The notes beneath the pieces are model-generated. The model was not told where the DNA came from and searched no databases. It was given only the letters and a program-made list of their open reading frames with translations. Of a DNA stretch of 41,533 nucleotides, positions 1 to 41,533 are shown in pieces (position 1 is the stretch's first letter; every line of letters begins with the position of its first letter). This DNA is from Candidatus Bathyarchaeota archaeon RBG_13_60_20 (GTDB lineage: Archaea; Thermoproteota; Bathyarchaeia; TCS64). Both the position numbers and the translations under genes were made by a program. Location of the stretch: the NCBI GenBank assembly GCA_001775965.1, contig MEZG01000068.1, positions 1-41,533 of the forward strand, written 5' to 3'.

Positions 1-38
1 GTTAACATCGAGATATTGACGATGACACCGAAAATCAT
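1..38 (-). CDS. Possible start of a leftward gene, cut by window edge
   Basis: An ATG on the minus strand at 38 opens a reading frame that runs off the left edge, encoding a hydrophobic start (MIFGVIVNISML). A TATA-like TATATAT lies at 66-72, about 31 bp upstream, as expected for a leaderless or nearly leaderless archaeal gene. Only 12 codons are visible, so no function can be given. A competing reading is the C-terminal end of a rightward gene in frame 1, which stays open from base 1 to a TGA at 52-54. The promoter position favours the leftward gene, weakly. Confidence 0.3.
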   Translation of the reverse strand, partial: MIFGVIVNISML

Positions 39-61
39 TGTTTACGGAGGATGATGGGTTA

Positions 62-90
62 GCTCTATATATCACCGATCTATAATAGAA
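62..90. promoter_or_regulatory. Two TATA-like elements between divergent starts
   Basis: TATATAT at 66-72 suits a leftward gene starting at 38, and TATAATAG at 81-88 lies about 24 bp before the ATG at 108. There is no Shine-Dalgarno sequence before 108, so the rightward mRNA is probably leaderless. This is a call from position and composition only. Confidence 0.4.
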
Positions 91-107
91 ATCCAGTGTA
101 GAGACCC

Positions 108-353
108 ATGTCCACATTCTCAGAGGCTCTTCAGGAAAAGTTCGGGACAAAGGACTGCCCCTTCCTACACGACTGCGATGTACCCATAACCAAGGACTTC
201 TTCAGCAGGGTCTGCAAGGTCCCAGGGTACGTGAACTGCCACCACTTCGCCAAGAGGGTAGGCGAACTCAAGACGCCTCTGAGCTGGCTCCAGAAGATGG
301 CCGTGGACCAGGCCAAGATGATGACGGCGGACGTAGAGGCCACACAGACTTAA
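108..353 (+). CDS. Small cysteine-containing hypothetical protein
   Basis: An 81-residue soluble protein with no signal peptide or membrane segment. It has four cysteines in the first half (about residues 17, 23, 36 and 43), followed by HHFA. The set could bind a metal ion or Fe-S cluster, but the spacing matches no motif I can name. The ATG at 108 is the first start after a TATA-like TATAATAG. It is separated from flpA by 32 bp and may be cotranscribed with it. The overlapping minus-strand 70-aa ORF is a shadow. I do not recognise the family; codon use resembles the neighbours, which supports it being real. Confidence 0.6.
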   Translation: MSTFSEALQEKFGTKDCPFLHDCDVPITKDFFSRVCKVPGYVNCHHFAKRVGELKTPLSWLQKMAVDQAKMMTADVEATQT

Positions 354-385
354 ATCAGCCCCAGGCTTCTCATCAACCGGTACCC

Positions 386-1075
386 TTGAGCGCCCCGCAG
401 CTGGACGAGGTTTTCCCCAACATCTTCAAGGTCAGGCAGGGCGGCGTCGAGTACCTCGCTACGAGGAACCTGACGCCTGGCCGGACCTTCTACGGTGAGC
501 CCACGTTCACAATCGACGGTCAGGAGTACCGGTCATGGAACCCCACCAGGAGCAAGCTCGCAGCCGCCATCATGAAGGGCGTGGCCCTGCAGCCGATAAA
601 GCCGGGCTCCAATGTGCTCTACCTGGGCGCCGCCTCCGGGACCACCGTGAGCCACGTCTCTGACATCGTGGGCGACAGTGGCCACGTCTGGGCCCTTGAC
701 TTCTCTGCCAGATCCCTGAGGGACCTGCTGGACAAGGTCTCCAGGTACAGGGTGAACGTCTCACCTATAATGGGGGACGCCAGGAGACCTGAGGAGTACG
801 CGGTGTTGGTGTCGAGGGTCGACGTGGTCTTCGCCGACGTCGCCCAGCCCAACCAGGCCGAGATCATGGTGAAGAACGCAAGCCTGTTCCTGAAGCGGGG
901 TGGCCACGCGATGCTGAGCATCAAGTCCAGGAGCATAGACGTGGTCGGGAGACCCTCTGAGATCTATAGGTCCCAGGTGGAGGTCCTGGAGGGCGCCGGC
1001 CTCAGGGTGAGCCAATTAATAAGCCTGGAACCCTACGAGAAGGACCACGCTATGGCGATAGCCGAGCTTGCCTGA
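386..1075 (+). CDS. flpA: Fibrillarin-like rRNA/tRNA 2'-O-methyltransferase
   Basis: The catalytic subunit of archaeal box C/D sRNPs, which transfers a methyl group from S-adenosylmethionine to ribose 2'-OH of rRNA and tRNA at guide-RNA-chosen sites. The 229-residue length is normal. The beta-rich N-terminal domain (LDEVFPNIFKV...) is followed by the Rossmann fold with the SAM-binding segment LGAASGTTVSHVSDIVG near residue 75 and ALDFS after it; the C-terminal part carries the conserved LFLKRGGHAMLSIKSRS stretch. It starts with TTG at 386; no nearer ATG keeps the conserved N-terminus. The usual partner Nop5 is not in the window. Its last 26 bp overlap the 3' end of the convergent rnhB gene. 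Confidence 0.93.
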   Translation: MSAPQLDEVFPNIFKVRQGGVEYLATRNLTPGRTFYGEPTFTIDGQEYRSWNPTRSKLAAAIMKGVALQPIKPGSNVLYLGAASGTTVSHVSDIVGDSGHVWALDFSARSLRDLLDKVSRYRVNVSPIMGDARRPEEYAVLVSRVDVVFADVAQPNQAEIMVKNASLFLKRGGHAMLSIKSRSIDVVGRPSEIYRSQVEVLEGAGLRVSQLISLEPYEKDHAMAIAELA

Positions 1076-1709
1076 GGGGGGCCAGGTACTTCTTCACGGG
1101 GGCCCACGACGCCCTCATGAAGGGCGGGCTCTCCCGGTTATCCCTGAACCAAGCCTCTATGAACTGTATGGTCCTGTGGTCGCCGCAGTAGCCTGACCCG
1201 AAGTCGCCGTGGGCCTCCCTCAGCTCGGCCACCACCTTGTCCCTCCTGACCTTGGCGAGTATGGAAGCCGCCGCGGTGGCAGGGTACAGGTTGTCGGCCT
1301 TCGGGACGCAGGTTATGTCCACGTTGAACGGGATCACTGACTGTATCTGCCTCCCGCACCGCATGTGGTCCACGTCGCAGGTGTCCACGTAGGCCGAGTC
1401 AGGTCTGAGCTCCCTCACTACTCTGGCCATCACCATGGTCTCGAGGTAGTTGAGGCGCCTGAGAGGCACGCTCCTGTTGACGACCTTGTCTATGGTCGCC
1501 GGTGGCAACTCCACTATCCTGTGGTCGAGGGCCATATCAATTATGGTCTCGTACAGGCGCCGCCTCATCCTGGGCGTGAGCTTCTTGGAGTCCTTCACGC
1601 CGGCCTCGATGAGCTTGGGGATGTCGCTTTGTTGGAAGAGGGCGCCGGCTATGACCAGGGGCCCGATGGCGCATCCTCTGCCCGCCTCGTCCACGCCTGC
1701 GACTCTCAC
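1050..1709 (-). CDS. rnhB: Ribonuclease HII
   Basis: Cleaves the RNA strand of RNA-DNA hybrids, including single ribonucleotides left in DNA, using two metal ions. The 219-residue protein begins with the hallmark MRVAGVDEAGRG (Asp7 and Glu8 are catalytic) and has the further acidic segment YVDTCDVD near residue 107 and the ASILAKVRRD box near 149. The start is GTG at 1709, with a TATA-like stretch (TCTTATTAC on the minus strand) centred about 26 bp upstream, so the message is probably leaderless. It overlaps the end of flpA. Confidence 0.95.
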   Translation of the reverse strand: MRVAGVDEAGRGCAIGPLVIAGALFQQSDIPKLIEAGVKDSKKLTPRMRRRLYETIIDMALDHRIVELPPATIDKVVNRSVPLRRLNYLETMVMARVVRELRPDSAYVDTCDVDHMRCGRQIQSVIPFNVDITCVPKADNLYPATAAASILAKVRRDKVVAELREAHGDFGSGYCGDHRTIQFIEAWFRDNRESPPFMRASWAPVKKYLAPLRQARLSP

Positions 1710-1745
1710 GTCTGGGCTAATGGCGGACCAGCGTAATAAGACTGG

Positions 1746-2855
1746 CTACCCTGCGGCCTCCTCGTAGGCTCTCAGGTACTGCCTGTAGTTCTTATCCACG
1801 TTGAACCTAGCGACGACGGTTTCACGTGCTTTGACGCCGAGGCTGGGTGAGCCCATCGCGTCCTCGAGGCACCGGGATAAGCATTTGATGTCCCCCGGCC
1901 TGAATAGACGCCCGTCTACGCCGTCAACCACCAGCTCCCTGCTGCTGCGGGTGTCCGCCGCCACGGTCGCGCATCCTGAGGCCATGGCCTCCTGCATTGA
2001 CACGCTGAGTCCCTCGCAGGTTGACGCCGTGGCGTGCACGTCACAAAGCCTGTGGAACTTGGGCGCGTCGTGGACTCTCCCCAGGAAACTGGTGCCTTGG
2101 AGCCCCAGCTTTGATGCGTAGTCCTTCAGGCGGGGTAGGTGTGAGCCATCTCCCCCGATTAGCAGCCGGGCGTCCACGCGTCTCTGTAGCATACGCATGG
2201 CGAGGAGTATCTCCTCGACGCGTTTGTCGGGCACCATCCGGCTGAGGACGCCCACTGTGGGTGGGGTTCTCCGCTTTCTCGGGGGCCTGAACCTCTCCGT
2301 GTCTACGCCGATGTAGATGGTCTCGGTCCTTTCCGGCTGGGCCCCGAGTCGCAGCGCCTGTTGCCGGACGGTCTCCGAGACCGCGACGACGCGGTCGGCT
2401 TTACGGAGGGCGTGCCTGACGGCTGGGGCGAGGCACCCGTTCCTCGATGGCTGGGCACAGTCGCTGCCGTGGCACGTGACCAGTTGCGGCGTACCCCTTG
2501 GGTTGTGCGCGGCAAGGACCCCCATGGGGATGGCCAGGTGGGTGTGCACCAGATGGTAGCTGTCCATCAGGGAGTGCAGGTACGCTGACGCCAGGTACGC
2601 TGGCAGCTGGACTAAGTGCCCCGGGGGGGCGTCCACCATGGTTCTCTCGGCCACGAGTTCGCAGCTACTCCACGGCAGGTAGGGGAACCTGCGAACAGGG
2701 TACGGCTCGGGAAACGGCCTCATCGTCCTGCTCCTGGGCGCGAGCACGGTCAGGTCCACATGCCTGGCGAGGCGGCTGCAGAGGGTCTGGATGAACGAGC
2801 CGTGGTAGTCCCCTGGGTACCTGGGGTAGCTGGGAGTGAAGACAAGGACTCTCAA
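1746..2855 (-). CDS. Glycosyltransferase family 4 (GT-B fold)
   Basis: A retaining sugar transferase of about 369 residues, acting at the cytoplasmic membrane face on glycans, glycolipids or glycoproteins; donor and acceptor cannot be told. The N-terminal acceptor domain starts RVLVFTPSYPRYPGDYHG. The C-terminal nucleotide-sugar domain has GVDTERFRP, GVLSRMVPDKRVEEIL and the E-x7-E region (QEAMASGCATVAADTRSSRE). The ORF track extends to 3065, but the first 70 residues cross the divergent gene and look unlike the family. I place the start at TTG 2855, where the Rossmann strand begins and a TATA-like element lies about 28 bp upstream. It pairs divergently with another GT4. Confidence 0.88.
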   Translation of the reverse strand: MRVLVFTPSYPRYPGDYHGSFIQTLCSRLARHVDLTVLAPRSRTMRPFPEPYPVRRFPYLPWSSCELVAERTMVDAPPGHLVQLPAYLASAYLHSLMDSYHLVHTHLAIPMGVLAAHNPRGTPQLVTCHGSDCAQPSRNGCLAPAVRHALRKADRVVAVSETVRQQALRLGAQPERTETIYIGVDTERFRPPRKRRTPPTVGVLSRMVPDKRVEEILLAMRMLQRRVDARLLIGGDGSHLPRLKDYASKLGLQGTSFLGRVHDAPKFHRLCDVHATASTCEGLSVSMQEAMASGCATVAADTRSSRELVVDGVDGRLFRPGDIKCLSRCLEDAMGSPSLGVKARETVVARFNVDKNYRQYLRAYEEAAG

Positions 2856-2889
2856 ACATTTTATTTTAGTTGAAGTTGAATTTATCTCT
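2856..2889. promoter_or_regulatory. 34-bp shared divergent promoter of the two GT4 genes
   Basis: This AT-rich spacer holds TTTTATTTTAG (2859-2868), centred about 27 bp before the rightward ATG at 2890, and on the minus strand AGATAAATT (about 2879-2887), centred about 28 bp before the leftward TTG at 2855. Each TATA box therefore sits next to the other gene's start codon, leaving no room for 5' leaders. Confidence 0.6.
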
Positions 2890-3984
2890 ATGTCCCTTCG
2901 GGTCTGCCTCATCTCCCTAGAGATTTTCGCGTGGGGCCTGTACGGGGGGGTAGGAAAAGCGACGAGGGATATAGCTACAGGGTTGTCCCGGAGGGGTGTC
3001 GAGGTGGACGTGGTCACGCCTAAAGCTGGAGAGCAGGGCACCTTGGATGAGCTCGACGGGTTCACCGTCCACGGTCACAGCCTGTACGGGTACCCATTCA
3101 CAGGTCCTCTTTTCAGGAGGATAGGCGCGGACATCTACCACTCCCAGGAGCCTGGGTTAGGGACCTTGGTGGCCATAGGGGCGGTCCCCTCAGCCGCTCA
3201 TATGGTGACCTGCCATAACCCTCGTGGGAGGGACGACTGGGAGAGGGCCGGCCGCTTCTACGGTTACAGGAGGAAGTTATACAATAGCTACATGGAGCCC
3301 CATGTGAAGGAAGCTGTGAGGGGCGCGGACGCGGTTTTCTGCCAGTCGAGGCATATCCAGCAGAAGGCGAGGCTCCTATACGGCCTAGGCTCCGATCCGG
3401 GCTTCCTACCCAACCCCGTCGCTGTGCCGGAGGGTAGGCCAGTGAAGTCGAGCGAGCCCACGGTGTGCTTCCTGGGGAGGCTTGACCCTGAGAAGAACCC
3501 TGAGAGGCTTGTAGGTCTAGCTAGGAGTAATCCTGATGTGAGGTTCATCGTCGCTGGGAGGGCCCATAACGATGAAAGGGATGGGAAGGTTAGGGAGCTG
3601 CTCGGGGGCTGCAGAAACGTGGAGCTAATAGGCTTCGTAGATGGCCCCGAGAAGGAGAGGCTGCTGGACGAGTCGTGGGTGCTCGTGAACACGAGCCATG
3701 CGGAGTGCCTCCCCGTCTCTTTCCTGGAGGCCGCTGCCCACAGGTGTGCCGTCCTCAGCCGCCACGACCCCGACGGTTTCTCCTCTCGGTTCGGCTGCCG
3801 CGTGGACGGTGACGGCTACGAGGCGGGGCTCGCGTGGCTGCTGGACGGTGACCGGTGGAGGGAGAAGGGCGAGGCCGGACACAGGTACGTCTCGGAGGTA
3901 CACGAGGAGGGCCGGGTGATCGACCTCCACATGGAGACCTATGAGAATGTGCTGGCTGGGAAGGGGCTTACTCCTCGTCCATAG
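2890..3984 (+). CDS. Glycosyltransferase family 4 (GT-B fold)
   Basis: A 364-residue GT4-type enzyme. The N-terminal domain (MSLRVCLISLEIF...) has the glycine-rich loop WGLYGGVGKATRDIATGL typical of the acceptor-binding side. The donor domain has FLGRLDPEKNPERLV and the E-x7-E segment HAECLPVSFLEAAA. The track start (GTG 2836) adds 18 residues that overlap the divergent gene; ATG at 2890 is preferred because the Rossmann strand begins there and a TATA box is placed for a leaderless start. The 3' end overlaps the convergent MlrC-like gene by 17 bp. Its substrate is unknown; with its divergent neighbour it probably serves surface-glycan or N-glycan synthesis (inference). Confidence 0.87.
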   Translation: MSLRVCLISLEIFAWGLYGGVGKATRDIATGLSRRGVEVDVVTPKAGEQGTLDELDGFTVHGHSLYGYPFTGPLFRRIGADIYHSQEPGLGTLVAIGAVPSAAHMVTCHNPRGRDDWERAGRFYGYRRKLYNSYMEPHVKEAVRGADAVFCQSRHIQQKARLLYGLGSDPGFLPNPVAVPEGRPVKSSEPTVCFLGRLDPEKNPERLVGLARSNPDVRFIVAGRAHNDERDGKVRELLGGCRNVELIGFVDGPEKERLLDESWVLVNTSHAECLPVSFLEAAAHRCAVLSRHDPDGFSSRFGCRVDGDGYEAGLAWLLDGDRWREKGEAGHRYVSEVHEEGRVIDLHMETYENVLAGKGLTPRP

Positions 3985-5470
3985 ACTTTAGCTCCGTGAT
4001 GCCTAGCATCTCAAAGTCCAGGGGGAAGATAGGCCGCCTGATGCGCTTGAACCCGAAGCCCGCTAGCCGTGGGCTGGTAAGGCCGGGTGTGTCCAACTCT
4101 ATGATCTCCTTAGCTATGGGCTCGTGGGCCGCCCTGAAGTGGACGCTGCTCTTCACGACTATGAACCTCTTGTCCGTGGGCTCGATGCCGAGGCTCCTGT
4201 AGAGGTTGAGGTCCAGGGGCTGCAGCCGCTTGGTGGTCACTATGACATCGTTTCCGGCGATGTCCAGCACCGCCGTGGCGCCCATATCGGACTCAGAGCC
4301 GGTGCCCATGGGGCCCTTGACGATATACTTGCCCTCTGAGATGGTCTTTACCCTGCCCTTGAGGTCGAGTGGCTTCCCATGGAGGTCGTCGGTGTGACCA
4401 CCAAGGCTCACTTTCACCTCGTTTCCCACGCCGGTCTTTGAAGCCCTAACCACTGCGGCTGGGTCCCATATGAGGGCCACGACGCCGCCCGTCAGCCCCT
4501 CCTCCAGGATGGCCTTCAGCACGATGGTGCCGTCCTCGGGGGTGCCCCCACCCGGGTTGTCGCCTATATCGGCCATCACGATGGGGCCTTCGCATGCCGC
4601 CTTCACGTGGCGGAGCGCCTCCCTTAGAGGTGTGGGCTTCACCAGGAAGTCCCTTCGCAGGCTCCAAGCTAGGTCGCTTAGCCCCTGGGCCAACCTGTCG
4701 GCCAAGGGTTTGTCGTCGTTGGTGTGGACTATGAAGCTCATCCCGGCCTCGGGTATGTCGCTCCACGGAAACCCGGCCGCCACCGTTATAGCCTCGACGC
4801 CGGGCAGAGCCTCCATAATATGGGCCTCCTCTATGAGCCTCTTCATGGGGTACCTGCCCGTGAACTGGACCTGGAGGGCTGGCAGCATGGACGGCTGGGT
4901 GAAGCCTGTGGCAGGCTTGAGCCTCCCCTCAAGAATCTTCCTCGTCAGGTTCACAGCCTCGACGCCCCTGTCGTACCCGTCCACGTGCGGGTAAGTATCG
5001 TAGCCTATGAGAAGGTCGGCGTTCTCCACCATCTCCCGCGTGTAGTTGGCGTGGAGGTCGAAGGTGGCCACTAGGGGCCGCTCGCCCATGAGCTTCCTGG
5101 CCTCCTTCAGTATCTTGCCCTCTATGTCCGGGTACTCCTCGCTCACACCGGCACCGTGCAGGTGAAGCACGGCAGCGTCCACCTTCGCCGCCTTCCTCAT
5201 GCCGCTCAGAAGGTCTCCGAGAAGCTCATTGAACGCCTCCTTGGTTATCGTGCCGGAGGGCGTTGCAGACGCGTGTACGGTGGGTATGACCTCGAAGCCG
5301 TTCTGCCTGCACCCCTCGATGATGCCCCCGGCCTCCGTCTTGGTGCCCTCGAAGTGCTGGAAAACCTCGTCGCCGTGGAACAGGTGGCGCTTCCTGAACT
5401 CCTCGATGTCGGTGCTTATATTGGAGAGCACGTTGGTCTCGTGGGATATGGTCCCTGTAACGATCCTCAT
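3968..5470 (-). CDS. M81 family metallopeptidase-like (MlrC homologue)
   Basis: A 500-residue member of the family named for MlrC of the microcystin-degradation pathway. It has the N-terminal domain starting MRIVTGTISHETNVLS and the C-terminal MlrC_C region (VMADIGDNPGGGTPEDGT). Likely zinc-binding stretches are HLHGAGVSEE, ATFDLHANYT and YDTYPHVDGYDRG. Family members hydrolyse small linear peptides or amide-like substrates, but in archaea the substrate is unknown and microcystin is not expected. It starts with ATG at 5470; 30 bp separate it from the upstream ogt gene in the same direction, so the two may be cotranscribed. Confidence 0.88.
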   Translation of the reverse strand: MRIVTGTISHETNVLSNISTDIEEFRKRHLFHGDEVFQHFEGTKTEAGGIIEGCRQNGFEVIPTVHASATPSGTITKEAFNELLGDLLSGMRKAAKVDAAVLHLHGAGVSEEYPDIEGKILKEARKLMGERPLVATFDLHANYTREMVENADLLIGYDTYPHVDGYDRGVEAVNLTRKILEGRLKPATGFTQPSMLPALQVQFTGRYPMKRLIEEAHIMEALPGVEAITVAAGFPWSDIPEAGMSFIVHTNDDKPLADRLAQGLSDLAWSLRRDFLVKPTPLREALRHVKAACEGPIVMADIGDNPGGGTPEDGTIVLKAILEEGLTGGVVALIWDPAAVVRASKTGVGNEVKVSLGGHTDDLHGKPLDLKGRVKTISEGKYIVKGPMGTGSESDMGATAVLDIAGNDVIVTTKRLQPLDLNLYRSLGIEPTDKRFIVVKSSVHFRAAHEPIAKEIIELDTPGLTSPRLAGFGFKRIRRPIFPLDFEMLGITELKSMDEE

Positions 5471-5500
5471 GGGTGAGGATCGCCGCAGCCGGGAATAACG

Positions 5501-6058
5501 TTAACGGTTGTAGAAGAACCGGCCCAGGTCCAGCTCCTTCTCGGGCATACCTTCAACCCTAGGCAGGACGCCCTCCACGTTGAGGAGGAACCGCTTCATG
5601 TCCAAGCCTCCGCCGAAGCCCCCCAGCCCACCGTTGTTCCAGACCACCCTGTGGCAGGGAATGACTATGGATAGGGGGTTCTGGCCCACCGCGTTCCCCA
5701 CGGCGCGGGAGGCTTTAGGCCTCCCAATGGTCTTGGCGATGAGGCCGTAGGACGTCAGCTTCCCGTAAGGTATCTTGTATATCTCCTTCCAGACGCTCTT
5801 CTGGAATCCGGTCCCACGTAGGTCGAAGGGCTCGGCGTAAGTCGTCTTCTTACCTTCGAAATACCTGTCCAGCCAAGCGCTCAGGCCGTCCAGCTTGCCT
5901 GGCCTATACTCCGGCTCGGAGTCGATCTGTGTACCCAGCTCCTCCAGGAACCTTGCCTCGCTGCAGGGCAGGTTAAGCCTCAGAAGCCCCGTTCCGCTGG
6001 TGGCCGTCCACGCCTTGCCCATCGGCGTGTCTATATCGCAGTAGTATATCTTCTCCAT
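5501..6058 (-). CDS. ogt: Methylated-DNA--protein-cysteine methyltransferase
   Basis: A suicide DNA-repair enzyme that moves an alkyl group from O6-alkylguanine to its own cysteine. The 185-residue protein has the active-site motif IPCHRVV near residue 134, the helix-turn-helix recognition segment containing SRAVGNAVGQNP before it, and the C-terminal GGFGGGLDMKRFLLNVEG. The start ATG at 6058 lies about 29 bp from a TATA-like GATATC on the far side of a 36-bp divergent spacer shared with maf. Confidence 0.95.
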   Translation of the reverse strand: MEKIYYCDIDTPMGKAWTATSGTGLLRLNLPCSEARFLEELGTQIDSEPEYRPGKLDGLSAWLDRYFEGKKTTYAEPFDLRGTGFQKSVWKEIYKIPYGKLTSYGLIAKTIGRPKASRAVGNAVGQNPLSIVIPCHRVVWNNGGLGGFGGGLDMKRFLLNVEGVLPRVEGMPEKELDLGRFFYNR

Positions 6059-6094
6059 TAACCCACCACTGAGCCGGTAGCTGAGATATCAGAG
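6059..6094. promoter_or_regulatory. 36-bp divergent spacer between ogt and maf
   Basis: GAGATATCAG (about 6083-6092) read on the minus strand gives a TATA-like CTGATATCTC at the right distance for ogt. The corresponding position for maf (around 6068) is GC-rich and shows no TATA box, so the maf promoter is weak or unusual. Confidence 0.4.
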
Positions 6095-6718
6095 TTGTCG
6101 CGTGAGTTAAAAATTGTTTTGGCGTCCTCATCGCCGCGTAGGATCGGGCTCCTCAGACAGATCGGCCTGGAGTTCACGGCCGTGGACCCTGGCGGGGACG
6201 AGTCAAGTGTCCATCCCGACCCTCGTAAGATGGTCATGGAGAATGCGTTGGCCAAGGCCCGCAATGTGGCCGCGAGTCACCGCGACGCCTTGGTCATCGG
6301 CGCTGACACGGTGGTATTCATCGACGGTGTGGTCCTGGGGAAGCCCGGCTCAAAGGAGGAGGCGGTTGAGATGCTGAGGCGCCTTTCGGGCAATGTGCAC
6401 AAGGTCTTCACGGGGTTGGCCGTGATCCATCCCTCAAAGGGCTCAGTTGTTAGGTACGAGGAGTCGCTGGTCCACATCAGGACGCTTTCGGAGGCTGAGA
6501 TCAGCCGCTACGTTGAGGGGGGCGAGCCCCTGGACAAGGCGGGTGCCTACGCCATTCAGGGGCAGGGGGCCGTCTTCGTGGACCGGGTGGTGGGGTGCTT
6601 CCACAACGTGATAGGTTTGCCGCTCTCCCTGCTGTGGAGCATGCTTATGGAGGTCGGCGTGGATCTCCTCGGGGATCCAATAAATAATAGACAATCAAAT
6701 CTAAATAGTCATATATAG
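6095..6718 (+). CDS. maf: Maf family nucleoside triphosphate pyrophosphatase
   Basis: A house-cleaning pyrophosphatase that removes non-canonical or methylated nucleoside triphosphates. It is 207 residues, within the normal range. Signature motifs are LASSSPRRIGLLRQIG at the N-terminus, ALVIGADTVVFIDG near residue 67, GKPGSKEEAVEMLRRLSG near 81, and DKAGAYAIQGQGA near 148. It begins at TTG 6095; there is no other usable start before the conserved LASSSPRR. The last dozen codons (…NNRQSNLNSHI) are AT-rich, unlike the rest of the gene, and run into the AT-rich promoter of the next gene. Confidence 0.93.
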   Translation: MSRELKIVLASSSPRRIGLLRQIGLEFTAVDPGGDESSVHPDPRKMVMENALAKARNVAASHRDALVIGADTVVFIDGVVLGKPGSKEEAVEMLRRLSGNVHKVFTGLAVIHPSKGSVVRYEESLVHIRTLSEAEISRYVEGGEPLDKAGAYAIQGQGAVFVDRVVGCFHNVIGLPLSLLWSMLMEVGVDLLGDPINNRQSNLNSHI

Positions 6719-6777
6719 TCTATATAACTTCTATAAATAATACTTTAATCTATAAAGGATAGGTACCTAGATAGAAG
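6719..6777 (+). promoter_or_regulatory. AT-rich promoter with three CTATA repeats
   Basis: CTATATAA (6720-6727), CTATAAA (6731-6737) and CTATAAA (6750-6756) follow one another. The last is centred about 25 bp before the TTG at 6778 and is the best TATA box; the others may be upstream elements or alternative TATA boxes. Confidence 0.55.
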
Positions 6778-7857
6778 TTGGCCGAGAAATACAGGAACGC
6801 CATTGGGTCAATGATCTCAATATACTTCTTCATCTCAGCCATCATCCTGATCAAGTCATCAGCTAAGATAATGGGAGTAGCCCTGGCCGAGACGATAGTA
6901 CTCCTCATCAGAGACACCACAAGCGCTGTCTTCTCGGGTTGGATAATCACGGCCATGCTCCACAGCTCGGGAGCCTTCGACAGCATCGTCGTGGCCTTCA
7001 CGTCCAGCGGCGTGATGCCCCTGAACCTCGCCGTGGCGGCAATCATAGGAGCCGAGGTGGGCACCACGGTGACCCCTTTCCTGATCTCGGTTATTGAGCG
7101 AATGAAGGGTAACAGGGACAGCGAGGCCGGGTTCAACGTGGCCATTACTCACGTCCTCTACAACCTCATCACCCTCGCTATATTCTACCCTCTTGAGCTC
7201 TTCTTTGGGTTGTTCACCAACGTAGCCATGCAGGGCAGTAACATCTTCGTTAAGGCGCCCTGGCTCAGCGCAGTCCCCGACATCCTTGAAGTAATTACCC
7301 CTTGGGTTGGCCCTCTCCTTGAGCATATTCCGCCGTGGGCGGGTATTGTCCTGGGGGCCATAATACTTATCGTGGCCCTTGGCGCCGTGGAGAAGTACAT
7401 GACGGCTATATTCAGCATGCCGCGCAGTTGGAACCTATTAAGGTCCACGTTCATGAGGCCTAGAAGGGCCTTCGTCGCCGGGTTCCTGTTCACCGTGCTG
7501 GTGCCGAGCACCACGGTCATGGTGTCCCTGCTGGTCCCCCTGGCCACGAGCGGCGTGATCAGGGCCGAGTACTACATCCTTCCCTACATCCTCGGGGCCA
7601 ACATTGGGACCGTGTTTGACGTGATGGTGGCGGCCCTGGCCACAGGTGACCCTATCAGCATGGGCGTCTGGCTTGTCCACCTCTCCATCAACGTGATCGG
7701 GGCGTTAATCTTTATGCCTTTGTTAAAACCCTTTGCTGCACTCACCCGGAAAGTTGCACATTTCGTCTCAGCCTCGCCGAGGGTGACGATAACACTAACC
7801 GTGTTATTCCACATTATACCTGCAGCGATTATCCTGTTCTACTATATCAGCATGTGA
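6778..7857 (+). CDS. Na+/phosphate cotransporter homologue (NptA/PF02690 type)
   Basis: An integral membrane protein of 359 residues with about eight to nine hydrophobic segments. It shows the internal duplication of the Na/Pi cotransporter family: two glycine motifs (GAEVGTTVTPFL and GANIGTVFDVMV) and two serine-rich loops (LHSSGAFDSIV and VPSTTVMVSLL) in place of the usual QSSS signature. It probably moves phosphate, or another anion, across the cytoplasmic membrane. The start is TTG at 6778, likely leaderless. A DUF47/PhoU-like gene follows 52 bp downstream, the usual partner of phosphate transporters. Substrate is by family only, since the QSSS motifs are altered. Confidence 0.85.
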   Translation: MAEKYRNAIGSMISIYFFISAIILIKSSAKIMGVALAETIVLLIRDTTSAVFSGWIITAMLHSSGAFDSIVVAFTSSGVMPLNLAVAAIIGAEVGTTVTPFLISVIERMKGNRDSEAGFNVAITHVLYNLITLAIFYPLELFFGLFTNVAMQGSNIFVKAPWLSAVPDILEVITPWVGPLLEHIPPWAGIVLGAIILIVALGAVEKYMTAIFSMPRSWNLLRSTFMRPRRAFVAGFLFTVLVPSTTVMVSLLVPLATSGVIRAEYYILPYILGANIGTVFDVMVAALATGDPISMGVWLVHLSINVIGALIFMPLLKPFAALTRKVAHFVSASPRVTITLTVLFHIIPAAIILFYYISM

Positions 7858-7909
7858 AGCATCAAGGAAAGTATATAGAATAGCAACACGGAGTAAAGGG
7901 GGTAGCAAA
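7858..7909 (+). promoter_or_regulatory. Promoter and ribosome-binding site of DUF47 gene
   Basis: AAGTATATAG near 7868-7877 is TATA-like, and AAAGGGGGT ends a few bases before the ATG at 7910, giving this gene a short leader with a Shine-Dalgarno sequence, unlike the leaderless transporter gene before it. It can therefore be expressed on its own as well as by readthrough. Confidence 0.5.
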
Positions 7910-8581
7910 ATGTCGAAGAAACTGTTCGGCTGGTTCGCACCGAAACGGGGTGAGAATGTCCTCCAGATGGTGGAGAAGCACCTGGAGCTGACCCTTAGAG
8001 CCGTCGAGAGCCTGAACAGCATGATAGAGGCCGCCTCGCTATGCGAGGTGCAGAAGTGCAAGAAGGCGTACATGGACGTCAGCAGCCTGGAGATGCAAGC
8101 AGACGACCTGCGACGGAAGATGGTGGAGGAGCTCACAATGAGCGAGATGTTCCCGGAGGAGAGGGATGACCTCATGGAGCTCGTCAGGGCTGTGGACTGG
8201 ATCGCCGACTGGAGCAAGGAGGCGGCTCGGATACTCAACGTCGTACCCTTCGAGAAGGCGCCCGAGGAGATCAAGGAGGCGACCCTCAACATGGTTAGAG
8301 CCGACGTTAACTGCGTCAAGGTGCTGACCAACTGCGTCAAGGTGCTGCCCAAGAGCCCCAAGGATGCGCTGAGCCTGGCGAACCAGGTGGAGATGATGGA
8401 GGAGAACATCGACGACCTGTACAGCACAGTTAGGAAGCACTTTGCGGTGATGGAGTTTCCCGGCTTCACTGTGGGGGCCCTGATACTGCTGAACGAGTTC
8501 TTCGACGCCCTGGAGACCATCGCCGACTGGTGCGAGAACACGGCCGACATAGTGCGCGCTGTCGCCGTACGTGAGCACTAG
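7910..8581 (+). CDS. DUF47/PhoU-like phosphate transport accessory protein
   Basis: A 223-residue all-helical cytoplasmic protein of the DUF47 (TIGR00153) family, related to PhoU, that commonly accompanies Pit or Na/Pi transporters and is thought to control them. It begins MSKKLFGWFAPKRGENVLQ and continues with amphipathic helices carrying conserved acidic pairs (for example MEELQ-like segments EMQADDLRRKM and LMELVRAVDWIADW) expected in a metal-binding PhoU bundle. Position directly behind the transporter gene supports the role. Exact function is inferred. Confidence 0.88.
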   Translation: MSKKLFGWFAPKRGENVLQMVEKHLELTLRAVESLNSMIEAASLCEVQKCKKAYMDVSSLEMQADDLRRKMVEELTMSEMFPEERDDLMELVRAVDWIADWSKEAARILNVVPFEKAPEEIKEATLNMVRADVNCVKVLTNCVKVLPKSPKDALSLANQVEMMEENIDDLYSTVRKHFAVMEFPGFTVGALILLNEFFDALETIADWCENTADIVRAVAVREH

Positions 8582-8615
8582 ATAAAAGGGGATAAGCCTC
8601 GATTTCTAGAGGGGA

Positions 8616-8798
8616 TTAACCCTCAACAGTGATAGCCTGGTTGGGGCAGGCGTTGATGCACGCCATGCACATGATGCAGTCGTCGGCGCGGACGGGGTCG
8701 GCCTGGCCGTTAACCAACTCGTAGACGTTCATGGGGCAGATGTCGACGCATACCCCGTCTCCATCACACTTTGTCTTGTCAATTGTGACTGTGGGCAT
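8616..8798 (-). CDS. Two-cluster ferredoxin with Asp at a cluster ligand position
   Basis: A 60-residue low-potential electron carrier. The second motif is complete (CIMCMACINACP, Cys41/44/47/51). The first reads CDGDGVCVDICP, with Cys11, Asp14, Cys17 and Cys21, so aspartate replaces the usual second cysteine, as in Pyrococcus furiosus ferredoxin, where the cluster can lose that iron. The ORF track starts at 8816; I prefer ATG 8798 because GGAGTGGTG lies just upstream and the family begins near there. It follows afpA and isf on the same strand and probably donates electrons to AfpA. Confidence 0.93.
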   Translation of the reverse strand: MPTVTIDKTKCDGDGVCVDICPMNVYELVNGQADPVRADDCIMCMACINACPNQAITVEG

Positions 8799-8860
8799 TC
8801 TTACACCACTCCCCATTACGTCTCCTAGAGTTTTTTAAACCTTTGCCGGGCATGGCGGGG
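8799..8860 (-). promoter_or_regulatory. Promoter of the ferredoxin gene
   Basis: On the minus strand TTTAAAAAAC (8829-8838) is a good TATA box, predicting transcription from about 8806-8810, followed by GGAGTGGTG and the ATG at 8798. The ferredoxin can therefore be made independently of the afpA-isf transcript upstream. Confidence 0.5.
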
Positions 8861-9436
8861 TTAACGGATCGAGTCCTCGGGCCCCGTACCCCGCTTGGCC
8901 AGAGCAAGTAAGCCCGGTATCTCCTCGGGGCTCTGGAGTGTCCGCACCCCCTCCATGGCCTCAAGCTTCCTGACGTTGTCTGCGTCCTCCTTCCTGACCC
9001 TGAGCTTCAATGCCCGCCCGTTGGGCAGGGTGGTCATGGTGGTGCCCTCATGGTAGTCCACAGGCATGACGTAGACGGGGACGAAGCCCTTCAGGGCCTG
9101 GATCGCTGCGTTCGTCACGAGGGTGTCCGAGATGCCGTGGGCGATCTTGGCCACTGTGTTGCTGGTGGCTGGGGCCACAAGGACCGCGTCGAACTCGCCC
9201 AGCTGGAGCCTGCCCGCGACGAAAGGCGTGTTGGCGTCCACCTCGACCCAGTGCCTGTCGAAGCTCACCTGAAGCATCTCAGAAACCTTGTAGTACTTGG
9301 CCACCTGGGCGCCGGCCTTCGACATGAAGACCTCTACCTCCAGGCTCTCGCCGTGTCTCTCCTTCAGGCCCCTCATGACCTCGATGGTCTCCTTGAGTTT
9401 GTCCCCGCAACCGGTCACGCACCAGGCCACCTTCAA
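8861..9436 (-). CDS. afpA: Archaeoflavoprotein AfpA
   Basis: An FMN-binding flavoprotein of the MJ0208/AfpA family (TIGR02699), 191 residues. It starts MKVAWCVTGCGDKLKETIEVM and has the flavoprotein-fold signature VAPATSNTVAKIAHGISDTLVTN near residue 95 that cradles FMN. The Archaeoglobus protein takes electrons from ferredoxin and its gene neighbours Isf and a ferredoxin; the same trio is present here. The TTG start at 9436 overlaps the isf stop codon by 4 bp (TTGA), implying coupled translation. Its final electron acceptor is unknown. Confidence 0.88.
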   Translation of the reverse strand: MKVAWCVTGCGDKLKETIEVMRGLKERHGESLEVEVFMSKAGAQVAKYYKVSEMLQVSFDRHWVEVDANTPFVAGRLQLGEFDAVLVAPATSNTVAKIAHGISDTLVTNAAIQALKGFVPVYVMPVDYHEGTTMTTLPNGRALKLRVRKEDADNVRKLEAMEGVRTLQSPEEIPGLLALAKRGTGPEDSIR

Positions 9437-10017
9437 GCCTTCTGCCGCTCCTTCAGGTACCTGTCGAGACGCTTCACGGTCTTGCGGAGGGCCTTGAGGC
9501 CCACCTCATCCATCTTTAGGCCTTCCAGGGAATCCTTGGACCATAGGGATGCTCCCAGGTTGGCCCCGAAGAAGCCTCCGCTCAGGGCCTGGGCCCCGTT
9601 CAGCGTGAGGAAGGCTATGATCTGCTGTATGGCCAGCTCCTGGCCCCCCGACCTGTCCCCGCCGACCGCGATGGCCACGCCGGGCTTGTCCCTGAAGGCG
9701 TCCCTGTTCCTGGCCAGCAGGGCCCTCGACCTGTCCATAACCGCCTTCAGCTGCGCGCTCACCCCGCCGTTGTACACAGGAGTCGCGAAGACGTAGGCCT
9801 CGGCCTCCTCAATGAGCGGGTAGAGCCCCTGGACGTCATCCTGGACGGCACAGCCCTCGCCTCCGAGGCAGAGGTCGCAGTGGGTGCAGAAGCCTATTCG
9901 TTTCCCCCTGACGCCCCAGAACACCGTCTCGTTACCCTCACCTAGCGCCCTCAAAGCCTCCCTGAGGGCGTGCTCCGTGGCCTGCTGCCTGGGGCTGCCG
10001 CAGACGCCCAGAATCAT
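9433..10017 (-). CDS. Iron-sulfur flavoprotein (Isf) / NADPH-dependent FMN reductase fold
   Basis: A 194-residue flavodoxin-like protein carrying both FMN and a [4Fe-4S] cluster. The N-terminal strand and phosphate-binding loop is MILGVCGSPRQQATE; the compact cluster motif C-x2-C-x2-C-x5-C is CTHCDLCLGGEGC (Cys44, 47, 50, 56), diagnostic of Isf; ATPVYNGGVSAQLKAVMDR is the flavin-contact segment. The track ORF to 10464 includes 149 residues of shadow sequence; the true start is ATG 10017, with a TATA-like CATTAAAG about 28 bp upstream. Isf of Methanosarcina moves electrons between ferredoxin and acceptors such as O2 or peroxide; here it may serve the neighbouring redox genes. Confidence 0.92.
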   Translation of the reverse strand: MILGVCGSPRQQATEHALREALRALGEGNETVFWGVRGKRIGFCTHCDLCLGGEGCAVQDDVQGLYPLIEEAEAYVFATPVYNGGVSAQLKAVMDRSRALLARNRDAFRDKPGVAIAVGGDRSGGQELAIQQIIAFLTLNGAQALSGGFFGANLGASLWSKDSLEGLKMDEVGLKALRKTVKRLDRYLKERQKA

Positions 10018-10108
10018 GAGGCTGATCTGGGGGCCCGAAGCTTTAATGCTTGCCCCAGTCCTCATCAACTGTTTTAAACCATAATGCACCAATGCATATG
10101 ATTCGCGC
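10018..10108. promoter_or_regulatory. Divergent promoter region of isf-afpA and RACo-like gene
   Basis: AGCATTAAAG on the minus strand (10041-10050) suits a leaderless isf start at 10017. For the rightward gene, TTTTAAA (10072-10078) or CATAATGC (10081-10088) could be the TATA box for the TTG at 10109. The ATG codons at 10093 and 10099 on the plus strand are in a frame that stops at once. Confidence 0.4.
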
Positions 10109-11941
10109 TTGACCGTCAGGGTTCTTATCAACCCCACCAACAGGGAGCTTGAAGCCGAGGTAGGCGACATCCTTCTGGATAGGATGCGGGAGGAGGGGGT
10201 GCACATCGAGGCCCTGTGCGGGGGGAAGGGGTTCTGCGGTAAGTGTAGGGTTATCCTTGAGCGTGGGAGGGTGGAGAAGAGGTCTACGACCCCCGACAAG
10301 CTCCTGTCTGAGGAGGAGTTGTCAGCGGGGTACCACCTGGCCTGCATGGTGCGCCTAGTGGAGGACTGCGAATTCACCATACCGGCCGAGAGCAGGGTGG
10401 ACAGCCCCAAGATACTCATGAACGCATCGCTTGAGCTGCCCGAGAGGAGCCCTGCGGCTTCCAAGCACCTCCTCGCCTCGCCAGGTGGGCCGGCGGGGAG
10501 CCCCCTGCTCGCCTATAGACGGCTGAGTCTCAGGGACTACCAGGGGACGGCGCCCAGGGTGTCGGACCAGGTGTACGAGGCCCTGAACAGGATGAGGGAG
10601 GGCGAGGTCACGGTGACGGTGTCGAGGACCAGCGGCTACCCTGAGGTCATCATGGCTGAGCCGGGAGACGCTAGGAACCGCTGCGTCGGGCTGGCCATGG
10701 ACATAGGGACCACGACCATCGTATCCGTGCTGGCCGACCTAAGCACGGGCCGTGTGCTGGGCACAGCCTCCGGGATGAACAAACAGATCACCTACGGGGA
10801 GGACCTGGTGACCAGGGTGGCCGTGGCCAGGAACGAGGAGGGGCTGAGGAAGCTTCAGAGAGCTGCGGTCTCGGCTATCAACGAGGTGCTGGGCCGACTC
10901 TACAGCGACACTGGCCTTTCCCCGGGAGAGGTCGTGGACGTCGCTGTGGGGGGCAACACAGTCATGAACCACCTCTTCGCGGGGCTGGAGTCCGGCTACC
11001 TTGAGATCGCTAACGTAGAGGTTCCCCGCGAACCCATCATAGTGAAGGCGGGCGCCGTGGGACTCGACGTGAACCCCGAGGCGTACGTCTACTGCCTTCC
11101 CAACGTGAGCCGCTACCTAGGCGGCGACGCCGTGGGCGACGTAGTAGCCAGCGGAATGCACAGGTCCGGCGAGATGAGCCTCATGATCGACCTGGGCACC
11201 AACGGCGAGATAGTGTTCGGCAACGACAAGTGGCTTTTCAGTTGTAGCTGCGCCTCGGGTCCCGCCTTCGAGGGCGAGGGCGTCCGCCATGGCATGAGGG
11301 CCGCCGTCGGTGGCATCGACCACGTCTGGATCGACCCAGAGACGAAGGAGGCCCGCTTCTCCACCATAGGGGACGCGCCTGCCAAGGGCATATGTGGCTC
11401 GGGGCTCATCGACCTCGTGGCCGAGCTCTTCAGGGCGGGAGTCATGGACTTCAGTGGTAAGTTCGTGGCGTCAGCCCCGTATGTGAGGGAGGGTAAGTGG
11501 GGTATGGAGTACCTTGTTGTCCCGGCCGAGAGAACCTCCATAGGGAAGGATATCGTCCTGACCCAGGGCGACCTGGACTACGTCATAGACTCCAAGGCGG
11601 CTGCCTGCGGCGCCGTCACGGTGCTCATGAAGAAACTGAGGATCGGCATAAACGACGTGAGGCACGTCTACCTGGCTGGGGCCTTCGGCACCTACACGGA
11701 TATGAGGAACGCGACGACCCTGGGAATATTCCCAAAGTTCCCCAACGCCGAGTACCACCCCATAGGGAACGGCTCCCTGTCAGGCGCCTACGCGACGCTG
11801 GTGTCCGTGGAGAAGAGGAGGGAGGCGGCCGATGTGGCCCGGAAGATGGTTTACGTGGACCTGCTGGTGGACGTGGAGTTCATAGAGGAGTACAGCAAGG
11901 CGCTGTACGTGCCAGGCGCCAAGGAGTACTTCCCCGCCTAG
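10109..11941 (+). CDS. Corrinoid protein reductive activator (RACo/RamA-like, 2Fe-2S + DUF4445)
   Basis: A 610-residue ATP-driven activator that should return accidentally oxidised Co(II) corrinoid to active Co(I). The N-terminal ferredoxin domain has a plant-type [2Fe-2S] motif, CGGKGFCGKC plus a distal Cys (Cys37, 43, 46, 79). After a linker, the ASKHA-type ATPase begins with LAMDIGTTTIVSVLADLSTG near residue 200 and continues with VAVGGNTVMNHLF, LMIDLGTNGEIVFG and YLAGAFGTYTDMRNA. Methanosarcina RamA carries 4Fe-4S ferredoxin domains instead, so this is closer to acetogen RACo, which activates the corrinoid iron-sulfur protein. The likely target is CdhDE, encoded 18 kb away. It starts at TTG 10109 and heads a run of maturation genes. 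Confidence 0.88.
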   Translation: MTVRVLINPTNRELEAEVGDILLDRMREEGVHIEALCGGKGFCGKCRVILERGRVEKRSTTPDKLLSEEELSAGYHLACMVRLVEDCEFTIPAESRVDSPKILMNASLELPERSPAASKHLLASPGGPAGSPLLAYRRLSLRDYQGTAPRVSDQVYEALNRMREGEVTVTVSRTSGYPEVIMAEPGDARNRCVGLAMDIGTTTIVSVLADLSTGRVLGTASGMNKQITYGEDLVTRVAVARNEEGLRKLQRAAVSAINEVLGRLYSDTGLSPGEVVDVAVGGNTVMNHLFAGLESGYLEIANVEVPREPIIVKAGAVGLDVNPEAYVYCLPNVSRYLGGDAVGDVVASGMHRSGEMSLMIDLGTNGEIVFGNDKWLFSCSCASGPAFEGEGVRHGMRAAVGGIDHVWIDPETKEARFSTIGDAPAKGICGSGLIDLVAELFRAGVMDFSGKFVASAPYVREGKWGMEYLVVPAERTSIGKDIVLTQGDLDYVIDSKAAACGAVTVLMKKLRIGINDVRHVYLAGAFGTYTDMRNATTLGIFPKFPNAEYHPIGNGSLSGAYATLVSVEKRREAADVARKMVYVDLLVDVEFIEEYSKALYVPGAKEYFPA

Positions 11942-11976
11942 GCTCGGGCGATCAACTTTAATGGGCTCCGTATGAT

Positions 11977-12786
11977 ATGATCCCCTATCACAGGGCAAGG
12001 GGAAACGTGTTGGTTGAGCACAGAGGAACCATCGTTGTGACTGGGAGGGGCGGAACGGGCAAGACCACGTTCACCGCGCTGATGGCCCGCTACCTCCACG
12101 AGAGGGGCGTAGAGCCGATGCTGCTGGTGGACTCCGACCCGGACGAGAGTCTAGCCGAGATGCTGGGCCTCGACCTGGAGGCCGAGGGGAAGCGGTCCAT
12201 AGCCGATGTCCTTTCCGAGATACTTGAGGAGCGCAAGATGACCAGGATGACTGGGATGACGCCCACGGACAAGATCGAGCCATTCCTGTTCCAGGAGTGC
12301 CTCTACGAGGGGCGGGGCTTTTTCGACTTCATAGGCGTGGGCACCAAGTGGATAGAAGGCTGCTACTGTCTGCCGGACCGGAGCCTGGGCCAGATCATGG
12401 AGATGTGGTCGAGCAACTACGTGTACGTCATCGTGGACAGCCCCGCCGGCGTGGAGCACCTGAACAGGAGGATAACCAAGAAGGTGAAGGATGTGTTCAA
12501 CATCCTAGACCCCAGCAAGAAGAGCTTCGACAACGCGGAGCGCAGCCACAAGATCATGAGGGACGTGGACATAGAGTTCGAGAACTACTACCTTGTGGGT
12601 GGGTACAGGTTCACTGCGACGCTGGAGGCTGAGGCCGCCAGGCAGCCCTACAGGTACCTGGGCAGGGTGGAGAGCGACGAAAGGATAGCCGAGTTCAACT
12701 TCCAGGGTAGGTCCCTGCTGGAGCTGCCGGATGGCTCCCCCGCTTACCAGTCCGTGAAGAGGATCATGGTAAAGGCGGGCTACTAG
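11977..12786 (+). CDS. CooC-type P-loop ATPase (CODH/ACS nickel maturation)
   Basis: A SIMIBI-class ATPase of 269 residues related to CooC/AcsF, which deliver nickel to CO dehydrogenase or acetyl-CoA synthase. The Walker A is TGRGGTGKTT near residues 22-31, followed by LLVDSDPDESLAEMLG, and a CxC pair (GCYCLPD, Cys129/131) stands where CooC dimers bind metal. VYVIVDSPAGVEHLNRR is the Walker B/switch region. The track start ATG 11977 gives about 16 extra N-terminal residues; GTG 12007 or TTG 12010, preceded by AAGGGG, would match family length better. A paralogue follows 11 bp downstream. Confidence 0.82.
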   Translation: MIPYHRARGNVLVEHRGTIVVTGRGGTGKTTFTALMARYLHERGVEPMLLVDSDPDESLAEMLGLDLEAEGKRSIADVLSEILEERKMTRMTGMTPTDKIEPFLFQECLYEGRGFFDFIGVGTKWIEGCYCLPDRSLGQIMEMWSSNYVYVIVDSPAGVEHLNRRITKKVKDVFNILDPSKKSFDNAERSHKIMRDVDIEFENYYLVGGYRFTATLEAEAARQPYRYLGRVESDERIAEFNFQGRSLLELPDGSPAYQSVKRIMVKAGY

Positions 12787-12797
12787 GAGGCTGGGCT

Positions 12798-13595
12798 GTG
12801 AAGATAGCTGTAGCGGGGAAGGGCGGCGTTGGTAAGACCTTCGTCTCATCCACCCTGTCCAGGCTGCTGGCCAGGGACGGGTATAACGTGCTGGCCGTGG
12901 ATGCTGACCCCAACCTGAACCTGGCCATGGGCCTGGGGGTCCCCTCCGAGGTTGCCAACGGGATCGTGCCGCTCTCCGACAATGAGGCCCTGGTCAAGGA
13001 GAGGACCGGGGTGTCAGCAGAGGAGGCGTACGCGCCCATCTTCAACATGACCCCCAGAGTCAACGACATAGTGGACAGGTTCGGGGTCACTGCGCCCGAC
13101 GGCGTCAAGCTCCTCGTGATGGGAACCGTCAAGGGCGGGGGCACAGGCTGCATGTGCGGCGCAAACGCGCTTCTCCGCGTCCTGCTGCAGCATCTGCTCA
13201 TCCAGCGTGGAGAGGTCCTGGTCATGGACATGGTGGCCGGCTTGGAGCACCTGGGCAGGGGCACGGCCAGGAGGATGGACGCCATGCTGGTGGTCCTGGA
13301 GCCCCGCATGAAGTCGGTGGACACCATCAGGCGCATCATGAGGCTGGCCCAGGAGATAGAGGTCAAGGAGGTGCTCGCCGTAGGCAACAAGGTGGCTAGG
13401 CCCAAGGACAGGGAGTTCATCCAGAGGAACATGGACGAGCTGGATGTGCCCGTGGTGGCCTACATCCCCTACGACGAGGCGGTGACCGACGCCGACATGG
13501 CCGGGGCGCCCACACTGGACTACGCTCCTGACTCAGAGGCCGTCAAGGCTGTCAGCGGCCTCAAGGGCTACCTCCTAGATCGGTACAAGCCGTAG
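12798..13595 (+). CDS. cooC: CooC/AcsF-type nickel insertion ATPase, second copy
   Basis: A 265-residue CooC protein that couples ATP hydrolysis to nickel insertion into CODH/ACS. It has the deviant Walker A AGKGGVGKTF at residues 6-15, LAVDADPNLNLAMGLGV, and the metal-binding CxC (Cys118/Cys120 in GGTGCMCGANALLR). VLVMDMVAGLEHLGRG is the Walker B/switch II. The GTG start at 12798 has AGGAGG 8 bases upstream overlapping the previous stop region, so it is cotranscribed with the first copy. The two copies are diverged, which fits one serving the C-cluster (CdhA) and one the A-cluster (CdhC); that split is inference. Confidence 0.9.
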   Translation: MKIAVAGKGGVGKTFVSSTLSRLLARDGYNVLAVDADPNLNLAMGLGVPSEVANGIVPLSDNEALVKERTGVSAEEAYAPIFNMTPRVNDIVDRFGVTAPDGVKLLVMGTVKGGGTGCMCGANALLRVLLQHLLIQRGEVLVMDMVAGLEHLGRGTARRMDAMLVVLEPRMKSVDTIRRIMRLAQEIEVKEVLAVGNKVARPKDREFIQRNMDELDVPVVAYIPYDEAVTDADMAGAPTLDYAPDSEAVKAVSGLKGYLLDRYKP

Positions 13596-13613
13596 CTGAG
13601 CGCCTGGTCCGCC

Positions 13614-14453
13614 GTGAAGGTCAAGGCAGTCGGCATCAGGACGCGTTACTGGAGACCAGGGACCGATTACGTGGCGGAGATCGTGGGCAGGGTCAAGGGC
13701 CGCGTGGAGGACGGTGATGTGCTCGCCGTCAGCGAGAAGGCGGTGTCCACAGCCTCCGGCCTCATCGTGGACGAGGCGACGACGGAGCCCGGCATGGTCG
13801 CGCGGATTCTCGCGGGCCCTTGGACCAGGAGGATATGGGGCGGGCCCCTTGGGAGGATCACATGCCTCAAGGGGCAGACCCTCCTGAACCTGCGCAATTA
13901 TCCACTCCGCGAGGGGGCCGCCCACAAAGAGGTGGCTCTGCGCATCGCGGGCCTCCTTCAGTCGCTGCGCCACTACTCCGAGGGAGGCATAGACGCCAGC
14001 AACCTCCCCTACTCATACGTGAGCCTACCGCTACCCAACGCCGGCGCGGTGGCTGAGAGGATCAGGGACGCGGTGAAGGCCCGCACGGGCAGGGACGTCA
14101 CAGTGGTCATCGTCGACGGCGACACGACCTTCTCATGGAGGGGCCTTCACCTGGCCCCCCGCAAGGTACAGACGCCCGGCCTGGTGCACCTGGGGGGCTT
14201 CCTGGTCTTCGTCATGGGCAGAGCCCTCGGCCTAAGGCAGCGCCAGACCCCTGTGGCCGTATCGGGCGAACCTATGCCCCCGGACACGGCTCTGTGGCTG
14301 GCCAGGCTTCACCACAGGCTTTGCGGCCGCGGGGCCGGCAGGACCGTGTGGAGCATGTCGGCCAGGCTGGAGACCTCGCTGACGGGCGTAACATGGGAGA
14401 TGCTGGAATCTGTGAGGCACTACCCCGTGACCCTCATACGGTTCGTGGACTAG
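13614..14453 (+). CDS. CofE-like gamma-glutamyl ligase family protein
   Basis: A 279-residue protein resembling the F420-0:gamma-L-glutamate ligase family (PF01996): MKVKAVGIRTRYWRPGTDY at the start, then DGDVLAVSEKAVSTASGLIVDE near residue 34 and VVIVDGDTTFSWRG near 164. It differs from genuine CofE in a well-conserved-looking middle block (GGPLGRITCLKGQTLLNLR, EGGIDASNLPYSYVSLPLP). CofE-like enzymes add glutamate to F420 or, in paralogues, to folates; whether this one acts on F420 or on H4MPT is not decidable. The GTG start at 13614 follows cooC by 18 bp. Its TAG stop interlocks with that of the convergent DHPS-like gene on CTAG. Confidence 0.7.
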   Translation: MKVKAVGIRTRYWRPGTDYVAEIVGRVKGRVEDGDVLAVSEKAVSTASGLIVDEATTEPGMVARILAGPWTRRIWGGPLGRITCLKGQTLLNLRNYPLREGAAHKEVALRIAGLLQSLRHYSEGGIDASNLPYSYVSLPLPNAGAVAERIRDAVKARTGRDVTVVIVDGDTTFSWRGLHLAPRKVQTPGLVHLGGFLVFVMGRALGLRQRQTPVAVSGEPMPPDTALWLARLHHRLCGRGAGRTVWSMSARLETSLTGVTWEMLESVRHYPVTLIRFVD

Positions 14454-16012
14454 AACAGGTCCTCGTCCTGCATGTAGGACCGCCCCAGCCGTAGGGCCAG
14501 GGCAGCCTTCTCAAGCTCCCTGCCCAGGTAGGCAGCGTGGTCCAGCTTGGTTACGAGGTTAAGGCGGATGATGGTCTGGTACACCTCCCTGGCGTCCACG
14601 CCCTTGATGATTGTCCCGGGCGCGTCGCTCCCCTGGAGGTAGTGTAGGGCTACTATCTCCCCGGCCTCCCTGTCCACTTGGACCTTGAACCACCCCGCCT
14701 CGTCGGGCCTGAAAACATCCTCGCCGACGGCCTCCGCGACTCGGGCCGATCCATAGAGGCTCCCGTCGTACGCCTCCTCCGTCCACCTCTTCTCCTTGAG
14801 CAGCAGCAGGTCCACGCCCAGGTCCTTGGGCACCGTCCCCTTCGCCTCCGCCAGAAACATCATCTGGGAGGCTCGGACAGCCTCCCGGACGCTGCCCCTC
14901 GCCTTGACGCTGTGCTCCGGGACATGCAGCATGTTGGCCCCGGCCTCCCGGGCAAGAGCCGCCAGGGTGGCGTTGACACCCTGGGAGTCGGCGTCGATGA
15001 GCTCTGTGGCGTTGCCTATGCCGAAGAGGAGCGGCACCCCGGGGCGCAGCTCCTTGAAGCGCCTGTAGCTCTCTAGCGCCACCAGCAGCCCGGGACGCAG
15101 GAGAGGCTCCGCGACTAGGTCGCCTATGACCCTGGTGACGCCCAGCTCCCTGGCCCGCTTGATGTTCTCGTCCAGGGCTCGGACCCTCTCCTGGGGAGTG
15201 CTGGGGAGACGACCCCGATTCATGTCCGTGGGGAGGACCACCACTGCCTGTTCGGTCAAGAGGGGCGCCGTTTCCTCCAGGTTCCCCGCGTCCACGCTTA
15301 GGACCAGGTCCACGCCGGCCTCCGCCGCGGCGCCTATCTCGGCGGGGTCAAGGGTGTCGATGCTCACCGGGAGCCCCGCGGCATCCCTCACGGCGGAGAC
15401 CAGGGGCCCGACGGCTTCGGGCCTCGGATCGCCCGCCAACATCCCTATGTCGATGACGTGGGCGCCCTGCCCCTTGTAGTACTTGGCCCTGTCGGCCACC
15501 TCGGCCAGGCTGAGGAGGGGGGCGCTCACCACCTCGGCTATGACTCTCATGGGCAGCCCGTCGCTGACCGGCAGAACGCGCTCTCCTCCGCCCACCACGA
15601 TGCCACCCCTGGACCTGAATACGCTTTCCCAGTCCGCCTCGGCCCTCTCCAGCTCCCCTAAGGTTCTCCTAGCCGCCTGGTCCCTGATGAGGTCCGATGC
15701 CGGGAGGGTCCTGGACAGCTGGACGCCCGATGACAGGGCCAGGGGTATGTCGGCGAAGTGGACCGGGCCCTTGTAGGTGGGGACCCCCGTGGCCTCCTCC
15801 ACACGCGACACGTCGCCGCTCACCGTCCCAGGCATCAGGATCATGTCATAGCCGTCAAGGTTCATTCGGCTGAGTGCGCTGGCCGCGAAGCCGGGGGTTA
15901 TGAACGAGGCCACGGACACGGGCAGGGCCTTGACGTCCACGCCACCGAGTCCATCCACCGCCCTTCGGACCGCCGCCTCGGCGAGCCTCCCTGTGACGAC
16001 GAGGACCCTCAA
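14450..16012 (-). CDS. Dihydropteroate synthase-like protein (TIGR00284/MJ0107 family)
   Basis: A 520-residue protein of the archaeal DHPS-related family implicated in joining the pterin to the arylamine made by RFAP synthase during H4MPT synthesis. The N-terminal domain (MRVLVVTGRLAEAAVRRAV...) is specific to the family. A TIM barrel follows from about residue 165, with GAHVIDIGMLAGDP, LPVSIDTLDPAEIGAAAEAG, VLPTDMNRG and LLFGIGNATELIDADSQGVN resembling DHPS phosphate- and pterin-binding loops. It lies 6 bp downstream of the RFAP synthase gene on the same strand, which supports a shared pathway. Confidence 0.85.
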   Translation of the reverse strand: MRVLVVTGRLAEAAVRRAVDGLGGVDVKALPVSVASFITPGFAASALSRMNLDGYDMILMPGTVSGDVSRVEEATGVPTYKGPVHFADIPLALSSGVQLSRTLPASDLIRDQAARRTLGELERAEADWESVFRSRGGIVVGGGERVLPVSDGLPMRVIAEVVSAPLLSLAEVADRAKYYKGQGAHVIDIGMLAGDPRPEAVGPLVSAVRDAAGLPVSIDTLDPAEIGAAAEAGVDLVLSVDAGNLEETAPLLTEQAVVVLPTDMNRGRLPSTPQERVRALDENIKRARELGVTRVIGDLVAEPLLRPGLLVALESYRRFKELRPGVPLLFGIGNATELIDADSQGVNATLAALAREAGANMLHVPEHSVKARGSVREAVRASQMMFLAEAKGTVPKDLGVDLLLLKEKRWTEEAYDGSLYGSARVAEAVGEDVFRPDEAGWFKVQVDREAGEIVALHYLQGSDAPGTIIKGVDAREVYQTIIRLNLVTKLDHAAYLGRELEKAALALRLGRSYMQDEDLF

Positions 16013-16018
16013 ACGTGA

Positions 16019-16972
16019 TCAACCCTCGCGGATGACTGCGCCCACGTTGTCGGCGGCCGCGACGAATGCTTCGCCCCGCCCGTCCTTGTTGAGGAACCGT
16101 TCGAGGGACGCTGCAAGCCTCCCCGCCTGGGCCCGTCCTTCGGCCAGCCCGTAGAGAGCCGGCCCCCATGAGCTCTGGCCAGCGCCAAGGGCCCCCTCCG
16201 CCAGGAGGTAGTTCACCCCCGCCTCGATCCCGGGGTGGCTGTAGACGCCCCCCTGGACCTTGGCCCAGTACGAGCCGAACATAGTGTCCAGCTTGGTCAT
16301 GGCGTCCCCGAACCTCTCTATGTCAGGCTCTATGATGGACGGGATCATCTGGAGGAGCACCAGCCTAGCGACGTCGGCGACGACCTCGGCCGGCGGCGGC
16401 TCCAAGGCCCTGAATGCGGCCTTCTCCTGCTCGCCGCTGACCCCCCTCTTGATGTCCGGGATGCCTATAACGAACAGCCAGTCGTCAGGCACCCTGTGCC
16501 TGAAGACCAGTGGCGGCACGGCATCCCTGCGCGTCAAGGCGTGGCCACCGTCTACAATAAAGCCTCCCCCAAGGAAGGCGTGGACCCCTACCCCTGAGAC
16601 TCTGCTGCGGCCGAAGCGGACGGCGATCTCCTCCGGCTCTAGGCTCAGGTCGTGTAATCGTGCCAGGGCGGTGCCCAGGGCCATGACCAGCTGGGTGCCT
16701 GAGCCGAAGCCCGTGTGCTCGGGTATGTCCTCCACGATCTCCACGTCCACGCCAGAATCGACGCCGCCGTCCCTCAGGAGGGTCTCGACGATGTTCGCGG
16801 CCCTGTCCGACCTGGCGCCCCTGATCCTCGTCTCGCCGCTGTCACTGACCTTCACTGTGAGCCGCGGCCGATCCACGGCGACCCCCACGCTCCCGTGGAT
16901 CCTGCCCAGGTCGCCCCTCATGTCCACTATACCGAACTGCAGCCTCGACGGGGTGGTTATGCTGATCTCTAC
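16019..16972 (-). CDS. Beta-ribofuranosylaminobenzene 5'-phosphate (RFAP) synthase
   Basis: Catalyses the first committed step of H4MPT synthesis, condensing 4-hydroxybenzoate (or 4-aminobenzoate) with PRPP. It is a GHMP-superfamily protein of about 317 residues: TPSRLQFGIVDMRGDLGRIHG at the N-terminus and EHTGFGSGTQLVMALGTALA near residue 90, then GRSRVSGVGVHAFLGGGFIVDGG. The track starts at GTG 17071, adding 33 residues that overlap DUF447 and look non-homologous. The family N-terminus would fall at GTA 16972, preceded by GGAGG at good spacing; there is no ATG, GTG or TTG between. The start is therefore uncertain (see findings). Confidence 0.87.
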   Translation of the reverse strand, partial: VEISITTPSRLQFGIVDMRGDLGRIHGSVGVAVDRPRLTVKVSDSGETRIRGARSDRAANIVETLLRDGGVDSGVDVEIVEDIPEHTGFGSGTQLVMALGTALARLHDLSLEPEEIAVRFGRSRVSGVGVHAFLGGGFIVDGGHALTRRDAVPPLVFRHRVPDDWLFVIGIPDIKRGVSGEQEKAAFRALEPPPAEVVADVARLVLLQMIPSIIEPDIERFGDAMTKLDTMFGSYWAKVQGGVYSHPGIEAGVNYLLAEGALGAGQSSWGPALYGLAEGRAQAGRLAASLERFLNKDGRGEAFVAAADNVGAVIREG

Positions 16973-17616
16973 GCCGTTACCCTCCAGCTTGGTATCATGT
17001 CTTCTAGCTTGTCCACTACCGCGTGCTCGGGGGAGCCCTGTGGCGATACCCGCCTCACGGTCGCCGTGCACTCATCTATCTTCCGGATCAGCGCCTCGGC
17101 TTCCCCTCTCCGCCCCTGCTCGCTGAACGCCTTGACTCTCGTCGCGTGTATCACCGCCTCAACGGCCTGGTTCCTCCCCCTGCTGAAGACCGTGGGGTAC
17201 GCCTCGCCCACCGTTATCTTGACTGGCGTGGCGGTGAATAAACCCCTTTCGCCGAGTGTGGATGACTCCTGTTTCACCTCGACGATGATCGTTGAATCCG
17301 CCCCCATCAGCCTCATGTCGGGCTCCACGTGCGGCTGGTCCTCGATCTCGTCCTTAAAGGCCGTGGCTAGGAAGAGCAGGGGATCGAGGGTGGTGTTGAT
17401 GGAAGCCCTGCCTCCTCTCATCAGGTTCGCGTAGGTGGCGCTGGTCCTGTAGGGGCTCAGTCCGAGGTGCCGCCCCATCAGTCTGACGCCCATGGGCGCG
17501 GCGTTGAACGAGCCGTCGCTGTTCACCGTGACCAGTATTGTCTCCACTACGGCGCCCTGGGTGAAGCCCATCTTCGCAAGCGTCCCGATCAGATCAGACA
17601 TATCTGTGGAGGCCAA
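16969..17616 (-). CDS. DUF447 family protein (FMN-binding split-barrel type)
   Basis: A 215-residue archaeal protein of family DUF447 (PF04289), which also occurs beside H4MPT genes in methylotrophic bacteria. ETILVTVNSDGSFNAAPMGV near residue 25 and the beta-rich remainder resemble split-barrel flavin-binding proteins; the C-terminal helical part includes RNQAVEAVIHATRVKAF. It is probably an enzyme or cofactor-binding protein of H4MPT synthesis, by context only. ATG 17601 is an alternative start; a TATA-like TTTACTGTAT (17628-17637 on the minus strand) lies about 31 bp before 17601. Its TAG stop overlaps the presumed RFAP synthase start. Confidence 0.82.
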   Translation of the reverse strand: MASTDMSDLIGTLAKMGFTQGAVVETILVTVNSDGSFNAAPMGVRLMGRHLGLSPYRTSATYANLMRGGRASINTTLDPLLFLATAFKDEIEDQPHVEPDMRLMGADSTIIVEVKQESSTLGERGLFTATPVKITVGEAYPTVFSRGRNQAVEAVIHATRVKAFSEQGRRGEAEALIRKIDECTATVRRVSPQGSPEHAVVDKLEDMIPSWRVTA

Positions 17617-17649
17617 AGGTGTATACAGTAAAGGCTATGCGGGTTTACT

Positions 17650-17655
17650 AAAAAA
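17650..17655 (-). terminator. U-tract terminator after the nucleotidyltransferase gene
   Basis: Six Ts on the minus strand follow directly on the TAA stop of the leftward nucleotidyltransferase gene (TAATTTTTTAG). A short U-run right after a stop codon is a typical archaeal intrinsic terminator. No stem-loop is needed or seen. Confidence 0.5.
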
Positions 17656-18660
17656 TTATGGGGGTTCTAGGGGGATCATGTAGTCGCGGGCTCCACCTAG
17701 AACGACTCTGAGGCGACCATCCGGGCCCCTGACCTTCTCCAGTGTACCCCGTATCTCCACCCTCTCCCCCGCCAAGGCCTGCTCAGTGAACTTGCCCCTG
17801 TAGCTCACGGCCTCGCTCACCTGCCCCAGCCCCTCGGGTTCAACGGGTTCAAGCATGCCTAACTGGTAGCTGCAAGGCGTGAATATGGAGCACGAGGAGT
17901 CCGTGACTCTGGCTCTGAAGACGGCCTCGCCGACGGGGGCTGAGGGGGCGGCATCGGGCTCAGGCCTCAGGAGCCGTATGAAGTAGTCTCTGCCGTCGAC
18001 CCTGCCGTGCAGCACCTTCCTGACCTCTACCTCCGCCAGGGCGTCCAGATCGACGCCCGCCTTGCCCCATCTGCGTAACAGGACCTCCTTGACCGTCTCA
18101 GCGTCGTACGGCTGAACCCAGCCCTTCCTGCTTCTCAGCAGCCTCAGCGCCTTGTAGACTGAGCGGCCTTCGTCCGCCCCGTACACGTTGAGGTCCACGT
18201 CGGAGCCTTCCCGGTTGAGGCCAATGAGAAGCGACCCCGATACGCCGAAGCTCCTTGTGGGCACGCCGCTTCCATTGCTTAGGGCCTCGACCAGCCTCTT
18301 GACCGTCGCCTCAAGGCCGGGCTGAGGCTTCTGGAGAACATGCCCAAGCCTCTCCCTGGGGTCGTACATCCTCTCGATGCGTTTAAGGGGCACGGTCTGC
18401 AGGGTGAGGCCGAGCATAGGCACGTGGTTCAGGTATTGGGGGTGGCGGAGCCTCAGGTACTCGGTGGTCTCGTCGGGGTCGCTCACCCTCCTGTACCTGA
18501 CGCCGTCGAGGACCCTATCGCCCTCCTCATCTGGGATGTAGCGGAGGTAGGCGATGACCATGCTGTCTGGGTGTCTGCTCCCCTTCACAGCGAAGAAGAG
18601 GCCCTCGGCGGTCCTGATGTAGTCGCCCTCGTTGTACTCCTGGAAGCTGATCATACCCAA
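17656..18660 (-). CDS. Archaeal predicted nucleotidyltransferase (COG1665-like), copy 1
   Basis: A 334-residue three-part protein. The N-terminal domain (YNEGDYIRTAEGLFFAV to about residue 105) is of unknown fold. A pol-beta-type nucleotidyltransferase core follows, with GVSGSLLIGL and the metal-binding pair SDVDLNVYG near residue 150. The C-terminal segment GERVEIRGTLEKVRGPDGR looks like a small beta-barrel. It is paralogous throughout to the gene at 28203-29219 in the mch-fwd operon. The nucleotide and acceptor are unknown; the placing among H4MPT synthesis genes suggests cofactor assembly. Start is TTG 18660 or ATG 18654; a TATATAT element lies about 29 bp upstream of the former. Confidence 0.8.
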   Translation of the reverse strand: MGMISFQEYNEGDYIRTAEGLFFAVKGSRHPDSMVIAYLRYIPDEEGDRVLDGVRYRRVSDPDETTEYLRLRHPQYLNHVPMLGLTLQTVPLKRIERMYDPRERLGHVLQKPQPGLEATVKRLVEALSNGSGVPTRSFGVSGSLLIGLNREGSDVDLNVYGADEGRSVYKALRLLRSRKGWVQPYDAETVKEVLLRRWGKAGVDLDALAEVEVRKVLHGRVDGRDYFIRLLRPEPDAAPSAPVGEAVFRARVTDSSCSIFTPCSYQLGMLEPVEPEGLGQVSEAVSYRGKFTEQALAGERVEIRGTLEKVRGPDGRLRVVLGGARDYMIPLEPP

Positions 18661-18692
18661 GTATTAACTTGTGACTGGCGGGCCCTATATAT
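18661..18692. promoter_or_regulatory. 32-bp shared divergent promoter (nucleotidyltransferase / CitG-like)
   Basis: GTATTAACTT (18661-18670) is centred about 27 bp before the rightward TTG at 18693, and CTATATATTT (18685-18694), read on the minus strand as AAATATATAG, is centred about 29 bp before the leftward TTG at 18660. The TATA box of each gene abuts or enters the start of the other, so both messages are presumably leaderless. Confidence 0.6.
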
Positions 18693-19655
18693 TTGAGCAG
18701 CGTGGTGCAGCCATTGGGCGGTGTAGGCAGCTTGGTGGGTGGGTGCGCGTCCCTTGCGGCCCTCCTGGAGGTGTCGGCGTACCCTAAGCCTGGGAACGTG
18801 CACCGCCTTAGGGACTTCGATGGGACGCGCTACGAGCACTTCCTCGCGGGAGGAGTCTCCCTGGCCCCGTGGATGGCCGCGCTCGCCGACGAAGGCGCCC
18901 GCGTCAAGGCACAGGGCGGCGGCTGGGAAGGCATCCGACTCGGAGAGCACATACTTGGGGCGGTGGAAGACATGACGCGGTGGCAGAAGGGCGGGAACAC
19001 CCACCTGGGCGTCATCCTTCTCTTCGCGCCCGTGGCCGCTGCGGCAGGCGCCTCGCTGGAGAACGGCAGAGCGGATCCCAAGAGGCTCAGGGAGAACCTG
19101 TTGGACGCCGTGGCCGCCGCGACGCCCGGCGACGCAGCCGACATCTACAGGGCCATAGGCGCGGCTATGACCAGGGAGAACTTGGGCTCCGTTGAAAGGC
19201 TCGACGTCTCGGACTCCTCGTCCATAGACTACATACTGAGGCGGGGTGTCACGCCCCTTGAGATATTCCAGGAATGCTCGGGGCGGGACGCGATATGCGG
19301 AGAGTGGGCCACGGGCTTCAGTGTGACGTTCGAGGAGGGGTACACCTACCTGGCGGATCGGCTGCTTTCCGGCTCTGTTAACGACTCTGTAGTGGACACG
19401 TTCCTGCGCATCCTCTCAAGGCACCCTGACTCGCTGATACGGAGGAAGAGGGGGGAGGAGGCCGCGAGAGCTGTGAGCGAGAAGGCCCAGAGGGTTCTGG
19501 ACAGCGGGGGCGCCTCAAGCGACGAGGGGCGAAGGCTGCTGCTCGAATTGGACGACGAGCTTCAGGCTGGAGGGGGGGAGCTGAACCCTGGCACCTCCGC
19601 CGACCTTACGGCGTCCTCACTGTTCGTGAACCTGCTAGGCGGGTGGAGGCCCTAG
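18693..19655 (+). CDS. CitG-like triphosphoribosyl-dephospho-CoA synthase family protein
   Basis: A 320-residue helical protein of the CitG/MdcB family. The signatures are ALLEVSAYPKPGNVHR near residue 24, KGGNTHLGVILLFAPVA near 100, and LNPGTSADLTASSLFV at the end. Classical CitG joins an ATP-derived ribose phosphate to dephospho-CoA by an alpha-glycosidic bond for citrate or malonate decarboxylase. No such decarboxylase is encoded here, and related genes occur with H4MPT or C1 clusters, so an acyl-carrier role is unlikely. TTG 18693 is the start, after a TATA box. Its TAG stop interlocks with that of the CBS gene on CTAG. Confidence 0.85.
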   Translation: MSSVVQPLGGVGSLVGGCASLAALLEVSAYPKPGNVHRLRDFDGTRYEHFLAGGVSLAPWMAALADEGARVKAQGGGWEGIRLGEHILGAVEDMTRWQKGGNTHLGVILLFAPVAAAAGASLENGRADPKRLRENLLDAVAAATPGDAADIYRAIGAAMTRENLGSVERLDVSDSSSIDYILRRGVTPLEIFQECSGRDAICGEWATGFSVTFEEGYTYLADRLLSGSVNDSVVDTFLRILSRHPDSLIRRKRGEEAARAVSEKAQRVLDSGGASSDEGRRLLLELDDELQAGGGELNPGTSADLTASSLFVNLLGGWRP

Positions 19656-20083
19656 GACGAGTACTGGCGCAGGTAGTGGGGGTACGTCTCGCAGAACTCC
19701 CTGATGCCCTCCTCGGTCACAAGGCCCCTCACGGTCCTGTGCTCCTGGACCCCGAGGCAGCCGATGCCGTACTTCCTCATCACGCCTAGGGCGTCGTTCA
19801 GGGGCGTGTCTATGTCCACAGTGATGAGGGGCACCGATACCAGGTCCTTCACGAGGAGGCTGGCCTTGTCCTCGGTCTCGATGAGCCACCTCATGATGTC
19901 CTTGTTCGTTATTAGGCCGATGGGGTCCTGGTCCTCGTAGACGATGAGCGCCTCGTAGTCCTCCCCCATGAGCTTGCGGGTCACCTCGATGAGCCTATCC
20001 TCGGCCCTTGCCATTGGGGGAGCCTTGTTCATGAGGACCCTGCAGGGGAGGCCGCAGAACTCGGAGTTAAGCTGGATGCCCAT
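19652..20083 (-). CDS. CBS-domain pair protein
   Basis: A 143-residue cytoplasmic protein consisting almost only of two CBS motifs (about residues 20-75 and 82-135), ending the motifs with PIGLITNKDIMRWLIE and VRGLVTEEGIREFCE. Such pairs bind adenine nucleotides or S-adenosylmethionine and act as energy sensors for partners. The N-terminus carries two cysteines (CGLPC) that are not part of the domain. ATG 20083 has AGGAAGGT immediately upstream. It is divergent from the pyruvate-kinase-C-like gene; the partner is unknown. Confidence 0.88.
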   Translation of the reverse strand: MGIQLNSEFCGLPCRVLMNKAPPMARAEDRLIEVTRKLMGEDYEALIVYEDQDPIGLITNKDIMRWLIETEDKASLLVKDLVSVPLITVDIDTPLNDALGVMRKYGIGCLGVQEHRTVRGLVTEEGIREFCETYPHYLRQYSS

Positions 20084-20123
20084 ACCTTCCTCAGCAAATA
20101 CTATACTTACACGTGTTTATTTA

Positions 20124-20185
20124 GTTTTCAATCATGAAAACCCGTCAAATTCTCGCAAGCTGAATTTGATGTCAGGCTCACCTGA
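20124..20185. repeat. Three successive inverted repeats between divergent genes
   Basis: GTTTTCA-ATCA-TGAAAAC (20124-20141), TCAAATTC-9 nt-GAATTTGA (20145-20169) and TCAGG-CTCA-CCTGA (20172-20185) lie in tandem in the 144-bp gap between the CBS gene and the next gene. The last is followed by six As and a TATA-like GTTATAG. They could be operators or fold into an untranslated RNA. Confidence 0.5.
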
Positions 20186-20227
20186 AAAAAGTTATAGCCT
20201 CAGATCCCTCACCTCTACTGATGGCTA

Positions 20228-20734
20228 TTGGACTCAGGTAGCGGCATCATGTTCGTGGGAAAGAAGACGAAGCCAAACGCGGTCTACGAGGCGATAAGGG
20301 CACATCTACCGGCTGACAGCGGCAAGGTGGTCATAGCCAGCCACAAGGGGAAGTCGGCGCTGAAGCTGGCCGAGACCCTCGGGAAGCAGGCCCAAGTGGT
20401 GAGCGTCACCGAGTTCACCTACGACGACGACACCAAGAAGGAGATGAAGAAGCTGAACGTCGTCCCCGTGGAGAAGGCCGAGCTGCCCGTACAGGACGAC
20501 AGGGGGATGAGGGAGACCCTGCTCATGTTCGGGTCGGGTGTGAAGGCAGCCCTGGAGGTGGCCACAGTCGCGTCGGGGAAGAAGCTGGTGAAAGGCGAGT
20601 TCATAGTCGTCGCGGGGGAGAAGGAGGGCTTCGACACCGTGCTGCTCCTGGACACGGAGCACCCCCAGAAGGAGCAGATATCTGACCCGCTGAAGCACAT
20701 CAAGGTGAAGAGGTTCATCGCTCTCCCTGAGTAG
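20228..20734 (+). CDS. Pyruvate kinase C-terminal-like domain protein
   Basis: A stand-alone alpha/beta domain of 168 residues resembling the C-terminal (allosteric) domain of pyruvate kinase, found as a free protein in many archaea. Visible elements are NAVYEAIRAHLPADSGKVVIASHKGKSA, VVSVTEFTYDDDT and the C-terminal DTVLLLDTEHPQKEQI. It lacks catalytic pyruvate kinase domains and its role is unknown; small-molecule sensing is possible. TTG 20228 is the track start; ATG 20249 (MFVGKKTKPN) is equally plausible and nearer the conserved part. A TATA-like GTTATAG at 20191-20197 serves it. Confidence 0.72.
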   Translation: MDSGSGIMFVGKKTKPNAVYEAIRAHLPADSGKVVIASHKGKSALKLAETLGKQAQVVSVTEFTYDDDTKKEMKKLNVVPVEKAELPVQDDRGMRETLLMFGSGVKAALEVATVASGKKLVKGEFIVVAGEKEGFDTVLLLDTEHPQKEQISDPLKHIKVKRFIALPE

Positions 20735-20742
20735 CCGCAAGG

Positions 20743-20757
20743 CGCAGATGTTTTATC
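20743..20757 (+). promoter_or_regulatory. Promoter element CGCAGATGTTTTA before HTH gene
   Basis: CGCAGATGTTTT at 20743-20754 continues into a TATA-like TTTTATC. The same 12-mer occurs at 21163-21174 before mch, at a similar distance from the start codon (45 bp to TTG 20788 here, 49 bp to GTG 21212 there). It looks like a BRE-plus-TATA core shared by the two genes. Confidence 0.45.
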
Positions 20758-20769
20758 GGCTCTCTTCAG

Positions 20770-21081
20770 TTGTATAGTTGGCTTATCTTGTCAGACGTAA
20801 GCAAAACCGTTTCAGGCTCCATGGAGGAGACCAAGGAGAGGCACAGGAGGTACCTTAGGGCCATCAATAGCCCCGTCAGGAGGGGAATCCTACGCGCGCT
20901 GAAGGAGGGACACGCAACGGCGGAGGCTCTGGTAAAGGCTACTGGCCTGGACGGCAAGACCCTGGGCTGGCACATGAAGCTCCTCGAGTACGGGTACTGC
21001 GTCGAGGCTAGGAGCACCGCCGAGGGAGAGGTCTACGTCTTGACCAGGGAGGGTGAAGTCGTGGACTTCATGGACAGGTAG
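20770..21081 (+). CDS. ArsR-like winged-helix transcription regulator
   Basis: A DNA-binding protein of at most 103 residues. RYLRAINSPVRRGILRALKEG is the first helix pair of an ArsR-type winged helix, ATAEALVKATGLDGKTLGWHMKLLEYGYC is the helix-turn-helix, and EVYVLTREGEVVDF is the wing. No cysteine metal-sensing motif is evident. TTG 20770 is the track start; TTG 20788 fits the TATA box better and ATG 20821 would still keep the domain. It lies just before the mch-fwd operon, shares a promoter 12-mer with it, and a palindrome lies between, so it may regulate that operon (inference). Confidence 0.82.
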   Translation: MYSWLILSDVSKTVSGSMEETKERHRRYLRAINSPVRRGILRALKEGHATAEALVKATGLDGKTLGWHMKLLEYGYCVEARSTAEGEVYVLTREGEVVDFMDR

Positions 21082-21109
21082 TCACCGAGTAGCGAGCCTC
21101 AGACTGATT

Positions 21110-21127
21110 ACATAACACGCATTATGT
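21110..21127. promoter_or_regulatory. Palindrome ACATAA-N6-TTATGT upstream of mch
   Basis: A perfect inverted repeat with 6-bp arms and a 6-bp spacer, about 40 bp upstream of the probable mch TATA box. Size and symmetry fit a dimeric winged-helix regulator site; the regulator encoded immediately upstream is the obvious candidate. Confidence 0.4.
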
Positions 21128-21162
21128 GCTACAATTAACATAAAATCTGCTACTTATGACAC

Positions 21163-21176
21163 CGCAGATGTTTTTA
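21163..21176 (+). promoter_or_regulatory. Core promoter of the mch-fwd operon
   Basis: CGCAGATGTTTTTA ends in a TATA-like TTTTTA about 38 bp before the GTG at 21212, predicting a short leader of roughly ten bases. It shares its first 12 bases with the promoter of the upstream HTH gene. Confidence 0.5.
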
Positions 21177-21211
21177 GGTGCGGTAAAGCATCTCTGATAG
21201 GTGTCCTAATC

Positions 21212-22159
21212 GTGCTGAGCGTCAACAGGCTGGCATACGAGCTTGTGTCGGAACTTGTCAAGAGGAAGGAGTACTACAGGGTAGAGGTCGATAAGCTGCC
21301 GTCGGGGGCCACCGTGGTAGACACGGGGGTGGAGGCCCACGGCGGATACGAGGCGGGCCTCATGGTCACCCGCATAGCCATGGGAGGGGCCGGGAGCGCG
21401 CACCTCTCGTATGCAGACTACGGCGGGGTCGGGCTGCCCTCGGTGGTGGTCTCCACGGACTGCCCGGCTGTAGCTCTCTTCGGGGCCCAGCTTGCTGGGT
21501 GGAAGATAAAGCCTGAGGGGTACTCGGCGGACAGCTCGGGCCCGGCCCGCGCGCTGGCCCTGAAGCCCAAGGAGGTGTACCAGAAGATAGGCTACAGGGA
21601 CGAGTCGGACGTGGCCGTCATCCTGCTGGAGACCGAGGAGAAGCCCCCGGACTCGGCGGCCCACTACATAGCCGAGAGGTGCAACGTGAAGCCCGAGAAC
21701 GTGTACATGGTCCTCACCTCCACCAGGTCCATGGCGGGGATGGTGCAGATATCGGGCAGGATAGTCGAGACAGGGCTCTTCAGGCTCGACGTGCTAGGCC
21801 TGGACCCCAAGAAGGTGCTTTACGGGGCGGGGTACGCGCCTATCATGCCGGTCCACGTAGACGCGGGGAAGGCCATGGGCAGGGCCGAGGATGCCCTGAC
21901 TTACGGTGGGGTCACCACGTACTTGGTGGATGAGGCCGAGGACAAGCTCAGGGAGGTCGCCGAGAAGGCGCCCAGCAGCAACTGCAAGGACTACGGCAAG
22001 ACCAGCTACGAAATCTACAAGGCCGTGGACTTCGACTTCACCAGGATCGACCCGGCCCTCTTCGCCCCCGCGGCCATATCCCTGACCTCTGCCCAGACCG
22101 GGGCGACCTTCACCTACGGCAAGGTCAACGACCGTATAATCTTACATTCATTGAAGTAG
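21212..22159 (+). CDS. mch: Methenyl-tetrahydromethanopterin cyclohydrolase
   Basis: Interconverts N5-formyl-H4MPT and N5,N10-methenyl-H4MPT. The 315-residue length is normal. Family segments include MLSVNRLAYELVSEL at the start, VVDTGVEAHGGYEAGL near residue 35, VVVSTDCPAVALFGAQLAGW, LTSTRSMAGMVQISGRIVET and YGAGYAPIMPVHVDAGKAMGR. The GTG start at 21212 heads an operon with the fwd and ftr genes; fwdD begins 4 bp after its stop. It is the clearest marker that the organism uses H4MPT as the C1 carrier. Confidence 0.96.
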   Translation: MLSVNRLAYELVSELVKRKEYYRVEVDKLPSGATVVDTGVEAHGGYEAGLMVTRIAMGGAGSAHLSYADYGGVGLPSVVVSTDCPAVALFGAQLAGWKIKPEGYSADSSGPARALALKPKEVYQKIGYRDESDVAVILLETEEKPPDSAAHYIAERCNVKPENVYMVLTSTRSMAGMVQISGRIVETGLFRLDVLGLDPKKVLYGAGYAPIMPVHVDAGKAMGRAEDALTYGGVTTYLVDEAEDKLREVAEKAPSSNCKDYGKTSYEIYKAVDFDFTRIDPALFAPAAISLTSAQTGATFTYGKVNDRIILHSLK

Positions 22160-22163
22160 ATCG

Positions 22164-22571
22164 GTGTCTGAGATGAACGGGATCGAGGTTACACTGATTT
22201 CGGGGAGGACGGCGAGGCAGGGCATAGGCCTGGAAGAGGGCAAGACGTCCCAGGGCTACATCAAGAGCGTTAATGAGGTTAGCCTGTGCCCAGAGGACGC
22301 AGCGAGCCTGGGCCTCAGCGGGGACGAACCTGTGACGGTGGCCACGGAGCACGGCAGCGTGGTGGCGCACTGGAGGGTGGACAAAGGGCTGGCCCGGGGA
22401 ACCGCGTTCTTCCCCTACGGGCCGTGGGCCAACCAGGTGTACGCGTCGTCCACGGACGGCACCGGCATGCCCCAGTTCAAGGGGATAAGGGCCACCCTAT
22501 CCCCAGCCGCGGGCGGCAAGGTGCCGTCACTCCAGGAGATCGTGGAGTCCATGAGGAGAGCGGAGCATTGA
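22164..22571 (+). CDS. fwdD: Formylmethanofuran dehydrogenase subunit D
   Basis: A 135-residue molybdopterin-dinucleotide-binding subunit, homologous to the C-terminal domain of molybdopterin oxidoreductases. EVTLISGRTARQGIGLEEGK, SLCPEDAASLGLSGDEPVTV and AFFPYGPWANQVYASSTDGTGMP match the family. It pairs with FwdB to hold the tungsten or molybdenum cofactor. Start GTG 22164 or ATG 22173. Its TGA stop overlaps the fwdB TTG start by 4 bp. Confidence 0.94.
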   Translation: MSEMNGIEVTLISGRTARQGIGLEEGKTSQGYIKSVNEVSLCPEDAASLGLSGDEPVTVATEHGSVVAHWRVDKGLARGTAFFPYGPWANQVYASSTDGTGMPQFKGIRATLSPAAGGKVPSLQEIVESMRRAEH

Positions 22572-23854
22572 AGCACGAGGACGTGGTCTGCCCCTTCTGC
22601 GGGTGCCTGTGCGACGACCTGGAGGTGACCGTGGAGGACGGCCACATCGTGGGCGTCAAGAACGCGTGCGGCATATCCCGGTCCAAGTTCATGAGCCACG
22701 GCCTCAACCGGGTCTCCGCCCCCACAGTGGAGGGGAAGGAGGCCTCGCTCGAAGAGGCCGTGAGGGAGTCGGTGGGTATACTCTCAGGAGCCAGGAGGCC
22801 CCTGGTTTACGGCCTCAGCTCCACGGAGTGCGGCGCCATCAGCAAGGCGGTCGAGCTGGCGGAGGCCACGGGCGGCGTCCTGGACAACACCTCGTCCGTG
22901 TGCCATGGCCCCACGATACTGGCCCTCCAGCAGGTGGGCGAGAGCAAGGCGACCCTGGGCGAGATCAGGAACAGGGCCGACCTCATCATCTTCTGGGGGA
23001 GCAACCCCACGGAGGCCCACCTGCGCCACATCACAAGGTACAGCGGGACGGCTAAGGGCATGTACGTGCCTGAGGGCAGGAAGGGCCGCAGGATCATAGT
23101 GGTCGACGTCAGGGAGACGGGCACCTCGAAGATGGCCGATCAGTTCATCAAGGTGGAGCCCAACGGGGACTTCGAGTTGCTCGAGGCGCTGAGGGCTACG
23201 GTTAGGGGCGTGGCGCTGCGGGCGGAGGCCGTGGCGGGGGTGCCCATGGACCAGGTCAGGGCGCTGGCCGAGGTCATGAAGGGGGCCAGGTTCGGGGTCG
23301 TGTTCTTCGGGCTGGGGCTCACCCAGAGCGAGGGCAGGCACATGAACATAGACGCGGCCGTCGGCCTGGTGGCCGAGCTGAACAGGCACACCAAGTTCCT
23401 GCTCACCCCCATGAGGGGCCACTACAACGTGGCGGGGGCCAATGCGGTGACCACCTGGCAGACGGGGTACCCCTACGCGGTGGATTTTAGCCGTGGCTAC
23501 CCCAGGTACAACCCGGGGGAGTACACCTCGGTGGACATGCTGGCCAGGGGCGAGGCCGACGCGGCCCTGGTGCTGGCCTCGGACCCGGCGTCCACGTTCC
23601 CCGTGGACGCTGCCAGGGGCTTGGCCAAGATACCGGTGATCACCCTTGAGCAGAAGATCACTCCCACATCCATGCTGAGCAGGGTGGTGATACCGGTGGC
23701 CACCGCGGGCATAGAGGCCGAGGGAACGGCCTACAGGATGGACGGGGTCCCCATAAGGCTGAGGAAGCTGGTGGAGCCCACTGAGGGGGTCCACTCGGAC
23801 GAGGAGGTGCTCGGGATGATCCTTGAGGGGCTTAAGGGAGGCGCCGAGAAGTGA
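22568..23854 (+). CDS. fwdB: Formylmethanofuran dehydrogenase subunit B (W/Mo catalytic)
   Basis: The 428-residue formate-dehydrogenase-like catalytic subunit that reduces CO2 to formate for FwdA. The [4Fe-4S] motif is CPFCGCLC (Cys8, 11, 15) with a further Cys at about 34, and the metal ligand is cysteine (NTSSVCHGP, about Cys112), not selenocysteine. Further family segments are LIIFWGSNPTEAH and LLTPMRGHYNVAGANAV. The track ORF begins at 22286, but its first 94 residues are a shadow of fwdD; TTG 22568, within a TTGA overlap, is the start. Tungsten or molybdenum use cannot be decided from sequence. Confidence 0.96.
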   Translation: MKHEDVVCPFCGCLCDDLEVTVEDGHIVGVKNACGISRSKFMSHGLNRVSAPTVEGKEASLEEAVRESVGILSGARRPLVYGLSSTECGAISKAVELAEATGGVLDNTSSVCHGPTILALQQVGESKATLGEIRNRADLIIFWGSNPTEAHLRHITRYSGTAKGMYVPEGRKGRRIIVVDVRETGTSKMADQFIKVEPNGDFELLEALRATVRGVALRAEAVAGVPMDQVRALAEVMKGARFGVVFFGLGLTQSEGRHMNIDAAVGLVAELNRHTKFLLTPMRGHYNVAGANAVTTWQTGYPYAVDFSRGYPRYNPGEYTSVDMLARGEADAALVLASDPASTFPVDAARGLAKIPVITLEQKITPTSMLSRVVIPVATAGIEAEGTAYRMDGVPIRLRKLVEPTEGVHSDEEVLGMILEGLKGGAEK

Positions 23855-25554
23855 AGGAGCTTGCGATCAGGAACGGCTACGTCTTCGACCCTCTGAACGG
23901 CGTCGACGGCGAGAAGATGGACATCCTCCTCAGCGGGGGCAGGGTCGTTGAGAAGGTGAAGCGCGGCGCCGAGGAGATTGACGCCTCGGGGATGGCGGTG
24001 ATGCCCGGCGGCGTGGACCTCCACAGCCACATCGCGGGCAGCAAGATCAACATCGGGCGCCTCATGAGACCCGAGGACCACAGGAGGGACCAGGTGCCCA
24101 AGGGCAGGGTCACCCGGAGCGGCGTGGGCTACAGCTGCCCCAGCACCTTCGTCACCGGGTACAGGTACGCACAGATGGGTTACACAACGGTCATGGAGGC
24201 GGCCATGCCGCCCATAACAGCCAGGCACGTCCACGAGGAGCTGGCCGACACCCCCATCATAGACAAGGGCGCCTTCACCCTCATGGGCAACAACTACTTC
24301 ACCCTCAAGTACGTCCGCGACGGCGACATGGAGAAGCTGAAGGCCTTTGTCGCCTGGCTGCTCCGGGCCACCCGCGGCTACGCCGTCAAGATTGTGAACC
24401 CGGGCGGCGTGGAGAACTGGAAGTGGGGCCGCAACGTCCACGGCCTGGACGGCAACGTGGAGGACTACGGCATCACGCCTAGGCAGATCATATCCAGCCT
24501 GGCAAGGGTGAACGAGGAGCTGGGCCTGCCCCACACCATCCACCTCCACTGCAACAACCTGGGGGTGCCCGGCAATTACCAGACCACCATCGACACCATG
24601 GACGTGGCCAAGACGATTAAACCCAGGGACGAGAGGAAGACGACCATACACGTCGTCCACTGCCAGTTCAACGCCCTGGCGGGCAACAACTGGATGAACG
24701 TCAGGTCGGGAGCCCCCAAGATAGCCAGGTACGTGAATGGGAACCCCCACGTGACCTTGGACCTGGGCCAGGTCATCTTCGGGGACACCACAACAATGAC
24801 TGGGGACGGCCCCTGGCAGTTCAACCTCTGGAACATGACGGGCAACAAGTGGGTCAACAGCGACGTGGAGATGGAGGCGGGGGCCGGCGTAGTCCCCTAC
24901 ACGTTCAAACCAAACAACCCGGCCAACAGCGTCCAGTGGGGCATAGGCATCGAGCTGGCCCTCCTGGTGAAGGACCCATGGAGGGTCTATATGACCACAG
25001 ACCACCCCAACGGGGGTCCCTTCACCCACTACCCCGAGGTCATCGCGTGGCTGATGAGCAGGAAGGCCAGGACCGACGCAATGAACGCCATGAACAAGGC
25101 GGTGATGAAGCGCACCGGCCTCATAGACAATTACAGGGAGTACACGTTCAGCGAGATGGCCATAGCCACCAGGGCCGGCACGGCAAGGGCGCTTGGCCTG
25201 GAGGGCAAGGGCCACCTGGGGCAGGGGGCCGACGCGGACGCCGCCGTTTACAGGGTCAACCCCACCCAATGGCGCCCCAGCCAGTATAAGGAGCTGGAGA
25301 AGGCTTTCAGCAGGGCGGCCTACACAGTCAAGGCTGGCGAGGTCGTGGTCAAGGACGGCGAGGTCGTGGCGACCCCCACGGGGGCCACCCACTGGGTGAA
25401 CGCCAAGGTACCCGAGGACCTCGAGAAAGAGTTCATAAAGGACTTCGAGGCCGATTTCCGGAAGTACTACTCCGTCAGCCTGCGCAACTACCCAGTGGAG
25501 GACGCGTACCTGCCGGCTCAGAGGGTCCACGCGGCGGGAGGTGCCTCGCCGTGA
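23851..25554 (+). CDS. fwdA: Formylmethanofuran dehydrogenase subunit A
   Basis: The 567-residue amidohydrolase subunit that condenses formate with methanofuran at a binuclear zinc site. The metal-binding HSH is at residues 58-60 (GGVDLHSHIAGSK), a likely carboxylated lysine lies in RGYAVKIVNPGG, and further histidines in HTIHLHCNNLGVPGNYQTT and IHVVHCQFNAL. MTTDHPNGGPFTHYPEVIAW matches the later catalytic Asp region. The GTG start overlaps the fwdB stop by 4 bp. The reversed-strand 599-aa ORF across this gene is a shadow. Confidence 0.97.
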   Translation: MKELAIRNGYVFDPLNGVDGEKMDILLSGGRVVEKVKRGAEEIDASGMAVMPGGVDLHSHIAGSKINIGRLMRPEDHRRDQVPKGRVTRSGVGYSCPSTFVTGYRYAQMGYTTVMEAAMPPITARHVHEELADTPIIDKGAFTLMGNNYFTLKYVRDGDMEKLKAFVAWLLRATRGYAVKIVNPGGVENWKWGRNVHGLDGNVEDYGITPRQIISSLARVNEELGLPHTIHLHCNNLGVPGNYQTTIDTMDVAKTIKPRDERKTTIHVVHCQFNALAGNNWMNVRSGAPKIARYVNGNPHVTLDLGQVIFGDTTTMTGDGPWQFNLWNMTGNKWVNSDVEMEAGAGVVPYTFKPNNPANSVQWGIGIELALLVKDPWRVYMTTDHPNGGPFTHYPEVIAWLMSRKARTDAMNAMNKAVMKRTGLIDNYREYTFSEMAIATRAGTARALGLEGKGHLGQGADADAAVYRVNPTQWRPSQYKELEKAFSRAAYTVKAGEVVVKDGEVVATPTGATHWVNAKVPEDLEKEFIKDFEADFRKYYSVSLRNYPVEDAYLPAQRVHAAGGASP

Positions 25555-26477
25555 GCTTCAAGCACAACGGGGTGGACGTCGAGGACACCTTCGCGGAGGG
25601 CTTCGGCATGTGGGGTAGCCGCATCATCATAACGGCCGCGTCCGAGAGGTGGGCCACCACAGCCGCCGGCTCTATGACGGGGTTCGCCACCAGTGTCATC
25701 GCATGCGACTGCGAGGCCGGCGTGGAGTCTTCGGTAGCGCCGGACAGTACCCCCGATGGGCGCCCCGGCGTCGCCGTCATGGTTTACGGGTTCAGCAAGG
25801 GCAAGCTGTCCGAGAGCATGTTGAGCCGGATGGGCCAGTGTGTCCTCACATGCCCCAGCACGGCCGTGTTCAATGGACTGCCGGAGGAGGAGGCCGACGA
25901 GATGCTAGACATCGGGAAGAGCCTCAGGTTCTTCGGGGACGGGTACCAGGTCAAGATGAGGATGGGGGACGGCTGGCACCAGAGGCGCCGCTTCTGGAGG
26001 ATACCCGTCATGGAGGGCGAGTTCCTGGTGGAGGAGAAGATGGGGGCCAAGAAAGCGGTGGCCGGGGGCAACTTCCTGGTGATGGGAGAGACACAGGACG
26101 CGGTCCTGAGGGCAGCTGAGGCGTCCATAGACGCCATCCACACGGTGCCCGGCGTGGTAACGCCGTTCCCCGGCGGCCTCTGCAGGAGCGGCAGCAAGGT
26201 GGGCTCCACATACAAGTTCCTGAAGGCGGCCACCAACACGCCCTTCTGCCCTACCATAAAGAACAGTGTCAAGGGCAGCAAGGTGCCGTCGGGCGCCAAC
26301 TCGGTCATCGAGGTGGTGATCAACGGTCTCAACGAGGCGTCTGTGAAGCGGGCCATGGGGGTGGGCGTGGACGCCGCCACCAGGGTTCCGGGTGTCACAT
26401 GGATCACGGCGGTCAACTTCGACGGCAAGCTGGGGAAGTTCAAGATGGGGCTGAGGGACAGCCTGGAGGCGATCTGA
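25551..26477 (+). CDS. ftr: Formylmethanofuran--tetrahydromethanopterin N-formyltransferase
   Basis: Moves the formyl group from formylmethanofuran to N5 of H4MPT. It is 308 residues against about 297 in methanogens. Characteristic stretches are DVEDTFAEGFGMWGSRIIIT at the start, AVMVYGFSKGKLSESMLSR, GQCVLTCPSTAVFNGL and GGLCRSGSKVGSTYKFL. The GTG start overlaps the fwdA stop (GTGA). Its placement between fwdA and fwdC makes the operon a contiguous CO2-to-methenyl module. Confidence 0.97.
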   Translation: MSFKHNGVDVEDTFAEGFGMWGSRIIITAASERWATTAAGSMTGFATSVIACDCEAGVESSVAPDSTPDGRPGVAVMVYGFSKGKLSESMLSRMGQCVLTCPSTAVFNGLPEEEADEMLDIGKSLRFFGDGYQVKMRMGDGWHQRRRFWRIPVMEGEFLVEEKMGAKKAVAGGNFLVMGETQDAVLRAAEASIDAIHTVPGVVTPFPGGLCRSGSKVGSTYKFLKAATNTPFCPTIKNSVKGSKVPSGANSVIEVVINGLNEASVKRAMGVGVDAATRVPGVTWITAVNFDGKLGKFKMGLRDSLEAI

Positions 26478-26478
26478 T

Positions 26479-27327
26479 ATGGATAAGCTGGTGCTAACGC
26501 CTAGGGGATTCAGCAGAGTACCCTTGGAGGCGGAGGTGATAACGCCAGACGCCTTCGCCGGCAAGTCCGTAAAGGAGATTAGGGCCCTGAGGGTCCACTA
26601 CGGCAACAGGGAGGTGGAGATGAGCGAGTATATCCATGTCCAGGGTAAGGTGGCCGACGCCCCGGTCGACCAGCTCATCGTCGTCGACGGGGACGCAAGG
26701 CACATCAAGTATATCGGCAGGGGGATGACCGCGGGTCGAATAGTGGTCCAGGGCGACGCCGGTATGCACACGGGCTCCCAGATGAGCGGCGGGGACATAA
26801 CTGTGGCGGGAGACGCAGGCGACTGGACCGGCGCCGAGATGAGGGGCGGCCTCCTCAGGGTGCTGGGCGACGCCGGGAACCTCCTAGGCGCCGCGTACAG
26901 GGGCAGCAGCGAGGGCATGACCGGCGGATGCATAATTGTCAACGGCAGCGCCGGTTCCGAGGTCGGCAGCTTCATGAGGAGAGGCATGATGGTGGTTGAG
27001 GGCGCCACTGGTCCCTTCACAGGCGTACATATGAACGGCGGCGAGATATTCGTCTTCGGCCCCCTGGGCAGGCGCGCCGGGGCCCAGGCCAAGGGCAACG
27101 GCGGCTTCATAGCGGCCCTCGGCGGCGCCCGGGAGGTGTTACCCACCTACGTCTACGAGGCCACCTACGCCCCCGGCTTCATGACGCTCTACATGAGGCA
27201 GCTGGCAGAGAACCTGGGCGTCAAACACGCCGCCAGGTACATCGGGGAGCCCCTCAGGAGGTACAGGGGCGACATGGCCATCGGCGGTAGCGCCGAGATA
27301 CTGGTCGCCGAGAAGGGGGCCCCTTGA
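26479..27327 (+). CDS. fwdC: Formylmethanofuran dehydrogenase subunit C
   Basis: A 282-residue subunit folded as a right-handed beta-helix like the C-terminal domain of glutamate synthase. Glycine-rich turns recur about every 19 residues (GRIVVQGDAGMHTGSQMSGG, DITVAGDAGDWTGAEMRGG, CIIVNGSAGSEVGSFMRRG). It helps join FwdA and FwdBD in the complex. ATG 26479 follows ftr by 1 bp. Genes for the polyferredoxin subunits FwdF/G are not in this operon. Confidence 0.96.
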   Translation: MDKLVLTPRGFSRVPLEAEVITPDAFAGKSVKEIRALRVHYGNREVEMSEYIHVQGKVADAPVDQLIVVDGDARHIKYIGRGMTAGRIVVQGDAGMHTGSQMSGGDITVAGDAGDWTGAEMRGGLLRVLGDAGNLLGAAYRGSSEGMTGGCIIVNGSAGSEVGSFMRRGMMVVEGATGPFTGVHMNGGEIFVFGPLGRRAGAQAKGNGGFIAALGGAREVLPTYVYEATYAPGFMTLYMRQLAENLGVKHAARYIGEPLRRYRGDMAIGGSAEILVAEKGAP

Positions 27328-28196
27328 GGGTAGGCATCATCGCCTCCGACCGCAGGGAGTGGCACGTGGGCCTGCTCTTAAGGGAGCTCAGGGCGAGGGG
27401 AGCCGAGGCTTACCTCCTCCCTGTCACCAGCTTCCGCGCATCCGTAGGCCGCGAGCCGAGGCTCACGGTGAAGGGCTACGGCGTGGACGACTACGACGCG
27501 GTCATCGTGCGCCGAGTACCAGGCGGCTCCGCCGAGCAGGTGTTCTACAGGATGGACGCCCTCCACAGGCTGGAGGACACGGGGGTCCTGGTGGTGAACC
27601 CTGCCCTGAGCATCGAGAGGGCCGTGGACAAGTACTACACCTCGGCGCTGCTTGAGGACGCCGGGATCAGGACGCCCCGCACCGTGGTCACCGAGAGCTT
27701 CGCAGAGGCCATGGTGGCCTACGAGGAGCTGGGAGGCGACGTGGTGGTTAAGCCCCTCTTCGGCAGCCTCGGCATGGGGATAACCAGGGTCTCCGACCCC
27801 GACCTTGCCCACAGGGTGTTCAGGGCCCTGGAGATGACCAGAAGCGTCTACTACGTCCAGGAGTTCATCAGGCACCCCGGCGTCGACCACAGGGTATTCG
27901 TCATCGGGGGCTCTATCGCGGCGTCCATGCGCCGCGTGGCCAGGGGCTGGAAGACCAACATCTCGGGTGGCGGCAGAGCCGAGCCCTATACGCCCAGCGA
28001 AGAGGTCGCCGAGGCGAGCCTCAGGGCCACCGAGAAGCTGGGCCTCATCTACTCAGGCGTCGACATCATAGTCTCGGAGGAGGGGGAGGCGTACGTCGTT
28101 GAGCTCAACAGCACTCCGGGATGGGAGGGCCTTCAATCTGTTACGGAAGTGGACATCGCGGTGCGCCTCGTCGACCACGTGCTGTCACTGATGTGA
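27324..28196 (+). CDS. RimK-type ATP-grasp ligase, probable H4MPT:glutamate ligase (MptN-like)
   Basis: A 290-residue ATP-grasp enzyme. The core has DKYYTSALLEDAGIRTPRT near residue 95, the lysine segment GGDVVVKPLFGSLGMGITRV, the central-domain glutamate QEFIRHPGVDHRVFVIGG, and the Mg-binding YVVELNSTPGWEGLQSV near the C-terminus. MptN (MJ0620) adds alpha-glutamate to H4MPT and CofF adds it to F420; position behind fwdC points to MptN-type activity. The TTG start overlaps the fwdC stop (TTGA). Confidence 0.83.
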   Translation: MRVGIIASDRREWHVGLLLRELRARGAEAYLLPVTSFRASVGREPRLTVKGYGVDDYDAVIVRRVPGGSAEQVFYRMDALHRLEDTGVLVVNPALSIERAVDKYYTSALLEDAGIRTPRTVVTESFAEAMVAYEELGGDVVVKPLFGSLGMGITRVSDPDLAHRVFRALEMTRSVYYVQEFIRHPGVDHRVFVIGGSIAASMRRVARGWKTNISGGGRAEPYTPSEEVAEASLRATEKLGLIYSGVDIIVSEEGEAYVVELNSTPGWEGLQSVTEVDIAVRLVDHVLSLM

Positions 28197-28202
28197 GGGA
28201 CC

Positions 28203-29219
28203 GTGTTGAAGCCGAAGGACAGGGACTTCGTGGAGACCGTCGAGGGGCACCTGTTCTGCGTGGTGGGGTACCTGCACCCCCCGGAAGGCTATACGGCGTA
28301 CCTCAAGTACGTGCCGGCCCCGGTGGGGAAGTGGGGCCGAGGCGAGGCCAGGTACACCAGGACCCTTCCCTTCTACCACGTCTCCCAGGTGGAGAACACG
28401 TACAGTTACCTCAGGGAGAACTACCCCAAGTACCTGATCGACTGTCCCGTACGCGGCTTCACGGTCTCCTATGTGCCCAGGCCCAGCGTCAGGAGGTACT
28501 ACAGGCCCCGGAAGGTACTCAGGGAGATCATGGCTAGGGGCGCAGTGGACCCCCTGGAGGAGAAGCTGCTGAGGCTGGCGGGGCTTCTCACGGATGAGTC
28601 GGGCGTAAGGGGCCTAGGCGTGACGGGCTCCATATTGACTGGCATCCACAACCCCGACTTCTCCGACATTGACCTCACAGTCTACGGTGCCGGCCCGTCT
28701 AGGAGGCTCAAGGACGCCGTGCTGAGGTTGAGGAACGAAGGCGACAGGGTGCAGCCTCCAACGCGTCAAGAGATAGAGTCGTGGTGCCGCGAGAGGATCA
28801 GCAAGTTCCCCCTGACTGTGGATGAGCTGAGACGGGTCGCCGAGACGAGGTGGAACTACGGGTTCTACACGGGCACCTACTTCTCGGTGCACCCCACCAG
28901 GGCGGACAGGGAGATCACCGAGGCGTACGGGGATAACACGTACCGCAGGGTCGGAGAGGTCAGCGGCTCGGCGACGGTGGCCGATGCCTCCGAGTCCATG
29001 TTCCTGCCCGCGTTCTACCGTGTCGAGGACGCCGCGCTGCCCGGCGGCGTCGAGGCGGAGCGCCTGGTCTCCTACGAGGGGCTCTACGGCGGCGTATTCG
29101 CTGAGGGGGATCGGGTAGAGTTCAGAGGCGCCTTGGAAAAGGTGGAGGGAAAGAACCCGGGCCACCAGGTTGTGGTCGGGGGGGCCGGCTCCCCAGCCGG
29201 CTACATAAGGTGGGCCTAG
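28203..29219 (+). CDS. Archaeal predicted nucleotidyltransferase (COG1665-like), copy 2
   Basis: A 338-residue paralogue of the 17656-18660 gene, with the same order: N-terminal domain (DFVETVEGHLFCVVGYLHPP), pol-beta-type core with GVTGSILTGI and the metal pair SDIDLTVYG near residue 155, and a C-terminal segment (GDRVEFRGALEKVEGKNPG). The GTG start at 28203 lies 6 bp after the MptN-like gene, making it the last gene of the mch-fwd operon. Function unknown; linkage to H4MPT genes in two places argues against a general DNA or RNA role. Its TAG stop interlocks with that of convergent cdhE on CTAG. Confidence 0.8.
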   Translation: MLKPKDRDFVETVEGHLFCVVGYLHPPEGYTAYLKYVPAPVGKWGRGEARYTRTLPFYHVSQVENTYSYLRENYPKYLIDCPVRGFTVSYVPRPSVRRYYRPRKVLREIMARGAVDPLEEKLLRLAGLLTDESGVRGLGVTGSILTGIHNPDFSDIDLTVYGAGPSRRLKDAVLRLRNEGDRVQPPTRQEIESWCRERISKFPLTVDELRRVAETRWNYGFYTGTYFSVHPTRADREITEAYGDNTYRRVGEVSGSATVADASESMFLPAFYRVEDAALPGGVEAERLVSYEGLYGGVFAEGDRVEFRGALEKVEGKNPGHQVVVGGAGSPAGYIRWA

Positions 29220-30631
29220 CCCTCGGGGTACGGCTTCCACTTGTCGGACACGTAGGACGCGATCCCGGACGAGTCCATGGGGCCCACGGCGACGTTCCAC
29301 CCGGACAGCTCCTGTATCTCGCCGCTGAGCCTGGCCGCCCTGCCGGGGATGATGAGGCTGCGGTGCTTCACCTTCTCAGACACCTTGCTGTTGGTTATGG
29401 CCTCCGCCACGGTCTCGGCGGTCATCTTCCTGCCCGCCACGGCGCTCTCGACGCTCATGCCCTCGCTGTCCACCACCAGCAGGTAGCTGTCCACCTTGGC
29501 GCCCTCGATGTCAGAGGCCACCGTGTAGTAGGTGAGGGCGAAGTTGGTGGTGAGGAGCACGGGCGAATCCTCGGTCGGGTTCCCTATGGGCATGAGGCCG
29601 GCCTCCACCGAGACGGGCTTCCTGGGGTCCGTGTAGAGGTTGCTCCGCAGGAACACCTGGGGGAGCAGGGCCCACCCGCTGATGCCGTGGACCACTATTA
29701 TGTCGGTGAATCTGGTGATGAGGGCCGCGGCCAGCTGGGCCTCGCTCCACTCGTGGAGCACCGGGTCCTCGGCCGGGGCCGTCCAGGCCGCTATTGGTGC
29801 GCCCATGAGGGGGTAGCCCAGTCCCTCCTCCTCGCCGTTGATGGCGTCCCACCTCAGGATGGTGAAGGTATCCAGGTTGGCTCCCATGTACTCGGTGGGC
29901 GCGGTCCCTGGGTCCAGGACGATGTCCTTTATGCCGTACGCCTCCAGCGTGAGGGCCAGGCTCTTTAGGCCGTCCAGGTCCATGGGCGAGGAGGCGACCA
30001 GCGGGCAGCTGTGCTTCAGGGCCAGCTCGGCCATCTTCTGCCAGTTGTCCCTCGTCGCGGCGTAGATGAGGGGCCTCCTGTCCGCCGCGGCGTCCAGCCC
30101 TGCCTCCATGACAGCCGGGTCCAGGGCGCAGAGCATCAGAGGCTTGCGGGTAAGCTCGGCGGCCTTCTTAACGGCCTCCCCGAACTTGGAGGGGTCGCCG
30201 CTGGTGGACCTCACGGCCAGCATGTCCAGCGAGAGCTTCATGCCTATGTAGTCGTAGCTGAAGTCGTTGAGGACGTGGACCCTGGTCTCGAACTCCTCGT
30301 CGCCCATCTCGTCGCCCACGTCCACTGCCATGGCCGGCTGATGAAAGTAGGTGAACTCGTGCCTGTAGAGGACATACTCTCCGCCCAGGATCAACTTGTT
30401 GTCGCCCACTCCCACCTCCACGGCCTTGACCGCGGGCTTCAGCAGGGCCCACAGCTTGTTGTAGCTCTCGGCCTTCCCCGGGTCCAGGAGGGGCTTGCAC
30501 TCCTCCAAGGTTGCCTCCCTGTTCACCAGCTTGGCTGCGAAGGCCATGCAGTTGGCCTCGCCGCAGTCCTTACAGTTGGTACCGGGCAGGCCCCTGTAGA
30601 TCTCTATGGGGCTAAGTTCTTTCGCGGGCAT
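29216..30631 (-). CDS. cdhE: Acetyl-CoA decarbonylase/synthase gamma subunit (corrinoid Fe-S protein, large)
   Basis: The 471-residue subunit that receives the methyl group on its corrinoid and passes it to CdhC. Its N-terminal [4Fe-4S] domain has CKDCGEANCMAF (Cys20, 23, 28) plus a distal Cys near 45. A TIM barrel follows, and the C-terminal corrinoid-binding domain includes VLLTTNFALTYYTVASDIEG and the SGWNVAVGPMDSSGIASY end. It is the last gene of the cdhABCDE operon, 4 bp after cdhD. Confidence 0.96.
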   Translation of the reverse strand: MPAKELSPIEIYRGLPGTNCKDCGEANCMAFAAKLVNREATLEECKPLLDPGKAESYNKLWALLKPAVKAVEVGVGDNKLILGGEYVLYRHEFTYFHQPAMAVDVGDEMGDEEFETRVHVLNDFSYDYIGMKLSLDMLAVRSTSGDPSKFGEAVKKAAELTRKPLMLCALDPAVMEAGLDAAADRRPLIYAATRDNWQKMAELALKHSCPLVASSPMDLDGLKSLALTLEAYGIKDIVLDPGTAPTEYMGANLDTFTILRWDAINGEEEGLGYPLMGAPIAAWTAPAEDPVLHEWSEAQLAAALITRFTDIIVVHGISGWALLPQVFLRSNLYTDPRKPVSVEAGLMPIGNPTEDSPVLLTTNFALTYYTVASDIEGAKVDSYLLVVDSEGMSVESAVAGRKMTAETVAEAITNSKVSEKVKHRSLIIPGRAARLSGEIQELSGWNVAVGPMDSSGIASYVSDKWKPYPEG

Positions 30632-30635
30632 AGCT

Positions 30636-31964
30636 TCAGCCTCCCACCTTCAGAGTGACCCAGTCGGCCGGGTCCGCTGGCCTCTCCCCCTTCATGAGGC
30701 CGTCGATCATGGTCTTGAGGGCGTTGACCGCGGCTGGGTGCATCATCATGAAGTAGTCCACACCAGCTAGGAGCATCGTCTGGCCTGTGATGGTCTCCCA
30801 TATGGGGCCGCGCAACTCCCTGGGGCTGAACTCGGGGCCCATCTTCATCCAGGACTCGCGGGCCGCCCATGCGTTGGTGGTGCCCGAGGAAAGGGGGTGG
30901 TTGAGCTCGGGGTCGCCCTTGAGGGCCGCCAGGCGGCACCTCTCCATAACCGTGAACGCGTAGTCCAGGCCGTAGCCCAGGGCCGCGGTGGTGGTGTCCA
31001 TGATTATCTGCTCCTTTGGGACGAAGTCGTAGAGCTTCCTGTTGAGCTCCCGGGCCTTGTTAACGTCCATGCTGGTGAAGGCGATGACGCAGTTGTCGTG
31101 GTCCTTGATGAGTCTGGCCGACTTCTCTATGTCCATGTCCAGGGTCACCGAGTTGATGAGAAGCCTTTCCCCCTCGATCTTCTCGCTGATGGCCGTGAAG
31201 ACCTCCAAGTCCTTCTTGGGGTCCCCGCAGCCGCCTATACTGATGGGCACGTCCACGGCCTGGAGAACCTCCTCCACCTTCTTGACCGCCGCGCTGGGCG
31301 GCGCGTTATCGATAAGGGGGTCTATGGTGAGCAGGTGCAGGTTAACCATCTCGGCGCCGTACTTTTCGACGCACACCCTGGCCCACTCGCCGGTGTCGTG
31401 GAGCACCTCCTCGAAGTGCATCTTCACGGCCTTGCTGAGCCTGACCTCGGGCCAGTCGAAGACATCCAGCGCGATTATGGGCTTGTGGGGCGGCGGCGAC
31501 TGGAAGTTGTAGAAGGCTGGCGCCCTCTCCCCGCCAATGACGTAGCTGGCGGACCGTGTGCCCCCCTCGGCCTTGGTGGCCCCCAGCTTCACCTCGACGA
31601 CGCTGCCGACGTAGTCTCCCTTGGGGATTGTGACCTTGGCCGGGATGAGAGCCGTAGGCCTGGCCGGGGCGGCCGGCTGAGGGGCCAGCGCCTGCGGCGC
31701 CATGGCCTGCAAGGGCGCGTAGCCCGCCGGGAAGCCGCCGCCCAGTAGCTGAGCCATCCTGCTGGCCGAGTCCCTGATGAGGGCGAACTCGAAGGCCATC
31801 CTGCTGAGGAGGGCCGGGTTGGCTCCGCCCTGGCTCTGCCCAATGTCCAGCTCGACCTCGCCCAGATCCATCTCAACGTCCTGGAGCTCCACCTCCTGGA
31901 ACCGTGCTAGGCGCTCCAGTAGGTCGCGGCTGAGGGGCAGGGTGAGCTTGTCTGGCTTGGTCAT
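30636..31964 (-). CDS. cdhD: Acetyl-CoA decarbonylase/synthase delta subunit (corrinoid protein, small)
   Basis: A 442-residue partner of CdhE forming the corrinoid protein that takes methyl from methyl-H4MPT. After an N-terminal helical region and a Pro/Ala linker (APQALAPQPAAPARP), the TIM barrel begins near ALIPAKVTIPKGDYVG and includes KPIIALDVFDWPEVRL, VDVPISIGGCGDPKKD and DTTTAALGYGLDYAFTVMER. The 641-aa track ORF is wrongly long: residues before ATG 31964 are a shadow of cdhC. GAAGGAG lies 8 nt upstream of that ATG and contains the cdhC stop. Confidence 0.96.
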   Translation of the reverse strand: MTKPDKLTLPLSRDLLERLARFQEVELQDVEMDLGEVELDIGQSQGGANPALLSRMAFEFALIRDSASRMAQLLGGGFPAGYAPLQAMAPQALAPQPAAPARPTALIPAKVTIPKGDYVGSVVEVKLGATKAEGGTRSASYVIGGERAPAFYNFQSPPPHKPIIALDVFDWPEVRLSKAVKMHFEEVLHDTGEWARVCVEKYGAEMVNLHLLTIDPLIDNAPPSAAVKKVEEVLQAVDVPISIGGCGDPKKDLEVFTAISEKIEGERLLINSVTLDMDIEKSARLIKDHDNCVIAFTSMDVNKARELNRKLYDFVPKEQIIMDTTTAALGYGLDYAFTVMERCRLAALKGDPELNHPLSSGTTNAWAARESWMKMGPEFSPRELRGPIWETITGQTMLLAGVDYFMMMHPAAVNALKTMIDGLMKGERPADPADWVTLKVGG

Positions 31965-31969
31965 GCGGG

Positions 31970-33412
31970 TCACTCCTTCTCTGCCCTGATGATTACCCTC
32001 TCGGCCCTGATCTTGGCGTTCTTCAGTATGATCTTCAGGGTGACTCCCTGGGGGAGCCCCTGCAGCATGGCCGCGGGCAGGGCCCCGGCGGGCAGCTCCA
32101 TGGTTGGCACCGTGAAGCCCGCCATGGGGAACTGCTGAGCCTGCTGCTGCGCCGGCTGGGGCGCCGCTGCCTCCTTGGGCTTCTCCTCCTCGGCCTTCCA
32201 CCGGCCCACTATGGGGTGGCTCTTCTCCCGGAGCCACTTCTTGAGGCCGTCGAGGTCCTGGACACTCTCCTCGGTGGCTATCTTGGGCACGATCTCGGGG
32301 GGCATGTACTCCTTGATCCTGTCCATGATGTCCTTGGGCATCCAGACGACGCGGTCCCAGCCTCCGTCGGCCTGCAGGAACTTGGGGCTCCTCATGTACT
32401 CTATGCTGAGGCCGTGGAACCCGTCCACCTGCCTGCCGCCGGCCGTCAGGTCGCTGATGGTGACGAAGTCGAGGCCGTTCACCGTCTTGCTCTTGTAGTT
32501 GCGGTGGACGACGCCGTAGCCGTCCACCTCGGGTATGTAGAAGGCGCAGCCCTCGAAGCATCCGCAGCTCGTGTGAGGGTATCCAAAGGCCGTGTAGAGC
32601 TGGACTCGCTCTATCTCACCCAGACTCTTGTCTCTGATGACCTTGTTCACCTGCTCGTACTCGCCCTTCACGGGGTCGATGAGGGCACCCTTGGGTATCT
32701 CGAAAACGGGTCCCTTGGGGTCCACCTTGGCGGTGGCCCTGCCGTCGAACCAGCTGATGGCGCCGCAGTTGGCGTACCTCTGGGGCGTGATGACGCATAG
32801 GTGGGTTGGGGCGAAGCTCTGGCAGAGGCTGCACCCGTAGAATACGTCCACCTCGTCGTCGCTCATGCCTCGAGCCCTGGCGTCCCTGGCCTCGTAGAGG
32901 CCCATGGCCCTGGGGTACCACTCCTCGACCTTGGCCGGTTCGGTGATGAAGGTGATCTGCATCTTCTCGATGAAGGGCATCTCGCTCTTGTAGAGCCTGA
33001 GAAGCACGGTGCCCAAGTGGTTGAAGCTGTTGAAGCCCTTCTGGTAGCTCTTCTTGCTGAGCCTCATCTGTATGTCGTAGCGCTGGTTCAGGTGCATGAA
33101 GCCCTCGATGAAGTTGACATACTCGTGTAGACGCCGCTCTATTACGCCCTCCAGGTCCTTCTCTATCTCGGCTCCGGCCACATCGATGATCATGCCGAAG
33201 GGCGTGTTGGTGCCCTCGGGGAGCTCCTTTATGTCCTTGCCCACGATGGTCATCTTGCCGTCCTCGACCTCGTCCATCGGCTTGGCCTGGACCAGCTCGA
33301 ACTTGTAGGTCTCCCTGGGGCCACCCAGCTCCAACTGCATGTCGCGGCCCCTGATCCTTTCACCCTCGTAGATGATGCCCACATCCACGGGGATGTCCTC
33401 AAACATCGACAC
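31970..33412 (-). CDS. cdhC: Acetyl-CoA decarbonylase/synthase beta subunit (A-cluster)
   Basis: The 480-residue acetyl-CoA synthase subunit that joins methyl, CO and CoA at a Ni-Ni-[4Fe-4S] A-cluster. The cluster cysteines lie in VFYGCSLCQSFAPTHLCVI, YANCGAISWFDGRA and TSCGCFEGCAFYIPEVDGYG. It lacks the N-terminal CODH-contact domain of bacterial AcsB, as usual in archaea. A Gln/Pro/Ala linker (APQPAQQQAQQ) precedes a short C-terminal domain (LKIILKNAKIRAERVIIRA). Start GTG 33412 or ATG 33406, after cdhB by 1 bp. Confidence 0.97.
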   Translation of the reverse strand: MSMFEDIPVDVGIIYEGERIRGRDMQLELGGPRETYKFELVQAKPMDEVEDGKMTIVGKDIKELPEGTNTPFGMIIDVAGAEIEKDLEGVIERRLHEYVNFIEGFMHLNQRYDIQMRLSKKSYQKGFNSFNHLGTVLLRLYKSEMPFIEKMQITFITEPAKVEEWYPRAMGLYEARDARARGMSDDEVDVFYGCSLCQSFAPTHLCVITPQRYANCGAISWFDGRATAKVDPKGPVFEIPKGALIDPVKGEYEQVNKVIRDKSLGEIERVQLYTAFGYPHTSCGCFEGCAFYIPEVDGYGVVHRNYKSKTVNGLDFVTISDLTAGGRQVDGFHGLSIEYMRSPKFLQADGGWDRVVWMPKDIMDRIKEYMPPEIVPKIATEESVQDLDGLKKWLREKSHPIVGRWKAEEEKPKEAAAPQPAQQQAQQFPMAGFTVPTMELPAGALPAAMLQGLPQGVTLKIILKNAKIRAERVIIRAEKE

Positions 33413-33413
33413 T

Positions 33414-33959
33414 CTACTTTCCCTCCTCTAAGCGTGATACTATCTTATCTACTGTGTCCTTCCAGTCGGGCTCCGGCATCCAGCCGAGGCTCCACTCGGC
33501 GTTGGGCTGGTAGCTCCTCTCCAGGCTTATGGTCCTGAGGCTGCTGAAGTTCTTGAGCCCGGACTCCACGAGCCACTCCATGTAGTAGGGGAACCCTGCG
33601 AAGACCACGGCGTCGTATGAGCCCAGGCCGTCGAAGCCCCTCCAGTCGGGGTCGCTCAGGTGCTTGCCCAGCACGAAGATGCCCATGCTGTACGCCTTAG
33701 TGACGCCCCTGCGCCTGAACTCTCCCACCAGGTGGCCGGTTGCCACTACCGTGATCTTCTCGTTCCTCATGACCCTGATTGCGGTGTCAACCAGGTCCCC
33801 GTCTTTGGTCTTCACAGCCGTCGATTCAGACCCTATGACGAGTAGGGGCCTCTTAGCCCTGGATATGAGTTTGGCGGCCACATCGGGGTTGGGGACGACG
33901 TTGGCCTTCTTGGGGCCGGCTATCTCGGCCGTCTGCCCCGTGTTCATCTTTGCGGCCAC
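33414..33959 (-). CDS. cdhB: Acetyl-CoA decarbonylase/synthase epsilon subunit
   Basis: A 181-residue accessory subunit of the archaeal CO dehydrogenase component, bound to CdhA. KRPLLVIGSESTAVKTKDGD and YDAVVFAGFPYYMEWLVESGLKNFS are family segments of its DHS-like Rossmann fold. It starts at 33959 and overlaps the final base of cdhA, so translation is coupled. Confidence 0.94.
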   Translation of the reverse strand: MAAKMNTGQTAEIAGPKKANVVPNPDVAAKLISRAKRPLLVIGSESTAVKTKDGDLVDTAIRVMRNEKITVVATGHLVGEFRRRGVTKAYSMGIFVLGKHLSDPDWRGFDGLGSYDAVVFAGFPYYMEWLVESGLKNFSSLRTISLERSYQPNAEWSLGWMPEPDWKDTVDKIVSRLEEGK

Positions 33960-36304
33960 TATTCCCGCCTCCTCACCATCCTGTCGAGGAGGGTCGGATC
34001 CGGTGAGGCTATCCTGTCCTCAACCCAGCCCTTGGCCTCAAGTATCTTCATTATCTCGTCCTTCATGGTGAAGGGCACGTCCTGTCCGCGGCGGACGAAG
34101 AGGTGCAGGTCGTCGGGCATGGCCCCGTAGTGCTTCTTGTGCAGGTCTATGTAGTGGCTGAGCTTGACTGCGCGGCCCTTGCTGGTGTCGTTGGGCCTCA
34201 TGGCCAGCTTGGCGATCATGACCATGGCCTCCTCCAGGGTCTCGGCGGCGTAGAACAGATGCTCAGGGGCGGGGCCCACGTAGACCTCCTGGCCGTCCCT
34301 GGCGTTGAACACCTTCCAGTCCTCCTCCTTGCCCTGGTCTCCCAGAAGCATCCTGCGGTACTTGGAGCCGTGGGGACCAACCACAACAGGTATCCCCAGC
34401 CTCCAGCAGCCCGCCGCGATGGAGGCCGCTTTCTGGCTCATGGCGCCCCACGCGACGCCCACGGCGCCTACGCGGTTGTATATGTAGTCGGCTATCTCCT
34501 CGTAGTTGGCCCTAAGGGGCCGCTTGGCGAAGATGTTGGCGATCTTGATGGCGGCCCCCGTGATGTGGCCGTTGGAGACGCAGCTGCCAACGTTAACCAG
34601 GCCTCCGGCGTCGAAGTTGCCCGGGTACTTCTCGTAGAGGTTCTGGCCCTCCTCGTCCCTGGTCATGGCTATGTTCATGGCGGAGCAACCCGAGGTCACG
34701 ACGATGAACCGCCTCTTGAGGAACTCCTCGGCTATGGCGGCCACGTCGCCTCCCCCAGCCGGGTAGTTGGCGCAGCCCACCAGGGCCACGACCCCCGGAA
34801 TCTCTCCGAAGACTATTGGGCTGCCCACCTCCCTGATCTCCACGTCCTGGATGGCGCCCCTGCCCACCCTTATGGGGTACTTCTCGTTGACCAGCTGGTC
34901 CTTGGACGCCTGGGTTATCATGGTCAGTATGGGCAGGTCGGCGGGGCAGGCGCTCTCGCAGCGGCCGCACCCGACGCACAAGTCGTTGAGCTCTGCTAGG
35001 GGCCCGTAGTCGCCCTCCTTGGCGGCCGTCATGGCGTCCATGATGGGCAGGGTGTTGGGGCAGGCCCTTATGCACTCCATGCAGGTCCGACACTTGGACG
35101 CGATCTCCTTGAGGTCGCCCAGGTCCACCAGCTTCTTTTCGCCCCGCCGCTTTCTGACGGCCATGGCCGTCTTCACGGCGATCTCGCCCACCTTCCTGGG
35201 CTCCGTGACTAGGGCGCCCGGCGACCTACCCGAGATGAGGTCGTTCACCACGGCCTCGGCAGGGTCGTGGGTCCTGTCAGGTAGCCCCAGGCAGCTCTTC
35301 TCGCTGGTGGCGAGGACGGGGACGCCGATTAGCTTCGCCTGGTCCATGACGTCCGTGCGGATGCACTGCTCGTCCACGACGATGAGGTCGGGTATCCCGG
35401 ACTTGATGAACTTGAGCTGCCACGAGATGGGGCCCACGATCTTGGATCGCTTGTTGTACCTGCTCATGTCGTGGGCGGTGCAGCAGAGTCCGCCCACCTC
35501 CACCTGGTCGAAGAGGTCGTGGTCCATGAGGTAGTCGATGATGTCCACGCTGGGCAACACGTTATGGCCAATGCACATGATGACCGGCTTATCGGGGTTG
35601 ATCGTGCCGTAGCCCAGTTCAGCCAGCGGCGCCTCTGGGTCGCCTTTTGGTAGGCCGAGCGTCGCGATCTGCATGAGGTCGGCCACCTCCAGGGCGACGT
35701 GGTCCAGCATCCCCGCGTGGAAGGCCTTGGACTCGAAGTCGATGTTGTCACCCTCCTGGCCAGTGTGGGCCGCGGCCACCAACTGCACTATCTGGGTCTC
35801 CACGTAGTCCAGCGCCTCCTCCAGGTCCCCGATGGTCTGGGGCTTTATGCCGCAGACGAGCCTGACGTGAGGCGCCTCGACATTGGTGTTCAGCGCAGCC
35901 ACCAGGGGCGTGTCCTTCCCGAACTCCTGTATGAGGTGGTTGAGCATGTGGCGGCCGTGAGCGGCGTGGGTCGCCGCGCCTATACAGCAGGCCAACAACA
36001 CGATCCTGGACTGCTGCGCGGGCATGCTGATGCCGCAGGCGCCCTTCTTGTCGCCCGTGAGGTCGCACTTGCCATAGGTGCACAGGCAGCACAGATCGCA
36101 GAAGGGCATGTAGAAGGGCTTGTACCTGTTTAGGAGCTTCCTGTCCCAGCTTCTCAGCGTGCTCACGGAGGGCATGGGTGTGGGCCCCATGGGTTCCTCC
36201 CACTCCTCGTCCATGATCCGGCCGATCTGGATCTCCAGGCCCTTGAAGGTGCCGAGGGTGGATGAGAGTTCATCGAACTTGAGCTTTACGTTCCTGTTCG
36301 CCAT
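33959..36304 (-). CDS. cdhA: CO dehydrogenase/acetyl-CoA synthase alpha subunit (Ni-CODH)
   Basis: The 781-residue nickel CO dehydrogenase that makes CO from CO2 with ferredoxin electrons. The N-terminal cluster region is CDLCCLCTYGKCDLTG (Cys69-80) plus Cys90. Two extra [4Fe-4S] ferredoxin motifs typical of archaeal CdhA are CRTCMECIRACP and CVGCGRCESACP. C-cluster-type segments include VGGLCCTAHDMSRYN, VALVGCANYP, VTSGCSAMNIAMTRD and VGSCVSNGHITGAAIKIAN. ATG 36304 has AAGGAG about ten bases upstream and a strong TATA box (CTATAAATAA) further up. First gene of cdhABCDE. Confidence 0.97.
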   Translation of the reverse strand: MANRNVKLKFDELSSTLGTFKGLEIQIGRIMDEEWEEPMGPTPMPSVSTLRSWDRKLLNRYKPFYMPFCDLCCLCTYGKCDLTGDKKGACGISMPAQQSRIVLLACCIGAATHAAHGRHMLNHLIQEFGKDTPLVAALNTNVEAPHVRLVCGIKPQTIGDLEEALDYVETQIVQLVAAAHTGQEGDNIDFESKAFHAGMLDHVALEVADLMQIATLGLPKGDPEAPLAELGYGTINPDKPVIMCIGHNVLPSVDIIDYLMDHDLFDQVEVGGLCCTAHDMSRYNKRSKIVGPISWQLKFIKSGIPDLIVVDEQCIRTDVMDQAKLIGVPVLATSEKSCLGLPDRTHDPAEAVVNDLISGRSPGALVTEPRKVGEIAVKTAMAVRKRRGEKKLVDLGDLKEIASKCRTCMECIRACPNTLPIMDAMTAAKEGDYGPLAELNDLCVGCGRCESACPADLPILTMITQASKDQLVNEKYPIRVGRGAIQDVEIREVGSPIVFGEIPGVVALVGCANYPAGGGDVAAIAEEFLKRRFIVVTSGCSAMNIAMTRDEEGQNLYEKYPGNFDAGGLVNVGSCVSNGHITGAAIKIANIFAKRPLRANYEEIADYIYNRVGAVGVAWGAMSQKAASIAAGCWRLGIPVVVGPHGSKYRRMLLGDQGKEEDWKVFNARDGQEVYVGPAPEHLFYAAETLEEAMVMIAKLAMRPNDTSKGRAVKLSHYIDLHKKHYGAMPDDLHLFVRRGQDVPFTMKDEIMKILEAKGWVEDRIASPDPTLLDRMVRRRE

Positions 36305-36457
36305 ATGGGTTTTCTCTCCTTGAATCTTATATCATGTTGCATCGTAGTATATTATTTATAGCATTTACAGAAAGTAGCAAGTTTAGCTAGATTTACTAGC
36401 ACTTGATGCAAAATTCTAAAAACCACGCAGCATAATATGTTAAAAGGAGGATTAAAC
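36305..36457. promoter_or_regulatory. Divergent promoter region between cdh operon and metFV
   Basis: The longest spacer in the window, AT-rich. On the minus strand CTATAAATAATATAC (36346-36360) is the cdhA TATA box, giving a leader of about 25 bases with AAGGAG. On the plus strand TTCTAAAAACC (36414-36424) serves metF, with AAAGGAGGAT at 36442-36451. A 15-bp palindrome GCTAG-ATTTA-CTAGC (36386-36400) lies between, and the 7-mer TTGCATC (36337-36343) recurs inverted as GATGCAA (36405-36411). Unlike most genes here, both operons have leaders with Shine-Dalgarno sequences. Confidence 0.6.
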
Positions 36458-37381
36458 TTGACAAATCGACCAGCATACAGCCAGCTAGTCAAGGACCTTA
36501 GGTCGGGGAAGTTCGTCCTGACCGGCGAGCTGGAGCCCGAGAAGGTAACCAGCCTGGACGAGATAATCATCAGCGCAAAGGCCATGAAGCCCTACGTCGT
36601 GGCGGCCAATGTGACCGACAACCCCCTGGCCTTCGCCTACATGAATAGCCTAGTCCCCTCCTGGGTGATACAGAAGGAGGTGGGCCTGGAGGCCGTCTAC
36701 CAGATGACCATCAGGGACAGGAACAGGCTTGCCATAGTCTCCGACGTCCTAGCGGCGTCCTACCTGGGGATAAAGAACATACTGGCCATATCCGGGGACC
36801 ACACGGTCCTCGGCGACAACCGGGGCGCCCTGAGCGTGTACGACCTCGACAGCGCCCAGTTCGTCTACCTGCTCCACAAGATGATAGACGAGGGCGTGGA
36901 CCTGGCCGGGAACGAGATCCACGGCAAGGTGGGGATCAACGTGGGAATAGCGGCCAACCCAAACGCCGACCCGCTGATGCCGGAGGTGCTGAAGATCGGG
37001 CGCAAGACCAAGATCGGCGCCGACTTCATCCAGACCCAGACTATGTTCGACATCGACAAGACCAAGACGTTCCTCAAGGAGGTGGAGAAGTACAACTGCC
37101 CGGTGCTGGTGGGGGTGTTCCCTCTGAAGAGCTTCGGCATAGCCGACTTCTTCGACAAGAACATTCCCGGCGTGAAGGTGCCGCCGGAGCTGCTGGCTTC
37201 CATGGCTAAGGCCAAGGAGGAGCCAGACAAGGAGAGGAGGAGCGCCCTCTACGACGAGGTGAACTTGGAGTTCTTCGTGCCCTTCATCAAGGAGATCAGG
37301 AAGACCACCAAGGCCTCGGGCATCCACATCATGGCTGTGCTCTACGAGCGCATCTTTGGGCCGCTGCTGGAGAACTTCTGA
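36458..37381 (+). CDS. metF: MetF-type methylenetetrahydropterin reductase
   Basis: A 307-residue TIM-barrel flavoprotein of the methylenetetrahydrofolate reductase family. FVLTGELEPEKVTSLDEII at the start carries the conserved acidic residue, followed by YVVAANVTDNPLAFAYMNS, MTIRDRNRLAIVSDVLAA and ILAISGDHTVLGDN in the FAD/pterin site, and AQFVYLLHKM. The track start (ATG 36437) contains the Shine-Dalgarno AAAGGAGGAT; the real start is TTG 36458, seven bases after it. With MetV it should reduce methylene-H4MPT (or -THF) to the methyl form, replacing F420-dependent Mer, which is not seen here. Confidence 0.92.
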   Translation: MTNRPAYSQLVKDLRSGKFVLTGELEPEKVTSLDEIIISAKAMKPYVVAANVTDNPLAFAYMNSLVPSWVIQKEVGLEAVYQMTIRDRNRLAIVSDVLAASYLGIKNILAISGDHTVLGDNRGALSVYDLDSAQFVYLLHKMIDEGVDLAGNEIHGKVGINVGIAANPNADPLMPEVLKIGRKTKIGADFIQTQTMFDIDKTKTFLKEVEKYNCPVLVGVFPLKSFGIADFFDKNIPGVKVPPELLASMAKAKEEPDKERRSALYDEVNLEFFVPFIKEIRKTTKASGIHIMAVLYERIFGPLLENF

Positions 37382-37392
37382 GGTGAGATGAG

Positions 37393-38028
37393 ATGATAAT
37401 AACGAAGGCGAAACCCGAGGAAGAACTGAACGAGATGCTGAAGCCCTACGAGAAGCTGTTCGTGGTGGGCTGCGGAACATGCTCCACGAGCTGCATGACG
37501 GGCGGCGAGGAGCAGGTGGCCGAGATGGTGAAGAAGCTGGGCGACCGGGCCATAGGCTCTGCCGTCGTGGAGGACCCCTGCGACCTGAGGATAGCCCGAA
37601 AGGAGCTGAAGGAGTTCAAGGCCAAGGTCCAGGGGGCTGACGCGGTGCTCGTCATGAGCTGCGGCGCCGGTGTCCAGACCGTCGGCGACTACTCCAAGAA
37701 GATAGTGCTGCCAGCCCTGGACACCCTGTTCATAGGCCAGACGGAGCGCCTGGGGAAGTTCCACGACGTCTGCAAGGCGTGCGGCGAGTGCATCCTGGAC
37801 GAGACGGGGGGCGTCTGCCCTGTCACCCGCTGCGCCAAGGGGCTGCTCAACGGGCCCTGCGGCGGCCAGGTGAAGGGCAAGTGCGAGGTGGGCAAATACG
37901 AGAACGACTGCGCCTGGGTGCTCATATACGACAGGCTCAAGGAGCAGGGCCGACCCGAGCTCTTCGAGTTGTTCAGGCCGCCCAGGGATAACAGCAAGAA
38001 GGTGCTCACCCAGCATCACGTCTTCTAG
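37393..38028 (+). CDS. metV: MetV-like methylenetetrahydropterin reductase partner
   Basis: A 211-residue cysteine-rich protein of the methylene-THF reductase C-terminal (PF12225) family. It has FVVGCGTCSTSCMTGGEEQV near residue 24, VMSCGAGVQTVGDY, and the C-terminal cluster region CKACGECILDETGGVCPVTRC then CGGQVKGKCEVG. In acetogens MetV binds Fe-S clusters and is needed to pass electrons to MetF. It begins at ATG 37393, 11 bp after metF, with GAGGTGAG before the start. Confidence 0.92.
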   Translation: MIITKAKPEEELNEMLKPYEKLFVVGCGTCSTSCMTGGEEQVAEMVKKLGDRAIGSAVVEDPCDLRIARKELKEFKAKVQGADAVLVMSCGAGVQTVGDYSKKIVLPALDTLFIGQTERLGKFHDVCKACGECILDETGGVCPVTRCAKGLLNGPCGGQVKGKCEVGKYENDCAWVLIYDRLKEQGRPELFELFRPPRDNSKKVLTQHHVF

Positions 38029-38104
38029 CCTTTTCCCCGGCTTCACCATACCTTCATATGCACTGGCTCCCCACTCAGACTTGTTCAAGGTTCGGTGAAG
38101 CTTA
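38029..38104. promoter_or_regulatory. Spacer with an 8-bp inverted repeat between metV and kor genes
   Basis: GCTTCACC (38040-38047) recurs inverted as GGTGAAGC (38094-38101), enclosing 46 bp with a TATA-like TTCATATG (38053-38060). A pyrimidine run (CCTTTTCCCC) follows the metV stop and may end part of the upstream transcript. The repeat may be a regulator site or fold the leader of korA. Confidence 0.4.
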
Positions 38105-39847
38105 TTGAAGTGCAAGGGTTTGAGGGACGACACTGTGTCAGTCGTCATTGGGGGCGAGGCGGGGCAGGGCATCAGCAGGAGCGGGGAGCTCTTGGGGAAG
38201 GCGCTGATGCGCTGTGGGTTCCACTGTTACGGGACCATGGACTACCCTAGCCTCATACGGGGTGGCCATAACTTCTACCAGCTGAGGGCGTCCTCCAGGC
38301 CCGTGTACAGCCAGACGCCCTACGCCGATGTCCTCATAGCCCTCAACAGGGAGTCGGTGGGGCTCCATCTAGGAAGCATGAACGCGGGCGGGGGCGTCAT
38401 CCACGACGAGCGCGACGCGCTGGAGGAGGGGCTGGGCAGGGACCGGGGAATCAACCTCTACCCGGTGCCCCTCACGGACATCGTGAAGGAGCTGGGGGGC
38501 CCGGATATCATGAGGAACACGGTGGCCCTGGGCGCAGCCTCGGCCCTCATCGGCCTCGACGCGGGCACGCTCAAGCAGGTGGTGGCCGAGACCTTCGAGG
38601 GGCGGGAGAAGATCATCAAGATGAACGAGGACGCCATCCAGAGGGGATACACGTACGTGGCCGGGCAAGACTACGGGTTCGGGTGCTGCTTGGAGTCAGG
38701 GGAGCGCCCCCGAGGGCAGTGGCTCACCGGGAACGACGCGATTGCCCTGGGCGCTATGGCCGCCGGATGCAAGTTCTACTCTGCTTACCCCATGACCCCC
38801 GCGAGCCCCCTCCTTCACTACTTCGCGAGCCACGACAAGGCGGGGGGCACGGTGGCTATCCAGACAGAGTCCGAGATAGCGGCCGCCATGATGGCCATAG
38901 GCGCCTCCTACGCTGGGATACGCAGCATGACGGGGACCAGTGGTGGCGGCTTCAGCCTCATGACGGAGAGTCTGAGCCTGGCCGCCATGTCCGAGACGCC
39001 CCTGGTGGTCATGCTGGGGCAGAGACCGGGGCCCAGCACAGGCCTCGCCACCTACTCGGCCCAGGGGGACCTCCTCTTCGCCGTGTACGGAGCCCACGGA
39101 GAGTTCCAGAGGATCGTCGTGGCGCCTGGGGACGTGGATGAGTGCTTCTACCTGGCAGCCGAGGCGTTCAACCTAGCCGAGCGGTTCCAGATACCTGTCA
39201 TCCTGCTGACGGACAAGACTCTAGTGGAGAGTAACCAGACCACTGACGCCTTCGACCTGTCCAGGGTCAGCATAGACAGGGGTAAGCTGGTTGAGTCTTG
39301 GGAGGGGCCCGGAGAGTACCTGAGGTACAGGGACGATGAGGACGGCGTTTCCCCCCGGGCTTTCCCGGGCGCCGAGGGCATACTGGTCCCCGCGAACAGC
39401 AACGAGCATCTGGAGAACGGGTTAAGCACCTCCAGCTCCGAGGCCGTGGCTAAGATGGTGGACAAGCGCTTCAGGAAGGCACAGCATATAAGGGCCGCCG
39501 TGGAGGGGCTCCAGCCAATCAGGGTCTACGGGGATAAGAGACCCAGGGTCACCCTGGTGGGGTGGGGCGGGACAAAGGGGCCCGCCCTGGAGGCCCTCGG
39601 GATGCTCAGGGACGACGGCGTGAAGGCGAGGTTCGTGCAGGTGGTGTTCATGGAGCCGTTCCCCGGCGGCCTGGAGAAGTACCTAAAGGGCACCTGCGTC
39701 CTCTTCGAGGACAACAGGTCGGCTCAGCTGGGGACCCTCATCAGGCTCAACACCGGGTATGCCTTCAAGCACGTGGGGCTCCGCTACGACGGCCGCCCAT
39801 TCAACCCGGGTGAGATCAGGGACAGGGTGCTGGAGGTGCTCGGATGA
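38105..39847 (+). CDS. korA: 2-oxoacid:ferredoxin oxidoreductase, fused gamma-alpha subunit
   Basis: A 580-residue fusion found in two-subunit archaeal oxoacid oxidoreductases. The gamma part (to about 190) has VIGGEAGQGISRSGELLG and the family motif YPSLIRGGHN. The alpha part starts near NDAIALGAMAAGCKFYSAYPMTPASP and carries MTGTSGGGFSLMTESLSLA and RPGPSTGLATYSAQGDL; an EGILVPANSNEH segment precedes the C-terminal domain. It interconverts 2-oxoacids and acyl-CoA with ferredoxin. Substrate (2-oxoglutarate, pyruvate or branched) cannot be fixed from sequence. TTG 38105 is the track start; TTG 38120 is an alternative nearer the conserved strand. Confidence 0.9.
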   Translation: MKCKGLRDDTVSVVIGGEAGQGISRSGELLGKALMRCGFHCYGTMDYPSLIRGGHNFYQLRASSRPVYSQTPYADVLIALNRESVGLHLGSMNAGGGVIHDERDALEEGLGRDRGINLYPVPLTDIVKELGGPDIMRNTVALGAASALIGLDAGTLKQVVAETFEGREKIIKMNEDAIQRGYTYVAGQDYGFGCCLESGERPRGQWLTGNDAIALGAMAAGCKFYSAYPMTPASPLLHYFASHDKAGGTVAIQTESEIAAAMMAIGASYAGIRSMTGTSGGGFSLMTESLSLAAMSETPLVVMLGQRPGPSTGLATYSAQGDLLFAVYGAHGEFQRIVVAPGDVDECFYLAAEAFNLAERFQIPVILLTDKTLVESNQTTDAFDLSRVSIDRGKLVESWEGPGEYLRYRDDEDGVSPRAFPGAEGILVPANSNEHLENGLSTSSSEAVAKMVDKRFRKAQHIRAAVEGLQPIRVYGDKRPRVTLVGWGGTKGPALEALGMLRDDGVKARFVQVVFMEPFPGGLEKYLKGTCVLFEDNRSAQLGTLIRLNTGYAFKHVGLRYDGRPFNPGEIRDRVLEVLG

Positions 39848-40701
39848 GCCTCACCATGAAGGATCTGGACACGGGCGCCACCAACACCTGGTGCCCTGGA
39901 TGCGGCAATTTCGCTATCCTCATGACCGTGAAACAGGCCCTCATCCAGCTGGGCCTCAACCCCAGCCAGGTGGTGGCCGTCTCCGGGATCGGGTGCCACG
40001 GCAAGACCACGGACTACCTCAAGGTGAACACCTTCCACGTGATCCACGGCCGCGTGCTGCCCGCGGCCACGGCCATAAAGCTGGCCAACCACGGGCTCAC
40101 AGTGCTGGGCTTCGCAGGGGACGGCGACGCCTTCAACATAGGGATGGGCCACTTCCCCCACGCGGCCCGCCGCAACGTGAACATGGCTTACATAGTGCAC
40201 GACAACCTCATCTACGGGCTCACCACGGGCCAGGCCAGCCCCACCAGCAGGCAGGGCCTCGTCACCAAGACCACGCCCAGGGGCAGCGCGGAGCCCGGCG
40301 TCAACCCCCTCACCCAGAGCCTCACCGGGGGCGCCACCTTCGTGGCCCGCACCTTCGCGGGCGAGGCAAAGCACATGACCGAGGTGCTGAAGCGGGCAAT
40401 AACCCACAGGGGATTCGCCGTGGTGGACGTGCTCCAGCCCTGCGTCACCTTCAACAGGGTGAACACCTACGAGTTCTACAAGCAGCGCGTCCGCAAGCTG
40501 GAGGAGGAGGGCCACGACGAGGGCGACTTCGAGGCCGCGTACAGGCGGGCCCAGGAGTGGGGCGACGTCATACCCATCGGCGTCTTCTACGTGGAGGAGC
40601 GGCCCACCTATGAGGATGGCTTCCCCGCCCTAGCCGGGGGTCCCCTGGTCGGTCAGCCCCTCAGCAGGGACCTTTCCGGGCTCATGGCCGAGTTCAAGTA
40701 G
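39844..40701 (+). CDS. korB: 2-oxoacid:ferredoxin oxidoreductase beta subunit
   Basis: The 285-residue thiamine-diphosphate subunit. TWCPGCGNFA (Cys17, Cys20), GIGCHGKTTDYL (Cys51) and a later Cys in VLQPCVTFN bind the single [4Fe-4S] cluster, and GFAGDGDAFNIGMGHFPHA (GDGD at 92-95) with the following YIVHDNLIYGLTTGQASPTS binds Mg-TPP. The ATG overlaps the korA stop by 4 bp (ATGA). Together they form a complete two-subunit enzyme without a separate ferredoxin subunit, fitting use of free ferredoxin. Confidence 0.93.
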   Translation: MSLTMKDLDTGATNTWCPGCGNFAILMTVKQALIQLGLNPSQVVAVSGIGCHGKTTDYLKVNTFHVIHGRVLPAATAIKLANHGLTVLGFAGDGDAFNIGMGHFPHAARRNVNMAYIVHDNLIYGLTTGQASPTSRQGLVTKTTPRGSAEPGVNPLTQSLTGGATFVARTFAGEAKHMTEVLKRAITHRGFAVVDVLQPCVTFNRVNTYEFYKQRVRKLEEEGHDEGDFEAAYRRAQEWGDVIPIGVFYVEERPTYEDGFPALAGGPLVGQPLSRDLSGLMAEFK

Positions 40702-40708
40702 CCGCCGC

Positions 40709-40743
40709 GTCCTCCCCAAGAGGTCCACAGAGGACTGTTGTGT
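40709..40743 (+). terminator. Possible terminator of the kor operon
   Basis: GTCCTC (40709-40714) pairs with GAGGAC (40730-40735) around a 15-base loop that contains a smaller CCTC/GAGG stem, followed by the T-rich TGTTGTGTT. It lies in the 42-bp convergent gap between korB and the amidase gene. The T-run is imperfect, so the call is weak. Confidence 0.3.
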
Positions 40744-41533
40744 TCACGCGAGCTCCGGGAACAGAGGTGGGGGCCTCCTGTGCCCTGTCGCCTGCTCGTA
40801 GGCGTAGGCAAAGCCGAGGAGCGTGGGCTCGCTGAACAGGGGGCCCACGAGCTGGAGGCCTGCGGGGAGGCCGCCGCCTGTGTACCCCATGGGGACGCTG
40901 AGGCCCGGCATGCCCGTGTGCGGGGGTATCCTCTGGCTGTTGTCCCCGTGGGGGCTGTCAAGGTCGCCGACGAGGCGGGGAGGGTTGCTCCACGTTGGGT
41001 ATGCGAGGGCGTCAACCCCTGCGCCCCTCATGGCCCCGGCCACCGTCTCCCTCAGCCTGATGTTCCTGGGCTCCGTGTACACATCCCCACAGCCGGGCTC
41101 ACACACCTCGAGCATCTGTCTGAGCCTGTCAGCTATGTAGTCGCTGTAGAGGCCGCTGTCCACGATGCTCCTCAGCGTCCTGTGGGGTGGGTCGGGCAGG
41201 GTGGCGAGGTACGCCTCCAGGTCCCTCTTGAACGTTCGGCACCAGATGTCTGAGGTCAGCTCCTCGAAATCCGGGACGACTAGGGGGTCCACCAGCTCCG
41301 CTCCACAACTCTCCAGGTCGGCCAGGGCGTGCTCGAATACCCTCAGCACATCGGGGTCGGTGGAGGGCTGGTCTGTGCAGAGCCTGAACACGCCGACACA
41401 TGCCCCCTCCAGGGCGTCGTCTATCAGGGAGCCCGTGTAGCTGCCCGGCACCCTGCCTATGCTCAGAGCCGTCACCGGGTCGGTTGGATCGTACCCGGCG
41501 ACCGCCTCCAGGACCCGGGCCGCGTCCTCCACG
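40744..41533 (-). CDS. Amidase signature family protein, partial (C-terminal half)
   Basis: About 263 residues are present; the gene enters from the right edge, so the N-terminal half with the Ser-Ser-Lys triad is missing. What remains begins in the family segment EDAARVLEAVAGYDPTDPVT and ends with ALAYPTWSNPP, HTGMPGLSVPMGYTGGGLPAGLQLVGP and a short C-terminal helix, all typical of amidases or the GatA-like family. The GTG at 41532 is an internal codon, not the start. Substrate cannot be judged from this half. Confidence 0.88.
   Translation of the reverse strand, partial: VEDAARVLEAVAGYDPTDPVTALSIGRVPGSYTGSLIDDALEGACVGVFRLCTDQPSTDPDVLRVFEHALADLESCGAELVDPLVVPDFEELTSDIWCRTFKRDLEAYLATLPDPPHRTLRSIVDSGLYSDYIADRLRQMLEVCEPGCGDVYTEPRNIRLRETVAGAMRGAGVDALAYPTWSNPPRLVGDLDSPHGDNSQRIPPHTGMPGLSVPMGYTGGGLPAGLQLVGPLFSEPTLLGFAYAYEQATGHRRPPPLFPELA

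Follow-up and report, generated by a model that had tools for sequence, protein, structure and literature searches.

Paired archaeal nucleotidyltransferases as candidates for attaching 2-hydroxyglutarate to methanopterin

Two paralogous nucleotidyltransferases, here called A and B, which are encoded on one contig of Candidatus Bathyarchaeota archaeon RBG_13_60_20, are uncharacterised enzymes and good candidates for attaching 2-hydroxyglutarate to methanopterin. Methanopterin is the one-carbon carrier of methanogenesis and of the archaeal Wood-Ljungdahl pathway, and its dephospho form occurs in methylotrophs. The family formed by A and B very probably works in the biosynthesis of a methanopterin-type carrier. 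At a probability of roughly 0.4, the ribose phosphate of methanopterin would be derived from ATP via a CitG-type enzyme and the hydroxyglutaryl phosphodiester would be formed by A and B as a two-carboxylate pol-beta pair. The link of both proteins to the pathway is strong; the substrates, the reaction, the sequence of steps and a heteromer of A and B are what we infer. About seven methanopterin proteins were still unknown in 2011, and the non-pterin part was considered to require at least nine steps (Kaster et al., 2011; PMC3087415).

Two loci and their paralogous transferases

The window, i.e., the whole stretch of 41,533 nucleotides that was analysed, contains the following features:

14450..16012, minus strand: dihydropteroate-synthase-like (DHPS-like) protein; TIGR00284 372 bits, cut-off 257
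16019..17071, minus strand: RFAP synthase; TIGR00144 182.6 bits, cut-off 113.5
16969..17616, minus strand: DUF447 protein (F420/FMN-binding-like); PF04289, E 1.7e-21
17656..18660, minus strand: nucleotidyltransferase clade B (P0002, 334 aa); opens a run with DUF447, RFAP synthase and the DHPS-like gene
18193..18237, minus strand: B active-site motif G142-S143 ... S153-D154-V-D156; invariant in 47 B sequences
18693..19655, plus strand: CitG-like protein (ATP-dependent triphosphoribosyl transferase family); PF01874, E 1.1e-71
21212..22159, plus strand: Mch, methenyl-H4MPT cyclohydrolase; TIGR03120 over cut-off
22286..23854, plus strand: FwdB, formylmethanofuran dehydrogenase subunit B; TIGR03129 over cut-off
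23851..25554, plus strand: FwdA; TIGR03121 over cut-off
25551..26477, plus strand: Ftr, formyl-MFR:H4MPT formyltransferase; TIGR03119 over cut-off
26479..27327, plus strand: FwdC; TIGR03122 over cut-off
27324..28196, plus strand: MptN-like ATP-grasp ligase; best match NF040720, E 6.1e-79, 265 bits
28203..29219, plus strand: nucleotidyltransferase clade A (P0001, 338 aa); final gene of the mch-fwd-ftr-mptN run
28626..28673, plus strand: A active-site motif G142-S143 ... S154-D155-I-D157; conservation in 79 A sequences

Both transferase frames proposed by an earlier, sequence-only reading exist as listed; the minus strand of B had been left unstated there. B probably starts at the ATG at 18654, since its frame opens with LGMISF. 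The neighbours which that reading had placed beside B, namely DUF447, RFAP synthase and a CitG-like gene, are borne out by PF04289, TIGR00144 and PF01874. RFAP synthase catalyses the first committed step in making the methanopterin arylamine, and its true start probably lies near 16966, since the TIGR00144 match begins at residue 37. The frames of the CitG-like gene and of B point away from each other and are 32 bp apart. Likewise, A does end the mch-fwd operon behind an MptN-like ligase, the match of which stays under the NF040720 equivalog cut-off of 350 bits and exceeds that of the RimK family (TIGR00768).

BLASTP aligned A and B over nearly their full length with 109 of 326 residues identical (33%, E 2e-41). 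Since the match has this extent, the N-terminal domain, the pol-beta core and the C-terminal segment are common to both, which upholds the paralogy suggested earlier. A profile-profile comparison of the two clades covered 346 columns (probability 100, E 6.5e-85), and a tree splits the family into clade A (79 sequences) and clade B (48 sequences; B support 0.998). A and B are two old clades of one pol-beta nucleotidyltransferase family. They adjoin each other in most loci examined, which is usual in Thermoproteota and Asgard archaea; Theionarchaea contain one A and one B per genome, and the pair is split in the genus of the source genome.

The family has no curated model, as searches of Pfam, NCBIfam, PADLOC and PDB sequences yielded nothing specific. 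COG1665, a possible label for it, is not mentioned in the papers that were searched. Scans for repeats, promoters and terminators around the A and B genes gave nothing useful. A role in defence was discarded, PADLOC being negative save for one weak match.

Gene neighbourhood and co-occurrence

The link of A and B to methanopterin genes is far above chance and turns up repeatedly, in loci of many archaeal phyla. In loci from Bathyarchaeia, other Thermoproteota, Asgard and Anaerolineae MAGs, the recurrent neighbours are MptA, RFAP synthase, the DHPS-like protein, DmrX, DUF447, DUF1464, MptN, Fwd, Ftr, Mch and CitG. The CitG-like gene is the closest of all, lying less than 500 bp from a family gene in 35 of the 106 genomes with both placed, complete genomes that lack Mch among them.

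The family also tracks the CitG-like gene more tightly than it tracks Mch. Among 300 Thermoproteota genomes, 133 contained the family and CitG, 16 the family only, two CitG only and 149 neither (odds ratio 619), and at the taxonomic rank of family the two were shared in 36 cases, with two containing only the transferase and one only CitG. The corresponding genome counts for Mch were 66 with both, 83 with the family only, eight with Mch only and 143 with neither. These eight Mch-positive genomes, some of which are draft MAGs, count against our main model; Mch was present in 40 of the 46 named family-bearing genomes. Occurrence of the family in many archaea without H4MPT genes had been named beforehand as an observation that would speak against a role in this pathway. 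Such is the case if Mch alone is considered (83 of 149 family-bearing genomes lack it), and not if Mch, CitG and RFAP synthase are taken together as H4MPT genes, as only two of the 149 lack all three. Methanocaldococcus and Methanosarcina, used as controls, each contained all three genes.

The PF01874 match of the CitG-like protein spans positions 3-283 of 284. The residues E26, K32-P33-G34, G100, N102 and D246 are common to it and E. coli CitG, and the NPG..AD motif is found in nearly all CitG-like proteins. Although the full-length match would be compatible with service to citrate lyase or malonate decarboxylase, with an accidental link to the family, this explanation is hardly credible. The acyl carrier CitD/MdcC (PF06857), client of the bacterial CitG, was present in none of the 300 Thermoproteota genomes, with a positive E. 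coli control, which refutes such a service for Thermoproteota. The protein scored only 55-64 bits against the NCBIfam equivalogs for CitG/MdcB, which act on dephospho-CoA (cut-offs 272-282). Its plasmid-borne bacterial relatives sit in H4MPT clusters: an assignment of these matches as MdcB beside MdcG was rejected, as the annotated ones lie in methylotrophy clusters. Methylobacterium orf5 is not the CitG-like gene, its product being the MptN-like ligase MyfB (PMC8141765).

Family and CitG might act elsewhere on a methanopterin-type carrier, for example by joining a different terminal group; the duplication would then reflect two different end groups, and one of the copies might be a partner without catalytic activity. 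We regard this as rather unlikely, even though CitG is coupled with a single divergent family member in Mch-less genomes, including an overlapping DUF1464-nucleotidyltransferase-CitG run in complete genomes that probably belong to Sulfolobales (f38). Weak family matches were found in 40 Thermoproteota genomes without Mch, and there, at least, the product would not be standard H4MPT, which counts against the main model. In line with this alternative, the Sulfolobus folate has the aminophenyl-polyol of methanopterin and yet is a different compound (PMC3261824). It is opposed by the adjacency of A, in the window and at several further loci, to MptN, which acts on the hydroxyglutaryl group, and by bacteria with dephospho-H4MPT, which keep CitG without the family. 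The H4MPT clusters of Azospirillum and Phyllobacterium show this pattern, which fits the preferred model because dephospho-H4MPT lacks both the phosphate and the hydroxyglutarate (PMC8141765). A Thermococcus-like genome likewise contained CitG and no member of the family.

Active site and predicted structure

A and B carry the hallmark of pol-beta nucleotidyltransferases, a GS motif with DxD on the strand that follows, and the core motifs quoted in the sequence-only reading, GVTGSILTGIHNPDFSDIDL in A and GVSGSLLIGLNREGSDVDL in B, were confirmed. In 79 A sequences, G142, S143, S154 and D155 are invariant and D157 is conserved in at least 90%; another alignment gave 100, 100, 100, 100 and 99% for these five positions. 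PF01909 was matched by 71 of 79 A and 46 of 47 B sequences in a Pfam scan. The resemblance to PF01909/PF18765 (NTP_transf_2/Polbeta) lies in the GS...DxD core, to which the weak matches are confined, whereas A and B differ by an N-terminal domain of their own, a predicted C-terminal OB-fold and a replaced third carboxylate. Loss of the catalytic carboxylates had also been named as adverse to the proposed role. Both aspartates of DxD are essentially invariant, and it is the third position that has changed, to S228/H230 in A and Phe/Arg in B. This missing acidic residue counts against the main CitG/CitX-type model. Clade C, which is rarer than A and B, has Glu at both positions; a strong clade-C match in one genome (G150) was dismissed, as it falls outside the transferase, on an additional domain in a fused frame.

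AlphaFold2 models (A: pLDDT 95.0, pTM 0.92; B: pLDDT 90.9, pTM 0.88) predict for A an N-terminal beta domain, a pol-beta core and a C-terminal OB-fold. Among the top 50 Foldseek matches of the models in the PDB, none passed E 0.001 and most concerned the OB domain, which would be compatible with a nucleic-acid ligand and counts against the main model. A and B could modify RNA or protein, with a regulator or an Fwd/Mch enzyme as possible targets, and be merely co-regulated with one-carbon genes. RNA or protein are frequent targets of pol-beta folds, the predicted OB-fold resembles SSB, RPA and the LysRS anticodon domain, and distant homologues on Streptomyces plasmids sit outside pterin clusters, their lack of methanopterin genes nearby also counting against the main model. 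Still, this explanation appears improbable, as the pairing with biosynthetic genes across phyla extends beyond the carrier-using enzymes and the family follows CitG even without Mch.

Proposed route and its implications

By analogy to CitG/CitX, A, B and the CitG-like protein could build the hydroxyglutaryl phosphodiester late in methanopterin assembly, a proposal for which we consider the odds evenly balanced. CitG/CitX and MdcB/MdcG likewise combine a CitG-family triphosphoribosyl transferase with a transferase forming a phosphodiester on a hydroxyl, often from neighbouring genes; in E. coli, citG overlaps citX, whose product uses that of CitG. A and B share with CitX and MdcG the companion CitG/MdcB gene (PF01874 in 133 of 149 family-bearing Thermoproteota genomes). 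In contrast to CitG/CitX, a client carrier protein is absent, the proposed acceptor being a small molecule, the proposed group bears pterin-ribitol instead of dephospho-CoA, and there are two paralogous transferases instead of one. Clade B gave an hhalign probability of only 0.1 with E. coli CitX, which counts against the main model, and the matches that Pfam scans listed for A and B included neither the MdcG nor the CitX family. MdcG itself is described as related to nucleotidyltransferases where PMC5534430 cites Hoenke (2000).

In the preferred model, the CitG-like enzyme would transfer the 5-triphosphoribosyl group of ATP to the pterin-aminophenyl-ribitol intermediate, at its terminal hydroxyl, so that adenine is released and an alpha-ribosyl 5-triphosphate stays on pterin-ribitol. 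White's cell-extract work reportedly put forward PRPP rather than ATP as the source of the ribose, which counts against this model. With A and B, which probably form a heteromer or act on consecutive substrates, the hydroxyl of (S)-2-hydroxyglutarate would then attack the alpha-phosphate, giving the phosphodiester and pyrophosphate. Finally, glutamate would be joined to the hydroxyglutarate by MptN, in agreement with the reaction ascribed to this ligase (PMC8141765).

The sequence-only reading had named the two proteins as candidates for a methanopterin step, namely NTP activation as performed by CofC. The candidacy stands, the family being tied to the pathway across phyla, and the hydroxyglutaryl phosphodiester step best fits the distribution; the activation is disfavoured, as the family follows CitG closer than Mch in the counts given above. 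CofC activates a hydroxy acid with GTP and differs in fold from A and B. CofC/CofD of F420 synthesis resembles the present proposal in that a 2-hydroxy acid, here lactate, is joined through a phosphodiester in an archaeal coenzyme. A CofC-like activation of 2-hydroxyglutarate or ribosyl 5-phosphate, with another enzyme making the phosphodiester, would agree with the tie to methanopterin biosynthesis genes, the retained GS and DxD, and CofE-like genes near some loci. It is nevertheless unlikely, since no CofD-like transferase is among the recurrent neighbours, no A or B member matched the CofC family in Pfam scans and the tight CitG link would stay unexplained. Moreover, separate nucleotidyl activation would be unnecessary because CitG chemistry already gives a triphosphate ester.

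The preferred model offers concrete candidate genes for two unassigned methanopterin bonds, the ribosylation and the hydroxyglutaryl phosphodiester, with a chemistry proposed from a precise precedent (CitG/CitX), and predicts in which organisms the carrier should be complete, of the dephospho form or modified in another way. If the model is true, the CitG-like genes of archaea and methylotrophs, annotated in databases as accessory enzymes of citrate lyase, would gain a function, and the prosthetic-group logic of CitG/CitX would predate citrate lyase and reach beyond it, as part of the synthesis of an ancient one-carbon carrier.

Two paralogous transferases and their surroundings

The two genes under study encode pol-beta-fold nucleotidyltransferases with 33% identity across 326 residues (E 2e-41), which bears out the sequence-only reading of two paralogues. 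They were seen in separate loci because the pair is split in the window's genus, where A lies in the fwd cluster and B in the RFAP synthase cluster. The general NTP_transf_2 model was the sole Pfam match and a weak one (3.7e-05 for A, 0.0011 for B); searches with both proteins yielded no NCBIfam model and nothing convincing among PDB sequences. The contig (C68) stems from a Bathyarchaeota MAG (G000) that is 64% complete, and no third copy was found in its assembled part.

Features of the window
10109-13595, plus: RACo-like corrinoid activator, then two CbiA/CooC-like ATPases; the window also holds the CODH/ACS cluster
13614-14453, plus: divergent F420_ligase (CofE-like) protein without an NCBIfam hit at 1e-20; it converges on the DHPS-like gene
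17656-18660, minus: P0002, clade B
22164-22571, plus: 135 aa frame after mch and before fwdB, in the position held by FwdD in related loci
28203-29219, plus: P0001, clade A
29216-36304, minus: CODH/ACS cluster

Downstream of B on the minus strand lie DUF447, RFAP synthase and DHPS-like TIGR00284 genes, and CitG (PF01874) is divergent from B with its start 32 bp off. A is preceded by mch, fwdB, fwdA, ftr, fwdC and an MptN-like gene, several ends overlapping, and followed by CODH/ACS genes on the opposite strand.

Among 84,980 species genomes scanned, 485 relatives turned up, and the best 80 were examined. These come from Bathyarchaeia, other Thermoproteota, Nitrososphaeria, Asgard lineages and Theionarchaea, together with a small number of MAGs from Chloroflexi and other bacteria. 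A phylogeny of 138 nearly full-length sequences resolved three clades: A (79), B (48, support 0.998) and the distant C (10). A and B adjoin each other in most loci (tandem, convergent or divergent), and among the 71 genomes with strong hits a single copy is listed for just 3. In two Theionarchaea, A and B are each present once, at separate places. Clade C (L038-L042, L058-L062, L090, L100) is a third, divergent copy adjoining A/B in some Bathyarchaeia and Thermoprotei. Full-length relatives (26-30% identity) on Streptomyces plasmids (L152, L153, L154, L155), at about 7-10 kb in each, group with clade C. They lie in a recurring cassette that also carries an APH-like kinase gene and, in several cases, genes for a histidine phosphatase and a hypothetical protein; no methanopterin genes lie nearby.

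Genomic association with methanopterin genes and CitG

Neighbour clustering over the 80 loci and the window found MptN-like genes in 23 loci, Ftr in 19, CitG in 19 (median distance 23 bp), FwdD and FwdB in 16 each, FwdA in 13, CofE and DHPS-like in 12 each, FwdC in 11, Mch, DmrX, DUF1464 and a FolT-like ECF transporter in 10 each, RFAP synthase in 9, and DUF447 and MptA in 8 each. The tie of both proteins to H4MPT/C1 genes thus recurs, and the neighbours include biosynthetic genes, not just carrier-using enzymes.

Gene orders at three loci
Jordarchaeia L065: RFAPS-DUF1464-DmrX-DHPS-MptA-B-A
Chloroflexi MAG L047: DmrX-DHPS-A-DUF447-RFAPS
Vulcanisaeta L101: Ftr-Fwd-Mch-MptN-A-CitG

The last island (fwd-mch-mptN-A-citG; G100 C12) belongs to a cultured Thermoproteales strain, Vulcanisaeta sp. 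JCM 14467, whose mch reads as two pieces and is either frameshifted or mis-sequenced. The FolT-like S component, sometimes accompanied by ECF ATPases, adjoins the A/B pair in L041, L042, L063, L066, L077, L078, L081, L082, L093 and L100 and is possibly an importer of pterin or a methanopterin precursor.

Mch was present in 40 of the 46 genomes behind named family loci. The phylogenetic profile was taken over 300 evenly drawn Thermoproteota genomes, many of them drafts, of which 149 carry the family.

Co-occurrence with the family in 300 Thermoproteota genomes (p-values ignore shared ancestry)
CitG (135 carriers): both 133, family only 16, CitG only 2, neither 149; odds ratio 619; p 7e-64
RFAP synthase (120): both 113, family only 36, RFAPS only 7, neither 144; p 8e-41
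Mch (74): both 66, family only 83, Mch only 8, neither 143; p 4e-16

Tallying by taxonomic family leads to the same result: 36 taxonomic families have both, 2 the A/B family only and 1 CitG only. The expected match with mch and RFAP synthase was found in part, as RFAP synthase is shared in 113 genomes and Mch in 66, but 83 of the 149 bearers lack Mch. Presence in many archaea without H4MPT genes had been named as counterevidence; those 83 point that way, yet CitG, RFAP synthase and Mch are all absent in only 2 of the 149. A weak family hit goes together with a lack of Mch in 40 genomes, of which 36 have CitG. Five of the 40, the large and complete genomes of group f38 (probably Sulfolobales), have a single transferase copy 17-95 bp from CitG; in one checked case the ends overlap and DUF1464 is next. 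Adjacency was read among the matches listed only, and in 41 of 106 genomes the two genes lie on different contigs. Sulfolobus acidocaldarius, a named control, has CitG and RFAP synthase and lacks Mch; Sulfolobus folate has a methanopterin-type aminophenyl-polyol (PMC3261824).

A candidate reaction for CitG and the A/B pair

In bacteria, CitG forms 2′-(5″-triphosphoribosyl)-3′-dephospho-CoA from ATP, and CitX/MdcG then transfers it onto a serine of an acyl carrier protein. citG and citX overlap in E. coli, and MdcB/MdcG form a corresponding synthesis/transfer pair (PMC5534430). The A/B family is proposed to work like CitX/MdcG, whereas membership is not supported (no detectable homology to CitX, no carrier protein). 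The carrier protein serving as acceptor there was absent from all 300 Thermoproteota genomes, and the CitG acceptor in them is therefore something else. A tie of CitG itself to H4MPT is indicated by Azospirillum and Phyllobacterium, where a CitG-like gene lies within the H4MPT methylotrophy cluster, flanked by a RimK-type ligase gene and fae, with no A/B relatives in these clusters; the annotation as triphosphoribosyl-dephospho-CoA synthase on their plasmids (L146, L147, L151) is probably misleading. On the haloarchaeal Natrinema plasmid L149 (7980-9424), a CitG-like gene and a DUF447 gene overlap, although folate is said to be the carrier in haloarchaea. A complete 1.98 Mb genome of the Theionarchaea phylum (G150) has CitG, RFAP synthase, DHPS-like, DUF1464 and MptA genes and lacks A, B, Mch and Ftr. 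M. extorquens makes dephospho-H4MPT, without the phosphate and hydroxyglutarate (PMC8141765). CitG is thus found with no family member where the hydroxyglutaryl phosphate is known to be absent (M. extorquens type) or suspected to be so, but within Thermoproteota the family is seldom found without CitG. This distribution would be expected of an order in which CitG acts before A/B.

The G-S...S-D-x-D motif is invariant or almost so in A and B, and two of the three residues defining the pol-beta superfamily are kept. Loss of catalytic carboxylates, the other finding that was to count against the idea, is thus partial: DxD is retained, but the third acid is replaced by S228/H230 in A and Phe/Arg in B. 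Clade C has Glu-x-Glu at these positions, where A and B lost the acid, and in the Streptomyces relatives the second of them is Glu. Confident AlphaFold2 models (pLDDT 95.0 for A, 90.9 for B) predict three parts: an N-terminal beta domain (about 100 residues), a small pol-beta core and, at the C-terminus, an OB-fold. The top 50 Foldseek hits were mainly to OB-folds, and none fell below E 0.001; no solved relative of the whole architecture was thus visible to this search.

In H4MPT, an alpha-ribosyl 5-phosphate is joined by a phosphodiester to 2-hydroxyglutarate. CitG chemistry would place an alpha-ribosyl 5-triphosphate from ATP on the ribitol in a single step; with A/B, the 2-hydroxyglutarate hydroxyl would then attack the alpha-phosphate and pyrophosphate would leave. 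Such an attack is ordinary pol-beta chemistry, which MdcG applies to serine. The CofC-style nucleotidyl activation proposed earlier for A/B is less likely, since a triphosphate from CitG would make it unneeded. The family is not CofC-like. The missing third carboxylate calls for caution on the CitG-then-A/B mechanism, as does PRPP, reportedly proposed as ribose donor from cell-extract work. The f38 genomes have one copy only, so the pair is not always needed; elsewhere, a heteromer is suggested by the pairing of A and B, and one copy may complete the active site of the other.
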